A program made the position numbers and the translations under genes. This document shows, in pieces, positions 1-64,000 of a stretch of DNA of 64,000 bases. The first letter of the stretch is position 1. Every line of letters starts with the position of its first letter. The DNA is from Ignavibacteriales bacterium (GTDB lineage: Bacteria; Bacteroidota; Ignavibacteria; Ignavibacteriales; SURF-24). The notes under the pieces were generated by a model. The model had not been told where the DNA came from. It searched no databases and saw nothing but the letters and a program-made list of their open reading frames with translations. The DNA is taken from NCBI GenBank assembly GCA_026390815.1, contig JAPLFH010000006.1:124001-188000 (forward strand), written 5' to 3'.

Positions 1-2046
1 GAGCTTGCTAAGAAACTTCAAATGCAAGATGAGCACGAATATTCAGCTCTGAAATCAATGTTACACGACCTGGTTGAGGAGAATATTTTGATAAAAAAAG
101 GCAAGCGGTTCAGGTACAATTCTGTAACTGAAGGAAAGTTAATTGGTACAATCAGCATAACCGAAGGAGGTTTTGGTTTTGTTACTTTAACTAAATCGGA
201 AGCTGGTGATATTTTTATTGCATCAAGAAATTTAGGAACAGCTTTTAGCGGTGATACTGTTGAAGTATCTTTATTTGCGAAGCAAAAAGGTAAAAATCTT
301 GAAGGCGAAATTGTAAATATTATCAAAAGAGGTAAAGAAGAAATTGTTGGCGACCTCCATAAGACAAAAGCATTTTACTTTGTTAAAAGCGATGACAGGA
401 GCATTCACAGAGATATTTACATTGGCGAGAAAGATCTGAATGGTGCAAAGAGCGGGGATAAAGTTGTAGTTTCTAAAATTGATTGGAAATCATCAAATCT
501 GAATCCAGAAGGTAAAGTAAAAGAAATTCTGGGGAAATCCGGTTCTTATGATACAGAAATTTCGGCTCTGGCAAGGGAATTCAACCTTCCATATGTTTTT
601 CCAAAATCTGTTCTAAAAGAAGCTAATCATATCACTCTGGAAATTAAAGAAGAAGAAATAGCAAAGCGTTTGGATCTTAGAAGTAAAAATATTATTACAA
701 TCGATCCCGAAGACGCAAAAGATTTAGATGATGCAGTTTCAATAGAAGTTTTGGAAAATGGTAATTACATGGTTGGTATTCACATTGCCGATGTAAGCCA
801 TTTTGTTGATGATGGAACTAACCTGGACGTTGAAGCAAGCCAGCGTGGAAACAGCGTTTACTTTGTTGGTAAAGTTATACCAATGCTGCCGGAAAGAATT
901 TCTAACGGTATCTGTTCTTTGGTTCCAAATGAAGATAGACTTACTTTTTCTGTACTTGCAGAAGCTACTAAGGATGGTAAACTAATTGATTATCAAATTC
1001 GGAAGACAATCATCAACAGTAAAAGAAGATTTACCTATAATGAAGCGCAGGAAGTTATTGAGAAAAAGGCTGGAGATTTTGCTAACGAACTTATTCTACT
1101 TAATGATCTTGCCAGAACTTTTCGGAACAAAAGGATGTCTAAGGGAAGTATAAACTTCATTAGTCCGGAGGTTAAATTTGTTCTTAATGAACTTGGTGTA
1201 CCGATTCAAATTGAAAAGAAAATAGTTAAAGAAAGCCATGAATTAATTGAAGAATATATGTTGCTTGCAAATCAAATTGTAGCTAAGCATATTGGTGGAG
1301 GTAAAGGTAAATCGGAAATGCAGTTTGTTTACCGTGTTCACGATTTACCGAATGAAGAAAAAATAAGAGAATTTGCAAATTTTGTAAAATCCTTGGGTTT
1401 TTCTTTTGATCCAAATTCAGCAAACAAAACTAAACAGTTCCAAAAATTGTTAGAAGAAGTAAAGGGCACCGAAGAAGAAGATTTGATAAACGATGTAGCA
1501 ATTAGAACTATGGCAAAAGCAATTTATTCCACAAAAAATATTGGTCATTATGGATTGGGCTTTAAGTTCTATAGTCATTTTACATCTCCGATTAGAAGGT
1601 ACTCAGATTTAATAACGCATCGGTTGCTTTTCAGTTATCTGGAAACGGGAATGCAAAAATATTTTCGTGGAGATGAACTTGAAGAAATTTGCGAACATAT
1701 TTCTGCAACAGAAAGAAAAGCGCTGGAGGCTGAAAGAACATCTGTTAAACATAAACAGGTTGAATATTTGTCTAATCACGTAGGTGAGGAATTCCATGGT
1801 GTGGTTTCCGGAATAACACACTTTGGTATGTTCATAGAATTAACGCAAAGCCTTGCCGAAGGATTGATAAGACTTAGAGACCTGGAGGACGATTATTATG
1901 TTTACGATGAAAAAAATTATTCGTTAATTGGACGTAGTACAAAAAAACGTTATCGGTTAGGAGATAAAATTACAGTAAAATTAATTCGCGTTGATAAAGA
2001 AAAACGGGAATTGGATTTTCAGATTGTTGAAGACAAATTTAATTGA
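1..2046 (+). CDS. rnr: Ribonuclease R (5' end beyond window)
   Basis: 3'-5' exoribonuclease of the RNB family that degrades structured RNA in the cytoplasm. The reading frame is open from base 1 (residues ELAKKLQ precede the first Met at 22), so the true start lies upstream of the window. Counting from the Met at 22, the RNB catalytic motif IDPEDAKDLDDA lies at about residues 226-237, with the four metal-binding Asp residues present. The HIADVSHFVDDG motif and the distal YSHFTSPIRRYSDLITHR motif follow. A C-terminal S1 domain starts near residue 585 (GEEFHGVVSGITHFGMF). Cold-shock-like OB domains precede the RNB core. The S1 domain and the N-terminal extension favour RNase R over RNase II. 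The next gene starts 82 bases downstream. Confidence 0.95.
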   Translation, partial: ELAKKLQMQDEHEYSALKSMLHDLVEENILIKKGKRFRYNSVTEGKLIGTISITEGGFGFVTLTKSEAGDIFIASRNLGTAFSGDTVEVSLFAKQKGKNLEGEIVNIIKRGKEEIVGDLHKTKAFYFVKSDDRSIHRDIYIGEKDLNGAKSGDKVVVSKIDWKSSNLNPEGKVKEILGKSGSYDTEISALAREFNLPYVFPKSVLKEANHITLEIKEEEIAKRLDLRSKNIITIDPEDAKDLDDAVSIEVLENGNYMVGIHIADVSHFVDDGTNLDVEASQRGNSVYFVGKVIPMLPERISNGICSLVPNEDRLTFSVLAEATKDGKLIDYQIRKTIINSKRRFTYNEAQEVIEKKAGDFANELILLNDLARTFRNKRMSKGSINFISPEVKFVLNELGVPIQIEKKIVKESHELIEEYMLLANQIVAKHIGGGKGKSEMQFVYRVHDLPNEEKIREFANFVKSLGFSFDPNSANKTKQFQKLLEEVKGTEEEDLINDVAIRTMAKAIYSTKNIGHYGLGFKFYSHFTSPIRRYSDLITHRLLFSYLETGMQKYFRGDELEEICEHISATERKALEAERTSVKHKQVEYLSNHVGEEFHGVVSGITHFGMFIELTQSLAEGLIRLRDLEDDYYVYDEKNYSLIGRSTKKRYRLGDKITVKLIRVDKEKRELDFQIVEDKFN

Positions 2047-2128
2047 ATAATTTATTTGTGAATTGCCAAGAGTTTTGTAAAAAGCTATTCACTGAAAAGA
2101 AAATATTATAAATAAGTTAGGTGATATT

Positions 2129-5100
2129 ATGGGCAAAAAAGTATTTCTGTTTTTAATATTTCTGTTTGCCTCAAATCTTGTATTTGGTCAGTTCGGTAAG
2201 AATAAAATTCAATACAAGAACTTTTCCTGGTATTACATTCAAACCAAACATTTCGATATTTACTTTCCACAAGGTGGAGAAAAGATTGCCGAGTTTGCCG
2301 CTAAATCCATTGAAGATGCATTAACATCAGTTCAGAAAACTTTCAATTATACAATAAATAATAGAATTTCTTTTATCATTTATAAATCAACAAATGATTT
2401 TCAGGAAACAAATGTAACCGACGAATACCTTGAAGAGGGAATTGGTGGGTTTACGGAAATATTTAAAAACAGGATCGTGCTCCCATTCGATGGTTCCTAC
2501 AGTCATTTCCGTCATGTTATTCACCACGAACTAACGCACGGTGTTGTTAATGATATGTTCTATGGCGGTTCTCTTCAGAATGTAATTTCAAAAGGAATTT
2601 CTATTCAACTTCCACTTTGGTTTAATGAAGGTTTAGCTGAATACGAATCAGTTGGCTGGGATACTGATGAAGATATGTTCATTCGCGATGCGGTTATTAA
2701 TGATAATATGCCGGATATAAATCGATTGAATGGATATTACGCTTACCGCGGTGGGCAGGCTGTATTTAATTACATCGCCAGGAAATATGGGAGAGAAAAA
2801 ATTGGCGAAATAATTAATAAAACCAAGGGACAGGGAGATTTGGAGGAAGGCTTAAAATCTTCAATTGGATTGACTACAGAAGAATTAAATGAACGATGGA
2901 AAAAAGATCTTAAAAAAACTTATTGGCCAGATATTGCTACGCATGATGATCCTGACGTATTTGCTAAAAGATTAACTAATCACAAAAAAGAAGGCGGCAA
3001 CTATAACACCAGTCCTGCAATTTCACCACAAGGGGATAAGGTTGCTTTTATTTCTAACCGTAACTTCTACTTTGATGTTTATCTAATGAATCTGATTGAT
3101 GGAAAGATTATAAAAAAATTAGTTGAAGGGAACAGATCACCGGATTTTGAGCAGCTAAATATTCTTTCACCTGGTTTAGATTGGTCACCTGATGGAAAAA
3201 AAATTGTTCTGTCAGCTAAAACAAGCGGCTGGGATGTTATTTATATAATTGATGTTGAATCTGAAGATAAAGAAGAATTACCGATTCGTATGGATGGAAT
3301 CTCATCTGTTAACTGGTCACCCGATGGTCAATTCCTTAGTTTCATCGGACAAAATGGAATTCAATCCGATGTTTTTATTTATGATTTATGGAAAAAGGAA
3401 TTAACAAATCTTACAAATGATGTTTTCACTGATTTAGATCCGGTTTGGTCACCCGATAATAAAATAATTTATTTTGCCTCCGACCGCAGCAATTATCTGA
3501 ATCCTCAAGCGCTTCCGGATACATTTAATATTGCTAACTTCAATAATAATCGTACACACATTTATGGAATTAATCTTGATAAAAAAAATATATTCAGAGT
3601 AACAAATTTTCCTTATGGTGATGAAATATCACCGGCAGTTTCTCAGGATGGTAAAGAGATTTTATTTATTGGTGAACTAAACGGAATTAATAATATTTTT
3701 AAACAGAGAGTTTATTTAACTGATAAAGATTCTGTTAAAAGTATTGATCAATTGCCTTCAACTCCAATTACTAATTCTTTAAACGGATTATACCAGCTTT
3801 CCTTATCAAATGATGGAAAGAAGTTAGTATTTAGTTCCTTGTATGAATCCGCCTATAATATATTTCTTCTGAACAATCCGTTCGAACCAAAGACTGACAA
3901 GCTTCAATTAGAACCAACAGTATATTATTCACAATCAATTTTACCCAAAGAGGAAATTAAAGACACTCTTAAATCATTTGTGGAAATTTCAAAAACGAAG
4001 AATACAAATGTTGTTGATACAAGCAAAACTGAAGTAGCTACAAGTCCAAGCATCTTTGTTGGAAATATTGAAGAAGCACCAAAAGCGGATACCACTAAAA
4101 AGAAAGTTGATTACAGTAAGTATATTTTTTCTGATAATAAACAGATTAAAAGAGATAGCACTACAGCAGAAAATAATCCAGAGTTTAATCCGGCAAACAA
4201 CCTCGATTCCAAAGGAAACTATTTAGTAAATAAATACAAGATTGATTTTTCTCCGGATATTATTTATGCTAATGCCGGTTATAGTACGCTCTATGGTTTA
4301 CTGGGCACTACAGTTCTTTCATTTAGTGATATGCTTGGAAACCATAGGATAATTGGAATTACCAGTTTGCAAATTGATTTGAAAAACAGTGATTATGGTT
4401 TAGCTTATTATTATTTGCCAAACAGAGTTGATTTTGGAATTGAAGGATTTCACACAGCACGATTTGTTTATCTTCAAAGAGGACAAAATTGGAATTTGTT
4501 TAGATTCCGTAATTACGGAATGGTACTTTCCGCAAGTTACCCGCTAAATAAGTTTTATAGAGTAGATGGTGGTGTTAGCTGGCTTAATATTTCATCTGAA
4601 AACCTTGATGATGTATCCGAACCTTCAGAAAAAGTTGGTTACCTAATTCCATCTTTAAGTTTTATTCACGATAATGTTTTGTGGGGTTATACTTCTCCAA
4701 TTGATGGAACAAGATATAATTTAACATTATTTGGGAATCCTGTTTCGGGTAGTGAGCATCAAAGTTTTTATTCATTAAACTGGGATTACAGGAATTACAG
4801 CAGATTCTGGTACGACAATTCTTTTGTGTTTAGAATTTCTGGTGGCTATTCCGGCGGTGAAAATCCACAAAACTTTTTTATTGGTGGAACAGAAAACTGG
4901 ATAAACAGAAACTTTAAGACCGGTGAAATTCCGCTTAACAAAGCTTCTGATTTTGCATTCCTTACACCAGCACTTCCACTACGCGGTTATGATTATGCTG
5001 AACAGATAGGACATAAATATGCTTTGCTTAATCTGGAATTAAGAATGCCCTTGATAAGATATTTAGTGACGGGTCCAATCCCAATTTTATTTCAAAACAT

Positions 5101-5332
5101 TCTTGGTGTAGCTTTTATCGATATGGGTTCTGCCTGGAATGATACAAAGAAACTACAATTAATTGCCAAGGTAAATGATAAAATGATGACCAAAGATATG
5201 CTGCTCGGTACCGGTTTTGGTGCAAGGATGTATTTCTTATACTTCCTGCTTAGGTTTGATGTGGCATGGTCATACAATCTTGATTCTTTCTCCAGACCAA
5301 AATATTATTTTTCTATTGGAGCAGATTTTTAG
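2129..5332 (+). CDS. Secreted metallopeptidase-like / TolB-propeller / outer-membrane barrel fusion
   Basis: A 1067-residue exported protein with a clear signal peptide (hydrophobic stretch ending ...ASNLVFGQ). Three parts are visible. An N-terminal gluzincin-type peptidase domain has HELTH at about residues 133-137 and a downstream FNEGLAEYES motif that could supply the third zinc ligand, as in the peptidase MA/basic secretory protein group. A middle region of about residues 285-590 holds repeated TolB/WD40-like units with SPDGK-type turns. A C-terminal part from about residue 700, rich in aromatic alternating strands and ending in YYFSIGADF, resembles a BamA/Omp85 surface-antigen barrel. 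The role is unknown; a surface-anchored protease or barrel-assembly partner is plausible. ATG is preceded by an AGGTGA Shine-Dalgarno-like sequence. Confidence 0.85.
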   Translation: MGKKVFLFLIFLFASNLVFGQFGKNKIQYKNFSWYYIQTKHFDIYFPQGGEKIAEFAAKSIEDALTSVQKTFNYTINNRISFIIYKSTNDFQETNVTDEYLEEGIGGFTEIFKNRIVLPFDGSYSHFRHVIHHELTHGVVNDMFYGGSLQNVISKGISIQLPLWFNEGLAEYESVGWDTDEDMFIRDAVINDNMPDINRLNGYYAYRGGQAVFNYIARKYGREKIGEIINKTKGQGDLEEGLKSSIGLTTEELNERWKKDLKKTYWPDIATHDDPDVFAKRLTNHKKEGGNYNTSPAISPQGDKVAFISNRNFYFDVYLMNLIDGKIIKKLVEGNRSPDFEQLNILSPGLDWSPDGKKIVLSAKTSGWDVIYIIDVESEDKEELPIRMDGISSVNWSPDGQFLSFIGQNGIQSDVFIYDLWKKELTNLTNDVFTDLDPVWSPDNKIIYFASDRSNYLNPQALPDTFNIANFNNNRTHIYGINLDKKNIFRVTNFPYGDEISPAVSQDGKEILFIGELNGINNIFKQRVYLTDKDSVKSIDQLPSTPITNSLNGLYQLSLSNDGKKLVFSSLYESAYNIFLLNNPFEPKTDKLQLEPTVYYSQSILPKEEIKDTLKSFVEISKTKNTNVVDTSKTEVATSPSIFVGNIEEAPKADTTKKKVDYSKYIFSDNKQIKRDSTTAENNPEFNPANNLDSKGNYLVNKYKIDFSPDIIYANAGYSTLYGLLGTTVLSFSDMLGNHRIIGITSLQIDLKNSDYGLAYYYLPNRVDFGIEGFHTARFVYLQRGQNWNLFRFRNYGMVLSASYPLNKFYRVDGGVSWLNISSENLDDVSEPSEKVGYLIPSLSFIHDNVLWGYTSPIDGTRYNLTLFGNPVSGSEHQSFYSLNWDYRNYSRFWYDNSFVFRISGGYSGGENPQNFFIGGTENWINRNFKTGEIPLNKASDFAFLTPALPLRGYDYAEQIGHKYALLNLELRMPLIRYLVTGPIPILFQNILGVAFIDMGSAWNDTKKLQLIAKVNDKMMTKDMLLGTGFGARMYFLYFLLRFDVAWSYNLDSFSRPKYYFSIGADF

Positions 5333-5340
5333 TTTTTAAA

Positions 5341-5408
5341 GGGTATAGGGGTATAAAAATTTAATATATACCATATACCCTTATACCCATTTACTCCTAT
5401 ACCCCTAT
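5341..5408. repeat. TATACCC-type inverted repeat, possible terminator
   Basis: The left arm at 5341-5355 (GGGTATAGGGGTATA) pairs with 5374-5388 with one mismatch. A second possible right arm lies at about 5393-5408. It directly follows the stop codon at 5332, so it could end transcription, although there is no clean U-tract. The repeated heptamer could also be a low-complexity expansion. Confidence 0.5.
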
Positions 5409-6150
5409 ATCATTGTACCTATAGTGTATAAAGATTTATTTTTTTGAAAAAACCAAGACGGCAGTAAAATAATTTCATTGATTTAATAAGCGAAATTATC
5501 TATACTGAAACGGGTTAAAAGTTTAATTTATTTATGAAGGGAGCATTGGTAAAGTTAGTCGGTAAATTCTTCCGAAAAGTACACGATATTATTTTAATAA
5601 AGTATTCTCTTACGATTATTCTCCACATAAAATCTCCAATCAATATATATTTTTATCAATTAAAAGAGGGGAAGCGAAATATTACTACAGTACATTTAGT
5701 AAAGAACAATTGTAAAATTCAAACTGCGAACAGGTAAATTATTTTTTCTGTTAGAAGAATAAGTTTGTTTGAAAATAAATTTGGTTTAGCTGTAGGTGAT
5801 TTTGAATTTTCTATTTGCAGAAAAAAAGTGAATAATTATAAAATTGAATTAGCAAGAAGTAAAATTGATTTTTCAAATGAGGGGATAAAATTGGAATTAG
5901 CAGTTTATATTCGGAAAAGATAATTTTTTCTTTGGCAAAGACAATTTTTATTTTGGAGAAATAAATAGATGTCTGGATTTGATAAAAACGATGAAGGATT
6001 TATCAAATTGGAGAAAGAAATATCAAAATGAGAATGGAAAATGTAAAAATAGGTTGGGAAATCACAGATTTGGTTAGGAAAATAGTAAAATGATGGAAAT
6101 TGTTGAAAAAACAAAGATTGCGTCGCTTCGATTGTTATGGAAGTTAGATG

Positions 6151-6175
6151 ATTCATCCCGAAAGACGGGATGAAT
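6151..6175. repeat. Short palindromic element (CCCG/CGGG hairpin)
   Basis: A perfect 10-bp stem, ATTCATCCCG / CGGGATGAAT, closes on a 5-base loop (AAAGA). It lies 31 bases before the ATG of the following gene and would fall in its 5' leader. It resembles the TCCCGAT/ATCGGGA palindrome found inside the transposase at 19082-19098, so it may belong to the same family of mobile short palindromes. Confidence 0.6.
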
Positions 6176-6206
6176 ATTTAATAAACAATAATAGGGAGAA
6201 AGTAAA

Positions 6207-6896
6207 ATGAACATCAAACAAACCAACAAGGTAAATATGTTCGAGCGCGTTGCTGCTTATCTAGCTCTTTTCAAAACAAAAATTGTCTATTCAACGGCAT
6301 TCCAGGAGGCAATTAATAGTTTAGAAGAGCTTACAGAAGCAATATGGGCAAAGGACAATGAAAAATCCGGGGCAACAAGTGGAAAGATTGATACAAAAAC
6401 ACAATCAGGTGCAGCTCTGGTAACGCAAACGTTAAAAGTAACTGCTGCTTTATTCCTTTGGGGCAAGAAAAATAAAAATGATGAAATTAAAGCCCTTGCC
6501 GGGATAAAAAAATCGGAATTTAACGGGCTTAGAGATGCGCAAAAAGTAAACAAGGCAAAAGCAATCTACGAAGCTGCAAAAGATAAAGATCTTACTTTTG
6601 CCGGTGTAGAAGCAGCAGATATAAATCAGTTAAATACAATTGCTGATGAATTTAAAGGTGGCATTACTGACATAGGAAGCGGAGCTTCTAAACGTATTAG
6701 CGCAGGCGTATCCTTGGATGAAATGATTACCCAGGGAGATACAGCCATTAAAGAAGATATTGATAATTTTATGCAGGCTTATGTGGATAAGAATCCCGAA
6801 TTTTATACAGGCTATAAAGCTGCCCGTGTTATTTATGATAAAGGCGGTAAGCATAAAACCCAGGAATCGGAGAAAGCAGAAGAGATAAAGAAGTAA
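6207..6896 (+). CDS. Hypothetical all-alpha protein
   Basis: A 229-residue soluble protein with no signal peptide or membrane segment. The start is supported by a GGGAG ribosome binding site about 9 bases before the ATG. The sequence looks helical (many Ala, Lys and Glu), with a charged Lys/Glu tail. It resembles in style the poorly characterised proteins of about 220 residues that are common in Bacteroidota genomes, with an N-terminal pattern 'MFxRVxxYL', but I cannot assign a family with certainty. It stands alone between two repeat-rich intervals, just upstream of the two-component pair. No function is inferred. Confidence 0.7.
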   Translation: MNIKQTNKVNMFERVAAYLALFKTKIVYSTAFQEAINSLEELTEAIWAKDNEKSGATSGKIDTKTQSGAALVTQTLKVTAALFLWGKKNKNDEIKALAGIKKSEFNGLRDAQKVNKAKAIYEAAKDKDLTFAGVEAADINQLNTIADEFKGGITDIGSGASKRISAGVSLDEMITQGDTAIKEDIDNFMQAYVDKNPEFYTGYKAARVIYDKGGKHKTQESEKAEEIKK

Positions 6897-6928
6897 TAGA
6901 AGACAGAGCAAATCTAATTAATCAAAAC

Positions 6929-6991
6929 TTTGTGTCTTTGTGCCCTGGCGGCGGACGGAAAAACATTGCTGTTAGGGCACAGAGATACAAA
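6929..6991. repeat. Inverted repeat with 18-bp arms
   Basis: The arm at 6929-6946 (TTTGTGTCTTTGTGCCCT) pairs with 6974-6991 (AGGGCACAGAGATACAAA) with two mismatches that become G-U pairs in RNA. It follows the stop codon at 6896. It could act as a terminator or be a remnant of a dispersed intergenic repeat. The rest of 6897-7222 has no gene; a smaller palindrome TGCCTG/CAGGCA lies at 7112-7130. Confidence 0.6.
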
Positions 6992-7222
6992 ACATTTTTA
7001 CTTTTACTCATCTTATGCAGGTTTATGTTTGCAATATCCTAGCGCGGCAATCCTCAATGGTTGATGTTTGACGGATGATGGAAAATGGGAAAATCTTTAA
7101 ATATTTTAACTTGCCTGAAGTAAGCAGGCACAAAAAACAAAAAGTTAACTACATGACTATAATTAGTTGCAACTATATTTTTCGATACAAAATAATAAAT
7201 AGCTTTATAGGGGGATAAGAAG

Positions 7223-8362
7223 ATGAATTTATTTAATGAAATTAACAAATATTTTGAGCTGATATTACAATTTGATAACCCGGTTTATATTTCGTTGTTC
7301 GTTTCGATAATAATAATTTTTTTATTCTATATCTTTTATAAACATGGAATAATACCAGTCCGTAAAAAGTCTAAAAGAGAAAAGGAAGAATTGGAATTAA
7401 AGAATACAAGGTTAATGGCTTTATTTGCAGAACTTGATCCCGACCCGATACTTAGAGTGAATGAAAGCGGTTTAATAATAAGTGTAAATAATGCTGTATC
7501 TAATTTAATTAATGATAAGAGTCTTATTGGAGAATCGATATATGTTTTATTAGATGACAAAAGTTACAACGTAAAGGAATGCATTATAAATAATAAATCT
7601 TTGCAATTTTATAAGACTATCGGAGACAAATATTATTCAATAATATGTAAAGGAATTTCTCATTTACATTTTCTGCAGGTCTATATTCATGACATAACCT
7701 TTAGAAAAAAATATGAAGAAGAACTGAGAAAATATCATGAAAGAATCCAGGAGAAAATAGAATGTGAAAGAAAAAGAATTTCGTATGAGCTTCATGATGG
7801 AATTGGACAGAATATTATTCTTGCAAAACTTATGCTGCAGAAAGGAGATGAACATTCAAAAAATAGTAAAGGAAATGAAAATTATATTAAAGTATTAGAA
7901 GTTCTTGAAAACACAATAAGGGAATTAAGAAAGATTGCTCATAATCTTAGACCTAGAATTCTTGAAGAAGAGGGAATCGATTCAGCTTTAAGGAGTTTAT
8001 GCGACGCTGTTAAACAGGAAACCGGATTAAAGGTAGAGATAAACGTAAAGCTTAATACAAAAAAGCTTGATGATAAACTGGAAGTATTATTGTTTAGAAT
8101 AACGCAGGAAGCAATTAATAATATTATTAAACATTCAAAGGCAGATGAGTTTAATATAAGGTTATTTAATTCTGTGAATATAATAAAACTGATAATTGCC
8201 GATAATGGTATTGGTTTTAAACACAATAACTTTACATTCAGCAGCAAAGGATTAGGATTATTAAATATGAAAGAGAGAGTTGAAATCCACGGTGGTAAAA
8301 TTAAAATTGATACTAGTCCGGGTAACGGTACGATACTGTATTTTGATATTCCACTAAATTAA
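7223..8362 (+). CDS. NarL-family sensor histidine kinase with PAS domain
   Basis: Membrane-bound sensor kinase of 379 residues. It has one N-terminal membrane segment (about residues 20-40), a PAS-like sensory domain (about 65-165), a HisKA_3 dimerisation domain with the phospho-acceptor His in ERKRISYELHDGIGQ (His 191), and a HATPase_c domain (N-box EAINNIIKHSKA, G1 DNGIGF, G2 GLGLLNMKERV). The domain type is the one paired with NarL/LuxR regulators, and such a regulator gene begins one base after the stop. The start is backed by a GGGGG ribosome binding site. There is no large periplasmic domain, so the signal is probably intracellular or membrane-borne. It probably controls the adjacent island (inference). 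Confidence 0.93.
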   Translation: MNLFNEINKYFELILQFDNPVYISLFVSIIIIFLFYIFYKHGIIPVRKKSKREKEELELKNTRLMALFAELDPDPILRVNESGLIISVNNAVSNLINDKSLIGESIYVLLDDKSYNVKECIINNKSLQFYKTIGDKYYSIICKGISHLHFLQVYIHDITFRKKYEEELRKYHERIQEKIECERKRISYELHDGIGQNIILAKLMLQKGDEHSKNSKGNENYIKVLEVLENTIRELRKIAHNLRPRILEEEGIDSALRSLCDAVKQETGLKVEINVKLNTKKLDDKLEVLLFRITQEAINNIIKHSKADEFNIRLFNSVNIIKLIIADNGIGFKHNNFTFSSKGLGLLNMKERVEIHGGKIKIDTSPGNGTILYFDIPLN

Positions 8363-8363
8363 A

Positions 8364-9044
8364 ATGCAAACAATAAACATAATAATAGCCGACGATCATA
8401 AATTAGTAAGAGAAGGATTTATTAGTCTTTTAAAACACCCGGCTAAGATTTATCCGATACGGATTAGTGTTTTAGCCGAAGCCGGGAACGGCAGGGAATT
8501 AGTGGATTTATATTTTAAGCTAAAGCCCGATTTAATTATTATTGACTTGGCGATGCCCGTTTTAAGCGGCATAAAGGCATTTAAGGAAATAAAAAATTAC
8601 GATGTTAACATTAAGGCATTATTCCTTTCTATGCATGAAGATGAGGCTTACATTTACCATATAATAAAAGCAGGCGGGATGGGTTTGGTTGGGAAAAGCG
8701 TTGCAAAAGAAGAATTGCATTATGCAGTAAAAAAAATATATGATGGGGAAATTTATTTTGGGAAACAGTGGACCGAAAGTAAATTAAAAAAGCTAGTTAA
8801 TAATTACAGCAATACAGGCAACCCGGAGAAATATATATTTGAAAATGACTTAACTGAAAGAGAGACTGAAATTATAAAACTGATAGAAAGCGGGTTATGC
8901 AGCGATGAAATTGCAAGGAAATTATTTATAAGCAAACGAACAGTTGATACGCACAGATCCAACATTATTAAAAAACTGAACCTGAAAACGGAATTTGATC
9001 TTTATAAATTCGCTGCCATGTTTATAGAATTTAACATTAATTAG
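8364..9044 (+). CDS. NarL/LuxR-type response regulator
   Basis: A 226-residue two-component response regulator. The receiver domain has acidic residues D10/D11, phospho-acceptor D61 (LIIIDLAMP) and a conserved Lys near 114 (GLVGKS). The C-terminal LuxR-type helix-turn-helix (about 163-220) contains LTERETEIIKLIESGLCSDE and the recognition-helix motif SKRTVDTHRSNI. It is transcribed with its kinase gene (one-base gap). The four TACGTAT-TA-ATACGTA promoters start about 150 bases downstream, and their 7-2-7 inverted-heptamer geometry is that bound by NarL-type regulators. It is therefore the prime candidate activator of the island (inference from motif and position). Confidence 0.93.
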   Translation: MQTINIIIADDHKLVREGFISLLKHPAKIYPIRISVLAEAGNGRELVDLYFKLKPDLIIIDLAMPVLSGIKAFKEIKNYDVNIKALFLSMHEDEAYIYHIIKAGGMGLVGKSVAKEELHYAVKKIYDGEIYFGKQWTESKLKKLVNNYSNTGNPEKYIFENDLTERETEIIKLIESGLCSDEIARKLFISKRTVDTHRSNIIKKLNLKTEFDLYKFAAMFIEFNIN

Positions 9045-9194
9045 TAATGAGTAAAAATTAATCCCTGAACAATTGAGAATATTTTATCGATAAATTAGAT
9101 CGATTTTTATTTGTTAAACAGTTGTTGTGTTTTCCGAAAACCTTACCAGTAATAGCGGTTTTGCTTAGGACAACAACTAAAACGCATATTTATA

Positions 9195-9243
9195 AATACG
9201 TATTAATACGTATTTTGAATTAAAGACTTACGCGATATATTCT
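9195..9243 (+). promoter_or_regulatory. Double-palindrome operator and promoter 1
   Basis: The 20-base operator AATACGTATTAATACGTATT (9195-9214) is a perfect palindrome made of two TACGTA cores 10 bases apart. TTGAAT (9215-9220) and TATTCT (9238-9243), 17 bases apart, fit -35 and -10 boxes. The operator abuts the -35 box, as at the three other copies. It drives the gene at 9279. Confidence 0.7.
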
Positions 9244-9278
9244 CCAGGAATTATTTAAAAATTTTAGGGAGAATAGAA

Positions 9279-9710
9279 ATGAAGAGAATTATTGTAATTA
9301 TTGCCGGAATTATTGTAATAGCAGCTAATACAATTTTTTCGCAGGTATATGGAAAGATTTATTCAGGTAATGAAGCTGATAAAATTTATGGACCAGTACT
9401 GAATTCGGTTGCTATAAATACTATTGAATTGCAATCGTATATGAGCAGGACAAATAAGTATTTGCTGTTCAACATAATTGATAATAAATTGATCCTGCTT
9501 GATAATAAAAGAATTAGTATTTACCCGGAAAACAAAACAATTAGTAATGATGTTATATTTAAGGTTGTAAGTTTATCCGTACTGGAAGAATTGTTAAATA
9601 AAGGTAATAGTACAACCACATATATTGAAAAGAGGCAAGATGTTCTCTCTATTACAAATGGAAATTATACATTAGAATACGTCGGAAATTGTCCACCAAT
9701 ATGCTTTTAA
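9279..9710 (+). CDS. Exported small protein ending in CPPICF
   Basis: A 143-residue protein with a signal peptide (KR then a hydrophobic core, probable cleavage after NTIFSQ or earlier). The mature part is about 120 residues and ends in GNCPPICF, a CxxxC tail just before the stop. An AGGGAG ribosome binding site precedes the ATG. No family recognised. It is the first gene behind operator 1, and the next gene follows after 8 bases. The Cys-Pro tail recalls the CP motifs of the small peptides in modules A and C, so it may be another exported Cys product of the same system (inference). Confidence 0.75.
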   Translation: MKRIIVIIAGIIVIAANTIFSQVYGKIYSGNEADKIYGPVLNSVAINTIELQSYMSRTNKYLLFNIIDNKLILLDNKRISIYPENKTISNDVIFKVVSLSVLEELLNKGNSTTTYIEKRQDVLSITNGNYTLEYVGNCPPICF

Positions 9711-9718
9711 AAGTGTAA

Positions 9719-10297
9719 ATGATAACAGCAAAAATATTGCTATATATTTCGATGGCTATCTGGATTGTAGTTGCAGTAAGGCAATATGGCAGTATTTTAT
9801 TTCCTTATTTTTTTATTTTGGCAATTACTGACCCAATTAACTTATTGATAGGAATAATATTTAGAATAAATCCACCACAAATATTTTTAGCTTCTTCAAT
9901 ACTTGTATTTATCTTTCTGAACAGCCAGGCTGGATTAAAAAAGAATTTTATTACGTCCGTTATATTACTTACTATAATAACACCATTTACTTTTTTTGTT
10001 AAGGGAGACATAATAAGATTTATGATGGTGGTTGTTCAGGTAATGATATTATACAGGTTACTTAAAATATTTTTTATGGCAATGGTTGATAAAAGAGAAA
10101 TTAATTTGTTTTATGCCGGACTTATATTATATACAATTACAATAATAATTAAATTTTTTATTATGATACTGAAGATAAAAACAGGGATATTATATTTTTG
10201 TTTCACTTCTGCATTTGAAATATTTATTGGGGTGTTCTATTTATTTATAAATGAAAACAGCGAAAGAATAAAGATTAGATTAAGAGACGATTTATAA
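9719..10297 (+). CDS. Polytopic membrane protein, unknown function
   Basis: A 192-residue, very hydrophobic protein with about six predicted membrane segments and a short charged C-terminus (NENSERIKIRLRDDL). No family motif recognised. It starts 8 bases after the exported CPPICF protein, so the two are co-transcribed from promoter 1. Possible roles are partner, export component or immunity protein for the upstream product; the sequence alone does not decide. Confidence 0.7.
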   Translation: MITAKILLYISMAIWIVVAVRQYGSILFPYFFILAITDPINLLIGIIFRINPPQIFLASSILVFIFLNSQAGLKKNFITSVILLTIITPFTFFVKGDIIRFMMVVVQVMILYRLLKIFFMAMVDKREINLFYAGLILYTITIIIKFFIMILKIKTGILYFCFTSAFEIFIGVFYLFINENSERIKIRLRDDL

Positions 10298-10481
10298 CAG
10301 TTCAAAAAGTAGTACCATTAATAACATAAACCCACCTATCCGGAAACAAAAAGAAATAGAATGCGGATGACACGGTACAGGGCGGACAAGCGCGGATAAT
10401 TATGATCTTCACTGATCGGTGGTGAATATAAATATCTTTCGTTCCTTTTTGCTATTATAAAAATATTTTCACCATTTTAAT
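10298..10481. other. Intergenic repeat remnant
   Basis: No gene. The segment around 10360-10440 (GCGGATGACACGG... then CGGTGGTGAATATAAATATC) has the look of the CACGGAT-type dispersed intergenic repeats common in this group. GC content is higher than in the neighbouring genes. It lies between the first gene pair and the module A leader. Confidence 0.45.
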
Positions 10482-10665
10482 CTTGATTTTAGAATCAATT
10501 AGATATTTCCTGCAATACAAAGTAGAATTAATTCATAGATACTGCACCTTATTTAAAAACCACAGGAAAATTTTAAATTAAAAATACGTAATAATACGTA
10601 TTGACCATGTTATATCTGATTATTAAAATGGTAACGAGATTTAAGATTAGTAAAAAACAAAAAAG
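10482..10665 (+). repeat. Module leader repeat, copy A
   Basis: Recognisably the same sequence as 13530-13711 and 19704-19876, but more diverged. It starts at CTTGATTTTAGAATCAATT, contains the operator-promoter and ends at the mauE-type ATG at 10666. Copies B and C are much closer to each other than to A. Confidence 0.85.
10583..10629 (+). promoter_or_regulatory. Double-palindrome operator and promoter 2 (module A)
   Basis: The operator at 10583-10602 differs from the others by one base in the first half (AATACGTAAT, then AATACGTATT). It overlaps a good -35 box TTGACC (10601-10606), followed by a 17-base spacer and the -10 box TAAAAT (10624-10629). The spacer is conserved with modules B and C. 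Confidence 0.8.
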
Positions 10666-10912
10666 ATGATTGAAAATTCTTATAAATATATTGCTGCAAA
10701 TCTTTCACTGAATAAATTATTCTATAAATATGATTCCAAATAAGTTATATCTAAAATACATGTTAGTAAAATTATTGGCTAAAGAAAATAAGAAAGAAAA
10801 AGCAAAATTAATATGTAATGATATTCTTGAATCAAAAGTAAAGGTAAACTCAGCTGCTGTTTTACAAATGAAAGAAGAAATAAAATATTTACCAGCATCA
10901 ATAAAGAACTAA
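10666..10912 (+). pseudogene. mauE-ligase deletion scar (module A)
   Basis: The first part (10666-10743) starts like the mauE genes of modules B and C (MIENSYKYIAANLSLNKLFY) but stops after 25 codons. From 10730, in another frame, 60 codons match the C-terminal TPR tail of the O-antigen-ligase-like protein at 14263-16080: MIPNKLYLKYMLVKLL here against MIPHKIYAKYLLVGLY there. One internal deletion of about 2.1 kb, joining mauE codon about 20 to the ligase tail, explains both pieces. The junction is at a shared TAT/AAATATGAT stretch. The promoter and downstream genes remain, so the scar is probably transcribed as leader. Confidence 0.85.
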
Positions 10913-10953
10913 ACGGGGATTAATTATTAATATAATAATAATAGGAGTAACCA

Positions 10954-11253
10954 ATGAAAATTTTTATTAAAAAAAAACTTACAAAAACAACAAAAGCATT
11001 CATTATTGCTTTTTTTGCCATTATAATGTTTGTCAATGTTAAAATATCTTTAAACCCTTCTAGTGATGGAAATATTGATCTAATGGGTCTCAAGATGTCC
11101 CTGTCCATTCCATCAGCATATGCAACTGGTAATTGTAATCTACCGTGTTTTTACAGTGGGTGGTATAATGATTGTGTCGTCTTTCACGATGGACCTTATT
11201 GTCTACTTACATATGGTTGTCCTGCTGAAATTCATTGTCATTACATGCAGTAA
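10954..11253 (+). CDS. Exported Cys-rich peptide, module A
   Basis: A 99-residue precursor. A basic N-terminus (KIFIKKKLTKTTK) and a hydrophobic core (AFIIAFFAIIMFVNVKI) are followed by a linker (NIDLMGLKMSLSIPSAYA) and a tail with seven Cys residues (CNLPC, C, C, C, CPAEIHC). The linker matches the module B peptide (INLLGLDFSIFTSSTFA) in position and pattern, so a late cleavage after AYA or TFA is plausible. The layout recalls Bacteroidota NVEALA-type peptides, which also sit beside propeller lipoproteins, but the NVEALA motif itself is absent. A strong AGGAG site lies 7 bases before the ATG. No known mature activity. Confidence 0.8.
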   Translation: MKIFIKKKLTKTTKAFIIAFFAIIMFVNVKISLNPSSDGNIDLMGLKMSLSIPSAYATGNCNLPCFYSGWYNDCVVFHDGPYCLLTYGCPAEIHCHYMQ

Positions 11254-11424
11254 TAATTCAGTGATGGTGATAAAATACTACCGAAATATTTTTTTGGTGG
11301 CGAAAAATAATTGCCAGGATTATAAAAATCAGTTTTTCACTAAAATTCTAGAAAGCTTTGTAGGATATCAAATACTTTTAAAATCTAACCCACAGATGTG
11401 GATTAGTTATATTTTGAGAATTAT

Positions 11425-12516
11425 ATGAAAACAAAGAATTTACTATTACTTATTGCAATTATATTTTGCTCATGTTCTAAAGAACAGAATAAATACGTAA
11501 ATGTAAAATTTAAAGCTAAAGGTGAAATAATATTGAAGGATACGCTTAAATATATTTATTCAAAATCTTCAGTATATGTTGGTCTTATTCGAGACATAGA
11601 AATCATTGGAAATAATATATATATATCAGATAGGGCTAATTGTAAAATACATGTATTTGATTTGGGGTTAAATTATTTAAAAAGTAGCAATGGTTTCGGG
11701 CATGGACCATCAGAATTTGCTTCCCCTCAATATCTGTCAAATAATTCAGGAAATTTAATTGCATATGGGCCAGGTGAAGGATTAAAATTGTTAGATTCAA
11801 GTTTTTTTATTGTAAAAAAAATTAAATCACCAACTAACTACATAACGAATTTTGCAAATCCAGTTTATTTTGATGGAGATAAAATATGGGCAACAGGTTT
11901 TAATAAAATGCCAATTAATCAGCAAAGAATTAGCGATATAACTACTGTGATAATATTTAATAAAGAAGGATCATTAATTAAAGCATTTTGTAATTTTGAT
12001 AAAGATTATGATATAAATATTAATAATAAATACTATGAAAGTATGAGAGATGCTTTAATATCAGAAGGATTTAATAATACTTATTTTGTTTTACAACGAG
12101 CAACATACAAATACCATCAGTTTAACAAGAAAGGGAATTATATACAAACTTATTTCTATAAGCCAAAATATATTAAAAGTCCACCCGATATAAGTATTTC
12201 ACAAGCCAAATCTTTGAATAATGACGATTTTTTTAAAAATATAGTTGCTCAAACATCTTTTTACAAGTTTTTTGCTTTTGATATAACTAATAATTTACTG
12301 TTTATTAATTATATAAATCAGAAATTCGAAATGATGAAATCGAGATCATATACTGATTCGGAAAGTTATCTTTGTGCAATAAATAAGGATGGGGAATGTA
12401 TATACGATAATAAAATTGAAGGGTATGTCTTTGCAATTAAAGATGGATATATCTATACCGTAGTTGAGGAAAGTGATAAATATTTATTAATATACAAATA
12501 TCAAATAATATTGTGA
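11425..12516 (+). CDS. 6-bladed beta-propeller lipoprotein, module A
   Basis: A 363-residue lipoprotein. The signal peptide ends in a lipobox (IIFCSC, lipidated Cys about residue 16). The rest shows NHL/6-bladed-propeller repeats, with the family hallmark G-x-GPSEF (GFGHGPSEFASPQYL, near residue 95) and repeated strands such as NNIYISDRANCKIHVFD. Such proteins are anchored at the outer or inner membrane and have no known enzymatic activity. It lies 171 bases after the peptide gene and overlaps the next gene by 4 bases (GTGA). A partner, receptor or immunity role for the peptide is inference. Confidence 0.85.
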   Translation: MKTKNLLLLIAIIFCSCSKEQNKYVNVKFKAKGEIILKDTLKYIYSKSSVYVGLIRDIEIIGNNIYISDRANCKIHVFDLGLNYLKSSNGFGHGPSEFASPQYLSNNSGNLIAYGPGEGLKLLDSSFFIVKKIKSPTNYITNFANPVYFDGDKIWATGFNKMPINQQRISDITTVIIFNKEGSLIKAFCNFDKDYDININNKYYESMRDALISEGFNNTYFVLQRATYKYHQFNKKGNYIQTYFYKPKYIKSPPDISISQAKSLNNDDFFKNIVAQTSFYKFFAFDITNNLLFINYINQKFEMMKSRSYTDSESYLCAINKDGECIYDNKIEGYVFAIKDGYIYTVVEESDKYLLIYKYQIIL

Positions 12517-13085
12517 TAGTGTTAAAAAATAAATACCTCATATTATTAATAGCTATTATAAGTGTTATAATTCTTATCATTCTAATATTTCTTAATAATC
12601 AAAAAGTAATTTTGACTGAAAAATTAAAGGAAATGGAAGGTTCTATAAATAAATATGAATTGATTAATAAAAATATATTAAAACGTAGTGAAGTTGAAGG
12701 AAAATACATCTGGGATATTGGTATATTAGCTCCAGAAGTCAGTAAAAAGAAAATACTGGATCTTACTAAAAAATCATATAAATTGTTTTATTGGAAAGAT
12801 ACCTTAGTTTGTGAAAAATGTTATTACTTACATCTTTGGTCAATAGCCAAAGAAGTTGGTTTTAAAAATGTTATCATTTTATATAATAATAAATATGAAT
12901 TCATGAAAAAAGATTTTATAAACTCAATATTTGTTGAAAACCCTATAGTTATAAGAAGGTTTGCAGAAATAATAATATTCGTTGATTCTGAAGGAAAAAT
13001 ACTTTACGCGGAATTCCCTGAATATGGCTTTTCACATTCCTCGGAAAATTTTTATGATATTGTTAAAAGGTATATAAAAAAATAA
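12513..13085 (+). CDS. Membrane-anchored thioredoxin-like protein, module A
   Basis: A 190-residue protein starting with GTG inside the upstream stop (4-base overlap, translational coupling). One N-terminal membrane anchor (about residues 8-26) is followed by a short coiled-coil-like linker and a thioredoxin-like domain with CEKC at residues 100-103 and a FVDSEGKILYAEFP strand region. The orientation puts the CxxC in the periplasm. It sits at the same place as the CxxC proteins of modules B and C. It probably oxidises, reduces or isomerises Cys residues of the co-encoded peptides, with MauE as possible redox partner (inference). Confidence 0.8.
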   Translation: MIVLKNKYLILLIAIISVIILIILIFLNNQKVILTEKLKEMEGSINKYELINKNILKRSEVEGKYIWDIGILAPEVSKKKILDLTKKSYKLFYWKDTLVCEKCYYLHLWSIAKEVGFKNVIILYNNKYEFMKKDFINSIFVENPIVIRRFAEIIIFVDSEGKILYAEFPEYGFSHSSENFYDIVKRYIKK

Positions 13086-13213
13086 TAGCCTTACATCGAG
13101 CAAAAGAAGTAATTATTATTCAATTTGGTAACAATAATATAAATATACCAGTTGTGTAAATTAAAAAATAGATTTTAAACGAAAACGGCGCAAAAAGTGT
13201 TAAGTAAAGTAAG

Positions 13214-13527
13214 TGTACTGGTTCAGTGGAAACAGGAATTTTGGTATTGAGAAATAAGGTAGAAAATCAGTTAGCATTTCTAGCCTCACATCTGTTTAAT
13301 TTAGTCTTTGAAAGTTTACCCTCAAGTATATAAAGTTTATCTTCAATGCGATTCAATAAAAAATCTTCAGGCGTTAGGAAGTATAAAGAACTATGCAATC
13401 TTTTTATATTATAAAATTCGATATAATTGGCAACTTGCTTTCTAACATCAGCAAGATTAACCCTTGAAGATTTCATTAAGCATTTTTCGTGAACGGTTCT
13501 ATGGTACTGCTCAATTTTACCATTTTG
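13214..13527 (-). mobile_element. Truncated IS3-family element
   Basis: Minus-strand remnant of the same IS that lies at 18260-19703. Its right end (TGTACTGGTTCAG on the plus strand, at 13214) is intact. The 70-residue open frame at 13267-13476 matches the transposase C-terminus (YIEFYN.KRLHSSLYFLTPED). Homology stops inside TCAATTTTACCATT near 13527, where the module B leader begins. This copy lacks the SALGG insertion present in the longer copy, so it shows the ancestral transposase sequence there. 13086-13213 holds no gene. Confidence 0.85.
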
Positions 13528-13529
13528 CG

Positions 13530-13711
13530 CTTGATTTTAGAACCAATTAAATATTTCTGCAAGACACAATATAACTACTGCACCAATATCATCCCTTATC
13601 TAAAAACTATAAAAAATATTTTCACTAAAAATACGTATTAATACGTATTGCCCATGTTATATCTGATTATTAATATGTTAACCAAAATTAAAATTATTAA
13701 AAATAAAAAGG
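13530..13711 (+). repeat. Module leader repeat, copy B
   Basis: Nearly identical to 19704-19876 (only scattered differences) and related to 10482-10665. Identity with copy C continues into about the first 50 codons of mauE and then falls off. Confidence 0.9.
13630..13676 (+). promoter_or_regulatory. Double-palindrome operator and promoter 3 (module B)
   Basis: A perfect 20-base palindrome at 13630-13649 overlaps TTGCCC (13648-13653). A 17-base spacer and TAATAT (13671-13676) follow. The expected start of transcription near 13683 places the operator centre at about -43, a class II activator position. The leader to the mauE ATG would be about 29 bases. Confidence 0.8.
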
Positions 13712-14167
13712 ATGATTGAAAATTCTTATAAACATATTGTTGCAAATCTTTCACTGAATAAATTATTCTATTATACAGGTTATTATTTTATTGCTGCAGT
13801 ATTGTTTGTAAGCGGAGTAAGCAAAATAATTGATCCGCAACCTTTCTTAGAAACGTTAAACTTAATAAAATATTTACCGGAAGAAGTTAGAATTGCAATA
13901 GCAACTGCACTGCCTATGATCGAACTAGTGCTTGCCGTTTTAATTATTGGGAAGATAAAAGTAAAAATTACTTTGCTGCATACAACAGTTTTATTCTCTG
14001 CATTTTTCGCTTTTAGCTTATATGGGACAATTGCTGGATTTAATGCAGACTGCGGTTGTTTTGGTAATACTGTTAAAAGTGAGATTGGTTGGGGGATGGT
14101 AGTGAGGAATTTTTTATTTATGATAATTGCTACTATTGTAGTGTCAAATGTGAAACGTCAAACGTGA
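13712..14167 (+). CDS. MauE/DoxX-like redox membrane protein, module B
   Basis: A 151-residue inner-membrane protein with four predicted membrane segments. FVSGVSKIIDPQPF after the first segment is typical of the DoxX/MauE superfamily. NADCGCFGN places Cys 114 and Cys 116 at a membrane edge, the CGCFG signature of MauE-like proteins. MauE is needed for disulfide formation in methylamine dehydrogenase, so a thiol-redox role with the module's CxxC thioredoxin-like protein is likely. It is the first gene behind the operator. An inverted repeat (around 14147-14225) overlaps its stop codon and fills the gap to the next gene. Confidence 0.87.
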   Translation: MIENSYKHIVANLSLNKLFYYTGYYFIAAVLFVSGVSKIIDPQPFLETLNLIKYLPEEVRIAIATALPMIELVLAVLIIGKIKVKITLLHTTVLFSAFFAFSLYGTIAGFNADCGCFGNTVKSEIGWGMVVRNFLFMIIATIVVSNVKRQT

Positions 14168-14262
14168 GACGGTAAATATTGAATAATTGATCTAATTTCC
14201 CTTTTGACTTCTGACATTTGACGTAACACTATTATATTATTGACAAATAAAAGATAGGTATT

Positions 14263-16080
14263 ATGAGCGGTGTGAATTACAAAAAGATTTTAACGGCATT
14301 ACTAAGCTTAGTTTTTATAACAGGCTTTTTACAATCAAACACACTTATGGATGGAATTGATTCGGCAAAAAGGTTTTACTTTTATCTTATAATGTCTCTA
14401 ATCATAACCTTTCTTGGAATAATAATTTTATTAAGAAATAAAAAAATAGAGTTAACCTTTAATAAGCTCGATACTGCTGTTATATTATTTGCATTTTATT
14501 TATTCGTCAGATTGTTATTTACAGAACATACGAACCTTTGGAATGAACAATTCATAATACACGTTCTTATGCTTACTTTTTATTTTATATTAAAGAATGT
14601 TTTACAGCCGGAAGAAAACAAAAAGTTAATAGTCTTTGTCTTTTTAATTGCCGGAATGCTGCAAGGAGCGTATGGATTACTTCAACTTTATGGTTTCATT
14701 CCTTCAAATAATCCTTACTTCAAAATTACAGGTACGTTTGGGAATCCTGATTCTTTTGCCGGATATATAACTTCAATTATACCTTTTGCCTTTGGTGTAT
14801 ATTTATTTAATAAAGACACTAAAGAAAAAAGTAATATGAAATATGCAGGTTTAGTTACATTTTTAATATTACTTCTTGCACTGTCAGCCACACAAATAAG
14901 AGGTGGGTGGTTTGCTGCAATAGTTTGCTGTGCTTTTATTTCTTTTAACAAATATAAAGCTGAAATAAAAAAATATTTGCATAGTAAAATCAAGTTAGCA
15001 TCAGCAATAATAGCCGGTGTTGTGGTGTTAAGTATTTTTGTAATATTCTTATTCAATCTAAAACCTGATTCTGCAAATGGAAGGCTGTTTATCTGGAAAG
15101 TAACGACAAATATAATTAAACAATACCCGGTATTTGGGGTTGGATACGATAGATTTGCCGTAGAATATGATAATTATCAGGCGGATTATTTTGCAAGCGG
15201 TAAAGGAACCGGATATGAAAAGAAAATTGCCGGGAATGTAAACAGGGCACACAATGAATATCTGGAAATATTTGCAGAGAGTGGGGCAATAGGTTTAGTC
15301 CTGTTTATTTTAATATTATACAGTGTTTTTAGAAACGCTAAAAAGTTGTCTGATGAAAAAATAAAGGAACCATTAGAGCTTTATATTTGTGCTAAGGCGT
15401 CGTTTATCGCGATTTTAATCTTTTCGTTAACATCATTTCCGTTTCATATTCTACCTACGTTCATTAATTTTTATTTCCTGTTAGGATTCATTTCAACAAC
15501 TAAAAACGTCTCTTATATCTTTAATATTCCAGTCATATTAAATAGAGTAATAATAATACCTGCAGCAGTTGCTGCCGTAATGTTGTTACAGCATACAATT
15601 AATCAATATAATTCTTATCAAACCTGGAGAAAATGTATTGAATTATCTTTTGCAGGAAATTATCCAGCATCTGAAAGTTTATTTGAAAATGTAAAACCCC
15701 AGCTTAAGAATAATGCAGAATTTCTTTTTAACTATGGTGGAATGTTAAGTCTGATTGGAAGATATAAGGAATCGATAATTTTACTTGAAGATGCCAAAAA
15801 AGGATTTACTGATCCCAATATTTATATATCATTAGCTAATAGTTATGCTAGCTTAAACAACTTTACTGTTGCTGAAAAATATTATAAATATTCCGCCAAT
15901 ATGATACCACATAAAATATATGCAAAATATTTATTAGTTGGATTATATAAAAGAATAAACAAAATAGATGATGCCGTTGTTATAGCAAAGGAAATATTAG
16001 AAACAAAGGAAAAAATTATATCTCCAGCAACCAAAGAAATTAAAAATAAAATGAAAAAATTGATAGAAAACAATTTATAA
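14263..16080 (+). CDS. O-antigen-ligase-like (Wzy_C) membrane protein with TPR tail
   Basis: A 605-residue protein with about ten to twelve membrane segments and a Wzy_C-type ligase domain: GTFGNPDSFAGYI near residue 155, TQIRGGWFAA near 210 and NRAHNEYLEIFAESGAIGL near 330. TPR-like helices follow from about residue 470 to the end. Known members transfer lipid-linked glycans (WaaL ligase, PglL O-oligosaccharyltransferases) or polymerise O-antigen in the periplasm. No other glycan genes lie nearby, so here it may modify a co-encoded product such as the secreted peptide or propeller (inference). Module A keeps only its last 60 codons and module C lacks it. Confidence 0.83.
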   Translation: MSGVNYKKILTALLSLVFITGFLQSNTLMDGIDSAKRFYFYLIMSLIITFLGIIILLRNKKIELTFNKLDTAVILFAFYLFVRLLFTEHTNLWNEQFIIHVLMLTFYFILKNVLQPEENKKLIVFVFLIAGMLQGAYGLLQLYGFIPSNNPYFKITGTFGNPDSFAGYITSIIPFAFGVYLFNKDTKEKSNMKYAGLVTFLILLLALSATQIRGGWFAAIVCCAFISFNKYKAEIKKYLHSKIKLASAIIAGVVVLSIFVIFLFNLKPDSANGRLFIWKVTTNIIKQYPVFGVGYDRFAVEYDNYQADYFASGKGTGYEKKIAGNVNRAHNEYLEIFAESGAIGLVLFILILYSVFRNAKKLSDEKIKEPLELYICAKASFIAILIFSLTSFPFHILPTFINFYFLLGFISTTKNVSYIFNIPVILNRVIIIPAAVAAVMLLQHTINQYNSYQTWRKCIELSFAGNYPASESLFENVKPQLKNNAEFLFNYGGMLSLIGRYKESIILLEDAKKGFTDPNIYISLANSYASLNNFTVAEKYYKYSANMIPHKIYAKYLLVGLYKRINKIDDAVVIAKEILETKEKIISPATKEIKNKMKKLIENNL

Positions 16081-16151
16081 TAATTCTAAATAAACTTAAT
16101 TTCTAACCCAACAAAATTGTTGGAAAATTACTAACACTAAAAGGAGTACTT

Positions 16152-16448
16152 ATGTCAGTAAAACAAAAAATAACAAGTAAGATTATCGCCAAAATAGGTG
16201 GGATATCTTTATTTATATTTTTAATGTTATTTAACATCAAAATTGCATTTAGTGCAAATAGTACAAACTCAATAAATTTATTAGGGTTGGATTTTTCAAT
16301 TTTCACTTCTTCAACATTCGCTTCAACAGATGTAAAATATCAAACCACAGTAAATTGTACACGTTATGAAGGGATTTATACAATCGTTGGAACAAGACAG
16401 AAATGCGATTTAGGTGGGCAGCATTGTGAGCCAACAATTTGTAATTAA
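16152..16448 (+). CDS. Exported Cys-containing peptide, module B
   Basis: A 98-residue precursor with a strong AGGAG site 7 bases before the ATG. The N-terminus is basic. A hydrophobic core (IGGISLFIFLMLFNIKIAFS) leads to the linker SINLLGLDFSIFTSSTFA and a 35-residue tail with four Cys residues (NCTRY, KC, QHC, TIC). The linker aligns with NIDLMGLKMSLSIPSAYA of the module A peptide, while the tails are unrelated. That is the pattern of conserved leader and variable core. It sits 71 bases after the ligase-like gene and 61 before the propeller gene. Confidence 0.78.
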   Translation: MSVKQKITSKIIAKIGGISLFIFLMLFNIKIAFSANSTNSINLLGLDFSIFTSSTFASTDVKYQTTVNCTRYEGIYTIVGTRQKCDLGGQHCEPTICN

Positions 16449-16509
16449 AAAAACATAATAGTGTAGTAGAATCAATATTTTATTACTCTGAAAAAAATAG
16501 GCTTATAGA

Positions 16510-17649
16510 GTGAAAAAAATCTATTTTCTTGTATTAATATTTTTTATATCCTGCTCAAAGGAAAAAGAACAAGATATTCCTGTAAATTTGTACAATAATT
16601 CAACAGTAATTAATATTAAAAATCCTGATGGAAAATTTAAATTATCTAAAATTATAAAAAATATAAAGTATATTCAATTAGATGAAAGTTTAGAAGGTGC
16701 GATTGGTGAAGTAGCGAAAATTAAAGTAATCAACGATAAAATATATATACTAGATGAATATTCTGCTAAATCATTATTCTGTTTTGACATAAATGGAAAG
16801 TTTTTATTCAAAATTGGAAGACATGGTTCCGGCCCAGGAGAATTAATAAATCCAAAGGATTTTGATGTTGATGATTACAGAATTGAAATTTTAGATAATC
16901 ATAAACAATCATTTTTAATATATGATCTAGAAGGCAATTTTATTAAAGAAATGCATTTTAACTTTGCCGTGCATTCCTATACTAAATTGGATAACATTTA
17001 TTTATTATCACCTGGTTATCAAGTTTGGGGATATGGATATAATTATCATCTTTTTATTGCTGATGAAAATATCAAAATAAAAGAAAAGTATTTTAAAATT
17101 GAAAAGGAATTAGAAAATTTAGATTATTTTGGAGAATATCAACTTTTTAAATCTAGAAACACAATTTTATATAAAGATACTTGGGATAATTATATTTATA
17201 GTTTTGCTAAAGAGAAACTATATCCAAAGTACAAATTGGATTTTGAGAATTATAATTTCGACTTTGATGAAATCAAAAAAAATAAAAATAAACTCGCACC
17301 ATATCTTTTCCGAACAAAAGTTGTTGGAGAAATATTTAATATTTGTGACCTGAAGAAATATTTATATTTTTCATACATTATAGAAAATCGTAAATATGAT
17401 ATGTTTTTCGACAAAAAATCGAATTTATCATATAGTGGATTAGTTGAGAATGATATAGATGGATTTCCCTTATATTCTTCACTTTGCATTTATAAAGACA
17501 AAATTTACGGTATTATCAACCCCATGGCGATTGTTAATGCGGCAGCAACAAAAAATTATGTTTATAAAACAAAAAAACTGGTTGACTATGCCAAAAGTAT
17601 TAATGAAACAAGTAATTATTTAATAGGAATATATACTTTAATTGAATAA
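16510..17649 (+). CDS. 6-bladed beta-propeller lipoprotein, module B
   Basis: A 379-residue lipoprotein starting with GTG. Its signal peptide ends in the lipobox IFFISC, with the lipidated Cys near residue 15. Propeller signature GRHGSGPGELINPKDF lies at about residues 98-113, preceded by blades of the type DKIYILDEYSAKSLFCFDINGKFLFKIG. It is the counterpart of the module A and C propellers but clearly diverged from both. The next gene overlaps its last 8 bases. The exact partner is unknown; position suggests that it works with the peptide just upstream. Confidence 0.85.
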   Translation: MKKIYFLVLIFFISCSKEKEQDIPVNLYNNSTVINIKNPDGKFKLSKIIKNIKYIQLDESLEGAIGEVAKIKVINDKIYILDEYSAKSLFCFDINGKFLFKIGRHGSGPGELINPKDFDVDDYRIEILDNHKQSFLIYDLEGNFIKEMHFNFAVHSYTKLDNIYLLSPGYQVWGYGYNYHLFIADENIKIKEKYFKIEKELENLDYFGEYQLFKSRNTILYKDTWDNYIYSFAKEKLYPKYKLDFENYNFDFDEIKKNKNKLAPYLFRTKVVGEIFNICDLKKYLYFSYIIENRKYDMFFDKKSNLSYSGLVENDIDGFPLYSSLCIYKDKIYGIINPMAIVNAAATKNYVYKTKKLVDYAKSINETSNYLIGIYTLIE

Positions 17650-18244
17650 AAAAAATATATACTTACGTTATATTGTTATATTTTTTTTAGGGGGAGGGAT
17701 AATAGGATTGACCTACAATAATATATCAAAATTGACATTAAAAACGGATAGGAAATCTTTAACTGATGAGTTTAAAAATTTTTACGAATTTCAACTGAGA
17801 GCGGAAAGTAAATCAATCCCCCAGGAAATGGCTATATTTAATGATAAATCACAAATTATTACCTTAAGTAACTTAATTGGAAACTCTCCAAAGATAATTC
17901 TAAAATATTCCGAATTAGGTTGTTCAGTTTGTATAGATAAGCAGATTGAAAATCTTAAAAAAGTATCGCAAAAAATAGGAAACCAAAATATAATAATATT
18001 AGCTTCTTATAGGCAGAAAAAAAATTTAATATTGTTTAAACGTCTTAATAAATTAAATTTTGAAATATATAATATGAAAGAACAAGAATTTGGTCTAGTT
18101 CCAGAACAATATCATTTGCCCTACTTTTTTATTATTGATTCTACAATGCAAATGAAATATATTTTTATTCCTTCTAAAGATTTACCTGAGTTGAGTGAAG
18201 TATATTTCCGATATATTATTGAAAAGTTTTTCCATAAATATTAA
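17642..18244 (+). CDS. Membrane-anchored thioredoxin-like protein, module B
   Basis: A 200-residue protein with a TTG start overlapping the propeller stop by 8 bases, which implies translational coupling. An N-terminal anchor (YIVIFFLGGGIIGLTY) precedes a thioredoxin/TlpA-like domain with GCSVC (Cys 94, Cys 97), and the later YHLPYFFIIDSTMQMKYIF carries the cis-Pro-type position expected in this fold. It is the last gene of module B; the IS begins within about 20 bases. A role in disulfide handling of the exported peptide is inferred. Confidence 0.8.
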   Translation: MNKKNIYLRYIVIFFLGGGIIGLTYNNISKLTLKTDRKSLTDEFKNFYEFQLRAESKSIPQEMAIFNDKSQIITLSNLIGNSPKIILKYSELGCSVCIDKQIENLKKVSQKIGNQNIIILASYRQKKNLILFKRLNKLNFEIYNMKEQEFGLVPEQYHLPYFFIIDSTMQMKYIFIPSKDLPELSEVYFRYIIEKFFHKY

Positions 18245-18320
18245 TCTAATTTAATAATATGGATGGGAAAGGAATTTCCAAATTATAATATTTGTAAAAC
18301 AAAAGATGGAGATTCCGACA

Positions 18321-18654
18321 ATGAGAGAAAGAAAACACTACTCGGCTGAACAAAAAGTAATTATTCTAAGAGAACTTCTTGAAAACAATATTCCGATCAG
18401 CCAGTTAGCTGAAAAATACGGGGTACATGTTAACGATATTTATAACCTGCTTGCAGCAGGCAAGTTGGAAAAAGAGACTTTTTGAATCAGCTTCATTAAT
18501 CTTTTCACCCAAAAACAATGAGACAAAACAAACCAGCGATAAAGAAAAGAAGATTCAGAACCTGGAAGACAAACTAAAGAAACGTGACGAAGCAATTTCT
18601 TTCTTGCTAAGAGAGAACATAGAAATAAAAAAAAGTATAGATGGGGAGATCTAA
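18321..18654 (+). pseudogene. IS3 orfA (HTH), frameshifted
   Basis: The frame starts MRERKHYSAEQKVIILRELL, a typical helix-turn-helix orfA, and runs to VNDIYN. A palindromic insertion of 19 bases (CTGCTTGCAGCAGGCAAGT, about 18449-18467) then shifts the frame. The remainder (WKKRLFESASLIF..., ending at 18654) continues in another frame with a coiled-coil-like segment. Removing exactly 19 bases restores N-W-K-K, the expected family sequence. The A-rich run at 18627-18635 (A AAA AAG) fits a programmed -1 frameshift site to orfB. Confidence 0.85.
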
Positions 18655-19650
18655 ATGGACTTTGGGTTGAACCGGACATTAGAGATTCCATCATTGAGTT
18701 TGTTGAAATGATAATTTCTAAAACTGACATATCTAACAAAACTATGTTAAGCCTTATAGGTATTACCTCCAGTAAGTATTACTCCTGGAATAACAGGAAA
18801 GGAGCGGCAAATAATCACAATGGTAAAATTCCTAAAGAGAATTGGCTGCTGGATTGGGAAAAAGAAGCCATTATGAATTATGCTAAAAAACATATTGCTG
18901 AAGGCTACCGCAGACTTACCTGCCTTGCCGCAGGCAGGTATGATGATGGATGAAGACATTGTTGCTGTTAGTCCCTCTTCTACTTACAGGGTACTTAAAT
19001 CAGCCGGTTTACTTAACCGTTGGAATAATGTTAAGAAAAACCTTAAAGGAAAAGGATTTGATCAACCTATTGTTCCACATCAGTCCCGATTAAATCGGGA
19101 GCATGTTGATATTAAGTATGTAAACTTCAAAGGTGCTTTTCTTTTTCTTATTTCCGTTATCGATGGTTACAGCCGCTACATTGTTCATCACGAGCTAAGG
19201 CAAACTATGCAGGAATTTGATGTTCAGATTACTATCCAGAGAGCGTTAGAAAAGTACCCTGGCTACAAGCCAAGGATTATTTCTGACAATGGTTCTCAGT
19301 TTATTTCTAAGGACTTTGCTGAATATCTGAAGTTTGCCGGTTTGCAGCATATCAGAACTTCTATTGCTTATCCACAAAGTAATGGTAAAATTGATAGGTA
19401 CCATAGAACCATTCACGAAGAATGCTTAATGAAATCTTCATTGGTTAATCTTGATGATGCCAGAAACCAATCCGCCTTAGGCGGAGCTAACTATATTGAA
19501 TTTTATAATTCCAAAAGATTGCATAGTTCTTTATATTTTCTAACACCAGAAGATTTTTTATTGAATCATATTGATGATAAACTTAAATTACGTGAGGATA
19601 AACTTTCAAAGGCTAAATTAAACAGAGCTGAGGTTAGAAATGCTAACTGA
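18636..19650 (+). pseudogene. IS3 orfB transposase (DDE), frameshifted
   Basis: The frame is open from the slippery site (WVEPDIRDSIIEFVEM...) to EGYRRLT, then broken by a palindrome of about 20 bases (18916-18937). It continues in another frame as MMMDEDIVAVSPSS. The rve integrase core shows EHVDIKYVN and RIISDNGSQF, but the third acidic residue is Asp (NGKIDRYH) where Glu is usual. Two in-frame palindromes add SRLNR (19082-19098) and SALGG (19473-19487), relative to family sequences and to the truncated copy at 13214-13527. Confidence 0.88.
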
Positions 19651-19703
19651 TTTTCTACCTTATCTCACTATACCGAAATTCCTGTTTCCGCTGAACCAGT
19701 ACA

Positions 19704-19876
19704 TTAGAACCAATTAAATATTTCTGCAAGACACAATAGAACTACTGCACCAATATCATCCCTTATCTAAAAACTATAAAAATATTTTACTAAAAATACG
19801 TATTAATACGTATTGCCCATATTATATCTGATTATTATTATGTTAACCAAAATTAAAATTATTAAAAACAAAAAGG
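19704..19876 (+). repeat. Module leader repeat, copy C
   Basis: Starts immediately after the IS right end with TTAGAACCAATTAAATATTT and runs to the mauE ATG. It is almost the same as copy B throughout, including the spacer between -35 and -10. Confidence 0.9.
19795..19841 (+). promoter_or_regulatory. Double-palindrome operator and promoter 4 (module C)
   Basis: A perfect 20-base palindrome (19795-19814) overlaps TTGCCC (19813-19818). A 17-base spacer and TATTAT (19836-19841) follow. The arrangement is identical to promoter 3. Confidence 0.8.
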
Positions 19877-20335
19877 ATGATTGAAAATTCTTATAAACAT
19901 ATTGCTGCAAATCTTTCACTGAATAAATTATTCTATTATACATGTTATTATTTTATTGCTGTAGTATTGTTTGTAAGCGGAGTAAGCAAAATTATTGATC
20001 CCCAACCATTGTTAGATACATTAAACTTAATAAAAATTTTATCGGATGAAATAAGAATTGCGATAGCAACAGCTTTGCCAATGGTTGAATTAACTATTGC
20101 GGCGCTTTTAATTGCCAGAGTGAAAGTAAAATTAACTTTGGTTTTAGCAAGTATTTTATTTTTCTCATTCCTTGTATTTAGCGTTTATGGGACAATTGCC
20201 GGATTTAATGCAGAGTGCGGGTGTTTTGGCAAAATTTATAATCAAAAATTTAATACAGTTCTTATAATAAGAAATATCATTTTTTTTATAATAAGTATAA
20301 ATTTATGGTTTAATAAAAAGAAAAAAAAATTATGA
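19877..20335 (+). CDS. MauE/DoxX-like redox membrane protein, module C
   Basis: A 152-residue four-segment membrane protein. Its N-terminal third is nearly the same as the module B protein (MIENSYKHIAANLSLNKLFY and FVSGVSKIIDPQP). It keeps the CGCFG motif (NAECGCFGK) but diverges afterwards and ends in a Lys-rich tail. It overlaps the propeller gene by 4 bases (ATGA). Here no ligase-like gene follows, so MauE is coupled directly to the propeller. The role proposed is the same: redox partner of the CxxC protein at the end of the module. Confidence 0.86.
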   Translation: MIENSYKHIAANLSLNKLFYYTCYYFIAVVLFVSGVSKIIDPQPLLDTLNLIKILSDEIRIAIATALPMVELTIAALLIARVKVKLTLVLASILFFSFLVFSVYGTIAGFNAECGCFGKIYNQKFNTVLIIRNIIFFIISINLWFNKKKKKL

Positions 20336-21492
20336 AAAAATTATTATACTTATTGGCAATTTTTATTATTTACTTTATTGGTTGTAAAGAAAATAAAAAT
20401 AATGTTGAACATATAAAGTTTAGTAATAAAAATATTTCATCAAATTTACTCAATTTTCAAGGTAAAATTGAAATTACAAATAGTAAAGATTATAAAACAT
20501 ATTCTATTTATAAATTAATTGAATTAAATGACACAAGTTTTTTATTTTTAGATCCATACTCGACATCCATATTTTTTGTTGAAAAAAATAAGATAATAAA
20601 GCGAATAGGAAATAAAGGAAACGGACCCGGGGAATTTGCCTCTATTCTTGATTTTACACTTGATAACGAAAAGAATATTTATGTCCTGGACATTTATGGA
20701 CATAAAGTTGGAAAATTTGATTCTCAAGGAAATTTCATAAAAAATTTCCAATTATCATTTAATCATAGAACACCTTCAAAAATAAAATTTTATAAAAATT
20801 ATTTTATTATTAGTGCAGAAAATAACCTAGAAAATGGTGCAACAAAGGATAAATTCAGTTTTCTTGAATATAAAAATGTTTCTTACTTAAATGTATATGA
20901 TAAAGAATTTAATTATATAAAAAGCTTTTTAAATCCATCTAAAGAATTCTATCACACATATGGTACCTTTGCCAGACCTTTCGAAACATTTGTTACATTT
21001 TGCGAATGTCCAAATTATTTGTTAGCAATTTCACAGGAAGGATTTTATCGTATAAATAAGTTTAGCAAAGAATTGAATTTAGAAAATATTATAGAGATAA
21101 ATGATGAATCTTTTATAAAAATAGATAAAAATAAAATATCTTCTTACAAATTAATAAATCAGAAACCAAATTTTTCGGAAATGAAAATAGGTGAAATTAT
21201 CGGAAATCATACTGTACCTGTAAACATGTTAAATAGTGCACCATTTTTAATAATTGAATTTCGGGAACCAATGGAAAATTATTTTCCGCAATATGTAGAG
21301 AATTATTCTTATAATTTTCATTATGATTTATTTCGTGTAAGTTCAACTAAATTGGAACCATTGGCTTCGAATATTAAAATAAAAGGAAGATTAATAGGTG
21401 TTGGTGAGGTAAATTCATTTTACTTTACAGAGAATACTGTGGAGAAAGATACTTTAAAGTATCTGACAATTTCTAAGTATAATATAAAATAA
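20332..21492 (+). CDS. 6-bladed beta-propeller lipoprotein, module C
   Basis: A 386-residue lipoprotein (lipobox YFIGC near residue 18). The propeller signature GNKGNGPGEFASILDF lies at about residues 96-111, followed by NEKNIYVLDIYGHKVGKFDSQGNF. The other blades are less regular. It is translationally coupled to mauE by a 4-base overlap, and three small peptide genes follow. In modules A and B the peptide gene precedes the propeller; here the order is reversed. A binding or immunity role toward the peptides is possible but not shown. Confidence 0.86.
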   Translation: MKKLLYLLAIFIIYFIGCKENKNNVEHIKFSNKNISSNLLNFQGKIEITNSKDYKTYSIYKLIELNDTSFLFLDPYSTSIFFVEKNKIIKRIGNKGNGPGEFASILDFTLDNEKNIYVLDIYGHKVGKFDSQGNFIKNFQLSFNHRTPSKIKFYKNYFIISAENNLENGATKDKFSFLEYKNVSYLNVYDKEFNYIKSFLNPSKEFYHTYGTFARPFETFVTFCECPNYLLAISQEGFYRINKFSKELNLENIIEINDESFIKIDKNKISSYKLINQKPNFSEMKIGEIIGNHTVPVNMLNSAPFLIIEFREPMENYFPQYVENYSYNFHYDLFRVSSTKLEPLASNIKIKGRLIGVGEVNSFYFTENTVEKDTLKYLTISKYNIK

Positions 21493-21508
21493 ATTATTTG
21501 GAGGTTTT

Positions 21509-21694
21509 ATGCGTAAAGTGTTTTTTTTAGTTATAGTTAGTATAATTATCTTTTCAACATTTATTATCTCATATGCTTCATACGCTAAACTTCGATATTT
21601 GCCTGCTAGGCAAGTATTTGATCCAATTACAAATTTAACGTATCAGGAATGTCCTGTCTTAATCTCAACAGAATATTGTGTGGAAGTCCGTTAA
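21509..21694 (+). CDS. Exported Cys peptide C1
   Basis: A 61-residue precursor with a strong GGAGG site. The signal peptide core (VFFLVIVSIIIFSTFIISYA) has a probable cleavage at SYA. The mature part of about 36 residues contains VFDPITNLTYQECP and ends EYCVEVR. It aligns with peptide C2 (TFNPITLQHNCDCP...GCYC), but the first and third Cys of the CxCPx6CxC pattern are both missing, leaving a single pair. Confidence 0.78.
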   Translation: MRKVFFLVIVSIIIFSTFIISYASYAKLRYLPARQVFDPITNLTYQECPVLISTEYCVEVR

Positions 21695-21729
21695 ATAAAA
21701 TATTTCACTAAATAATTAAAGGAGCTGTT

Positions 21730-21915
21730 ATGAAAAAAATATTCTCTATTCTTCTAATTGGTCTCTTTTATACAGGTTCATTTATCATTGGTTTAGCAAA
21801 AGAAAAACCAGTAGATCAACCTGGTAAAGACACATTTAATCCTATTACCCTACAACATAATTGTGATTGTCCGCAACTAATTGTACAGGGTTGTTATTGT
21901 CGAATGATAAACTAA
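21730..21915 (+). CDS. Exported Cys peptide C2
   Basis: A 61-residue precursor with an AAGGAG site. The signal peptide is KKIFSILLIGLFYTGSFIIGLA. The mature part ends with NCDCPQLIVQGCYCRMIN, a CxCPx6CxC motif that can form two disulfides. It is a paralogue of C1 (shared F(D/N)PIT and CP motifs), 35 bases downstream of it. Confidence 0.78.
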   Translation: MKKIFSILLIGLFYTGSFIIGLAKEKPVDQPGKDTFNPITLQHNCDCPQLIVQGCYCRMIN

Positions 21916-21930
21916 AAAAGGATGGAAAAA

Positions 21931-22122
21931 ATGAAAAATAACATTGCAAAAATCACATTAATTATCTTAAGTATTATTACTTTTCTTGCTATAAATATTA
22001 ATACTTCAGATGCAAAGCCGGTTGCATATAATGGTTGGCAAGTTGTGATAGTTCCCACACAATACTACGTATGTGAATGTCCACATTGGTTAGCTATAAC
22101 TTGTACGTGTACAATATGGTAG
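21931..22122 (+). CDS. Exported Cys peptide C3
   Basis: A 63-residue precursor. The Met at 21931 is preferred over that at 21922 because the AAGGA site (21917-21921) is correctly spaced only for the former. The signal peptide (IAKITLIILSIITFLAI...SDA) is followed by a mature part ending VCECPHWLAITCTCTIW. Its CxCPx6CxC spacing is identical to C2 although the surrounding sequence differs. A stable hairpin follows the stop. Confidence 0.78.
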   Translation: MKNNIAKITLIILSIITFLAININTSDAKPVAYNGWQVVIVPTQYYVCECPHWLAITCTCTIW

Positions 22123-22130
22123 TAATTAAA

Positions 22131-22152
22131 AGGGTTCCGGCAACGGAACCCT
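22131..22152 (+). terminator. Hairpin with GCAA tetraloop
   Basis: A perfect 9-bp stem (AGGGTTCCG / CGGAACCCT) is closed by a GCAA tetraloop (GNRA type). It is followed by an A/T-rich stretch without a strict U-run. It lies between the last peptide gene and the thioredoxin-like gene. It could be a partial terminator or an mRNA-stabilising structure that keeps peptide transcripts more abundant than the downstream gene. Confidence 0.6.
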
Positions 22153-22183
22153 ATAAATATTATATAAAAAAATTCTAATAAAT

Positions 22184-22792
22184 ATGATAAAATTTTTTAT
22201 AAATAATGCAATTTATTTATTTTTATTATGTAGTATTTTACTGTTGATAATTCTTAATCATAAATATGTAATTTTAAAAGAAGAAATAAAACAAAATAAA
22301 GATATTTTAGTTGAAAAAAGAAATATTGAAGAAATTGAGGATAAAATAAAAAAAATATTAATAGGAAAAACTTTAGATTTGAACAAATTTAAAAAATTGA
22401 ATGCTATGCATAACGATAATCATGAAAAATTGCTTATTCTATTAAAATCAAGTTATTGTAAACCTTGTTATGAACAGGTTATAAATTTATACCAAAATTA
22501 TATCAAGAATTATAGGGAATTGACTTTTGGTGTATTATTGCAATCAAAAAATGAACGTGTTAGTAGAAATATGTTGAAAAATGTAAATGTTAGTAATATT
22601 TATTTAGACAAAGAATTTTATTTTTCTAATTTATTAGGTATACCCGATAATATTTCTATAGTTATTTTATTATCAAGAAATAATAGATGTATTTTTTTAT
22701 ATATAGTTGATGATAATTATTTACAAAAAGATATTGCTCAATCAGAAATTTTATTTAATTATTATAATTTATTAAATCATAAAGATATTTAA
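22184..22792 (+). CDS. Membrane-anchored thioredoxin-like protein, module C
   Basis: A 202-residue protein with one N-terminal anchor (AIYLFLLCSILLLIILN), a charged helical linker and a thioredoxin-like domain with SSYCKPCYEQ (Cys 92, Cys 95). The remaining fold is diverged. It is the third copy of this type, each the last gene of its module. It lies 61 bases after peptide C3, beyond the GCAA hairpin. Probable disulfide exchange with peptides C1-C3 is inference. Confidence 0.78.
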   Translation: MIKFFINNAIYLFLLCSILLLIILNHKYVILKEEIKQNKDILVEKRNIEEIEDKIKKILIGKTLDLNKFKKLNAMHNDNHEKLLILLKSSYCKPCYEQVINLYQNYIKNYRELTFGVLLQSKNERVSRNMLKNVNVSNIYLDKEFYFSNLLGIPDNISIVILLSRNNRCIFLYIVDDNYLQKDIAQSEILFNYYNLLNHKDI

Positions 22793-23126
22793 TCAAGTAA
22801 ATTAAGCTGTAATTCTAGCTTTTATGGAAATTTCACTTCTTATAACATTACATTATTGATATGCCGCATTTTTTGTAAAAAAGCAAGTTTTTATTGTAGC
22901 CTATTACTATTTTCTTATTGTTCTATTTAATATTGTAATTTCTTAACTTTATGTATTCAGAATGCTTGTGGCAATATATAAATTTTATTCATACTGCGTA
23001 GTTTAATTTGGGAGAAGAAAAAGTAGTAAGCCTATGAATTTTTTTCTTTATTAAAGTGAAACATATGCCTACATTTTTCTTATATAAGTCTTATTATAAC
23101 CTTATAAATTTTCTTAGTTATTATTT
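22793..23126. other. Intergenic, nothing recognised
   Basis: A/T-rich spacer between the island and the RND genes. A weak stem AAGCT/AGCTT followed by TTAT near 22805-22825 could end module C transcription. No gene, repeat or clear promoter was found. Confidence 0.5.
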
Positions 23127-26100
23127 ATGTCCTTATCTTCCTTTTCCATAAAGCGTCCTGTTGCAATAACCATGTTTTACCTGGGACTGGCATTTCTTGG
23201 TATTTATTCCTTCAGCAAGATTGGTGTTGATCTTCTACCAAATATCAGCTTGCCGCATTTAATTGTACAAACAACATACTCAAATGCAACCCCTGAAGAA
23301 ATAGAAAAACTTGTAACTGAACCATTAGAATCCGCTGCAGGAACAGTAACCGGAGTAAAGAATATTACTTCTGTTTCCAAGGAAGGAATATCTGTTCTGT
23401 CTGTGGATTTTCTTTGGGGAACAAATATGGATTACACGCTGCTTTCGCTTAGAGAGAAATTAGATAATATAAGATTTGCTTTGCCAAGAGAAGCCGGGAG
23501 ACCAACAATAATAAGAGTAGATCCTTCGGCTACGCCGATAATGACGCTAAGCCTCTCCCCTAGCCCCTCTCCCAAGGAAAGGGGAGAAGAAAGAAACTTT
23601 TCCACATCCAAATACCAAAAGCAGAGTAATGGAAAACAGAGTAAATTTGCAAATGAGAATAAATTGTCGTTCGTAGATTATAATTCTTCGGAAGATGAGA
23701 TTAAAAGATTGATTGATTTGAAGGAAGCGGCAAGGGTTGTATTTAAAAGAAGGTTGGAGCAAATTGACGGGGTTGCACAGGCAGTAATAACCGGCGGACT
23801 TGAAAGGGAAATATTAATTGAAGCTGATCCGCAAAAACTGAACGCTTATAATTTAACATTTGACGATATAAGCGCAGCTTTAAAAGCATCAAATGTTAAT
23901 CTTCCTGCCGGCTCTGTGATGAAAGGACTTTTCAGATACTCATTAAGAACAATAGGCGAATATAAGAACCTTCAGGAAATTGAAAAGACGATACTTAAAA
24001 GGAACGATAACGGAAGTGTTATTCAGCTTTCAGATGTCGTTCCGCAGGGTGGGATTAAAGAGAGCTTTGAAGAACGGGAAGGATTAACGCGTCTGAATGG
24101 TTCGGAAACTATCGGAATATTAATTAACAAGGAACCGGAATCCAATACTGTTGATATTGCACAAAGGGTAAGAAATACAATTATATCTCTTAGAAAAGAA
24201 TATCCGGAGTTTAAACTGGCAATTGTATCCGACCACTCACAGTTTATAGAGAATGCAATCACAAACGTAAAGCAGGAAATTTATTATGGCGGCATTCTTG
24301 CATTTCTAGTTCTGTTCTTTTTTCTTGCAAGCCTTAGAAACGTTTTTATTATCGGTATAACTATACCAGCATCTCTTATACTAACCATATTACTTATGAA
24401 TTTATTTAACATCAGCTTTAATATAATTTCTTTAGGCGGTATAGCACTTGGTATAGGAATGTTATTAGACAATGCAATAATAGTAATAGAAAACGTAACA
24501 AGCTACAGGGAAAAAGGCTTAAGCATTAAAGCAAGCGCAATAAAAGGCACAAATGAAGTTGCAATGCCGATAGTTGCATCTACTCTTACAACAATAGCTG
24601 TTTTTCTTCCATTAGTTTTTTTAAAAGGCATTACTGCTGAGTTGTTCAGAGATCAATCCTATGCTGTTGCGTTTTCATTAGCGGCATCAATTATAGTATC
24701 GCTTACTTTAGTGCCGATGCTTGCAAGCAGGGAAAGGTTTGGTTTTACGTTTAGAAAGGATAAAGTCCTGAATGATTATATTTATGTTAAATATCCCGAG
24801 GGGAAAGGCATAAGAAGAAAAGTATTTTTCTGGCTGAAGTTGCCATTTGTATTATTGATTAAAACAATTGCAGTGTATTCTAGGTTTTTAATAATTAAGT
24901 CTAATCAAATCTCCGAAAGATTTTTTGCAAAATTTTTCAAGAAGGTGAACAAATTTCTTGATAAAACAGTAGAAAAATATGAAACAATGCTTGCCTGGGC
25001 GCTTGATAATAAAAGGATGGTTTTACTTTTAACAATTGTTTTAATAATAATAACCATCTTTGCTGCAGTTGATATGAAGAAAGAATTTATTCCTGATGGT
25101 CCGCAGGATGAATTTGTTGTTGAACTGGTTTATCCACCAGGCACATCTTTAAGAGGGAATGCGGAGTTAACCGGTAATGTTGAAACAGTGATAAAAAACA
25201 TCAGCGGGATTAGCGATGTAATTTCCAATATTGGCAGAGTTAATGAATTTGATTTCCTTAACCGGGAACAAATCTCAGTTAATAAAACCAATATGATAAT
25301 TAAGATTGAGGATACGGAAAGATATTATAAAGTAAAAGAAAAGGTGCAGTCAATTCTTGAAAAGCTGAAAGGAATTAAATATTCGTTCAAGCCTGTTGAG
25401 ACTTCATATTCGCAGATAATAAAACCGTCAAAAAATGATATAGTAATAAAAATAAAGAATAAAAATATAGATGCAGCATTCGAAAAGGGGAATGTCCTGG
25501 TAAATAAAATAAGGAAGGCATCAATTGAGGGTAAAAGCGATGTTAGAATGGGAATTGAAAAAGGGGAACCGGAATACAAGATTACTATTAACCGCGAAAA
25601 GTGTCTTGCTTATGGCATAACAGTAAGTGAAGCAGCGAATCAAATCGTCAACTTAGTAAAAGGAAATGAAGCGACTTATTTTACCGATTTTGATAAGAAA
25701 ATTGGCATTAAAGTAAGGACTGCGGAAAATAACAGGGATGACATTGAGAAAATTCTTGCCAACCCGATAAAGAGCGGTGATAAGAATATCCCGATAAAAA
25801 ATGTGGTGGATTACAAACTAACAGAAAGCTACAACGAGATATGGCACGAAGGGCAGTCAAGAACGGTTTATGTATATGCCGATCTTTCAGGTTCAAGCAT
25901 TGATAATGTAATAAATGAAATAAATAAAGTCGCGAAATCTTTACCAAAGCAGCAAGGAGAAATAATAACTATAGGCGGCGCGAACGATGAAATAAGAAAC
26001 TCATTTTCAATTCTTTATGTAGCTATTATTATTTCTATTTTGCTGATGTACATAGTTCTTGCTTCGGAATTTGAATCGTTCCTGTTTCCATTCATAATTA

Positions 26101-26513
26101 TTTTTTCTGTTCCATTAGGGTTAATTGGCGGAATTTTACTCCTATATATATTCGGCGAAAGTATAAATATCATTTCTTTAATGGGATTAGTAATCCTTAT
26201 TGGTATTGCAGATAATGATGCAGTTGTAAAAGTAGAGTTTATTTTGCGTAAGAGAGAGGAAGGATTAAATGTGAGAGATGCAATAGTGGCTGCGGGGAAA
26301 AACAGATTCCGACCGATTGTTATGAATTCATTTACCGTTATATTTGGATTGATCCCAATGATGGTGGGAATAGGAGCTGCAACACAATTAAGAATTTCTT
26401 TATCTCTTGCAATTGCAGGTGGATTGATTTCTTCTACCTTTTTAACATTGATTGTAATTCCTGTTTTATATACTTACCTGGAAAGATTTTCCAGGAAAAA
26501 ATTTAGTAGTTAA
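23127..26513 (+). CDS. RND efflux permease (AcrB/HAE1-like) with in-frame repeat insertion
   Basis: A 1128-residue proton-driven efflux permease of the inner membrane. Family features include FSIKRPVAITMFYLGLAFLG at the N-terminus, GIALGIGMLLDNAIIVIENV in the TM4 region and LIGIADNDAVVKVEF in the TM10 region. Around residues 140-185 there is an insertion that begins LSLSPSPSPKERGEERN. It is encoded by a CTCTCCC/GGGGAGA palindrome (23552-23589) followed by a low-complexity polar stretch. It falls in the porter domain where relatives have a short loop. The frame is kept. An adaptor and second permease follow 300 bases later. Confidence 0.92.
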   Translation: MSLSSFSIKRPVAITMFYLGLAFLGIYSFSKIGVDLLPNISLPHLIVQTTYSNATPEEIEKLVTEPLESAAGTVTGVKNITSVSKEGISVLSVDFLWGTNMDYTLLSLREKLDNIRFALPREAGRPTIIRVDPSATPIMTLSLSPSPSPKERGEERNFSTSKYQKQSNGKQSKFANENKLSFVDYNSSEDEIKRLIDLKEAARVVFKRRLEQIDGVAQAVITGGLEREILIEADPQKLNAYNLTFDDISAALKASNVNLPAGSVMKGLFRYSLRTIGEYKNLQEIEKTILKRNDNGSVIQLSDVVPQGGIKESFEEREGLTRLNGSETIGILINKEPESNTVDIAQRVRNTIISLRKEYPEFKLAIVSDHSQFIENAITNVKQEIYYGGILAFLVLFFFLASLRNVFIIGITIPASLILTILLMNLFNISFNIISLGGIALGIGMLLDNAIIVIENVTSYREKGLSIKASAIKGTNEVAMPIVASTLTTIAVFLPLVFLKGITAELFRDQSYAVAFSLAASIIVSLTLVPMLASRERFGFTFRKDKVLNDYIYVKYPEGKGIRRKVFFWLKLPFVLLIKTIAVYSRFLIIKSNQISERFFAKFFKKVNKFLDKTVEKYETMLAWALDNKRMVLLLTIVLIIITIFAAVDMKKEFIPDGPQDEFVVELVYPPGTSLRGNAELTGNVETVIKNISGISDVISNIGRVNEFDFLNREQISVNKTNMIIKIEDTERYYKVKEKVQSILEKLKGIKYSFKPVETSYSQIIKPSKNDIVIKIKNKNIDAAFEKGNVLVNKIRKASIEGKSDVRMGIEKGEPEYKITINREKCLAYGITVSEAANQIVNLVKGNEATYFTDFDKKIGIKVRTAENNRDDIEKILANPIKSGDKNIPIKNVVDYKLTESYNEIWHEGQSRTVYVYADLSGSSIDNVINEINKVAKSLPKQQGEIITIGGANDEIRNSFSILYVAIIISILLMYIVLASEFESFLFPFIIIFSVPLGLIGGILLLYIFGESINIISLMGLVILIGIADNDAVVKVEFILRKREEGLNVRDAIVAAGKNRFRPIVMNSFTVIFGLIPMMVGIGAATQLRISLSLAIAGGLISSTFLTLIVIPVLYTYLERFSRKKFSS
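23552..23589. repeat. Palindromic repeat inside RND gene
   Basis: CCTCTCCCC and CCCTCTCCC arms face GGGGAGA across AAGGAAA. In the gene's frame it encodes LSPSPSPKERGEER. This type of palindrome is usually intergenic in related genomes; here it interrupts a protein without breaking the frame. Confidence 0.75.
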
Positions 26514-26551
26514 TTAGTGGACAGATTTTTAATTATTTAAAATGTAAACCT

Positions 26552-26725
26552 GTTGTGTGAATCTACCAATCGGTAGGCGGGTCAAATGGTAAACCGTTGA
26601 AACGGTTTTTATTTGCATGGTTTATTAAGTAACCCACGAATTAATTCGTGGATTACCTAAAGTAAGAACTAAATCGTTAACTGTTTTAACAGTTTATCAT
26701 CCAAATATTTATTAATTCACACAAC
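26552..26725. repeat. MITE-like element with 11-bp terminal inverted repeats
   Basis: The ends GTTGTGTGAAT (26552-26562) and ATTCACACAAC (26715-26725) are perfect inverted repeats 174 bases apart. Inside are three hairpins: AAACCGTT/AACGGTTT (26591-26608), the perfect palindrome CCACGAATTAATTCGTGG (26634-26651) and AACTGTT/AACAGTT (26679-26694). There is no coding capacity. It fills the gap between the first RND permease and the adaptor gene. Confidence 0.75.
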
Positions 26726-26813
26726 CGTTAATATAAGTTATCATTCCTTAATGAAGGATAACATAAAGAATGGTATTTTATTTTTAATTCAAAAAAAATA
26801 ATTGGCTGCCAAA

Positions 26814-28022
26814 ATGAAAATTAAATTGAAAACAATCCTTATTTTTTCCTTAGTGATAATAGCAGCAATTGCTGTTTATTCTTTCATTCCTAAAAATGGA
26901 GAGAAGGGCGAAGAGGATAAAAGCATTATTAATTATGATAAGCTTGATGAAGTGATATTCGAAGTAAAGACAGCAGAAGTATTGAGGGGTGATCTTGATA
27001 AGAAAATCAGCGCTAACGGTTTTGTTAAAGCATATAAAGAACTGGAAATAACTTCAAATATCAGTGGATATGTTGAAAGGATAACCATTTACGAGGGGAA
27101 AAGAGTTAAAAAGAATGATTTACTTGTTGCACTTGATGATAAAGAATTAAGGATAGCTCTAAAAAAAGCTGAAACAGGATTAGAAGAAGCTAAAATTCAA
27201 AATGTGCTTCTTAGAAAGGAAACTATTGGTAATAATGATGTGGATACTAAAGTAGATATTGGAAAAGAATTTAAAGAACTTGAGACTAAATATAAAAATG
27301 GTTTATTAACCAATGATGAATATGTAAAATTAAAAGAAGAGATAGAGACAAACCATATTTTAGCAGGGGGGGAAAGAGAAAATTACATTAAAATAAAGAG
27401 CGGATTAACAGCTGCAGAAAACAATTATGAGCAAGCAAATCTGAATTTATTTTACACAAATATTTATGCTCCTTTTGAAGGACTGGTTTCTGACTTTGAT
27501 CTGGTGGAAGGAAAAAGGATAAATTCCGGGGAAAAATTGTTTAAGCTTCTTGAAACAAACAAATTGAAAATAGATGTTGGTGTTCTTGAAAACGAAATAT
27601 CTTTAATTGAAATTGGAAATACGGTTGAAATTAAATTAAATGCAATTGCTAATGAAACGTTTTATGGGAAAATTATATTTATAAATCCTGCAATAGATAC
27701 GGAAACAAAGACCTGCCGTCTTACCGTAGAAATAAAAAATACAGGCAATAAAATAAAACCCGGAATGTTTGCAAATGTTAATTTGCATTCGCAAAAATTG
27801 AAGAACAGAGTTCTTATCCCCAAAACTGCCTTGCTTGTAAGGGATAAAAGGAACCTGGTTTTTGTGCAGGAAGGCAATCTGGCTAAATGGCATTATGTTG
27901 GGATTGGTGAGCAAAACGATAAATACATTGAAATTAAAGAAGGTGTAAAGCCGGGAGATAGAGTAATTATTGAAGGTCATTTTACGTTAGCCCATGATGC
28001 AAAGATAAAAGTTCTGGAATAA
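26814..28022 (+). CDS. RND adaptor (HlyD/membrane fusion protein)
   Basis: Periplasmic adaptor of a tripartite RND pump, about 402 residues from the ATG at 26814. An in-frame TTG at 26802 would add four residues and is less likely. An N-terminal anchor (TILIFSLVIIAAIAVYSFI) precedes a lipoyl half-motif (GYVERITIYEGKRVKKNDLL), an alpha-helical hairpin (about 110-200), the second half-motif (IYAPFEGLVSDFDLVEGKRI) and beta-barrel and membrane-proximal domains. The second permease begins 6 bases after the stop, so the two are co-transcribed. No TolC-like outer-membrane gene is in the window. Confidence 0.9.
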   Translation: MKIKLKTILIFSLVIIAAIAVYSFIPKNGEKGEEDKSIINYDKLDEVIFEVKTAEVLRGDLDKKISANGFVKAYKELEITSNISGYVERITIYEGKRVKKNDLLVALDDKELRIALKKAETGLEEAKIQNVLLRKETIGNNDVDTKVDIGKEFKELETKYKNGLLTNDEYVKLKEEIETNHILAGGERENYIKIKSGLTAAENNYEQANLNLFYTNIYAPFEGLVSDFDLVEGKRINSGEKLFKLLETNKLKIDVGVLENEISLIEIGNTVEIKLNAIANETFYGKIIFINPAIDTETKTCRLTVEIKNTGNKIKPGMFANVNLHSQKLKNRVLIPKTALLVRDKRNLVFVQEGNLAKWHYVGIGEQNDKYIEIKEGVKPGDRVIIEGHFTLAHDAKIKVLE

Positions 28023-28028
28023 GCAAAG

Positions 28029-31000
28029 TTGAAAAAACTTATTTACACTTTTCTATACCGCCCGGTTACAACCGGAATGTTTTTGTTGTGTGTAATTGTT
28101 TTAGGCATATCGGCTGTTTATAACATACCTGTTGAACTTACTCCCCAGGTTGAATTTCCAAGATTATCCGTTTCGGCAAACTGGCAGGGTGTTTCACCTG
28201 AAGCAGTTGAGGCATTTTTAACATCTCCCCTGGAAGCTTCATTATCGACAGTAAGAGGGGTAAAAAAAATAACTTCACGCTCATCTGAGGGAAGCTGCTA
28301 CATCGATCTGGAATTTCATCCCGCTACAAATATGGATTTTGCAAGGATTGAGATCAACGAAAAATTGGGAGCGATTAAAGATGAGCTTCCATACGGCATT
28401 TCAACTCCTAAAATATCTCCGTATGTGCCAAACGATTTCAGAGAACTACAGGGATTTTTAACATATACTGTTTCGGCAAACCGTTCAGCCAATGAAATTA
28501 GAAAATTAGTTCTGGAGAATATCAGGAATAATTTATTGTCAATCGACGGTATTTCAGACGTAAGCATAAGCGGAGGAAATGAAAGACAGATAAATATTAC
28601 TATCGATTATGAAAGAACCAAATCGCTTGGTATAACAAATGAGGAAATTTCAACCGCAGTTTTTGAAGCTGAAAAAATATTATCGGCAGGTAAAATCCGG
28701 TTCTCCAATTTTCAATACTCAATAAGGATATTCAACACGATTGAAAATCTGAAAGTACTTGAGGATCAACCTGTAAAAGTGTTAGCAAACGGAAGCGTTA
28801 TCAGAATAAAAGATATAGGAAAGGTTATTGACGGTTATGAGGAACCGACAAGTTATTACAGGATAAATGGAAAAGAATCTGTTACACTTGAAATAAGCAA
28901 AGAACCCGGGGCTAATACAATTGAAACAGCAAATTTAGTATTTGAAAGGCTGGAAACAATAAAGAAAATGTTACCCGTCGATTATGTTATTTCAAAAGAG
29001 ATTGATAAAAGTGAAAGAATAAGAGATGAATTAAATGAGTTGTATTCAAATGCTTTTTATTCCTTTATTATAATAATAGTTGTACTGTTCTTAATATTCA
29101 GGCAGATCAGGTATTCATTCATTATCATCCTCTCCATTATTTTTTCACTTTTGTTTTCATTTCTTCTTTTCTATGTGTTTGGTATTTCAATAAATATTTT
29201 AACGTTATCATCTATAACTCTTGGATTTGGTTTAATTGTAGATAATTCGATTGTTGTTGTAGACTATATTGATAGAAAGTACAAAGGACAAAACTTAAAA
29301 CGGTTATCAGTTACCATTAAAGAAATATTTTTCCCAGTATTTGCTTCCACACTTACAACTGTAGCTGTATTTATCCCGCTTGTTTTTTTGACCGGTGAAC
29401 TAAAGTTATACTTCTCCCAATTTGCTCTTGCAACAGTTTTTACCGTATCATCATCGCTGCTGGTCTCTTTTACAATCATTCCGCTTTTTATCATAAAATT
29501 TGCATTTAATAATAAGAGGAAAAGCAGCCGGAGTGAAAATAGAATACTGTTTAGCATATACTCTTTTTTATTGACAAGAATGATCAGGTGGAAAAAACTA
29601 AGCATTACTATTTTGATTTTGCTTATAGGTCTTCCGGTTTGGCTAATTCCCAGAAGGATTGAACCACAAAATGGGGAAACATTTCTATCATCAATCTATA
29701 ATTCGGTTTTTGATTCTGAGCTTTATAGCGATATTAAAAAATATGTCGAGTATGCTTTTGGCGGAAGTATGAATCTATTTTTTAATCATATAAGCAAAGG
29801 TGAAATATGGAGCTATGGCGAAGAAACTTATTTGTCCGTCCGACTTAAACTGCCAAATGGAAATGAGATTGAAAGAATCAATTCATTAACAAAGGATTTT
29901 GAGAAAGAAATTCTTGCTTACAGAAATAATTTCAAAACGATTACATCCCGTGTGTTAAATGAAGAACTTGCTTACATAAAAATTGATTTTACAGAAAAGC
30001 AAAGCCAAACAGCCTTTCCTTATATGCTCAAGAATTATTTAACAGCTTATGCAGTTCAGTTGGGTGGACTTGAAGTATCCGTAATGGGTTTTGGTCCAGG
30101 TTTTTATAGCGGCGGTGGTTACGCATCTTCATCCTTTGGTGTTAAGATAATGGGATTTAATTACGAAAGAGTAAAAAAGATTGCTGAAGATTTTTCGTCA
30201 TTAATTAAACAGAATCCAAGGGTTGATAACATTGATATTGATAAGTCCTCTTTGTGGGGATTTGATCCTGAAACCTACGAGATAGCCGCTTTAGTTAATA
30301 GAGATAATTTACTCAGGTATAATATTACAATAGATAAGCTGCTTGAAACAATTGCAAAAAATACAAGCGGTAACCTTTCATTCAGCAGGTTTAGGATGGG
30401 TAATGAAGAAGTCAATTACGAAATAAAGTTTTCAAACTACAAAAATATTCAGCTTGATGAACTGGAAAACCTGATAACAATAAATCAAAAAGGGGATAAT
30501 TCCAAAATTAAAGATGTGATTGAGTTTCAGGAACGGAAGGTTATCTCATCAATTAATCGCGAAGAAAGACAATATGTAAGATATGTTACATTTGAGTATA
30601 AGGGACCATATATGTATGGGAATGAATTTGTTGAAAAAACAATTTCCCGGGTTAGAGTTCCGGAAGGATATAAAGTAGTAAAGGAAGGATTCGCCTTTTT
30701 TATGAACGAAGAGGAAGAACTTGAAATTTGGAAAATATTAGTTGCATCTGTAATACTCATTTTTATGATTTCTGCCGGACTATTTGAGTCATTTAAAAAA
30801 CCATTCCTAGTTTTGTTTGCAGTACCGTTTGCATTTATCGGCACTGTTTTTTTGTTTTACTTTGGTGATTATTCAATGGATCGAGGAGCTTATGCCGGAA
30901 TTCTTTTACTTATCGGTCTGTCGGTTAACAACTCAATTATTTTAATTGATTACATTTCAAAACATATAAAAAACAAAGATCCGGAAGAGATAATTAAATT

Positions 31001-31202
31001 TAGTTATGCCAGAATAAGACCAATCTTTACAACTACTGTAACTACAGCTGCTGCACTGCTTCCTTTAATATTAAGTTCTAAAGACGGTTTCTGGAAAAGT
31101 TTAAGTCTTAGCGTTGCCGGAGGAATTACATTATCGGCAATTATTGTTGTTATTTATTTGCCAGTTTTGTATACCCTTTTGATTAAGAAAAGTTGGAATT
31201 GA
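28029..31202 (+). CDS. RND efflux permease, second subunit
   Basis: A 1057-residue RND permease with a TTG start. Family features are LYRPVTTGMFLLCVIVLG at the N-terminus, GFGLIVDNSIVVVDYI (TM4 region) and LLIGLSVNNSIILIDYI (TM10 region). It differs clearly from the permease at 23127, so the pair may form a heteromeric pump like MdtBC or two pumps sharing one adaptor. The substrate is unknown. It has no repeat insertion. Confidence 0.92.
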   Translation: MKKLIYTFLYRPVTTGMFLLCVIVLGISAVYNIPVELTPQVEFPRLSVSANWQGVSPEAVEAFLTSPLEASLSTVRGVKKITSRSSEGSCYIDLEFHPATNMDFARIEINEKLGAIKDELPYGISTPKISPYVPNDFRELQGFLTYTVSANRSANEIRKLVLENIRNNLLSIDGISDVSISGGNERQINITIDYERTKSLGITNEEISTAVFEAEKILSAGKIRFSNFQYSIRIFNTIENLKVLEDQPVKVLANGSVIRIKDIGKVIDGYEEPTSYYRINGKESVTLEISKEPGANTIETANLVFERLETIKKMLPVDYVISKEIDKSERIRDELNELYSNAFYSFIIIIVVLFLIFRQIRYSFIIILSIIFSLLFSFLLFYVFGISINILTLSSITLGFGLIVDNSIVVVDYIDRKYKGQNLKRLSVTIKEIFFPVFASTLTTVAVFIPLVFLTGELKLYFSQFALATVFTVSSSLLVSFTIIPLFIIKFAFNNKRKSSRSENRILFSIYSFLLTRMIRWKKLSITILILLIGLPVWLIPRRIEPQNGETFLSSIYNSVFDSELYSDIKKYVEYAFGGSMNLFFNHISKGEIWSYGEETYLSVRLKLPNGNEIERINSLTKDFEKEILAYRNNFKTITSRVLNEELAYIKIDFTEKQSQTAFPYMLKNYLTAYAVQLGGLEVSVMGFGPGFYSGGGYASSSFGVKIMGFNYERVKKIAEDFSSLIKQNPRVDNIDIDKSSLWGFDPETYEIAALVNRDNLLRYNITIDKLLETIAKNTSGNLSFSRFRMGNEEVNYEIKFSNYKNIQLDELENLITINQKGDNSKIKDVIEFQERKVISSINREERQYVRYVTFEYKGPYMYGNEFVEKTISRVRVPEGYKVVKEGFAFFMNEEEELEIWKILVASVILIFMISAGLFESFKKPFLVLFAVPFAFIGTVFLFYFGDYSMDRGAYAGILLLIGLSVNNSIILIDYISKHIKNKDPEEIIKFSYARIRPIFTTTVTTAAALLPLILSSKDGFWKSLSLSVAGGITLSAIIVVIYLPVLYTLLIKKSWN

Positions 31203-31524
31203 TAAATAAAAACAATAATAAATAACAACATATAAATTTACAACTACTGATAACAACAAAATAATTCTTGTTACTACACCACCAAAATAAATTTTCATCT
31301 TTCGCTATCCTTTTTTATTGCCTGGGAGAATTGAAAGTAATATTCTTTTTTTTTATAAGTTTTCCTATTGTTGTTTTTGAAAGATATGGAAATGACATCT
31401 AAAGAAATTCATCACTATTTTCTTTAGCTCAGTCTGTGGTTTTAAGACAAATAAATGTTTTGTTAAACTTTTTACTTACCAATTGATGTTATAGGATAAA
31501 CTAAAATATCACTTGGAACAATAA
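31203..31524. other. Intergenic, nothing recognised
   Basis: A/T-rich spacer between the RND operon and the DUF255 gene. No open frame, hairpin or convincing promoter was identified. Confidence 0.5.
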
Positions 31525-33555
31525 ATGAACCGACTTCAATATGAAACATCGCCATATTTACTTCAACACAAAGATAATCCGGTAGATTGGTACCCGTGGG
31601 GTGAAGAAGCTTTTCAAAAAGCAGTGTTAGAAGATAAACCCATTTTGCTTAGTATTGGTTACAGCGCGTGCCATTGGTGCCATGTAATGGCGCACGAAAG
31701 TTTCGAGAATCAAAAGATTGCAGGACTGATGAATGAGAATTTTATTAATATAAAAGTTGATAGGGAAGAACGCCCCGATGTAGATAATATTTATATGAAC
31801 TTCGTGCAGCTTTCTACAGGGGGTGGTGGCTGGCCCTTAACAGTTTTTCTTACACCGGCTTTAATTCCATTTTTTGGCGGCACCTATTTTCCTCCTGATA
31901 ATAAATTTGGAAGACCTGGTTTTCCAAAGGTCCTGGAAAGTATAATATATTCTTATCGGAATAAAAAAGATGAGATCCTTTTGCAAAAGGAAGAAATTCT
32001 TTCTGCATTAAATAGCTCATCAAATATTACTAAAAGTTATTCAGAATTTACTAAACTGGAATTTGATAAATCATTTGCAAATCTTTTAAATAATTATGAT
32101 GAAGAATTTGGTGGATTTGGTTCTGCTCCAAAATTTCCTCATTCAATGTCGTTGATGTTTCTGTTGAATTATTATGTGAAAACTGGAAATCAATCCGCAT
32201 TGGAGATTGTTGAAAACAGTCTAGAAAAAATGGCTCGGGGTGGCATGTATGATCAATTAGGCGGTGGCTTCCATAGATATTCTACTGTTAAAAATTGGCT
32301 AATCCCTCACTTCGAGAAAATGCTGTATGATAATGCTTTGTTATCCAGGCTTTATCTGGATGCATTTAGATTGACAAAGAATAAATTCCACCTACAAATA
32401 GCTGAGGATGTTTTAGAATATATCCTTCGAGAAATGACTGATCCTTCAGGTAGATTTTATTCAGCACAAGATGCTGATTCCGAAGGTGAAGAAGGTAAAT
32501 ATTTTATATGGGAATTTGATGAGTTAAAGAAGCTGTTGGATGAGCAAGAATTTTCTTTGGTTGTAAAATATTTTGGAATATCTACCGAAGGAAATTTTGA
32601 TGGAATGAATATTCTAACTTTGAATAATATGATTGATGAATTACCTGTTGAATTGAATTTGGAGGAGAATGTTTTAGTTGAGAAGATAACCTCAATAAGA
32701 AAAAAAATTTTTGCAGAAAGGGAAAAGAGAGTTAAACCTGGTTTGGATGATAAAATTCTAACAAGTTGGAATGCATTAATGATCCCACCATTTTGCATTG
32801 CTTATGGTGCAACTGGAAAGGATATATATAAACAGGCAGCAGAAAGAAATGCTGAAGCGATATGGAGTACGTGTTTTAAAGAAGAGATTATTTATCATTC
32901 CTTTAAAATAGGAAAGACAAAGCAGGAAGGTTTTCTTGATGATTACAGTTTTACTGTTGAAGCTTTCATTTCTCTTTATTCAATAACTTTTAATGAACTT
33001 TGGCTTGAACGGGCAAACAAAATTCTGCAGCTTTCAATAAAATATTTTTACGATGATGTAAACTATGATTTCTATTTTACTTCCTTTCATTCAAAAAATC
33101 TTATTGTACGCACTAAAGAAAATTATGATAACGCCACTCCATCTGGGGCTTCATCCCTGGTTAATTCATTATTGCAAATGGCAATATATATGAACAATCC
33201 AGTATACTCTGAAATAGCACATAAATATATTTCTAAATTTCATGATGTTATCATCAAGCATCCATTAAGTTTTTCCTATGTACTAAACGCTGCTTATTTT
33301 GATTTCAATAAACCGAAAGAGATTGCATTGATTTGTCAAAATCACTTATCGCAGAAGAAATTCATTCAGGACTTTTATAATGAGTATTATCCATTCGCAA
33401 TAATATCTTCCAAAATTGATAGTGCTGAATCAGCTTTAGAATTATTAAATGGCAAAGAATTGATTGAAGGAAAAGATGCAATTTATGTATGCGAAAATTT
33501 CACATGCAAAGAACCTATTTCAACTTTTGATGAAATGAAAAAATTGATGAAGTAA
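31525..33555 (+). CDS. YyaL/DUF255 thioredoxin-domain protein
   Basis: A 676-residue cytoplasmic protein. The N-terminal DUF255 thioredoxin-like domain contains [13 protein letters not shown] and SACHWCHVM (Cys 49, Cys 52), followed by the family's [11 protein letters not shown] motif. The C-terminal two-thirds form an (alpha/alpha)6-type barrel related to N-acylglucosamine epimerase/cellulase-like folds ([26 protein letters not shown]). Length matches bacterial YyaL and the eukaryotic SSP411 proteins. Biochemical function is not established. It is monocistronic by spacing. Confidence 0.93.
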
Positions 33556-33666
33556 GATCAAGGTTTGTTAATGAAAAATTTATTAAACCCAAACAATATT
33601 CTGGAGTAAAATAATTTGGTTATATTCCAGAAAGAATCAGTATAAATATTATAAAGTCAAATCAAT

Positions 33667-35910
33667 TTATTTTATCAGACTCATCTTTCCGTATAAGCGA
33701 TTTTCTCCAAATCTAAGAACATAATAATAAATGCCGCTTGATAGTGAACTACCATCAAAGTGAACTTCATACTTTCCGGCAGGTTTCGACTCATTCACTA
33801 AAATAGCAATTTCGTTTCCTATAACATCATAAACTTTAAGCTGAACAATTTTATTTCCTGTCTCTGTATTTGGAATTGTATATGTTATTGTTGTAGTTGG
33901 ATTAAATGGATTTGGAAAATTCTGGAACAATTGAAACCGAGTTGGCTGAAGTTGTTTTATTTTTTCTTGTATGAAATTTTCTTTTCCGATAAATAAACTA
34001 AATTCGCAATTTACCAGGTTTGGCAATAGCTCAACCTGGTTTATTTCCTTAAGATTGTAAAATCGGTTTTGTTTTATATCCATTAATAAAACTTCGTATT
34101 CATTAAAATAAGCAACACCTTCAATGCTTAAAGTGGCAGGCTTCTTAGTTTCGTTTTTAATTTTTATTTCAAATTGTTGACCTTCACCAACTTCTTGCCT
34201 ACTGTCAACCAATAATTGTTTATAAGACGTTGAAAGTTCATCATTATAAATAGTAATATTTTGTTCTTCAAAATTTCCAGGAGGAGCAAAAATATCATAT
34301 GCATCCAAACCATTTTTACACTTTTCAATAAAATTAATTTCAGCAGCTTTTTCTACTTTACTACTTGAACTTAAAACTAATCTAAGTGAATTTGTTGTTG
34401 CTCGTTTAGCATAAATATTTGGACTTGCAGCTCCGTTAGGAATAATGCCAGTATTGAAAGGAATTTTTAGAGATGATAAATTACCGGAATTAATAAAGTA
34501 ATATCCTTTATAAGGTTCTAAATTTGTAGCTTGAGTGTAATTTCCATTAGAGAAGGAATAAATTGGTTGGCTAACTGTTGGATTCAGGGTTTGTACTTGC
34601 TGCCAGGTTGTAATTGTAAAAAACGGATGTGAGATTAAATTCCAACCAGAGTGTAAAGGAATAGAATAATAATTATCAGTAAGAGAAACTTTGGTTACTT
34701 GTTTATTAATGGTAATTGTGTTTTTACTAAGTAACCAAAACGCTCTACCCGGTTGAAAGTTAAAAGTATTAGTACCATCATAATTTATAAAATAGTTTCC
34801 TTGTACTGCGCCATTATCCCAATATGCAGTCCAATCAGTACCAGCTGTACCCGTAATCATTTGTGCTAAAGGTAAGTTTACATCACCAGGTAATCCTACC
34901 ATCTGGTAACTACTGTTTTTAGTCGGATCCCCAAAAGTAATGTTTGTAGAAAGATTAATATTATTTGGCGAACCAGTTGGATTAACACTTTTGAAAACTC
35001 CATTTTGTGTTCCAGCCCAAAGATATTCATTTTTGTCAATGGAAAGGAAATAAATGCTGCTGTCTGATAAACCTGTACTAATATTTGCCCAACTATTCCC
35101 ATTATCAGTTGATCTAAAGACACCATTCCCCGGTGTACCAGCAAAAATATTTCCATCCGCATTAATTGCAAGCGACCAGATTGTAATTGCATTAAGTCCA
35201 TTATTAATTTGTGCCCAGCTATTTCCGTTATCTAAGGAACGATAGGCTCCTCCGTGAGAGGTACCGGCGAAGATATGACCTGATTTATTATAAGCTAAAG
35301 CCCAAATTGTAGTGTCTGGAAGTCCATTTTTTAGTTGCGTCCAGCTTGTTCCACTATCGGTTGATCTAAAAATTCCGAAATTATATGTTCCAATAAAAAG
35401 GTGTCCAGCTTGATTTTTAGTAAAAGCCCACATTTGAGAGGGAGGAACAGTGTAACATTTTCTTATCCAGGTGTCACCATTATCTGAAGATTGGTATAAT
35501 TCACCTTGTGAATTTGCGTAATAAATAAATCCATCTGATGCTACATTAACATAATAAATTTTATATGTAACTAAAGAAACAGATATCCACGTTGCACCAT
35601 CATCAGTAGAACGGTTTACACCATTATCTGATGTTCCCGCAAATAATACTCCATTTGTGGTTACAGCAACTGACCAAACTACATTGGTTAGATTCGTAAG
35701 TACCCAGGTAAATCCATCATCAGTTGAGCGGTACATTCCTTGATTTGTTCCGGCAAAAATATGGCCATTTGGAGCTACTACAACAGAATTAGTTGCTGTA
35801 CTAAATGGTCCACTTGATGCACGCCAGTAATCCTGCCCAAACGTTTGGATTTGAAATATGAATATTGCAGCAATCAGATTAAATAGTAAGATTTTATTTT
35901 TCATAATCAT
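33667..35910 (-). CDS. BNR-repeat protein with T9SS sorting domain
   Basis: A 747-residue exported protein. The signal peptide (LLFNLIAAIFIFQIQTFGQ) leads to about seven BNR/sortilin-type repeats (residues about 25-310) of the form G.IFAGT..GVYRSTDNGNSW, which form a propeller. A middle domain (about 330-500) follows. The C-terminal type IX secretion sorting domain starts with FQLFQNFPNPFNPTTTI and ends in YYYVLRFGENRLYGKMSLIK. It is secreted through the outer membrane and probably anchored at the surface. It is the last gene of the caspase-like operon, 19 bases after the protease gene, and may be the operon's exposed product or its target (inference). Confidence 0.88.
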   Translation of the reverse strand: MIMKNKILLFNLIAAIFIFQIQTFGQDYWRASSGPFSTATNSVVVAPNGHIFAGTNQGMYRSTDDGFTWVLTNLTNVVWSVAVTTNGVLFAGTSDNGVNRSTDDGATWISVSLVTYKIYYVNVASDGFIYYANSQGELYQSSDNGDTWIRKCYTVPPSQMWAFTKNQAGHLFIGTYNFGIFRSTDSGTSWTQLKNGLPDTTIWALAYNKSGHIFAGTSHGGAYRSLDNGNSWAQINNGLNAITIWSLAINADGNIFAGTPGNGVFRSTDNGNSWANISTGLSDSSIYFLSIDKNEYLWAGTQNGVFKSVNPTGSPNNINLSTNITFGDPTKNSSYQMVGLPGDVNLPLAQMITGTAGTDWTAYWDNGAVQGNYFINYDGTNTFNFQPGRAFWLLSKNTITINKQVTKVSLTDNYYSIPLHSGWNLISHPFFTITTWQQVQTLNPTVSQPIYSFSNGNYTQATNLEPYKGYYFINSGNLSSLKIPFNTGIIPNGAASPNIYAKRATTNSLRLVLSSSSKVEKAAEINFIEKCKNGLDAYDIFAPPGNFEEQNITIYNDELSTSYKQLLVDSRQEVGEGQQFEIKIKNETKKPATLSIEGVAYFNEYEVLLMDIKQNRFYNLKEINQVELLPNLVNCEFSLFIGKENFIQEKIKQLQPTRFQLFQNFPNPFNPTTTITYTIPNTETGNKIVQLKVYDVIGNEIAILVNESKPAGKYEVHFDGSSLSSGIYYYVLRFGENRLYGKMSLIK

Positions 35911-35929
35911 TCAAAATAAATTGAAGAAA

Positions 35930-37900
35930 TCATTTTTTAATAAATAAAAATTCTCCGCCTTCATCACCAGTGTTTTTTATTGGTTGAAAATTAGGGCGCT
36001 GTTCAGAATTGTTAGTAACCGGAATTTTAATTTCACTAAATAGTTGTCCGGCAGCAAAATATTTGGAAGAGTTTTCTTTTAAAGCTTTCAATAAATAATA
36101 TGTAAAAACTGAATGACCATCTCTTCCTCCATCTGTAACAGGTTCAATACCACCGGATGTTAATGCAGTTCTGGAAGCCTTCCTGTAAACTTCTTTAAAG
36201 TATCTGTCAGTATTCTCAAAAGTCATATTTTCAGTTCTTCCTTTAAATATATCTCCACTAAAACATGCATCAGCAATTAAAAGAGTATGCCGCGATGCTA
36301 TTCCGTTTAGATGAGTTTGAATATCCGGATTGGAAATATAGTCCACGGTAGATTGTGTAGTAGCATCAATAGGAACCCAATATCCCCGGTTTTGATTTTG
36401 TTTGAACTCCCCGTGTCCTGAGTAAAAAATCAGAACATTATCATCATTTTTAACATTGTCTTCTAACCACTCTATCTTTTGTATAATATTTTTTCTGGTG
36501 GCTTGATCTTCGTATAAAGTAATTATTTCATCAAATACATATTCTTCTTTTAATAATTTTTCAACAGCTTTTGCATCATTAACAGCGTTGTTCAATTCTT
36601 GCCAAGCACCATGGTATTTATTAATGCCAATAATTAACGCATAGAACTTTCCACGTTCAATTAAATCTTCAATTTTTCGCGAAATAAAAAGTGTATCCAA
36701 AGCTATATTGGATTTGAAATCTGTTGCTTTCACAATTATCCGGTTACGCCCAACATCTAAAAACATATCAATGGAAAATTCACCAGAACTGGTAAGATCG
36801 GCTTTTCTATTATTCACGGTTACTTCTCTAATACCACTTTCGTCTGTTGCTAATCCCCGGATTTTAATCACTTCATTTTTATGAATAGTTTCCGTACCAC
36901 GGGATGCATAAGGTTCCAGGATTCTAATAGTTGGACCTTCAACATCACCAAGTTGTGTTACGGTAAAAGACTTTTCAGCAGTTCTGCCGGATTTATTTTT
37001 TGCTTTAATTGAAATAATATTTATTCCATCATTTAGAAAAATGTTAGAAATATATTCTGAACCTTCCAAAAAGGTGGCTTTACTATTATTTATTTTAACT
37101 TCGTTTATGCCATCTTCATCTTCTATTTTAACTCTTACTGCAAGACTTTTTTCATTTATTTTCAAATCGGTACCTTCAGATAATACTGGTTCTATCAAAG
37201 TTATTGAAGGTCCTCTTAGATCAACTTTATAAGTGATTGCCAAATCTGTTTGAGAAATATTTCCATTTTTATCTTTGGCTTTTATTGAAACTGAATTTAT
37301 CCCTTCCAATAAATTTAAATCGTAAGAATAAATTTCGTTTTTAGAAGTAATTTTTTTATTGTTAACTGTTACTTCTTTTATACCACCTTCATCTTCTATT
37401 TTTGATTTTATTGTTATCTTTTTTTGGGAAGTTGTTATTTCGTTTCCTTCCATTAATGTCGGTTCCAGCAATATAATGGTTGGTCCTATCTTATCCACCT
37501 TACTTAAAACATAAAATGTTGAGTAAGATGTATTCATAGAATTATCAATAGTTGAGATTGTTATATCATTTACACCTTTCTTCAGGTTTAATGTAAAGTT
37601 ATACTCCAGATTATTTAACTTATTGGCGCTGTAACCATTAATTTTAATTTCCTTAATGTTGCTATTTTCCGCAGCTTTTAACTTGATAGATACAACCCCA
37701 TCCTTTATAAAAATAGTATCCTTTTCTTTAACTTTTGGTTCAATTATGCTAATTATAGGAATTTTTTGATCAGGAATAATCTGTTTTTCTATATCAGCTT
37801 TCTTTTTAAAAATTATTTTGCCCGGTTTAGATGTACCAGTTATTTGACCAAAAGTATTTAGGCATAAAATCAAAGTTAAAAGAATTATTTTCGTTTTCAT
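35930..37900 (-). CDS. Exported caspase-fold (C14) protease with Ig-like repeats
   Basis: A 656-residue protein. A signal peptide (IILLTLILCLNTFGQ) is followed by four repeats of about 90 residues (each starting near GPTI.ILEP and containing GI.EV.VN and G.N.I.IKA), an Ig-like/Big-type array. The C-terminal caspase domain (about 430-656) starts KFYALIIGINKYHG and has catalytic His 496 in FYSGHGEF and Cys 546 in LLIADACFSGD. Family members cleave after basic or acidic residues. Export makes it a periplasmic or surface protease. A papain-like protease is encoded two genes upstream in the same operon. Confidence 0.9.
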   Translation of the reverse strand: MKTKIILLTLILCLNTFGQITGTSKPGKIIFKKKADIEKQIIPDQKIPIISIIEPKVKEKDTIFIKDGVVSIKLKAAENSNIKEIKINGYSANKLNNLEYNFTLNLKKGVNDITISTIDNSMNTSYSTFYVLSKVDKIGPTIILLEPTLMEGNEITTSQKKITIKSKIEDEGGIKEVTVNNKKITSKNEIYSYDLNLLEGINSVSIKAKDKNGNISQTDLAITYKVDLRGPSITLIEPVLSEGTDLKINEKSLAVRVKIEDEDGINEVKINNSKATFLEGSEYISNIFLNDGINIISIKAKNKSGRTAEKSFTVTQLGDVEGPTIRILEPYASRGTETIHKNEVIKIRGLATDESGIREVTVNNRKADLTSSGEFSIDMFLDVGRNRIIVKATDFKSNIALDTLFISRKIEDLIERGKFYALIIGINKYHGAWQELNNAVNDAKAVEKLLKEEYVFDEIITLYEDQATRKNIIQKIEWLEDNVKNDDNVLIFYSGHGEFKQNQNRGYWVPIDATTQSTVDYISNPDIQTHLNGIASRHTLLIADACFSGDIFKGRTENMTFENTDRYFKEVYRKASRTALTSGGIEPVTDGGRDGHSVFTYYLLKALKENSSKYFAAGQLFSEIKIPVTNNSEQRPNFQPIKNTGDEGGEFLFIKK

Positions 37901-37940
37901 GTTCAGTCCTCAAACATTTAAATATTATTCTTATATAATT

Positions 37941-38453
37941 TTACGGTCTACCCGGTGGAAGAGGAAATCCGGAATTATTAGGTGGATTAGAATTATTGTC
38001 TTTACCTTTTAATAAAATGATTGCTGCCGCAGTACCTCCACCAAGTAATACTGCTCCACCTACATAATAGTACCACGAAGTTCCTTCCGTAACTAAAGAA
38101 ACAGTAAATTCAAAAATAAAATCATCGGCTTCAGAAAATTTAGAAATTTCATCCTGCTCAGATTCATTAACGCTCCAAATGATGGTTCTTTTTCCAGAAG
38201 CGTATTTACCTGTACCAATATCACCAGATAGTGAAGTGGGCTCTATTGAAAAATTTGGTTCGCTTTTTCTTTTTAGTATCAAATCACTTATTTCATATTC
38301 TTTAAGTGGATCACCTTTCAATTCGTAATAGATATAAATTTTATTTTCTTTTTGTTCGAAATATGAATCAATTTTTTCTTGTGCATTTACTGAATTAATA
38401 ATTGCCAGAATTAAAAGTATGGGAAGGAGTAAGTATTTAATACAATTTTTCAT
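37941..38453 (-). CDS. Small exported/membrane protein with Pro-rich tail
   Basis: A 170-residue protein with an N-terminal signal peptide (LLLPILLILAIINSVNA), a beta-rich domain of about 85 residues (YYELKGDPLKEYEISDLILK), one membrane segment (WYYYVGGAVLLGGGTAAAIILL) and a short cytoplasmic tail ending NNSGFPLPPGRP. No family recognised. Gaps to neighbours are 51 and 40 bases, so it belongs to the six-gene operon. It could be an inner-membrane anchor or regulator of the two proteases (inference). Confidence 0.75.
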   Translation of the reverse strand: MKNCIKYLLLPILLILAIINSVNAQEKIDSYFEQKENKIYIYYELKGDPLKEYEISDLILKRKSEPNFSIEPTSLSGDIGTGKYASGKRTIIWSVNESEQDEISKFSEADDFIFEFTVSLVTEGTSWYYYVGGAVLLGGGTAAAIILLKGKDNNSNPPNNSGFPLPPGRP

Positions 38454-38504
38454 GTTTTTCCCTGGATATTTATTATCACTTCTAATAGAACTTATTATAA
38501 TTTA

Positions 38505-39869
38505 TTAAAGATGTTCAATCTCTACAAGAACCGGAACAACTGTTTTACCTTTGCTTCTGGCAGAAAATTTTATCTCCCGGTCATACTTGAATTCAATATT
38601 ACCTACATCTACAAAGCTACTTTTAAGTACTTTATTCAATCTTTCCCAAAATAATCCTTTTTCATTTTCAATTCGCTTTAAAATGTTTTCAATTTCCAAA
38701 CTTTCTTTTGAATAAAGAAAGCAGTAATAAGTTTTTCCTCTAGTTGTATCCAGCAAGTTCCAAGTATCCTCATCTGGAATTGCAACGTTATTTTGTCTGT
38801 AAGGAAGATATGCGAGCACTCTTTCTGCATTTGGAAAAATTTTATATGTCTTATAAGTTAGATCCGAACTGAATGCATAAACGTAAGCAGGTTCGTTATT
38901 AGTAATTCTTAATTCAAACAATGATCCAGAATAATAAGGTTCTTCCATAACAAAATATTGTCCGTTAAATTTAGACTTCATCTCTTTGCCATTACTTTCC
39001 ATAAACTGAAGGGAGCCAGAAAGGTCAACTGCATTTGAATCAATGTTTCGTTTATCAATAACTTCATAAGCCAACATATAAAAGATTTTAAAATCAGAAT
39101 ATTTCATCCATGCATAGCCATTATTTCCCCAGTTTTTACCCCAGCTATTTATTATTTCTAAAGCTCCACCAAATTTATTGTTATCATAACTAATTATTGT
39201 TAATGCATGCCCGCGTTCTTTCCAGCTTTTATATTCGGATGGGGCAGGTGTCCAAAGTTCTCCCTTTACAGAAGCAAAACTTGGAGGGCATTCAATCCCA
39301 ATTACAACTGGCTTACCTTCCGCAAGACTCTTTTTAACATATTTTATAATGTTAACTGTATCTTTATAAGCGAGAAACCTGTACTCAATAATTTTATAAT
39401 CATTTGCAGTTTTTCTATCTTCATCATTAACTTCCTTTTTACAGTTATATCCGAAATCAGAAAACTTTACATCACCAACATTTTTAAGAATATCCAAAGC
39501 TTCGTCAAGAGAAGTTCCGCCATAACAATCATCAGATTTTCTTATTTGATTATAAATAAACGAAGGTGAAAAAGTGTTTTTATCAATAGTTTGCTTATTC
39601 CAACCCTGCTTCATTGCTTCTAAAATTGTTCTTGCGTAATAGGAACTTGCCCAGCCGGCACAGGTTGAATATGGTCCTTGATCAGATGGTGTTGGGGTAT
39701 ATTGTTTTAGTGAAACTGAATTTGGTAGGTTTTCATAATCACCGCGCATCAACTTAGCTGCTCTGGGTGCGTTTTTATAAAGCGCTTCATCCAACAATAA
39801 ACCCATGCCTCGGTCCTGCGCAACAATGCTTGTTAATATTAAAAGGAGAATTGGAATTGTTTTTTTCAT
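38505..39869 (-). CDS. Exported papain-like (C1A) cysteine protease
   Basis: A 454-residue protein with a signal peptide (TIPILLLILTSIVAQ). The papain-like domain (about residues 50-275) shows the oxyanion Gln and nucleophile Cys 70 in SDQGPYSTCAGWASSYYA, the catalytic His in RGHALTIISYD and Asn in INSWGKNWGNNGYAW. The family's usual GSCWAF motif is altered to TCAGWAS. A C-terminal region of about 180 residues is unassigned. No long propeptide is seen, so control by partner proteins is possible. It is in the operon with the caspase-like protease. Confidence 0.88.
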   Translation of the reverse strand: MKKTIPILLLILTSIVAQDRGMGLLLDEALYKNAPRAAKLMRGDYENLPNSVSLKQYTPTPSDQGPYSTCAGWASSYYARTILEAMKQGWNKQTIDKNTFSPSFIYNQIRKSDDCYGGTSLDEALDILKNVGDVKFSDFGYNCKKEVNDEDRKTANDYKIIEYRFLAYKDTVNIIKYVKKSLAEGKPVVIGIECPPSFASVKGELWTPAPSEYKSWKERGHALTIISYDNNKFGGALEIINSWGKNWGNNGYAWMKYSDFKIFYMLAYEVIDKRNIDSNAVDLSGSLQFMESNGKEMKSKFNGQYFVMEEPYYSGSLFELRITNNEPAYVYAFSSDLTYKTYKIFPNAERVLAYLPYRQNNVAIPDEDTWNLLDTTRGKTYYCFLYSKESLEIENILKRIENEKGLFWERLNKVLKSSFVDVGNIEFKYDREIKFSARSKGKTVVPVLVEIEHL

Positions 39870-39921
39870 ATCATTTTTTATTAGTTAAAAAAAATATTTA
39901 GCCTTTTAAAATTCTATTAAT

Positions 39922-40854
39922 TTAATTTTTTAATTGATCAATCCTTTTTAATAAATTTTGACGAAAAAGGAATTGTGTAAATAGGTCTTTATATTCTTGA
40001 ACATTACCAGCACTTTGCAAAGCGTTTTCATAATATCTAAACGCTTCATAGTTAAGCTCTTTTTCTTCACAATATTTTGCTAATAGAATATTTTGAAGAG
40101 AATTTTTTGTAAAAGCAGTATCATCTTTCAAACTCTTCATCTCACTCAAATATACTTTTGATTTTTGCCTATTCATTATTTTGATGCAGCTTGTATCAGA
40201 ACTTATTGGTTCTTCATCCTGAAGATAAATTGACCAGAAATAGCAAGTATCTTTATCAAGATTCAGATTCTTAAAATTTACTGCCAATGTTGTATCGGTA
40301 ACTTTTTGCATATACACTGTAATACCGGCAGGGTTCATCAGCTTAAAAACATAAAAATTCTGATTTTCATGTTTATACCATTTGAAGGTTGTTAATGAGT
40401 CAAATACAAATGTGGACTTTGGGAAATCAACTTCTAAATAATTAGCACGCTCTCTAAAAACAGCTCCATGATCATCTGATTTTTTTTCGTTCCGCGTAGT
40501 TATTATTTCACTTATTAAAAAGTCTGAAAACTTTTTTAATACTGATGAGTTTTTTCCGGCTAAATACATTTTTAAATCATTTACTTTAAAAATGCCTGCA
40601 TTTCTAAGTTCCAATGTTGCACCGGAAACATGTGCCAATCCAACATATTCATTATTCTTCAATTGAATTATATCGTCAGTAAAAAGTTTATCGCCAGTTT
40701 TAAGCTGGCTCCAGTCACCACTGCCATTTGTTTTTATTTGTACATTTTTGGTTGCGGCAACAATTTTGAAAATATACTCCTGGCAATACGAATTACTGCT
40801 AAAGATAAATACAAATTGTAATATGAATAAAAAGTATTGTAAAATTTTTTTCAT
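39922..40854 (-). CDS. FecR-like exported protein
   Basis: A 310-residue protein with a signal peptide (FLFILQFVFIFSSNSYCQ). The region of about 30-110 (VQIKTNGSGDWSQLKTGDKL, LKNNEYVGLAHVSGATLELR) fits a FecR-type domain. The C-terminal part contains a TPR-like helix pair (KELNYEAFRYYENALQSAG). FecR domains often carry signals in envelope sensing and commonly accompany CHASE2 proteins. It starts 3 bases after the CHASE2 gene, so the two are tightly coupled. Confidence 0.75.
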   Translation of the reverse strand: MKKILQYFLFILQFVFIFSSNSYCQEYIFKIVAATKNVQIKTNGSGDWSQLKTGDKLFTDDIIQLKNNEYVGLAHVSGATLELRNAGIFKVNDLKMYLAGKNSSVLKKFSDFLISEIITTRNEKKSDDHGAVFRERANYLEVDFPKSTFVFDSLTTFKWYKHENQNFYVFKLMNPAGITVYMQKVTDTTLAVNFKNLNLDKDTCYFWSIYLQDEEPISSDTSCIKIMNRQKSKVYLSEMKSLKDDTAFTKNSLQNILLAKYCEEKELNYEAFRYYENALQSAGNVQEYKDLFTQFLFRQNLLKRIDQLKN

Positions 40855-40857
40855 AGT

Positions 40858-42030
40858 TTACCTGCCAATAGTTTTATGCTGGATAGATTTAATAAATTTT
40901 TCTACGTAATTATTGTAAAAATCAATTGAAGTTGGTACCAATACTATTACCACCATTATTAGTGTAAGTTGTATTTTAAAATTGAAAAAGTTGAACAGTA
41001 GAATTCCAATAAAAAGTAAAAGGCACGTTTGGACAAGAATAATCAATTTAGAAAACCCGCCGAACCAATCAAACAAATTTTGCTTTATATAAAGCATAGT
41101 AATAACATTAAGATAACAAAAAATAATAGCCAAAATAAAATTGAAAAATACCGGAATTTCATTAATATAATTTTCATTTAAAATCATAGAAATAATATTT
41201 GCATGAATAACTATACCGTACATATCTGGAAATGTTTTACCAGCGTATCTTTCATTAAGCGGAGTGAAGAAAATATCTTCAAGAGTTGGCGTGTTTAATG
41301 TAATACCTGTATAACCAAGTAAAACTATTTTGTCTTTAATAAAATGCAAATTGCTTCTTTCATTAATATCATAAGAATCTAAAAAATAGAACTTATTTAT
41401 ATTTCCCTTAAAGTTAATGTGTTCAATTGGATTATTTCTTTTCAGCAAATGATCGAAAGATGTTTTGTTGTAACTTTCAACAATTTTAACCGCAAAGGAA
41501 TAATTTACTCTTTCCTTAAAGTACGCTTTTGGTTTGAAAGTTCTGATTGTACGAAAACTACCTTTTTTATCTTCCGGCAGATTTGCATAACCAACACTTG
41601 CATTCTGAAAGATTTTGTTCGATTCCAAAATTGATTCGTATTTACCAATTGAGGAATTATAATCTAAAAGTTTATTTATAATAACTAAGTTCTTTACAGA
41701 AGATATAGTGGCAGCTAATATGGAATCATCCGACCAATCTTTTTTTTCAATGAAAAAAGCATCTAATCCAATAACCCTGGGTTTATATTTTGCTAATTCA
41801 TTTATTTGATTGGCAATTTCGGTTCTGTTAAGATTACCAATATTTACAATTACTATATGTTCATCATTATTCTGTTCCACTCGTATTTTAGAAAAAACAA
41901 GATCATAAATATCAAAATCAGTTAACGCTTTGCCCATCGGATCTAAAATTCCAAGATTGATTGGTAAAAGGGAAAAAAATCCGATAATCAAAAAAACAAT
42001 TGAAGTGATTAAAAGTTTTTTAATAACCAT
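40858..42030 (-). CDS. CHASE2-domain membrane protein
   Basis: A 390-residue protein with an N-terminal membrane segment, an extracytoplasmic CHASE2 domain of about 260 residues (LVFSKIR..., IVNIGNLNRTEIANQINELA, KPRVIGLDAFF, KDKIVLLGYTG...PDMYGIVIHANIISMIL) and three membrane segments near the C-terminus. CHASE2 is a sensory domain usually linked to kinase or cyclase outputs. Here no cytoplasmic output domain follows, so the signal may pass to the co-encoded FecR-like protein or proteases (inference). It is the first gene of the operon. Confidence 0.87.
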   Translation of the reverse strand: MVIKKLLITSIVFLIIGFFSLLPINLGILDPMGKALTDFDIYDLVFSKIRVEQNNDEHIVIVNIGNLNRTEIANQINELAKYKPRVIGLDAFFIEKKDWSDDSILAATISSVKNLVIINKLLDYNSSIGKYESILESNKIFQNASVGYANLPEDKKGSFRTIRTFKPKAYFKERVNYSFAVKIVESYNKTSFDHLLKRNNPIEHINFKGNINKFYFLDSYDINERSNLHFIKDKIVLLGYTGITLNTPTLEDIFFTPLNERYAGKTFPDMYGIVIHANIISMILNENYINEIPVFFNFILAIIFCYLNVITMLYIKQNLFDWFGGFSKLIILVQTCLLLFIGILLFNFFNFKIQLTLIMVVIVLVPTSIDFYNNYVEKFIKSIQHKTIGR

Positions 42031-42324
42031 ATGAACTGTAATTATTGGATTCAGGATATTTTGTTTTACTTCTTAATTCCATTATTAATAACTTCTGGAA
42101 AAAGAATGCGTTATTATATGAATGATATAAAGGGCAATTGATAGTTGATGGATTCAAGTTCATCAATTGTCCTGAATAAAGTTTGTAAAAAAAATCCTTT
42201 AAGTCAATAGCTAAGATTGATTTTTATTGATTTGGTGAATCTACCACGGCATCCTGAAAAAATTTTCTGTTCTTGAAGGCTTTCCTTTTTTTACCTAATT
42301 TGATAACAAATGATTTAGGATAGT

Positions 42325-43128
42325 ATGTCGATACTTTCTATAGAAAATGTTTATTTCAACTATGGTGCAAATGAGAAGGATCATTCCAAATTCTTTCTTA
42401 GTGATATAAACCTTACCTTTGAAAAAGGTGAATTTGTTTCTTTACTGGGTCCTAACGGCAGCGGCAAATCAACTCTTTTCAAGATAATCTCCGGTGTTTT
42501 AAAAACTAAAAAGGGCAGACTTGTACTTGATGGAAAGGATTATAAATTATTATCTAAAAAAAATCTTGCAAAAACAATTGGTTTTGTTCCGCAGGCATCA
42601 ATATCTGTTTTTCCATTTTCAGTTTATGAAATTGTTATGATGGGCAGAACTCCTTATTTAAATTTAGTTGGTTATGAAACTGATGAAGACATAGCGATTG
42701 TTGAAAGTGCGTTAAAACTAGTGGAAATCTCCCATTTGAAAAATCAGGGTATAAACGAGGTTTCTGGCGGTGAGGCTCAATTAGCATACATTGCACGTGC
42801 GATTGTTCAGGAACCGGAAATAATTCTTCTTGATGAACCAAATGCGCATCTTGATATTAAACATCAAATTTCTATCTTCAATTTAATTAAGAAGCTTAAT
42901 AAGGAAAAGAACTTAACTGTTATTTCAGTTTCGCATGATTTGAACCTTGCCGGATTTTACAGTGATAGGATTATTTTTATTAAAGATGGAAAAATATTTA
43001 AGGATGCCAGCACGAATCAAATATTAAATAAAGAAAATATTAAAAGTGTCTTTGAGGTAGAATCTTTTGTTTCCTTACATCCGGATCTAAATAAACTTAA
43101 TATTACAATTAATCCATATTTGAAATAA
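42325..43128 (+). CDS. ABC transporter ATPase (FecE/BtuD-like), orphan
   Basis: A 267-residue ATP-binding subunit. Walker A is GPNGSGKST, the signature NEVSGGEAQLAYIARA and Walker B EIILLDEPNAHLD. It is closest in style to the iron-siderophore/cobalamin/heme import ATPases (FecE, BtuD). No permease or binding-protein gene is adjacent; the next gene overlaps by one base and encodes a DUF218 membrane protein. The partner permease is presumably encoded elsewhere. Confidence 0.88.
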   Translation: MSILSIENVYFNYGANEKDHSKFFLSDINLTFEKGEFVSLLGPNGSGKSTLFKIISGVLKTKKGRLVLDGKDYKLLSKKNLAKTIGFVPQASISVFPFSVYEIVMMGRTPYLNLVGYETDEDIAIVESALKLVEISHLKNQGINEVSGGEAQLAYIARAIVQEPEIILLDEPNAHLDIKHQISIFNLIKKLNKEKNLTVISVSHDLNLAGFYSDRIIFIKDGKIFKDASTNQILNKENIKSVFEVESFVSLHPDLNKLNITINPYLK

Positions 43129-44177
43129 TGGCTGGCAGAAAAAAAATAGGTAAAAATAGTTCTGTAAAGAAAAAAGTGTTTCTAATATTCGAGCTCGTGC
43201 TTCTAATCGATTTGATTTTTATTTATCTGCATAAATACATTTTTAAAAATCTTCCCCTAAAAGAATTTTATTTTTGGCGGGTTGGTAATATTCTGGATTT
43301 CCTAATCTTTCTTGTACCAGCAGTAGGATTAATAATATTATATTTTCAACCAAATAAAATTGAAAAAGGAAAATACTACCTTCTTTTAACCATTCTTGTA
43401 TCAATGAATTTGGCTCTTATATTTTATCTTGTCACATCAAAAGTTAAGATTAAATTTCCCTTTGATTATTTGTTTGAATATCCAATTGAAAAAGTATATG
43501 TGGCAGCTTTGTTTGTAGCTTTCGGAGTTTTATCAATTCTTTTTACAGTACTGGTTTGGTTGATAATTATTCGGGTTAAAAGATTTTTTTATTTGCAACT
43601 TGGCATTTATACTTTATTGACTGTTTTAATGCTAATAATTTTTGCGTTCATCTATAGCAGCAATTACATTAGAACAATTGATTTTTCGGAGCCAGGATAT
43701 AAAAATGCAGATGTTGCAGTAGTATTAGGGGCAGCCGTTTGGTCTAAGAATAAACCAAGTACTATTCTTTCTGGAAGAATAGAAAAAGCCGGTGAATTGT
43801 ATAAGAATAAAATAGTTTCCAAAATTCAAGTTACCGGTGGTAATGCACCAGGCGAGTTTAGTGAAGCCAGGGTTGCTTATAAATACTTGATCAAGGATGG
43901 CGTTGCTGCATCGGATATTTGGATGGAAGAAAACACTTCTTCAACTTCTGAACAAATTGAATTTATAAAAAAAACATTGGCTAAAGAGAAAAATCTGAAA
44001 AATATTTTAATTGTATCGGATATTTTTCACCTAAAGAGAGTATTGGAAATTTGCAAATTTTATAATGTAAACGCCAAAGGTGTTGCTACAGATTTGCAAC
44101 TTAGCTGGGAAAAATTATTTTATTATAGATTTCGAGATAGTATTGCATTACTTTTGTTCTGGTTGTTTGCAATTTGA
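43128..44177 (+). CDS. DUF218 (YdcF/SanA-like) membrane protein
   Basis: A 349-residue protein. About five membrane segments fill residues 15-185. A DUF218 domain follows (VAVVLGAAVWSKNKPSTILSGR, VTGGNAPGEFSEA, ENTSSTSEQ, LIVSDIFHLKR) and a hydrophobic C-terminus ends the protein. DUF218 proteins such as SanA and ElyC act in envelope or peptidoglycan-precursor maintenance; the reaction is not settled. TAATG overlap couples it to the ABC ATPase gene. Confidence 0.88.
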   Translation: MAGRKKIGKNSSVKKKVFLIFELVLLIDLIFIYLHKYIFKNLPLKEFYFWRVGNILDFLIFLVPAVGLIILYFQPNKIEKGKYYLLLTILVSMNLALIFYLVTSKVKIKFPFDYLFEYPIEKVYVAALFVAFGVLSILFTVLVWLIIIRVKRFFYLQLGIYTLLTVLMLIIFAFIYSSNYIRTIDFSEPGYKNADVAVVLGAAVWSKNKPSTILSGRIEKAGELYKNKIVSKIQVTGGNAPGEFSEARVAYKYLIKDGVAASDIWMEENTSSTSEQIEFIKKTLAKEKNLKNILIVSDIFHLKRVLEICKFYNVNAKGVATDLQLSWEKLFYYRFRDSIALLLFWLFAI

Positions 44178-44213
44178 TGTGCAAGTTCAAATTAAATTTA
44201 AGGAGATATTAAA

Positions 44214-45308
44214 ATGGTTAACTTTGAAATGATGGAACAATCCGGACACGAACAAGTAATTTATTGTTCTAACAAAGAAGTTGGCTTAAGAGCGATTATT
44301 GCAATTCACGATACTACATTAGGACCTGCACTTGGCGGAACAAGAATGTGGAATTATGCAAACGCAGAAGATGCCTTGAAGGATGTATTAAGATTATCTC
44401 GCGGTATGACTTATAAAGCCGCAGTTTCCGGCTTGAACCTTGGCGGTGGCAAAGCAGTTATTATTGGTGATTCATCAACTCAAAAGAATGAATTGCTATT
44501 TAGAACTTTTGGAAAATTTGTTGATGGTCTTGGCGGAAGATATATTACTGCAGAAGATGTTGGAACTAATGTGAATGATATGGAATATGTGAAAATGGAA
44601 ACGAAATACGTAACGGGAATTTCTAAAGCACTTGGTGGATCTGGGGATCCTTCGCCAGTTACCGCCTACGGAGTTTATGTTGGTATGAAAGCCTGTGCAC
44701 ACGCAAAATGGGGATCAGATTCACTACGTGGAAGGAAAGTAGCAGTGCAGGGCGCTGGACATGTAGCTCGATACCTTTGCGAGCATCTTTATAACGAAGG
44801 AGCCGAGATTTATGTAACTGATATTAAAGAACTAAAAATTAAAAGAGTATTGGAAACTATAAAAGCATATGTTGTAAAACCAGATGAAATTTATGATGTG
44901 GAAGCTGATATTTTTACTCCAGCTGCTTTGGGTGGAATATTGAATGACAATACAATTCCAAGACTAAAAGTACAAATAGTTGCCGGCGGAGCAAATAATC
45001 AGCTGGAAGATGAAAATATTCACGGGCATAAGTTAATGGAAAAGGGAATTCTTTATGCTCCGGACTATGTTATTAATGCTGGTGGGTTAATAAACGTTGC
45101 TAATGAACTTGAAGGTTACAGGCAGGATAGAGCAATGAAGCAAGCGGAAGGCATTTACGATATTCTCACAAAGGTGATTGATACTTCAAAGAAAGAAAAT
45201 ATTCCAACTCACTTTGCTTCCAACAAAATTGCTGAAGAACGCGTTAGACAGATTGGTAAGATCAGGAAAATTTATTCTGGAACTTCAAATTTTTCCGGAA
45301 GACATTAG
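44214..45308 (+). CDS. Leucine dehydrogenase (Glu/Leu/Phe/Val family)
   Basis: A 364-residue NAD-dependent amino-acid dehydrogenase that interconverts branched-chain amino acids and 2-oxo acids. The N-terminal catalytic domain has GPALGGTRMW and MTYKAAVSGLNLGGGKAVI, with the catalytic Lys residues. The Rossmann domain has VAVQGAGHVARYL. PDYVINAGGLINVANELEGY near the C-terminus is typical of leucine/phenylalanine dehydrogenases. Length fits leucine dehydrogenase. An AAGGAG site precedes the ATG. Substrate choice among Leu, Val and Phe is inferred from overall sequence only. Confidence 0.9.
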   Translation: MVNFEMMEQSGHEQVIYCSNKEVGLRAIIAIHDTTLGPALGGTRMWNYANAEDALKDVLRLSRGMTYKAAVSGLNLGGGKAVIIGDSSTQKNELLFRTFGKFVDGLGGRYITAEDVGTNVNDMEYVKMETKYVTGISKALGGSGDPSPVTAYGVYVGMKACAHAKWGSDSLRGRKVAVQGAGHVARYLCEHLYNEGAEIYVTDIKELKIKRVLETIKAYVVKPDEIYDVEADIFTPAALGGILNDNTIPRLKVQIVAGGANNQLEDENIHGHKLMEKGILYAPDYVINAGGLINVANELEGYRQDRAMKQAEGIYDILTKVIDTSKKENIPTHFASNKIAEERVRQIGKIRKIYSGTSNFSGRH

Positions 45309-45425
45309 TTAGAATGGAACTCTTAAATTTTTATAAATGAATAAGCCTGGTTCCCAAATTTGGATGATAGGATTTTTTTACAATGCACTTAATTAAATTG
45401 TTCTTAATTTTACATTAGAAATACA

Positions 45426-45908
45426 ATGACAAAAAAAACCAACCGAAGAGAATTACGAGAAAAAGTTCTTCAGATTTTGTATGCTTTTGAGATGAACAGC
45501 GAAGGATTAGTTTCTTTAACTGAAGGAATGCTTTCTGATGTTGAAGAAAAAAGTGATAAAGATTTTTGTCGCCTCCTTATTGATAATGTCCTTGCCCACC
45601 ATAAAGCATTAGACAAACGTATCAGTGAACGTGTAGATAACTGGGAGATGAATCGAATTGCCTTGATCGATAAAATACTTCTAAGAATGTGCATTGCGGA
45701 AATATTATTTTTCCCGGATATCCCACCTAAAGTTTCCATAAACGAGGTTATTGAAATCTCTAAAAATTTCAGCACACCAAACAGCGGAAAATTTATTAAT
45801 GGAATTCTTGATTCAATCCTTGCTGAATTAAAAGCAAGCGGTAATTTGAGCAAAACTGGCAGGGGATTGGTTGATGAATCCATAAGGAAAAATACTGAGA
45901 CTGATTAA
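45426..45908 (+). CDS. nusB: Transcription antitermination factor NusB
   Basis: A 160-residue RNA-binding antitermination factor that works with NusE (S10) at boxA sequences of rRNA operons. It shows the family start RRELREKVLQILYAFEMN and the later ALIDKILLRMCIAEILFF and KVSINEVIEISKNFSTPNSGKFINGILD motifs, an all-helical fold of usual length. Its stop overlaps the ATG of the next gene by one base. Confidence 0.94.
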   Translation: MTKKTNRRELREKVLQILYAFEMNSEGLVSLTEGMLSDVEEKSDKDFCRLLIDNVLAHHKALDKRISERVDNWEMNRIALIDKILLRMCIAEILFFPDIPPKVSINEVIEISKNFSTPNSGKFINGILDSILAELKASGNLSKTGRGLVDESIRKNTETD

Positions 45909-47125
45909 TGAAAAATCGCTGGAAGATTTTTGTATGGACTTTATACGATTTTGCTAATACATCCTTTTCAATTGTTGTTGTAACGGCAATCTTTGCCGTC
46001 TATTTTAAGAAAACAATTTCTGGTGGTGAGGCTATAGGTGATTTTTATTGGAGCCTTGCCACAAGCATCTCAATGATTATTACTGCTATTATTTCTCCAA
46101 TTTTGGGTGCCATTGCTGATCACTCCGCTGGAAAAAAAAGATTCCTTTTATTTTTTACAATTCTCTGTATTGTAGGCACAGCGTCATTATACTTTACCGG
46201 ATCTGGTGCAATTTTTTTGGCGATGATAATTTTTATACTTTCCAATGTTGGTTTTGAAGCTGCACTTGTTTTTTATGATTCATTCTTACCAGAATTAACA
46301 GAGCCAAAAAATTATGGAAGAGTTAGCGGATATGGTTTTGCGATGGGTTATCTTGGTTCATTTGCCACGCTTGCTATTGCTTTACCATTTGTAAAAAATG
46401 ATATGGTAAAGGAAACTTTTCCGTTGGCAGCTCTTTTCTTTTTAATTTTTGCCATTCCAATTTTTATATTCTTAAAGGATAACCGGAAAAATGTTGTTAT
46501 AGAAGAATCTTATTTTAAAATTGGCTTTAATCGCGTTTATAATACAATAACCCACTTAAAAAATTATAAAAACCTTACCACATTTCTTCTGGCATTTTTC
46601 TTTTATATAGAAGGAGTAAACACAGTTATTTTTTTTGCAGGAAATTATGCAAGCACTACAATTGGTTTTTCTGCAACTGAAGTATTAATATTCTTCCTTA
46701 CAGTACAATCAACCGCAATTATTGGCTCAATATTATTTGGAATTGTGTCAGATTCAATCGGGCAGAAAAAGACAATTATAATTTCTTTGTTCCTGTGGCT
46801 TGGAACAATTATTTATGCTTTCTTTGTTAAAGATAAGACCAATTTTTACATCGTTGGATTATTAGCTGGCAGCGTTATGGGGGCAACACAATCTACTAGT
46901 CGTAGTTTAATGAGTAAATTAACACCAGAAGATAAAAAAACAGAGTTCTTTGGTTTTTATTCCTTTTTTGGAAAAAGTTCGGCAGTGTTAGGTCCACTCG
47001 TATTTGGATTAGTTAGTTATATAACTAACAGTCAAAGAGTGGCAATTCTATCGATGACATTCTTTTTTATTGTGGGAATAATTCTTCTTACTAAAGTAAA
47101 AGACCCTAAAACTTTACTGAACTAA
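45908..47125 (+). CDS. MFS transporter of the UMF1/Atg22-like type
   Basis: A 405-residue membrane protein with 12 predicted membrane segments. WTLYDFANTSFSIVVVTAIF at the start, a conserved acidic GAIADHSAGKKR loop and GSVMGATQSTSRSLMSKLTP are characteristic of the UMF1 family, related to yeast vacuolar effluxer Atg22. The substrate is unknown. It overlaps nusB by one base and is convergent with the M50-like protease gene 37 bases away. Confidence 0.9.
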   Translation: MKNRWKIFVWTLYDFANTSFSIVVVTAIFAVYFKKTISGGEAIGDFYWSLATSISMIITAIISPILGAIADHSAGKKRFLLFFTILCIVGTASLYFTGSGAIFLAMIIFILSNVGFEAALVFYDSFLPELTEPKNYGRVSGYGFAMGYLGSFATLAIALPFVKNDMVKETFPLAALFFLIFAIPIFIFLKDNRKNVVIEESYFKIGFNRVYNTITHLKNYKNLTTFLLAFFFYIEGVNTVIFFAGNYASTTIGFSATEVLIFFLTVQSTAIIGSILFGIVSDSIGQKKTIIISLFLWLGTIIYAFFVKDKTNFYIVGLLAGSVMGATQSTSRSLMSKLTPEDKKTEFFGFYSFFGKSSAVLGPLVFGLVSYITNSQRVAILSMTFFFIVGIILLTKVKDPKTLLN

Positions 47126-47162
47126 ACGCAAAAATCTTAATTTGACTTTAGCCGGTAAGCTC

Positions 47163-47837
47163 TCATTTTTGCTTTCTAAAATTAAAGCGCACCAAAAAAT
47201 AAACTACTAAAACAGAGATGATGAAAATTGAAATGCCCCAAATTATTGCTGGCACACCGGTCAAATCAGCTAATATTTGAGCATCTGTTCTTCTGTACTC
47301 TGAAGTAATCAAATCATCTTTGATATCAATTATAGTGTAAAGACAACTTATTGTACCAAGAATTTTAAATAGATATGAATGGACAATATTTGGCAAAATC
47401 CGTGGAGAGAAAAAGAGAATTATCGAGAAGCCAATTGTAAATAGAATTCCAAAGGGACTTTTTATTAATGTTATACAAGCTATTAAAAATATTAAAGAAA
47501 GTACGGTGCAAAAGTATTTACTAAATTTGTATTTATTTGATGAAATAAATAATAACCCGCCTAACAGTAAACTACCAAGGTAGCCGGCACTGGCAATCAA
47601 ATAAGGATTGCCACCTTTAACTAAGCATTCTCCTCCAACCTGATAATCAATTTTAATCTCCGTAACTGATCCACCAGAAACCAGTGCGAAAATGCAATGA
47701 GACAACTCATGAAGTAAAACTACGAAGAGTTTTACTGGATAAATGAAAAAGGAATTCCAAAATAGGTAAGTTATAGTTACAGCAATTAACAGTACTGTAA
47801 CTTCAATTATTGTTTTACCTTTGGAAGAAAGTTTCAT
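47163..47837 (-). CDS. M50-type membrane metalloprotease
   Basis: A 224-residue integral membrane protein with HELSH at residues 43-47 inside the second hydrophobic stretch and about six membrane segments. AGYLGSLLLGGLLF follows at the place of the family's second core region. It belongs to the M50B-like group of small bacterial metallopeptidases whose targets are unknown. The third zinc ligand is not obvious; the Asp in RRTDAQILADLTG is a candidate. It is a single gene by context. Confidence 0.82.
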   Translation of the reverse strand: MKLSSKGKTIIEVTVLLIAVTITYLFWNSFFIYPVKLFVVLLHELSHCIFALVSGGSVTEIKIDYQVGGECLVKGGNPYLIASAGYLGSLLLGGLLFISSNKYKFSKYFCTVLSLIFLIACITLIKSPFGILFTIGFSIILFFSPRILPNIVHSYLFKILGTISCLYTIIDIKDDLITSEYRRTDAQILADLTGVPAIIWGISIFIISVLVVYFLVRFNFRKQK

Positions 47838-48265
47838 TTACATTTATAAAAATTGTAAACAAAGATAATAAATAGAGATTACCGGTTCTATAATAATTTT
47901 TTAGATTTAATAAATAGAATTTTTATTTTTCTGCTAGTAATTTGTCTCAATTGGTTTAATATTTTAGAACAGTTGAAAGAAATTAAATCATTTTTACTCT
48001 TGCCTAATTTGCAAAGATCCTCATCCACAAAAAAAATATTTTGTGCAAAAAACGAATTATGAACTAACTTATTAACATATTTTACTGATAATTCTTCAGT
48101 TACAAATTACTATCGCACAAGATGATGAACGCATAAGGCAATTTGAATTAGTGATTTGAAAAGTTGTTTTGTTATATCAAAGAATGCAAAGGATCAATTG
48201 TTACTGGCAATTTAATTATATTAATTTATAAAAATCAGGATTTTATATTATAACATGAGGATTAA
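47838..48265. other. Intergenic, nothing recognised
   Basis: A 428-base divergent spacer between the M50-like gene and a small lipoprotein gene. It contains short A/T-rich stretches and no convincing open frame. A segment near 48150-48200 weakly resembles one at about 60605-60650 (GTGATTTG ... ATCAAA.GATGCAA), perhaps a degraded repeat. Confidence 0.45.
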
Positions 48266-48667
48266 ATGAAACCATATCTATTTTTTTTAACATTTATAGT
48301 AATATTCTATTTTACTGCATGTAATGAGAATGATGCGGTTGTTGGTTCCAATAGTGACCGACAAATATCCAGCCTCAGTTTTATTGTTGATACAACTTAT
48401 TTAGATGGTTCCTCTAAAAGATTGGTCGCTAAAGGAATTGTACAAAACAATACTAATTCAACCGTCAGTTCACCTTGGTATGTTGAAGCCCAGTTTTTTA
48501 CAGATACTGCACAAAAAACTAAATTAGGTGGTAACAATACTCAAATAGGTGTGCCATTATCAAAAGGACAATCAACATTTTGGACCATAGAGTTTTATTC
48601 TTCAAATGTAGATGTTACTAAATACCCTAATTTTAGTGTTGGTGAATTACGAGGAATATACAAGTAA
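48266..48667 (+). CDS. Small lipoprotein, FxLYD-like
   Basis: A 133-residue lipoprotein with lipobox YFTAC (Cys near residue 19). The remaining roughly 110 residues form a beta-rich domain (VAKGIVQNNTNSTVSSPWYV, GVPLSKGQSTFWTIEF) that fits the FxLYD/immunoglobulin-like domain found in small envelope lipoproteins. Function unknown. It begins with ATG after an AGGATTAA-type site. A decayed T9SS tail follows 11 bases after the stop. Confidence 0.78.
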   Translation: MKPYLFFLTFIVIFYFTACNENDAVVGSNSDRQISSLSFIVDTTYLDGSSKRLVAKGIVQNNTNSTVSSPWYVEAQFFTDTAQKTKLGGNNTQIGVPLSKGQSTFWTIEFYSSNVDVTKYPNFSVGELRGIYK

Positions 48668-48678
48668 GATGGGACCTT

Positions 48679-48819
48679 TTGAAAATATTTAATTCATTTA
48701 GTGAAGAAATAGAAATTCTGGCATGTGAAATAAAGAAAGCAGGAGTACATAAAATAAACTCGATTGAAACCAGGTTGACCAATGGTGTTTTTTTATACCA
48801 GCTAAAGGTTATAAATTAA
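48679..48819 (+). pseudogene. Orphan T9SS sorting-domain fragment
   Basis: 46 codons without a start encode LKIFNSFSEEIEILACEI, then KKAGVHKI, and end with LTNGVFLYQLKVIN and a stop. This is the C-terminal two-thirds of a type IX secretion sorting domain (compare KVYDVIGNEIAILVN...GIYYYVLR in the gene at 33667). The body of the protein is gone and it is in a different frame from the lipoprotein upstream. It is a remnant of a deleted secreted-protein gene. Confidence 0.7.
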
Positions 48820-48911
48820 TGGAACTACTTTAACATAAGTAATTTCCTTTTGTTCATAAAAAAAATTGAAAGAAAACTTGTTCATCATTTGCTACACTAA
48901 GAATGGTGTAA

Positions 48912-49925
48912 CTATAATTTTTTAATTTCTACGCCAAACTTAAATGTTTTTAATTGACCAGGTTTAAGAATGATCTTATCTGACAATTCTGGACGATTAT
49001 AACTGTTTGTAATATATTCAACTGGTTCTATAGCTATGGATTTTCGTGGACGATATTTTACTTCATCGCCGGTAAAAGCATAAATAACTCCACCTTTCTG
49101 AAAAACAATTATTTGTATTCCTGTTATTTCATCAGTTAGCTTTGTTCTGGCAAATCCATCCAAATCGGGAATTATATCAGTGTAACATACATTAACTATT
49201 TTTTTACCAAGTGTATTTTTGTTCAAATCATCAGTTCGGAAATCCAACTCAGGATGTTCGTCCAAATTAGAATATGCTTTTTCACCTATTAGTGGGATAT
49301 ATTTTTCATCCAGTAAAACAATTTTATTAGCTGGAAGTTGTAGAATTAAATTATCAATTCCATCCTCATTAGTCTTAAAATATGGATGCCAGCCGCAAGC
49401 GAATGGAATAGGTGCATCATTAATATTTAATCCTGAAATTTCAACATCAAGTGTATTTTCTTTTAAAGTAAACTTAATTGTTACATCAAGATTGAAGGGA
49501 TAACCAGGGAAAGCTTCTTTTCTTATTTTGTTGGTAAACAATGTAAGAGAAATTTTATCATCAATTGTTTCGATATCTTTTATTTCAAAATCTATCACGC
49601 GAACTAAACCGTGTATTACATCTTTATTAGGATTTATAGGACTGATAAGCTGATAAAGCTTTCCATCGAATTCATAAGTACCACGTTTAATCCTGTTAGA
49701 AAAAGGAGCCATTATGGAAGATCGGGCACCAGCAAGTTCATCAAATTCCTCAGGTGTTTGGTAACCATCAACGATGTTTAGAAGTTTATTGTTAACAGGA
49801 ACAAAATAATTTAGCAGAGTCGCTCCCTTCAATGCAATTTCCGCTTTTGTTCCGTTTAATTCATCACTCAAAATTAATGTCTTATAATTTCCAAATTTAC
49901 TTTCTCTTAGTTCGTATCTACTCAA
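48912..49925 (-). CDS. Aldose 1-epimerase family protein
   Basis: A 337-residue galactose-mutarotase-like protein that interconverts anomers of sugars. Conserved features are the early Arg/Asn patch (SSIMAPFSNRIKRG), the catalytic His region CGWHPYFKTNEDG and a C-terminal IAIEPVEYITNSYNRPE with the Glu expected as base. No signal peptide, so it is cytoplasmic. It is the last gene of the minus-strand carbohydrate locus. The sugar is not determined. Confidence 0.87.
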   Translation of the reverse strand: MSRYELRESKFGNYKTLILSDELNGTKAEIALKGATLLNYFVPVNNKLLNIVDGYQTPEEFDELAGARSSIMAPFSNRIKRGTYEFDGKLYQLISPINPNKDVIHGLVRVIDFEIKDIETIDDKISLTLFTNKIRKEAFPGYPFNLDVTIKFTLKENTLDVEISGLNINDAPIPFACGWHPYFKTNEDGIDNLILQLPANKIVLLDEKYIPLIGEKAYSNLDEHPELDFRTDDLNKNTLGKKIVNVCYTDIIPDLDGFARTKLTDEITGIQIIVFQKGGVIYAFTGDEVKYRPRKSIAIEPVEYITNSYNRPELSDKIILKPGQLKTFKFGVEIKKL

Positions 49926-49942
49926 TTTTGCTCCGGTTATTT

Positions 49943-50128
49943 TTATTCAGTAATTAAATGGTTTCTGGAATCGCACGCAGAACATGTACCTGATGGACAT
50001 AAAAGTTTATTATGGTTCTGTTTAAAGAATGGAATTCCTTTTTTAAGAATAAGTTCAAGCGGGATGTAATAACCTTTTATTTCATTTTGATTAAATGGAT
50101 TAATTAATTTATTTTCAATTAAATTCAT
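49943..50128 (-). CDS. Hypothetical small protein, possibly a gene fragment
   Basis: 61 codons from the first Met; the frame stays open upstream to about 50245 without ATG (…ESDRVAIFGEQQQKEIPGC...). It ends CPSGTCSACDSRNHLITE. The upstream part overlaps an ATTCATTATTCATTGTTCG-type dispersed repeat (about 50210-50245), so the original start may have been replaced. No family recognised. It lies between the epimerase and GH94 genes in the same orientation. Confidence 0.4.
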   Translation of the reverse strand: MNLIENKLINPFNQNEIKGYYIPLELILKKGIPFFKQNHNKLLCPSGTCSACDSRNHLITE

Positions 50129-50279
50129 TTCAAAATTAACAGATGATTTACTGCAGCCAGGGATTTCTTTTTGCTGTTGCTCTCCAAAGATTGCTACTCT
50201 ATCCGACTCAATAATGAATTTAGAATATCGAACAATGAATAATGAATGTTGAAGTCAAAAAGCAATGGTTTATTCGTTC

Positions 50280-52682
50280 CTATATTATTACTTCAATATT
50301 CAACTCTTTCTCTTTGTACTTTTCTACTTCAATCAGGTTCTTCTTTATTTGTTTTCCGTTTACAGTAATTGATTTTACAATGCTGTTCTTTCCATCAGGA
50401 TTTTGAACATGAAGTTTCAAAATTTTCCCTCTGAATTTTCTTTCAGCTTTAAATTCTTTCCACTCAGAAGGAATGCTCGGCGCTATTCTCATTCCTTTTA
50501 ATGTTGGTTGGAAACCAATGATGTAATCTAAACCGATTCGTAACATCCACACAGCAGTTCCTGTTAACCATGAATGGCTTGCCTGTCCTTTAGTTATATG
50601 GTCTGGACTTGTAACATATTCAGCATAAACGTATGGCTCAACTTCATATCTATCGATATCCTGGGCTGAGTTTAACGGCATCATTCGTTTATAGGTTTCA
50701 TACGCGGTTTCAGCATTTCCATTCATTATTGAAGCAAGAATAAACCAGGAAGATGCATGATTAAAGATTGCACCATTTTCTTTCTTACCTGAAACGCATC
50801 GGCTGATCAATCCGATTGAGTCGTCAACCTCAGTGAAAGGTGGAAAACAAATTTGGATTCCTTTCGGTCGGGCTAAATATTTTTTTACAGATTCAAGTGC
50901 TTTATCAGCTCTTTCTTTTGGAGCTAACCCGGATATTACAGACCATGTTTGTGAGTTGATGAAAATTTTTCCTTGAGTATCCTTATGAGTCCCTACTGGT
51001 ATGCCATTATCTCTAAAAGCACGGATATACCATTCACCATCCCAGCAATATTTGTTAGTTATCTTTTCCAACTTTTCATATTCTCTCTTCCATCTTTTTA
51101 ATGTCTTTTTGTCTTTCTTATATTCCAGCAGTTCAAATGTTTTTCTAAGCGCATAAGCTAAAAAGAATGCTCCCCAAACTGTTTCGCCTTTTCCTTTTGG
51201 TCCAATATGATCGAGAGTGTCATTCCAATCGCCTGTCATTATTTTCGGCATCCCACGTTTGGTTGTTGCAGAGAGGGCAAAATCTAACGCTTTAACCATG
51301 TGTTTGTAAACGGTTGCTTTGCCACCATCATAAAAAGTTACTTTTTCATCAAGGATGGAATGGTCGCCGGTTTCGTTTAAATATTCTATCAAACCAAATG
51401 GAATCCAAAGCGGTGTATCTGAATGATTAGTTCTTTCACCATAATCTGTAAGCTTAAAGAAATTATGCAGTGTAGATCCATTCTTAAATTGAAAACGTAA
51501 CGCATTCAGTAGTCTTGTACGGACTCTTTTCGGATCGACCATTACAACTCCAATTATATCCTGGAATTGGTCGCGCATTCCTGTTCCGAATAATAAGCCA
51601 CCATGATAGTAACCAGAGTTTCTTGCCATATCAAACGTAACAGCCGCCTGGTACTGATTCCAAACATTTAACATTGCATTAAATTTTTCGTCCGGTGTAT
51701 TCACCTTTACAGCAGAAAGATGGTTATCCCATTTCGCTTTAAGCTGTTCAAATTTTTTATCCAGAGTTTCAATCTTTATAAGTGATTCCCATTTTAAATT
51801 TTTATATGCATTCTTTTCTTCTTTTGGAACTATCGCCATAATAATGGCAAACTCTGTTGATGCATTAGCATGAAGATCTAATTTTGATTGAAGAGCCGCG
51901 ACAGGATCGCCGGCGGTAATTTCCGTATTCTTCATTGTGCCAGTTTCAATCGATTCAGGATTTGTCTCACTACGCCATCTTCCAATAAAATTATCAAGAC
52001 TTCCATCAAATCCGGTTATTGGTAAAGTTTGGGTAAAAAGTATTCGGTACTTCCAATCAATATTTGGCTGAGCGACTGAAACTTTTCTGTTAAGAACCCA
52101 GTAGCGGCGTGTGGCAACCAGGGCAGAATGTTTTTTATCAAAATAAATTTTAGTAAAATGTTTATCATTTGGTTGGTTGATGATATCGTTCAGAGCGTTT
52201 CCCATCATCAATTCAGTAAAGGAATAAACTTCGAGCTTTCTTGGTTTACCACTTAAATCTTTTAAATTCACTCTCCAGATTTCTGCATTAACATCCTGTG
52301 GTACGAAGTAAGTAATTTCTCCCCTGATACCGAAAATTTCTGTAATGATTTTAGTGTAGCCCTGTCCATGATGGCATTCATATTTATCGTAATTCAGATT
52401 TGTTGTCGGTGCCCAGCTAAGCGACCAGTAATTACCCGTCTCAGTATCTTTTACAATCACATATCTTCCGGGGCGATCCCAGGGTAAACAGTTGTATCGC
52501 ATTCTTGTAATTCTATTATCGCGGGGCGAATCCAGGTAACTAAATCCTCCGCCGGTGTGGGAAATTAATCCAGCATAATGTTCATTCCACATATAATTAA
52601 ACCACGGGCGTGGTGTACGGGGATTAGTAATAATATATTCTCTGTAATCTTCAGAAAAGTGACCATATTTGTTAGGAAACAT
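50280..52682 (-). CDS. GH94 family glycoside phosphorylase
   Basis: An 800-residue cytoplasmic enzyme. It resembles the chitobiose/cellobiose phosphorylases: N-terminal beta-sandwich (YGHFSEDYREYIITNPRTPR, NYWSLSWAPT), then an (alpha/alpha)6 barrel with TGDWNDTLDHIGPKGKGETV carrying the catalytic Asp, and GQASHSWLTGTAVWM near the end. GH94 enzymes cleave beta-linked disaccharides with phosphate to sugar-1-phosphate plus free sugar. A phosphohexomutase and an aldose epimerase are encoded nearby and would process both products. The exact disaccharide is not predictable here. Confidence 0.88.
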   Translation of the reverse strand: MFPNKYGHFSEDYREYIITNPRTPRPWFNYMWNEHYAGLISHTGGGFSYLDSPRDNRITRMRYNCLPWDRPGRYVIVKDTETGNYWSLSWAPTTNLNYDKYECHHGQGYTKIITEIFGIRGEITYFVPQDVNAEIWRVNLKDLSGKPRKLEVYSFTELMMGNALNDIINQPNDKHFTKIYFDKKHSALVATRRYWVLNRKVSVAQPNIDWKYRILFTQTLPITGFDGSLDNFIGRWRSETNPESIETGTMKNTEITAGDPVAALQSKLDLHANASTEFAIIMAIVPKEEKNAYKNLKWESLIKIETLDKKFEQLKAKWDNHLSAVKVNTPDEKFNAMLNVWNQYQAAVTFDMARNSGYYHGGLLFGTGMRDQFQDIIGVVMVDPKRVRTRLLNALRFQFKNGSTLHNFFKLTDYGERTNHSDTPLWIPFGLIEYLNETGDHSILDEKVTFYDGGKATVYKHMVKALDFALSATTKRGMPKIMTGDWNDTLDHIGPKGKGETVWGAFFLAYALRKTFELLEYKKDKKTLKRWKREYEKLEKITNKYCWDGEWYIRAFRDNGIPVGTHKDTQGKIFINSQTWSVISGLAPKERADKALESVKKYLARPKGIQICFPPFTEVDDSIGLISRCVSGKKENGAIFNHASSWFILASIMNGNAETAYETYKRMMPLNSAQDIDRYEVEPYVYAEYVTSPDHITKGQASHSWLTGTAVWMLRIGLDYIIGFQPTLKGMRIAPSIPSEWKEFKAERKFRGKILKLHVQNPDGKNSIVKSITVNGKQIKKNLIEVEKYKEKELNIEVII

Positions 52683-52694
52683 TTTTATCCTTAT

Positions 52695-55523
52695 TTATTT
52701 CTTTTCATCAAATTCAATTTTGTATGTGGCAATTTTCTTTTTGCCAACATTAATTTGGAAAGAATTATTATTATCCAATTTAATTTTGGCAATCGGTAAT
52801 TCTTCCAGGCTAATTTCAGTTGCTTTCTTAATTCTAAATAAAAAATTTACTTTGCCTTTAACTTCAGAATTAGTCGGATTGTATAATCGCAAAACTAACG
52901 AATTATCAATCCCATCTTCCGATTTCTTAAAACAACTAAACACTAATTCCTTTGGTTGAATCTGGAAAAATGATGTATTAGCCTTTATCTTCGCGCCCTC
53001 CATCATCCATTCTCCGTTTCCCCGTTTCACTTTATCACCGCTTCCCATTTCAAAAATTCTTAAAGCTGTATTATAACAAAGAGCTTCCTCGTAAACTTTT
53101 CCATTATGCCAGTCTCCTTGATGCGGGTAGAATGCAAGTTTATAAGATTGTTTTCCTAAACATTGAGAACCTTTTTGGTGGTTGTAATCTTCTACCGAAC
53201 TTGGTTGTATGATATATTTGAACGCACGCAATAAAGTAATTGCAATTGTTCTATCCTTGTTATCCAGAACTTCATACTCCTTCAATCCCTTAACAATAAC
53301 TGCTGCACCGGTTTTCCCATCGCTAACATCAACAAAATGATGCATTGGATAATCATACATTGGTTGCTCAATCCAATCTTTAGTCTCAAGTTTTTTAATT
53401 GATCTTTCTACAACATCAAATTGTCCCTCACCATAGGAGTATTCTGCTGGAATACCAGTAGGAAACATAATTCTTAACCGGTGGGATTCAACATTATTAT
53501 CAACGTTGATTTGAAAATCAATTCGCCTGGAATTTTTTTTAAGTGAAACTAATACTTCCACTGATATTTTATTTTTAATTTTTGATTTGCTTGAACGATC
53601 TTCAAGAGTAGGGAAAATGTGCAATTCATATTTGATTGAACATTTTGTAACAAGAGAATTATTCTCCACGAATGAAATCTTCGGTCTCGATTTTAAAGTT
53701 GTAACAAAAGGTTCTATTGGTTTATTAATCCAGGCGTGTCCAGCCTCTCCTTCATCATACAAGTAAGCAAGATTGTAAAACTCTTTACCTGTTATTTTGT
53801 CAAGTGCATCAAGTGTACCATTTAAACCTATTTTTATTTTAAGGTATTCGTTTTCTAAAACCGGAAGTCCCGCAAATAATTTCCCGAGTTTCATTTGTTT
53901 ATTAGAATCTTTTGGCTTTACTGGTTTTATATAGTAAGAAGTAATTCCAAATGGTAAAATGTTATTTAATTCAATATAACAATGGTATCTTTTCATTCTA
54001 AAAAACAGAGGACGGTCTATCAACTGCTCCAGTACTGGTTGCTCATCTTTCTTTTCAACAAGAAAATAATTCAACTTCTTTCCGTATTGATCAATAATTT
54101 CGATAGCACCTTTATCCAGCTCCGTGGGTACATCAACAAATGCTTCCACGATATCATTTCGAATATAATTTGTAGGATTTACTACAACAAGATGAATACT
54201 TTTTTCCGGGAACTGACTTAGATCAATTTTAGTAGAGATGTATTTGCATGCTCTTTCAAATACTCCTTTAGAAATTTCAATTGATTGCTTATAGCGAAAC
54301 ATCATATCGTCATGAACTTCATCCAAGCTACAGCCGCCAATAGAATCGTGAGCAGAATTTTCCAGGATGTAATACCAGGCACGCTCTAAATATTTATCAT
54401 TGATGTTCAGACCCAGCAAACTGCATATTGAGTTAAAGGGTTCGGCATAGAATTGAATCCAATTCTCGGCTTCAAAATTTTTCTGTTTCAAATACATTCG
54501 AGCTGATGTAGTGTAGCCGAAAAGATTACCACATCTCAAATCATTTTGGGCACTTCTTCTTTCACCTTTTACTAAAGTTAGATTTTGCTGGTTGGCAGAT
54601 TTTTTTAGAGCATTGGAATATTCTTCAAGAGTGCTATGTACTATATTCATTTCCGGAATGAGTTCTTTAATATCTTTAATTATTCTTACTGTCTTTATGT
54701 TTGGTCCGCTTGAATCGTGTCCTTCCATCCAGATAACATTTTCTGTTGTAAAATCATTAACCTGGTTTTCTACAATAGCATTTACAGATGGAATAATATT
54801 TTCTTTAAAGTAAGTATCCAGTGGTTTTGTTATGAAGTAATCTTCCTTATAAAGTACTTTGTCAGAAAAATGAAATGGTGTTCCTCCGTTAGACCATTTA
54901 TACTCAGCATCAGAAATTTTTTCATTATGAACAACAGGGCGGTAGATATAGAAATAAAAATTGTACCGCGGCATTGTTGAAAAGCGGGATGAAAGCGACC
55001 TAGTTCCATCTGCGCCTTCCCAAATGAACTCAGCTTTTTTACTGTCTATCGAATTAACTCCACGATAGAACATAATTACATCAATTCCAAATCCTTTATA
55101 AATTTGAGGGAGCTGAGAGATCTGTCCCCACGAGAAAGGGGAGTAACCAATTTTTGAAGTACCGCCTAATGCAGAGCAAATTTTATGACCGAGCAAAAGA
55201 TTGCGGATTAAATTTTCTCCACCAACCTGAAATTCTTCTGGAAGAATAAACCAGGGTCCGATCAATAATCTTTTTTCCTGAACAAACCTTTTTATAACTT
55301 TTTCTTTCTCTGGACGAATTTCGAGATAATCATTTAAAACAACTGATTGACTATCAAGATGAAATGCACGGTAATCTGGTTCGGCTTCAAGAATTTCTAA
55401 AACTTTGTCGATCATTTCAACAAGCATTTGACGATTTCTCTGAAACGGAAATCGCCATTCGCGATCCCAATGCGTATTTGAGATTACATGAAAAACACGA
55501 TTTTTTATTAAGTCTTTATTCAT
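52695..55523 (-). CDS. GH38-like alpha-mannosidase with altered nucleophile motif
   Basis: A 942-residue protein of the GH38 family. The zinc-site motif HVISNTHWDREW lies at the N-terminus, followed by FHLDSQSVVLNDYL and the C-terminal beta-sandwich domains. The family's nucleophile motif P-D-[ST]-F-G-H reads YSPFSWGQISQLPQIY here, so the Asp is replaced by Phe and the His by Gln. This may mark a subfamily with another mechanism or substrate, or loss of classic mannosidase activity. There is no signal peptide. The stop is 12 bases from the GH94 start, so the two are co-transcribed. Confidence 0.85.
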   Translation of the reverse strand: MNKDLIKNRVFHVISNTHWDREWRFPFQRNRQMLVEMIDKVLEILEAEPDYRAFHLDSQSVVLNDYLEIRPEKEKVIKRFVQEKRLLIGPWFILPEEFQVGGENLIRNLLLGHKICSALGGTSKIGYSPFSWGQISQLPQIYKGFGIDVIMFYRGVNSIDSKKAEFIWEGADGTRSLSSRFSTMPRYNFYFYIYRPVVHNEKISDAEYKWSNGGTPFHFSDKVLYKEDYFITKPLDTYFKENIIPSVNAIVENQVNDFTTENVIWMEGHDSSGPNIKTVRIIKDIKELIPEMNIVHSTLEEYSNALKKSANQQNLTLVKGERRSAQNDLRCGNLFGYTTSARMYLKQKNFEAENWIQFYAEPFNSICSLLGLNINDKYLERAWYYILENSAHDSIGGCSLDEVHDDMMFRYKQSIEISKGVFERACKYISTKIDLSQFPEKSIHLVVVNPTNYIRNDIVEAFVDVPTELDKGAIEIIDQYGKKLNYFLVEKKDEQPVLEQLIDRPLFFRMKRYHCYIELNNILPFGITSYYIKPVKPKDSNKQMKLGKLFAGLPVLENEYLKIKIGLNGTLDALDKITGKEFYNLAYLYDEGEAGHAWINKPIEPFVTTLKSRPKISFVENNSLVTKCSIKYELHIFPTLEDRSSKSKIKNKISVEVLVSLKKNSRRIDFQINVDNNVESHRLRIMFPTGIPAEYSYGEGQFDVVERSIKKLETKDWIEQPMYDYPMHHFVDVSDGKTGAAVIVKGLKEYEVLDNKDRTIAITLLRAFKYIIQPSSVEDYNHQKGSQCLGKQSYKLAFYPHQGDWHNGKVYEEALCYNTALRIFEMGSGDKVKRGNGEWMMEGAKIKANTSFFQIQPKELVFSCFKKSEDGIDNSLVLRLYNPTNSEVKGKVNFLFRIKKATEISLEELPIAKIKLDNNNSFQINVGKKKIATYKIEFDEKK

Positions 55524-55533
55524 AATGCGGTAA

Positions 55534-56904
55534 CTATTCCTTAATAAAAAGATTGTGTTTTATTAATGTTTCTGGTAATCCACCATTCAGAACATATGTT
55601 GCAGCGTTCATGTCATGTCCTTTGGTTTTAGCAAAAGGAACAGCAACGCATAAACCCATTCCAGCAGCACGGATAGCTATTGTACCACTTTCGCTATCTT
55701 CAAAACCAACTACTTCCTCAAATTTAACTTTTGGAATACCAAGTTTATATAATGCAATGCTATAAAGATCTCGGTGTGGCTTCAATCTTATTTCGCTGGA
55801 ATCGCTGGCTGTAATAAATGCATCATAAACATTATTATAATCTGTAAACTTTTCTTTTATAAACTTTTTTCTTTCGGGTGAAACATTCCATTTATCAACC
55901 TGCTGTAATAGAATATGGAAAACTTCTCCCATAACAATATTAGCCTCATAAAAAATTGATGATGTAACGACTGCAATTTTTAAAGGATCAGCCTGAAACA
56001 TTTTGCTAATTCTTAAAAGATTTATTTTAACTTTCTCTTTATCTAAAACGAAATTATTTTGTTGTTTTAATTTAAATTCCAAAATCAACTCATCCATAAG
56101 ATATTCAATTTCTTCTCCAAGCCATCCTTTAATTAGTGCAAGAAAAATTCCTACCCCGGGTGTTGGTTCAATCAGAGGCTTTTCTTTATTCTCAAGCAAC
56201 TCCAACTTTAAATGTTCACTTCCATTTTTATTAATTAACTCAAGTATTTCGTGATAACGCTGATAGTAAATGTCAATTGCTGCCCTGACAGAATCATTAA
56301 GAGAGTTGATCGTAAAATTATTTCCAAATTTGTTGAAAAAATAGTTAGTGATAATTATGGCTTTACTCCCGGTAAATTCCACATTTGCTATATAATAATT
56401 TAGCTTCTCATCGGTTAATGCATCTTTACAACCAAGGTTAATGAGAGTATTTGTTACTTCATCTTTTCGGTTTTTGTCTTGACCTAAAATTAATGTCCAT
56501 AATGCGGCGTGAAAAAATGCTTTGCAAAAAGCATCTTTATCTATGAAGTTATTATACCGGGTAATAAGATATTCTACATGCTTTGTAGTGCTATTGCCAA
56601 TAATATTTGGATAATCGATAATAGGATCCAATCCTTTCCATGATTCTTTGGTTAGTTTTCCACTTATCTGCCGAACCATGTATTCCAATGAATGGATACA
56701 AAGTTCTTCGGTAGTAGTGGTGGTTCCATCCATATCCATTACTATCGCAGAAAGTTTTTCTCTTGGAGTTGTAATTTTTTTAGCTAGTGGATAAAGCTCA
56801 ATTGGTGGATAAATATATTCCGGGTTATGAATTACTGCGAATTCAAATCCTTGTTTACTGATTAGCTCAGCCGCTTCTTCTTCATTAACAAATTTTTTAA
56901 TCAT
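55534..56904 (-). CDS. HAD-family phosphatase/phosphomutase-like protein
   Basis: A 456-residue HAD hydrolase. Motif I is IVMDMDGTTTTTEEL (Asp nucleophile and Asp+2), motif II VVTSS, motif III KPHRDLYSIALYKLGI and motif IV GFEDSESG. It resembles beta-phosphoglucomutase-type proteins but with a cap insertion much larger than usual (about residues 90-290). Family length is normally about 220, so this is a long variant. It lies between the GH38 gene (10-base gap) and the phosphohexomutase gene, which supports a role in sugar-phosphate turnover. Confidence 0.85.
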   Translation of the reverse strand: MIKKFVNEEEAAELISKQGFEFAVIHNPEYIYPPIELYPLAKKITTPREKLSAIVMDMDGTTTTTEELCIHSLEYMVRQISGKLTKESWKGLDPIIDYPNIIGNSTTKHVEYLITRYNNFIDKDAFCKAFFHAALWTLILGQDKNRKDEVTNTLINLGCKDALTDEKLNYYIANVEFTGSKAIIITNYFFNKFGNNFTINSLNDSVRAAIDIYYQRYHEILELINKNGSEHLKLELLENKEKPLIEPTPGVGIFLALIKGWLGEEIEYLMDELILEFKLKQQNNFVLDKEKVKINLLRISKMFQADPLKIAVVTSSIFYEANIVMGEVFHILLQQVDKWNVSPERKKFIKEKFTDYNNVYDAFITASDSSEIRLKPHRDLYSIALYKLGIPKVKFEEVVGFEDSESGTIAIRAAGMGLCVAVPFAKTKGHDMNAATYVLNGGLPETLIKHNLFIKE

Positions 56905-56949
56905 ATTATTTTGTGCTTTCTTTCAATTTAGATTTAACAATTTCAAAAA

Positions 56950-58377
56950 TTAAATGTGAATTTTTGATTTTATGAATTGCATTCCCTGTTCTAATAAATT
57001 ATTTACATCGCTATCAGATTGTCCTTCAGAATAAATTCTAACCATTGGTTCAGTTTCGGAAGCACGGAGTAACAGCCAGCGACAATCACCTTCAAGTATA
57101 AATTTTAATCCGTTGATATCCCCACGACTGCTGAAGAATTTATACATAGACTTTACTTTGAATCCAGAAATCAATTGCGGTGGATTTCTATAAAGTTCAG
57201 GTAGTTTTTGGATTCTATCCTCATTTTCATAATCGAAATCAATCCTATCATAAAAAATATTGCCAAATTGTTTCCTTTTTTCTGTCACCAAATCGCTTAA
57301 TTTATTGTTGCCGGAATTTGCCAGCATTTCTAGTAATATTAATCCTGTTAGAATTCCATCTCTCTCTGGAATATGATTCTTGTATCCATATCCGCCGCTT
57401 TCCTCACAACCAAATGCTACTTCCTCTTCAATCATTTTTTCGCAGACATATTTGAAGCCAACCTGAACATCGTAGACTTTTCTTGTGACAGTTTCAAAGT
57501 TGCTTCTTAGTTTATCTGTAACCGAAGAAGTTTTAACAATATGACCAGAAATTTTTTTTGTGTTTACAATGTAATCAGTCAAAAGTAAAATAGTTTCCTG
57601 GGCGCTAAGCCATTTGCCGTTAGAGAGCATTACACCGCATCTATCAGCGTCACCATCTGTGGCAATGCCAAAAGCATAGATTTTTTCTTTTTTTAATTCT
57701 TTACTTAATGGATACAGATTTTTTTTAATCGGCTCAGCGTTGCGTCCATAAAAATCCTGCGAAGCTTTGCCAAATATCGTTTTGGATTCTATTCCATACT
57801 TTGAAAGTAGAGATGAAATAATTTCTTGTCCAGCACCTCCCATCGAATCAATAAGTATTTTTAATCCTGACTTTTTTATCATCTCAAAATCAACATACTT
57901 TTCAAGTTGATTTAAATAAACTGGTAAAAAATATTCTTCAATTACATTCTTTTTATTTTTATTAATTGAATTAATCCCAAGTAGTTGTTCAACTTTTAAT
58001 GTTTCCTCCGTAGGAAAAGGTCCCCCATAATTAGCTTTGAATTTTACTCCATTGTATATATCTGGATTGTGGCTTGCGGTAATCATAATTCCAGCGTTCA
58101 GGGAATTTGCTTTTACATAATAAGAAAGAACTGGTGTTGGACAAATGGAATCTGATAAAAAAACTTTTATTCCATTGCCAGAAAGTATTTTGGCAAATAT
58201 ATTTGCGAACTCTTTAGATAATCTGCGTCCATCAAAACCAACAGCGGCAGTGATATTATTTTTAAAATTATTTTTTAAGTAATCAGAGAACGCCTGAGCC
58301 ACAATCGAAACGCTTTTCTTGTTCATTTCACTATCAAGTAAACCTCGCCAACCGTCGGTTCCAAAGATTATATTCAT
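56950..58377 (-). CDS. Phosphoglucomutase/phosphomannomutase
   Basis: A 475-residue alpha-D-phosphohexomutase. It has the phosphoserine loop ITASHNPDIYNG, the metal loop ATDGDADRCG, the sugar-binding loop CEESGGYGY and the phosphate loop RASETEPMVRIYSEG, in the normal order. It starts at FGTDGWRG. The enzyme converts hexose-1-phosphate and hexose-6-phosphate, which fits the sugar-1-phosphate made by the GH94 enzyme in the same cluster. Preference for Glc, Man or GlcN is not decided by sequence. The gap to the DUF1003 gene is 5 bases. Confidence 0.92.
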   Translation of the reverse strand: MNIIFGTDGWRGLLDSEMNKKSVSIVAQAFSDYLKNNFKNNITAAVGFDGRRLSKEFANIFAKILSGNGIKVFLSDSICPTPVLSYYVKANSLNAGIMITASHNPDIYNGVKFKANYGGPFPTEETLKVEQLLGINSINKNKKNVIEEYFLPVYLNQLEKYVDFEMIKKSGLKILIDSMGGAGQEIISSLLSKYGIESKTIFGKASQDFYGRNAEPIKKNLYPLSKELKKEKIYAFGIATDGDADRCGVMLSNGKWLSAQETILLLTDYIVNTKKISGHIVKTSSVTDKLRSNFETVTRKVYDVQVGFKYVCEKMIEEEVAFGCEESGGYGYKNHIPERDGILTGLILLEMLANSGNNKLSDLVTEKRKQFGNIFYDRIDFDYENEDRIQKLPELYRNPPQLISGFKVKSMYKFFSSRGDINGLKFILEGDCRWLLLRASETEPMVRIYSEGQSDSDVNNLLEQGMQFIKSKIHI

Positions 58378-58382
58378 ACTAA

Positions 58383-58949
58383 TTACTTTTTGTTTTGGTT
58401 ATGTAAGTGGTCATGTATTTCATTTAATGATTCGTTTATTTTCTTTAGCTGATCTTCTTTCGTTTCAAAATTCATTTTAATAAATAATTCCATGAACAAA
58501 TCTAATTTTGCATTTAACTCTTGTATCTGAATTTCCGAACGAGCATTTGTTTTATAGTCTTCATCAGCTTCAAGCCGATCCTTTTTTGCATGCCGGTTTT
58601 GAGACATCATTATAATTGGTGCTTGAATAGCTGCAAGACAAGAAAGTACCAGATTAAGCAGAATGTATGGGTAATTATCGTATGCTCTGGTAGCCAGGAT
58701 AAAAGTATTGCTAATCATCCAGGCAACAATAAAAGCAAAGAACGCTATAATGAAAGCCCAGCTGCCACCTATTTCAGCAACTTTATCCGCTATCCTATCT
58801 CCGTACGTAAGTCGCGTATCAACAATTTTATTTATGTTTTCAACAGCTACTTCTTTATTTAGCATTCTTTTCTGAAATTCATTTTCCAAATCTTTCTTTG
58901 TTTGCTCAATTAGCAAACTTAGTCCATTTAATCGTTTTTCATTTTCCAT
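58383..58949 (-). CDS. DUF1003 membrane protein
   Basis: A 188-residue protein with two membrane segments (SWAFIIAFFAFIVAWMISNT and PYILLNLVLSCLAAIQAPIIMM) and the DUF1003 hallmark LADRIADKVAEIGGSW-like sequence (here YGDRIADKVAEIGGSW). MMSQNRHAKKDRLEADEDY and a C-terminal coiled coil follow. Function unknown; some members respond to cyclic dinucleotides or stress. It is close to the phosphohexomutase gene and likely co-transcribed with it. Confidence 0.88.
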   Translation of the reverse strand: MENEKRLNGLSLLIEQTKKDLENEFQKRMLNKEVAVENINKIVDTRLTYGDRIADKVAEIGGSWAFIIAFFAFIVAWMISNTFILATRAYDNYPYILLNLVLSCLAAIQAPIIMMSQNRHAKKDRLEADEDYKTNARSEIQIQELNAKLDLFMELFIKMNFETKEDQLKKINESLNEIHDHLHNQNKK

Positions 58950-59083
58950 AATTGTTTCCCAATCTGTTTGAATTGAGGAATATTTTAGGTTTCGGAAGAA
59001 TATTAATTAATCAATAAAATTCACGAATAAGATTCAAAAATATTTTCATTAATATCTTCAATAAATCTTTTAACAAAATTAAA

Positions 59084-60412
59084 TTATAAAGATAAATTGT
59101 AAGGAATTAATTTTTGAACCTCGCTGTAATGAATATTTCTAACCAAAGTACCTTGTTTAACCGCTACTGATGCTAAAGCTCCGCATGCTTCACCGGTTGC
59201 TGCAGAAGTAGCCATAATTCTTAATGCGCTGTGTGCTTCACGTGTGGCAGAAATACATCTTCCCGCAACTAAAAGATTTTCTGCTTCTTTAACAATTAAA
59301 GATCGCAATGGAATCTCATAATACTGCCCTGCGGGTATTTCTTCCAATCTGCTAGTTTCACCTTTTTGTCCGTGAATATCTATACCATAGCATCCGCGAG
59401 CTATTGCATCTTTGAACTTAGCGCCATGTTTTATTTCATCACCATTCATAATATAATCACCGATTGCTCTGCGTGTTTCTCTTACACCAACTTGAACAGC
59501 TGTTTCTAAAAGATAGGAGTTTTCAAATCCCGGTATTTCTTTCTGGAGTAAGAGAACAATTTTATAAACTTGATCCCTACCTTTCAATTCTGCATTTGTT
59601 AATTCGTATGAAGTTGAGCCATCCAATCCAAGAATGTTAGATGTATTAAATGATGCTTCTCCACTTTCCGGTAATGTAGTGTAAAATATATATTCTATTT
59701 CTTCCGGCAATCGTTTTTCCAAAATTGCTTTTTTTACATTGCTAAAATAACCAGCGACGGAAATAATTTTTGAAAAATCGAAATCGTAATTCACCCAATT
59801 AAAAAAATCTTCTCTATGTTCATTAACATAATTTGTGGCTTTTTTAATATCTATTCCGCCCATACGGAAGAAAAGTGTTAATGCTTGCAGGTTGCCATTT
59901 TTTTCATCTCCCTTTGTCCAGGGAAAGTTGCCAAGGTAAACAAGTTGGGCATCGCCGGATGTGTCGATAAATATTTTGCCATCGATTTTTATTTCTTCAC
60001 TACTTTTAACAATTTCCATTGAAGTTATCTTGTTATTGTTGCGATTAACTTTGGTAATATCCGAAAGAAGAAAAATATCAACTCCCGCTTTTTCTAAAAG
60101 CCCAAAGGCTGCTGACCGGAAAGAATTAGCATAGAATCCATTATCAATCATTCCATTCATATTTTGCATTTCGATTTCAAGGTCTTCAAACACACCACGC
60201 ACCAAGCTTTCATTATTAATTGAGTGTTTCATGAATGGAGAGACCATTCCCGCAGTCGACATTCCACCAACAAAACCATAATGTTCAATTAAAAGAGTAG
60301 AGGCTCCTTCTCGGGCAGATTTAACCGCCGCGCTTATACCGGCTATTCCGGCTCCAACAACAACTACATCATAAGAAAATTTCATCAGGGCACTATTAAT
60401 TTTTACATTCAA
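59084..60412 (-). CDS. FAD-dependent oxidoreductase
   Basis: A 442-residue flavoprotein of the FAD_oxidored (PF12831-like) type. The dinucleotide-binding motif VVVVGAGIAGISAAVKSARE is followed by an acidic strand end (LLIEHYGFVGGMST). The C-terminal motif NLLVAGRCISATREAHSALR with ATGEACG is typical of this family, whose genes often lie in carbohydrate-utilisation loci. The substrate is unknown. A second in-frame Met (MKFSYDVVVV) nine codons in is an equally good start. It is the most upstream gene of the minus-strand cluster, 134 bases before the DUF1003 gene. Confidence 0.87.
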   Translation of the reverse strand: MNVKINSALMKFSYDVVVVGAGIAGISAAVKSAREGASTLLIEHYGFVGGMSTAGMVSPFMKHSINNESLVRGVFEDLEIEMQNMNGMIDNGFYANSFRSAAFGLLEKAGVDIFLLSDITKVNRNNNKITSMEIVKSSEEIKIDGKIFIDTSGDAQLVYLGNFPWTKGDEKNGNLQALTLFFRMGGIDIKKATNYVNEHREDFFNWVNYDFDFSKIISVAGYFSNVKKAILEKRLPEEIEYIFYTTLPESGEASFNTSNILGLDGSTSYELTNAELKGRDQVYKIVLLLQKEIPGFENSYLLETAVQVGVRETRRAIGDYIMNGDEIKHGAKFKDAIARGCYGIDIHGQKGETSRLEEIPAGQYYEIPLRSLIVKEAENLLVAGRCISATREAHSALRIMATSAATGEACGALASVAVKQGTLVRNIHYSEVQKLIPYNLSL

Positions 60413-60965
60413 ATTTAAGAATTATAAAAATTTTATCATAAAAGAATGACAAGTAGGTAAGGGAAAAAAATAAAAAATTTTTGTTTATCAAAAATATGTT
60501 GATTTGATGAATTGAAAAGGGTATTTTTACCACAAATAAAATATCAGCAACAAACAGAGGAGATTCTGTGGACGACCCTGGCGGAGATAAGCGTTGCTTT
60601 ATTGAAGTGATTTGTTTATCTCAAAAGATGCAAGAAGTACAATCTCCAAGTTTGTTATTGAATATTTTAAAAACCATTCTGCAAACCACGCTGATTGTAC
60701 CTCGGACTAAAGAAAAAATCTAAACATTGTTCTAAAAAATTAAATTAAGCTTAGCAAAGCCTAAAAAACTTTATCAGTAATATTTATTACCAGTTAATTC
60801 TGTAATTAAAATTTTTTATTTCCTTTTTGAAGTCGAATTTTAAAAATGGAAATTTTTTAACTATTCTTTTCCAAAATAATTTCGAATTGCAATTAAATCT
60901 TCGTCCGGATTTCATTGTTCGTTTAAATAGTTAACTGGTGATTGTGGTATAATCCTGGAGGTAAA
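60413..60965. other. Divergent intergenic region, no gene
   Basis: A 553-base spacer between the oxidoreductase and the MgtE-N gene. It holds a higher-GC patch near 60570-60595 (GTGGACGACCCTGGCGG) and a short GTACAATC/GATTGTAC pair about 70 bases apart. TATAAT at 60948-60953 lies too close to the start codon to be a normal -10 box and lacks a -35. No metal-sensing riboswitch could be recognised by eye. Confidence 0.5.
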
Positions 60966-62195
60966 ATGAAATTTACAAGCATTTATTTAAGTAGAATTAT
61001 CGGAATTAAAATTATTTCCCACGAATTCCAGGTAATAGGTAAACTATTAGATTTGGGTGTAACACATGATTTACAAAATCCTAAAGTGGCAGCAGTAAAA
61101 GTTAAAACGAAAGATGGAATAAAACATTTAAACTGGGAGCATTTTTCTATTAAGAAACAAAAGAGTCAGTACCATATTACAAGTACGAGGATAGAAGAAG
61201 TGCCAGCAGGTGATTACCTTTTTTTAAAACGGAATGTTGTTGACAGGCAAATTATAGATGTTAACGGAAGGAAAGTTGTGCGTGCAAATGATATAAGGTT
61301 AGTTTTACTTTCCAGTGGTTTTTTTGTTGTTGCTGTAGATATTGGAACTGAAGGTTTACTAAGACGATTAGGAGTTGCAAAACCGCTTCTAAAATTGGGA
61401 ATAAAACTACCTGCAAAACTTTTATTGTGGAGTGATGTTGAAACAGTTTTTACACCAAATGAAAATATTATTCTTTCAAAAACGTATAACAAGCTTGCTA
61501 CACTTCATCCATCGGATTTAGCTGACATTATTGAAGACTTTGATACAAAAACCGGGATGATAATTTTTTCCGGATTGGATAAAGAAAAGAGTGCTGATGT
61601 ACTGGAAGAGATGGAAGAAGAAACGCAGTTGAAAATGCTTGAAAATCTGGAAACCGGAAAAGCTGCAGATATTCTTGAAGAAATGCCAGCCGATGAAGTT
61701 GCTGATATACTTGATGGGTTAAGAGAAGACAAGGCTGAAGAGCTTCTGAATGAAATGGAAAAAGAAGCTTCTGATGAAGTACGTGAATTGATGGAATACA
61801 ATGATGATTTAGTTGGTAGCCTGATGACTACCGATGTCGTTTCTTTTAAAAGCGATACCACAGTGGAACAGACAATTAATTCGTTAAGAGAATTAAAACC
61901 AGATGAAGATCAAATGTATTACATTTTTGTTACCAGCCAGCAAAATAAACTTATTGGAACAGTATCCTTAAGGGATATTGTAATTTCGCAACCTAATATA
62001 ATTCTTAAATCTATAGTTCATAAAGATTTTGTTTTTATGAAAGATACTGATGAAATTGATGAGCTTGTAAAAGTTGCATCCAAATACAATCTGTTTGCTA
62101 TTCCCATTGTTGATGGTGAAATGAACCTTGTGGGAAGTGTTATCATTAACGATATTATTTATGAACTGCTAAAAAGCCGCAGGAAGATTGCATAA
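60966..62195 (+). CDS. MgtE-N/CBS-domain protein with PRC-barrel-like N-terminus
   Basis: About 409 residues from the Met at 60966, chosen over the upstream Met at 60942 because GGAGG (60957-60961) directly precedes it. The N-terminal half has PRC-barrel-like segments (VIGKLLDLGVTHD, RQIIDVNGRKVVRANDIRLV). Then come the MgtE_N superhelix with repeated EEM(P/E) units (LEEMPADEVADILDGL) and a CBS pair (LVGSLMTTDVVSFKSD, LIGTVSLRDIVIS, LVGSVIINDIIYELL). The MgtE channel domain is missing, so it is probably a magnesium- or nucleotide-sensing regulator. The Nramp-like gene starts 18 bases downstream, presumably its target. Confidence 0.88.
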   Translation: MKFTSIYLSRIIGIKIISHEFQVIGKLLDLGVTHDLQNPKVAAVKVKTKDGIKHLNWEHFSIKKQKSQYHITSTRIEEVPAGDYLFLKRNVVDRQIIDVNGRKVVRANDIRLVLLSSGFFVVAVDIGTEGLLRRLGVAKPLLKLGIKLPAKLLLWSDVETVFTPNENIILSKTYNKLATLHPSDLADIIEDFDTKTGMIIFSGLDKEKSADVLEEMEEETQLKMLENLETGKAADILEEMPADEVADILDGLREDKAEELLNEMEKEASDEVRELMEYNDDLVGSLMTTDVVSFKSDTTVEQTINSLRELKPDEDQMYYIFVTSQQNKLIGTVSLRDIVISQPNIILKSIVHKDFVFMKDTDEIDELVKVASKYNLFAIPIVDGEMNLVGSVIINDIIYELLKSRRKIA

Positions 62196-62213
62196 TAGAG
62201 AAGGAAAATCTTT

Positions 62214-63455
62214 ATGGCTTTAAAGAAAAAAACTTGGTATATAAATTTTGTTATCTTCTTAAGCATTTTAGGTCCAGGGATAATTACCGGAAGTGTTGAT
62301 AACGACGCAGGTGGAATTACAACATATTCTGTTGCTGGTGCAATGTATGGTTACAGACTTCTATGGACAATGATTCCGGCATTTATTGTTTTGCTCGTTG
62401 TTCAGGAAATGAATGCAAGAATGGGTATAGTAACAGGAAAAGGTTTGGCAGACCTAATCCGGGAAAATTTTGGGGTGAAGGTAACTTTTTTCATCTTTGT
62501 TGGATTGCTGGTTGCTGATATTGGCAACACAACTACAGAATTTGCCGGCGTGGCTGGTAGCATGAATGTATTTGGAGTAAGCAAATATATTTCAGTTCCA
62601 ATTGCTGCTGTATTTGTTTGGATGCTGGTTGTAAAAGGAACTTACAGATCGGTAGAAAAAATCTTTTTAATTTTTAGTGTATTCCTTCTCTCCTACGTGG
62701 TTTCTGCATTGCTTGCTAAACCAGATTGGACTCATATCGGTATGGCAATGGTAAAACCGTCATTCGAATTAAATACAACCTTCCTAAGTATGGTAATTGG
62801 GATTGTAGGAACAACAATTGCTCCGTGGATGCAATTCTATATGCAATCGGCTGTAATAGAAAAACGTATTAAGATTGAAGAATATAAATTTGTAATCTGG
62901 GATGTAGTAATTGGATGTTTGGCAACAATTGTAGTTGCATTTTTTATTATAGTTGCATGTGGAGCGACACTGCACCAAAAAGGAATTCAAATAAATGATG
63001 CGAAAGATGCGGCTCTTGCACTTGAACCATTAGCAGGTGAGTTTGCCGCCTCTTTGTTTGCTTTGGGATTATTTATTGCTTCGGTTTTTGCAGCTACAAT
63101 TTTACCATTAGCAACCGCATTTTACATTTGCGAGGCGTTTGGTTTTGAAGCTGGTATTGATAAGAAACTTAAAGAAGCTCCGGAGTTTTATTCGTTCTTT
63201 ACAGGCATCATTCTTATTTCAGCCGCAATTATATTAATTCCTAAAGCTCCTCTTATTCTCATTACAATATGGTCGCAAGTTATAAATGGAATGCTATTAC
63301 CGGTTGTTTTAATCTGTATGATTGTTCTAATTAATAAGAAAGAGATAATGGGAAACTATGTAAATAGCGGGATAAAAAATTCAATTGGATGGATAACTAT
63401 AATAATATTAGTATCGCTTACTTTAATTTTAACTATAGAACCATTTTTTAAATAA
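62214..63455 (+). CDS. Divergent Nramp-family metal transporter
   Basis: A 413-residue transporter with about 11 membrane segments. The TM1 motif, DPGN in classical Nramps, reads GSVDNDAGGI here. The TM6 motif, normally MPHNxxLHS, reads TTIAPWMQFYMQSAV, without the metal-binding Met and the His. Classical manganese/iron selectivity is therefore doubtful. Nramp-related magnesium transporters also lack these residues, and the upstream MgtE-N protein fits magnesium or a related ion. The start has a GAAGG-type site. Confidence 0.88.
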   Translation: MALKKKTWYINFVIFLSILGPGIITGSVDNDAGGITTYSVAGAMYGYRLLWTMIPAFIVLLVVQEMNARMGIVTGKGLADLIRENFGVKVTFFIFVGLLVADIGNTTTEFAGVAGSMNVFGVSKYISVPIAAVFVWMLVVKGTYRSVEKIFLIFSVFLLSYVVSALLAKPDWTHIGMAMVKPSFELNTTFLSMVIGIVGTTIAPWMQFYMQSAVIEKRIKIEEYKFVIWDVVIGCLATIVVAFFIIVACGATLHQKGIQINDAKDAALALEPLAGEFAASLFALGLFIASVFAATILPLATAFYICEAFGFEAGIDKKLKEAPEFYSFFTGIILISAAIILIPKAPLILITIWSQVINGMLLPVVLICMIVLINKKEIMGNYVNSGIKNSIGWITIIILVSLTLILTIEPFFK

Positions 63456-63463
63456 ATTCAAAA

Positions 63464-64000
63464 CTACTTTTTAATTGAATTTTTAATTGCATCAACATAC
63501 CAACCAGTTACTATTCGTGGGCTTGTAATTGCTGTTCCAACAACTACTGTCCATGCGCCTCTCTTAATCATTTCTGCTGCAAATTCAGGAGAGTGTATTT
63601 TGCCTTCTGCAATTACCGGTATAGGGCTTTCCTTTGCTAATCTTTCAAGTAAATCAAAATCGGGTAAATCTTTGGGCAGATGTATTGTTTCTGGTGTATA
63701 GCCACTTAGAGTTGTAGACAGGCAATCTGCGCCAGCACTAATACAAGCAATTCCTTCTTCGTACAAGGCAACATCAGCCATAACAGTACAATCAAATTTT
63801 TTCTTTACTTCGGTTATGAACTCAGGTCCGGTTACTTGTTCTCGAAGACGAAATGTTCCATCAATTGCGATTATGTTGCAGCCAATATTTAACAATTCTT
63901 CTATTGCATCGAATGAACAGGTTATACAAACTGAGTTGTCCGGGAATTTTGTTTTTACTAATCCAATAACAGGAATGTTGACTGCCTGGATAATCTTTTT
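63464..64000 (-). CDS. nanE: N-acetylmannosamine-6-phosphate 2-epimerase (5' end beyond window)
   Basis: The frame is open to the window edge (residues KKIIQAVNIPVIGLVKTKFP... precede), so the N-terminus is outside. The TIM-barrel epimerase converts ManNAc-6-P to GlcNAc-6-P in sialic acid and amino-sugar use. Visible signatures are IIAIDGTFR, the catalytic-region VMADVALYEEG, STTLSGYT and VIAEGKIHSPEFAAEMIKRGAWTVVVGTAITSP, all in family order. It is convergent with the Nramp gene, with 8 bases between the stops. It suggests more amino-sugar genes beyond the window. Confidence 0.92.
   Translation of the reverse strand, partial: KKIIQAVNIPVIGLVKTKFPDNSVCITCSFDAIEELLNIGCNIIAIDGTFRLREQVTGPEFITEVKKKFDCTVMADVALYEEGIACISAGADCLSTTLSGYTPETIHLPKDLPDFDLLERLAKESPIPVIAEGKIHSPEFAAEMIKRGAWTVVVGTAITSPRIVTGWYVDAIKNSIKK

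What the first reader, a model, noticed from the sequence alone, without database searches (positions are those of the whole stretch)
10482..22792. Three related peptide-redox-propeller modules under one type of promoter
Seen: three modules in a row contain the same kinds of genes. These are a MauE-like CGCFG membrane protein (deleted in A), exported Cys peptides, a 6-bladed propeller lipoprotein and a membrane-anchored CxxC thioredoxin-like protein; a Wzy_C/TPR ligase-like protein is intact only in B. Known: MauE and thioredoxin-like proteins handle disulfides, and NVEALA-type peptides sit next to propeller lipoproteins in Bacteroidota. Inference: this is a peptide production system (signal, toxin or surface factor) with its own disulfide machinery and a propeller partner, with possible glycosylation in module B. 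I know of no description of this combination.
Basis: partly seen in the sequence, partly recalled or inferred. Interest (0 to 1): 0.88.

Follow-up and report, generated by a model that had tools for sequence, protein, structure and literature searches.

The report
Regulated disulfide-peptide export modules
Three neighbouring gene modules each make small exported cysteine-rich peptides together with disulfide-handling proteins and a matching propeller lipoprotein; they share one two-component switch, sit beside an RND export pump, and similar loci occur across Bacteroidota, where no function has been described.

Summary
Modules A, B and C carry MauE (deleted in A), exported Cys peptides, a propeller lipoprotein and a membrane-anchored thioredoxin-fold CxxC protein; Wzy_C/TPR is intact only in B. 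New here: (1) The "one type of promoter" is a 7-2-7 palindrome, TACGTAT-TA-ATACGTA. It occurs four times in the 4.5 Mb genome (one copy with a mismatch), at A, B, C and an overlooked upstream unit that follows a histidine kinase and LuxR-type regulator. In relatives it clusters at the orthologous regulator locus. (2) Modules recur in relatives in the same order; peptides lie beside propellers far more often than beside control genes (44/61 vs 13/182). (3) Leader-defined peptides have an even number of mature cysteines in 30/32, which points to disulfides. (4) An RND pump next to module C has close orthologues in only 10 of 59 genomes, nearly always beside peptide modules. (5) Wzy/propeller/NVEALA-peptide loci across Bacteroidota also carry RND pumps just downstream. 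(6) Mature-peptide similarity tracks propeller similarity, not leader similarity, though few close pairs carry this. Best reading: a regulated system that exports, oxidises and secretes disulfide peptides with a cognate propeller lipoprotein. Whether they signal, kill or bind is open.

The parts
7223..8359 (+). Histidine kinase (N-terminal TM, PAS-like, HisKA_3, HATPase_c)
   Evidence: Pfam; orthologues beside the same regulator and CPPxC gene in relatives
8364..9041 (+). LuxR/NarL-type response regulator (Response_reg + GerE)
   Evidence: Pfam
9197..9212 (.). Operator, 7-2-7 inverted repeat TACGTAT-TA-ATACGTA, before the upstream unit
9279..9707 (+). Exported protein with invariant C-terminal CPPxC (upstream unit, 'm0a')
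9719..10294 (+). Polytopic membrane protein ('m0b'), partner of the CPPxC protein
10585..10600 (.). Operator of module A (one mismatch)
10667..10909 (+). Deletion scar: start of MauE joined to the C-terminal TPR tail of the Wzy protein
10954..11250 (+). Module A exported peptide, 6 Cys in the mature part
   Evidence: leader family
11425..12513 (+). Module A propeller lipoprotein
   Evidence: own profile 1e-75; no Pfam match
12513..13082 (+). Module A membrane-anchored CEKC thioredoxin-like protein
13632..13647 (.). Operator of module B
13712..14164 (+). Module B MauE (DCGCFG)
   Evidence: PF07291 3e-25
14263..16077 (+). Module B Wzy_C/TPR ligase-like membrane protein
   Evidence: PF04932 5e-22; relatives across Bacteroidota
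16152..16445 (+). Module B exported peptide, 4 Cys in the mature part
16510..17646 (+). Module B propeller lipoprotein
   Evidence: PF17170 4e-41; structure
17642..18241 (+). Module B membrane-anchored CSVC thioredoxin-fold protein
   Evidence: structure
18306..19650 (+). IS3-family-like insertion with broken frames between B and C
   Evidence: ORFs and sequence
19797..19812 (.). Operator of module C
19877..20332 (+). Module C MauE
   Evidence: PF07291 5e-23
20332..21489 (+). Module C propeller lipoprotein
   Evidence: PF17170 2e-10
21509..21691 (+). Module C exported peptide 1
   Evidence: own profile
21730..21912 (+). Module C exported peptide 2 (CDCPQLIVQGCYC; conserved in another family, L069)
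21922..22119 (+). Module C exported peptide 3 (CECP...CTC; conserved in L069)
22184..22789 (+). Module C membrane-anchored CKPC thioredoxin-like protein
23127..26510 (+). RND permease 1 (HAE-1 type), co-inherited with the modules
26802..28019 (+). RND periplasmic adaptor (membrane fusion protein)
   Evidence: TIGR01730 5e-58
28029..31199 (+). RND permease 2
   Evidence: homologue L096:984-4097 passes ACR_tran; same cassette order in L200-L202

Best explanation
A two-component-regulated system for making and secreting disulfide-bonded peptides. SHOWN by sequence: a kinase/LuxR-type regulator pair; a shared 7-2-7 operator before the upstream unit and modules A, B and C; precursors with a conserved N-terminal membrane leader and a variable Cys-rich end; a MauE and a membrane-anchored CxxC thioredoxin-fold protein; a propeller lipoprotein beside each peptide gene; an RND-adaptor-RND cassette adjacent and co-inherited. 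INFERRED: the regulator activates the modules; Sec exports the precursor and signal peptidase cuts near the A-x-A site; the CxxC protein and MauE (passing electrons to the membrane) form the disulfides; the RND pump carries the mature peptide across the outer membrane; the lipoprotein propeller is the peptide's specific partner in the outer envelope. The final role is most likely antagonism or cell-cell signalling, with the propeller as immunity or receptor protein.
For: Operator: four sites in 4.5 Mb, all in this locus; the heptamer pattern gives 19 sites in 77 genomes, 12 within 3 kb of the regulator's CPPxC gene and 2 more at modules B and C (positions). Peptide-propeller adjacency 44/61 vs 13/182. 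Even mature Cys counts 30/32 (p 1.2e-7) and 43/46 (p 2e-10); mature Cys 12.7% of residues, leaders almost none. RND1 orthologue (about 62% identity) in 10 of 59 relatives; nine are peptide-module genomes with it at the module locus, the tenth (G015) sits on a 5.5 kb contig. In other Bacteroidota an RND gene lies downstream within 8 kb of the Wzy gene in 29/56 loci, upstream in 3/52. Mature peptide vs propeller similarity r=0.69 over 14 modules, partial r=0.64 given CxxC; leader vs propeller r=0.10 and leader vs mature r=-0.02. CxxC protein has a thioredoxin fold. Precedent: Sec-dependent first-stage export of E. coli heat-stable enterotoxin II followed by a tripartite MacB-family pump (PMC8277102).
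Against: No expression, peptide, disulfide or transport data. The RND pump has no operator of its own in front, and no outer-membrane channel gene lies beside it in the window. Known natural cargoes of RND pumps are, to my knowledge, mostly small molecules; a 3-6 kDa peptide would be unusual. Some modules lack MauE (A, most Bacteroidia loci). The peptide-propeller correlation is carried largely by a few close pairs (r falls to 0.29 without the top four; Spearman 0.14, 40 of 2000 permutations). The parity and adjacency tests treat related sequences as independent.
Confidence: 0.55

Rival explanations
1. Cell-cell signalling: the peptides (or the CPPxC tail of the upstream protein) are pheromones sensed through the kinase, so the operators form a positive loop.
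For: Kinase, regulator, exported CPPxC precursor-like protein and polytopic membrane protein form a conserved unit, with the same operator before the CPPxC gene and before the peptide modules.
Against: The CPPxC gene is found in 54/77 relatives, most without modules, so modules are not its usual signal; the kinase has almost no periplasmic sensor region; each module encodes a different peptide.
Confidence: 0.25
2. Antagonism: the peptides are bacteriocin-like toxins and the cognate propeller lipoprotein gives self-protection.
For: Conserved leader with variable mature part, tandem diversified modules next to IS elements, mature peptide type tracking propeller type but not leader, exporter linkage.
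Against: No activity data; I know of no propeller lipoprotein established as an immunity protein; some propellers have no peptide next to them.
Confidence: 0.3
3. A Mau-like periplasmic enzyme or structural complex: propeller plus small Cys-rich subunit matured by MauE and a MauD-like CxxC protein, not secreted.
For: The part list mirrors the methylamine dehydrogenase maturation set (MauE, MauD-like CxxC protein, small Cys-rich subunit, propeller subunit); MauE is thought to act in disulfide formation of that small subunit (cited in PMC7794033).
Against: The propeller's best solved relative is 4raa and then NHL domains, with no methylamine dehydrogenase heavy chain among the listed hits; mature peptides share little beyond Cys; the RND co-inheritance is unexplained.
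Confidence: 0.12
4. The RND cassette is an unrelated drug pump that only shares the neighbourhood; peptides stay at the cell surface as adhesins or coat.
For: RND pumps are common; no operator precedes the RND in the window.
Against: The orthologue is nearly restricted to module genomes and to the module locus; downstream linkage recurs across Bacteroidota.
Confidence: 0.2

Closest known systems
NVEALA peptide family (PF14055) loci of Bacteroides/Parabacteroides/Petrimonas
   Same: Short exported Cys peptides with an alanine-rich leader end, at loci with DUF5128-like propellers, CxxC proteins, Wzy_C/TPR and RND genes
   Different: Window leaders fail the NVEALA model; the Ignavibacteriales version adds MauE and, here, the two-component operator. 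No functional paper on NVEALA was found
Heat-stable enterotoxin II secretion by MacAB-TolC in E. coli
   Same: Sec-dependent first stage, then export by a tripartite pump (PMC8277102); that the toxin is disulfide-bonded is my own knowledge
   Different: MacB is an ABC pump; here the linked pump is an RND pair with one adaptor, and there is a candidate cognate propeller and dedicated redox genes
Methylamine dehydrogenase maturation (mau) genes
   Same: MauE plus a membrane-anchored CxxC protein, with a small Cys-rich partner and a propeller protein (part list from own knowledge)
   Different: Variable exported peptides, other propeller family, no other mau genes noticed
MauE/MauD-containing candidate RiPP clusters of Streptomyces (decRiPPter, PMC7794033)
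   Same: mauE, once with mauD, beside short precursor genes, proposed to modify precursors
   Different: Gram-positive, predicted only, and the passage read mentions no propeller lipoprotein, RND pump or NarL-type operator
NarX/NarL-type two-component regulation
   Same: LuxR-type regulator and a 7-2-7 inverted repeat (PMC7419079)
   Different: Heptamer TACGTAY rather than the E. coli consensus; signal unknown; linked to a CPPxC exported protein

Membership tests
NVEALA (PF14055) | Match to the Pfam model | tested here: not met
   No match for A and B peptides at E up to 1
NVEALA (PF14055) | Leader homology by profile-profile comparison | tested here: inconclusive
   Leader aligns over 36 columns, probability 85, E 6e-6
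NVEALA-type locus | Peptide beside propeller, CxxC and Wzy_C/TPR genes | tested here: met
   Module B and relatives; Bacteroidia loci
DUF5128 propeller (PF17170) | Gathering score | tested here: met
   B and C pass; A does not, but matches the profile built from the window and relatives
MauE (PF07291) | Gathering score | tested here: met
   B and C pass; A is deleted
Thioredoxin-fold CxxC oxidoreductase | Fold and CxxC motif | tested here: met
   Model of B and PDB hits; all three window proteins have CxxC; Pfam AhpC-TSA below cut-off
Thioredoxin-fold CxxC oxidoreductase | Redox activity on the peptides | not testable with these tools
   Needs biochemistry
O-antigen ligase/Wzy_C | PF04932 gathering score | tested here: met
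   5e-22
O-antigen ligase/Wzy_C | Glycan transfer to the peptide | not testable with these tools
   Needs mass spectrometry
RND HAE-1 pump | Permease and adaptor domains | tested here: met
   (permease below the cut-offs of individual named pumps)
RND HAE-1 pump | Outer-membrane channel partner in the locus | tested here: not met
   None adjacent among the window's predicted ORFs; could be encoded elsewhere
NarL-type regulation | 7-2-7 inverted repeat at target promoters | tested here: met
Methylamine dehydrogenase system | Heavy-chain propeller family | tested here: not met
   Best fold hits are 4raa and NHL domains

The most novel reading that the evidence does not exclude
A phylum-wide secretion system of Bacteroidota and relatives in which paired RND pumps export oxidised ribosomal peptides that pair with cognate propeller lipoproteins, used for communication or warfare; an RND pump with a peptide as natural cargo would be a new kind of secretion.
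Probability: 0.35. Interest if true: 0.9.

Novelty: new variant of a known kind. Interest (0 to 1): 0.76.

Why it matters
NVEALA peptides, DUF5128 propellers and their Wzy_C/TPR neighbours are widespread in gut and environmental Bacteroidota, and I found no functional description. This locus links them to a regulator with a readable operator, to disulfide formation and to a candidate exporter, and names a likely peptide-partner pair. That turns an anonymous gene neighbourhood into a testable secretion pathway and gives a candidate regulated promoter with which to study it.

Tried and rejected
Chance or miscalled small ORFs: rejected by leader conservation, parity and adjacency. Mau enzyme: see rivals. 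Operator conserved letter for letter in all module genomes: no; G053 and G055 lack TACGTAY 7-2-7 sites and show other palindromes. CPPxC protein as part of the peptide system: it is in 54/77 relatives, mostly without modules, so it belongs with the regulator. Peptide-propeller co-variation as proof of pairing: suggestive, weakened. MauE as a universal part: in the 79 Wzy loci only 6 have a MauE match. Other propeller loci (L077-L080, L085, L086, L088) have no peptides nearby (0 of 9). Parity of Cys in the named Bacteroidia loci: too few peptides passed the filter to tell. Literature searches for NVEALA, DUF5128 and the combination gave nothing relevant; only open-access PMC papers were searched.
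Full report
WHAT IS THERE. B is complete: operator, MauE, Wzy_C/TPR, peptide, propeller lipoprotein, CxxC protein. C has MauE, propeller, three peptides, CxxC and no Wzy. A keeps the MauE start fused to the last TPR part of Wzy, so apparently one deletion removed both; its peptide, propeller and CxxC genes are intact. IS3-like sequence lies between the modules.

REGULATION. Aligning the upstream regions shows a fourth copy of the same element before 9279, outside the reported range. The element is TACGTAT-TA-ATACGTA, a 7-2-7 inverted repeat as bound by NarL dimers (PMC7419079). It occurs four times in the genome allowing two mismatches, with no hit for the reversed control. Directly upstream lie a histidine kinase and a LuxR-type regulator, then an exported protein ending in CPPxC and a polytopic membrane protein. 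This four-gene set recurs across the order, mostly without peptide modules (54 of 77 genomes have the CPPxC gene; maps). The pattern TACGTAYNNRTACGTA gives 19 sites in 77 genomes; comparing positions, 12 lie within 3 kb of that gene (G000, G004, G010, G012, G061) and two are modules B and C; five are elsewhere. So the operator most likely belongs to this regulator, and here it also stands before the peptide modules. Binding is inferred, not shown.

PEPTIDES. A leader profile finds relatives in 12 of 294 genomes of the class and in loci fetched by MauE or DUF5128 alone. Among 32 distinct leader-defined peptides the leaders hold almost no Cys, the mature ends 12.7% Cys, and 30 have an even number (p 1.2e-7). 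For peptides defined only by shape and adjacency to a propeller it is 43 of 46 with two or more Cys (p 2e-10). Relatedness makes these p-values optimistic, but mature ends are poorly conserved. Peptide types recur: module A resembles L109 (CN[LI]PC...GCPAEI.C), module C peptides 2 and 3 resemble an alternating pair in L069.

PROPELLER AND CXXC. In module-type loci 44 of 61 propellers have such a peptide within 1.5 kb on the same strand, against 13 of 182 control genes; 0 of 9 in loci with other propeller types. Structure models confirm a propeller (best hit 4raa, Bacteroides fragilis BF0058, TM 0.79) and a thioredoxin fold behind one N-terminal helix. Mature-peptide similarity between modules of different genomes tracks propeller similarity (r 0.69, 14 modules; 0.52, 29 modules; no permutation of 2000 reaches it), while leader similarity tracks neither (r 0.10 with propeller, -0.02 with mature part), and the link of the mature part to the CxxC protein vanishes once the propeller is accounted for. 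Leaving out the four closest peptide pairs drops r to 0.29, and Spearman is only 0.14, so this is a lead to specific pairing, not proof.

EXPORTER. An RND permease, an adaptor and a second RND permease follow module C (for the first two; the third by homology to an ACR_tran protein). The first has orthologues at about 62% identity in only 10 of 59 relatives; nine of these genomes carry the peptide modules, with the RND inside the module locus, and the tenth (G015) has it on a 5.5 kb contig with the adaptor. Relatives show the same RND-adaptor-RND order, once with a propeller inside it (L096).

BEYOND THE ORDER. A scan of named genomes with the Wzy_C/TPR profile returned 79 loci from Bacteroides, Parabacteroides, Phocaeicola, Flavobacteriaceae, KSB1 and others: 55 with propellers, 43 with CxxC proteins, and short exported peptides, several of them Pfam NVEALA. 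With at least 8 kb of flank, an RND gene lies downstream on the same strand in 29 of 56, upstream in 3 of 52. MauE is largely limited to the Ignavibacteriales version.

MECHANISM. I infer: regulator on, precursor exported by Sec, leader cut, disulfides made by the CxxC protein with MauE, peptide passed out by the RND pump, and bound by its propeller lipoprotein. A Sec-then-tripartite-pump route is known for E. coli heat-stable enterotoxin II with MacB-family pumps (PMC8277102); an RND pump in that role would be new to my knowledge. The Wzy protein may glycosylate peptide or surface; untested. Function (signal, toxin, binding) stays open.

VERDICT. Observation confirmed and extended; interpretation partly supported. 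New variant of a known but undescribed gene neighbourhood, with a credible chance of being a new secretion route.

Noticed in passing
window 7223-10294; L074 8611-11241; L211 216-2844; L204, L205, L213 and others: A conserved unit of histidine kinase, LuxR-type regulator, exported protein ending in CPPxC (variable flanking residues) and a polytopic membrane protein, the CPPxC gene present in 54/77 relatives and three times in this genome; its layout recalls kinase/regulator/precursor/membrane-protein pheromone systems.
   Followed up: partly
L074 7653-8015 (G000:C55): A MauE gene with an in-frame stop next to the second kinase/regulator/CPPxC copy: apparently the remnant of a lost module locus elsewhere in the genome.
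   Followed up: no
L069 7367-8445 and window 21730-22119: Two peptide types (one with CPQLIxQGCYC, one with YYVCxCP...CxC) kept as neighbours in two different families, like a two-peptide system.
   Followed up: partly
L089-L091 (G023), L092-L095 (G045): Repeated modules with partial MauE copies before individual peptides; many module contigs end inside the array, so assemblies probably under-report modules.
   Followed up: no
G003:C102:5147-5182 and C137:4559: Cluster of overlapping TACGTAY palindromes away from the known CPPxC gene of that genome; may mark another regulon or a broken contig.
   Followed up: no
L098 1706-1773 (G053:C60): Several TACCTAT-type inverted repeats upstream of MauE, resembling the E. 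coli NarL heptamer (as I recall it) more closely than the window's operator does.
   Followed up: no
L096 10060-10707: An N-acetylmuramoyl-L-alanine amidase gene (Amidase_2) between the last CxxC gene and the RND gene in G053.
   Followed up: no
window 6207-6893: A 229-aa protein with no Pfam match upstream of the kinase.
   Followed up: no
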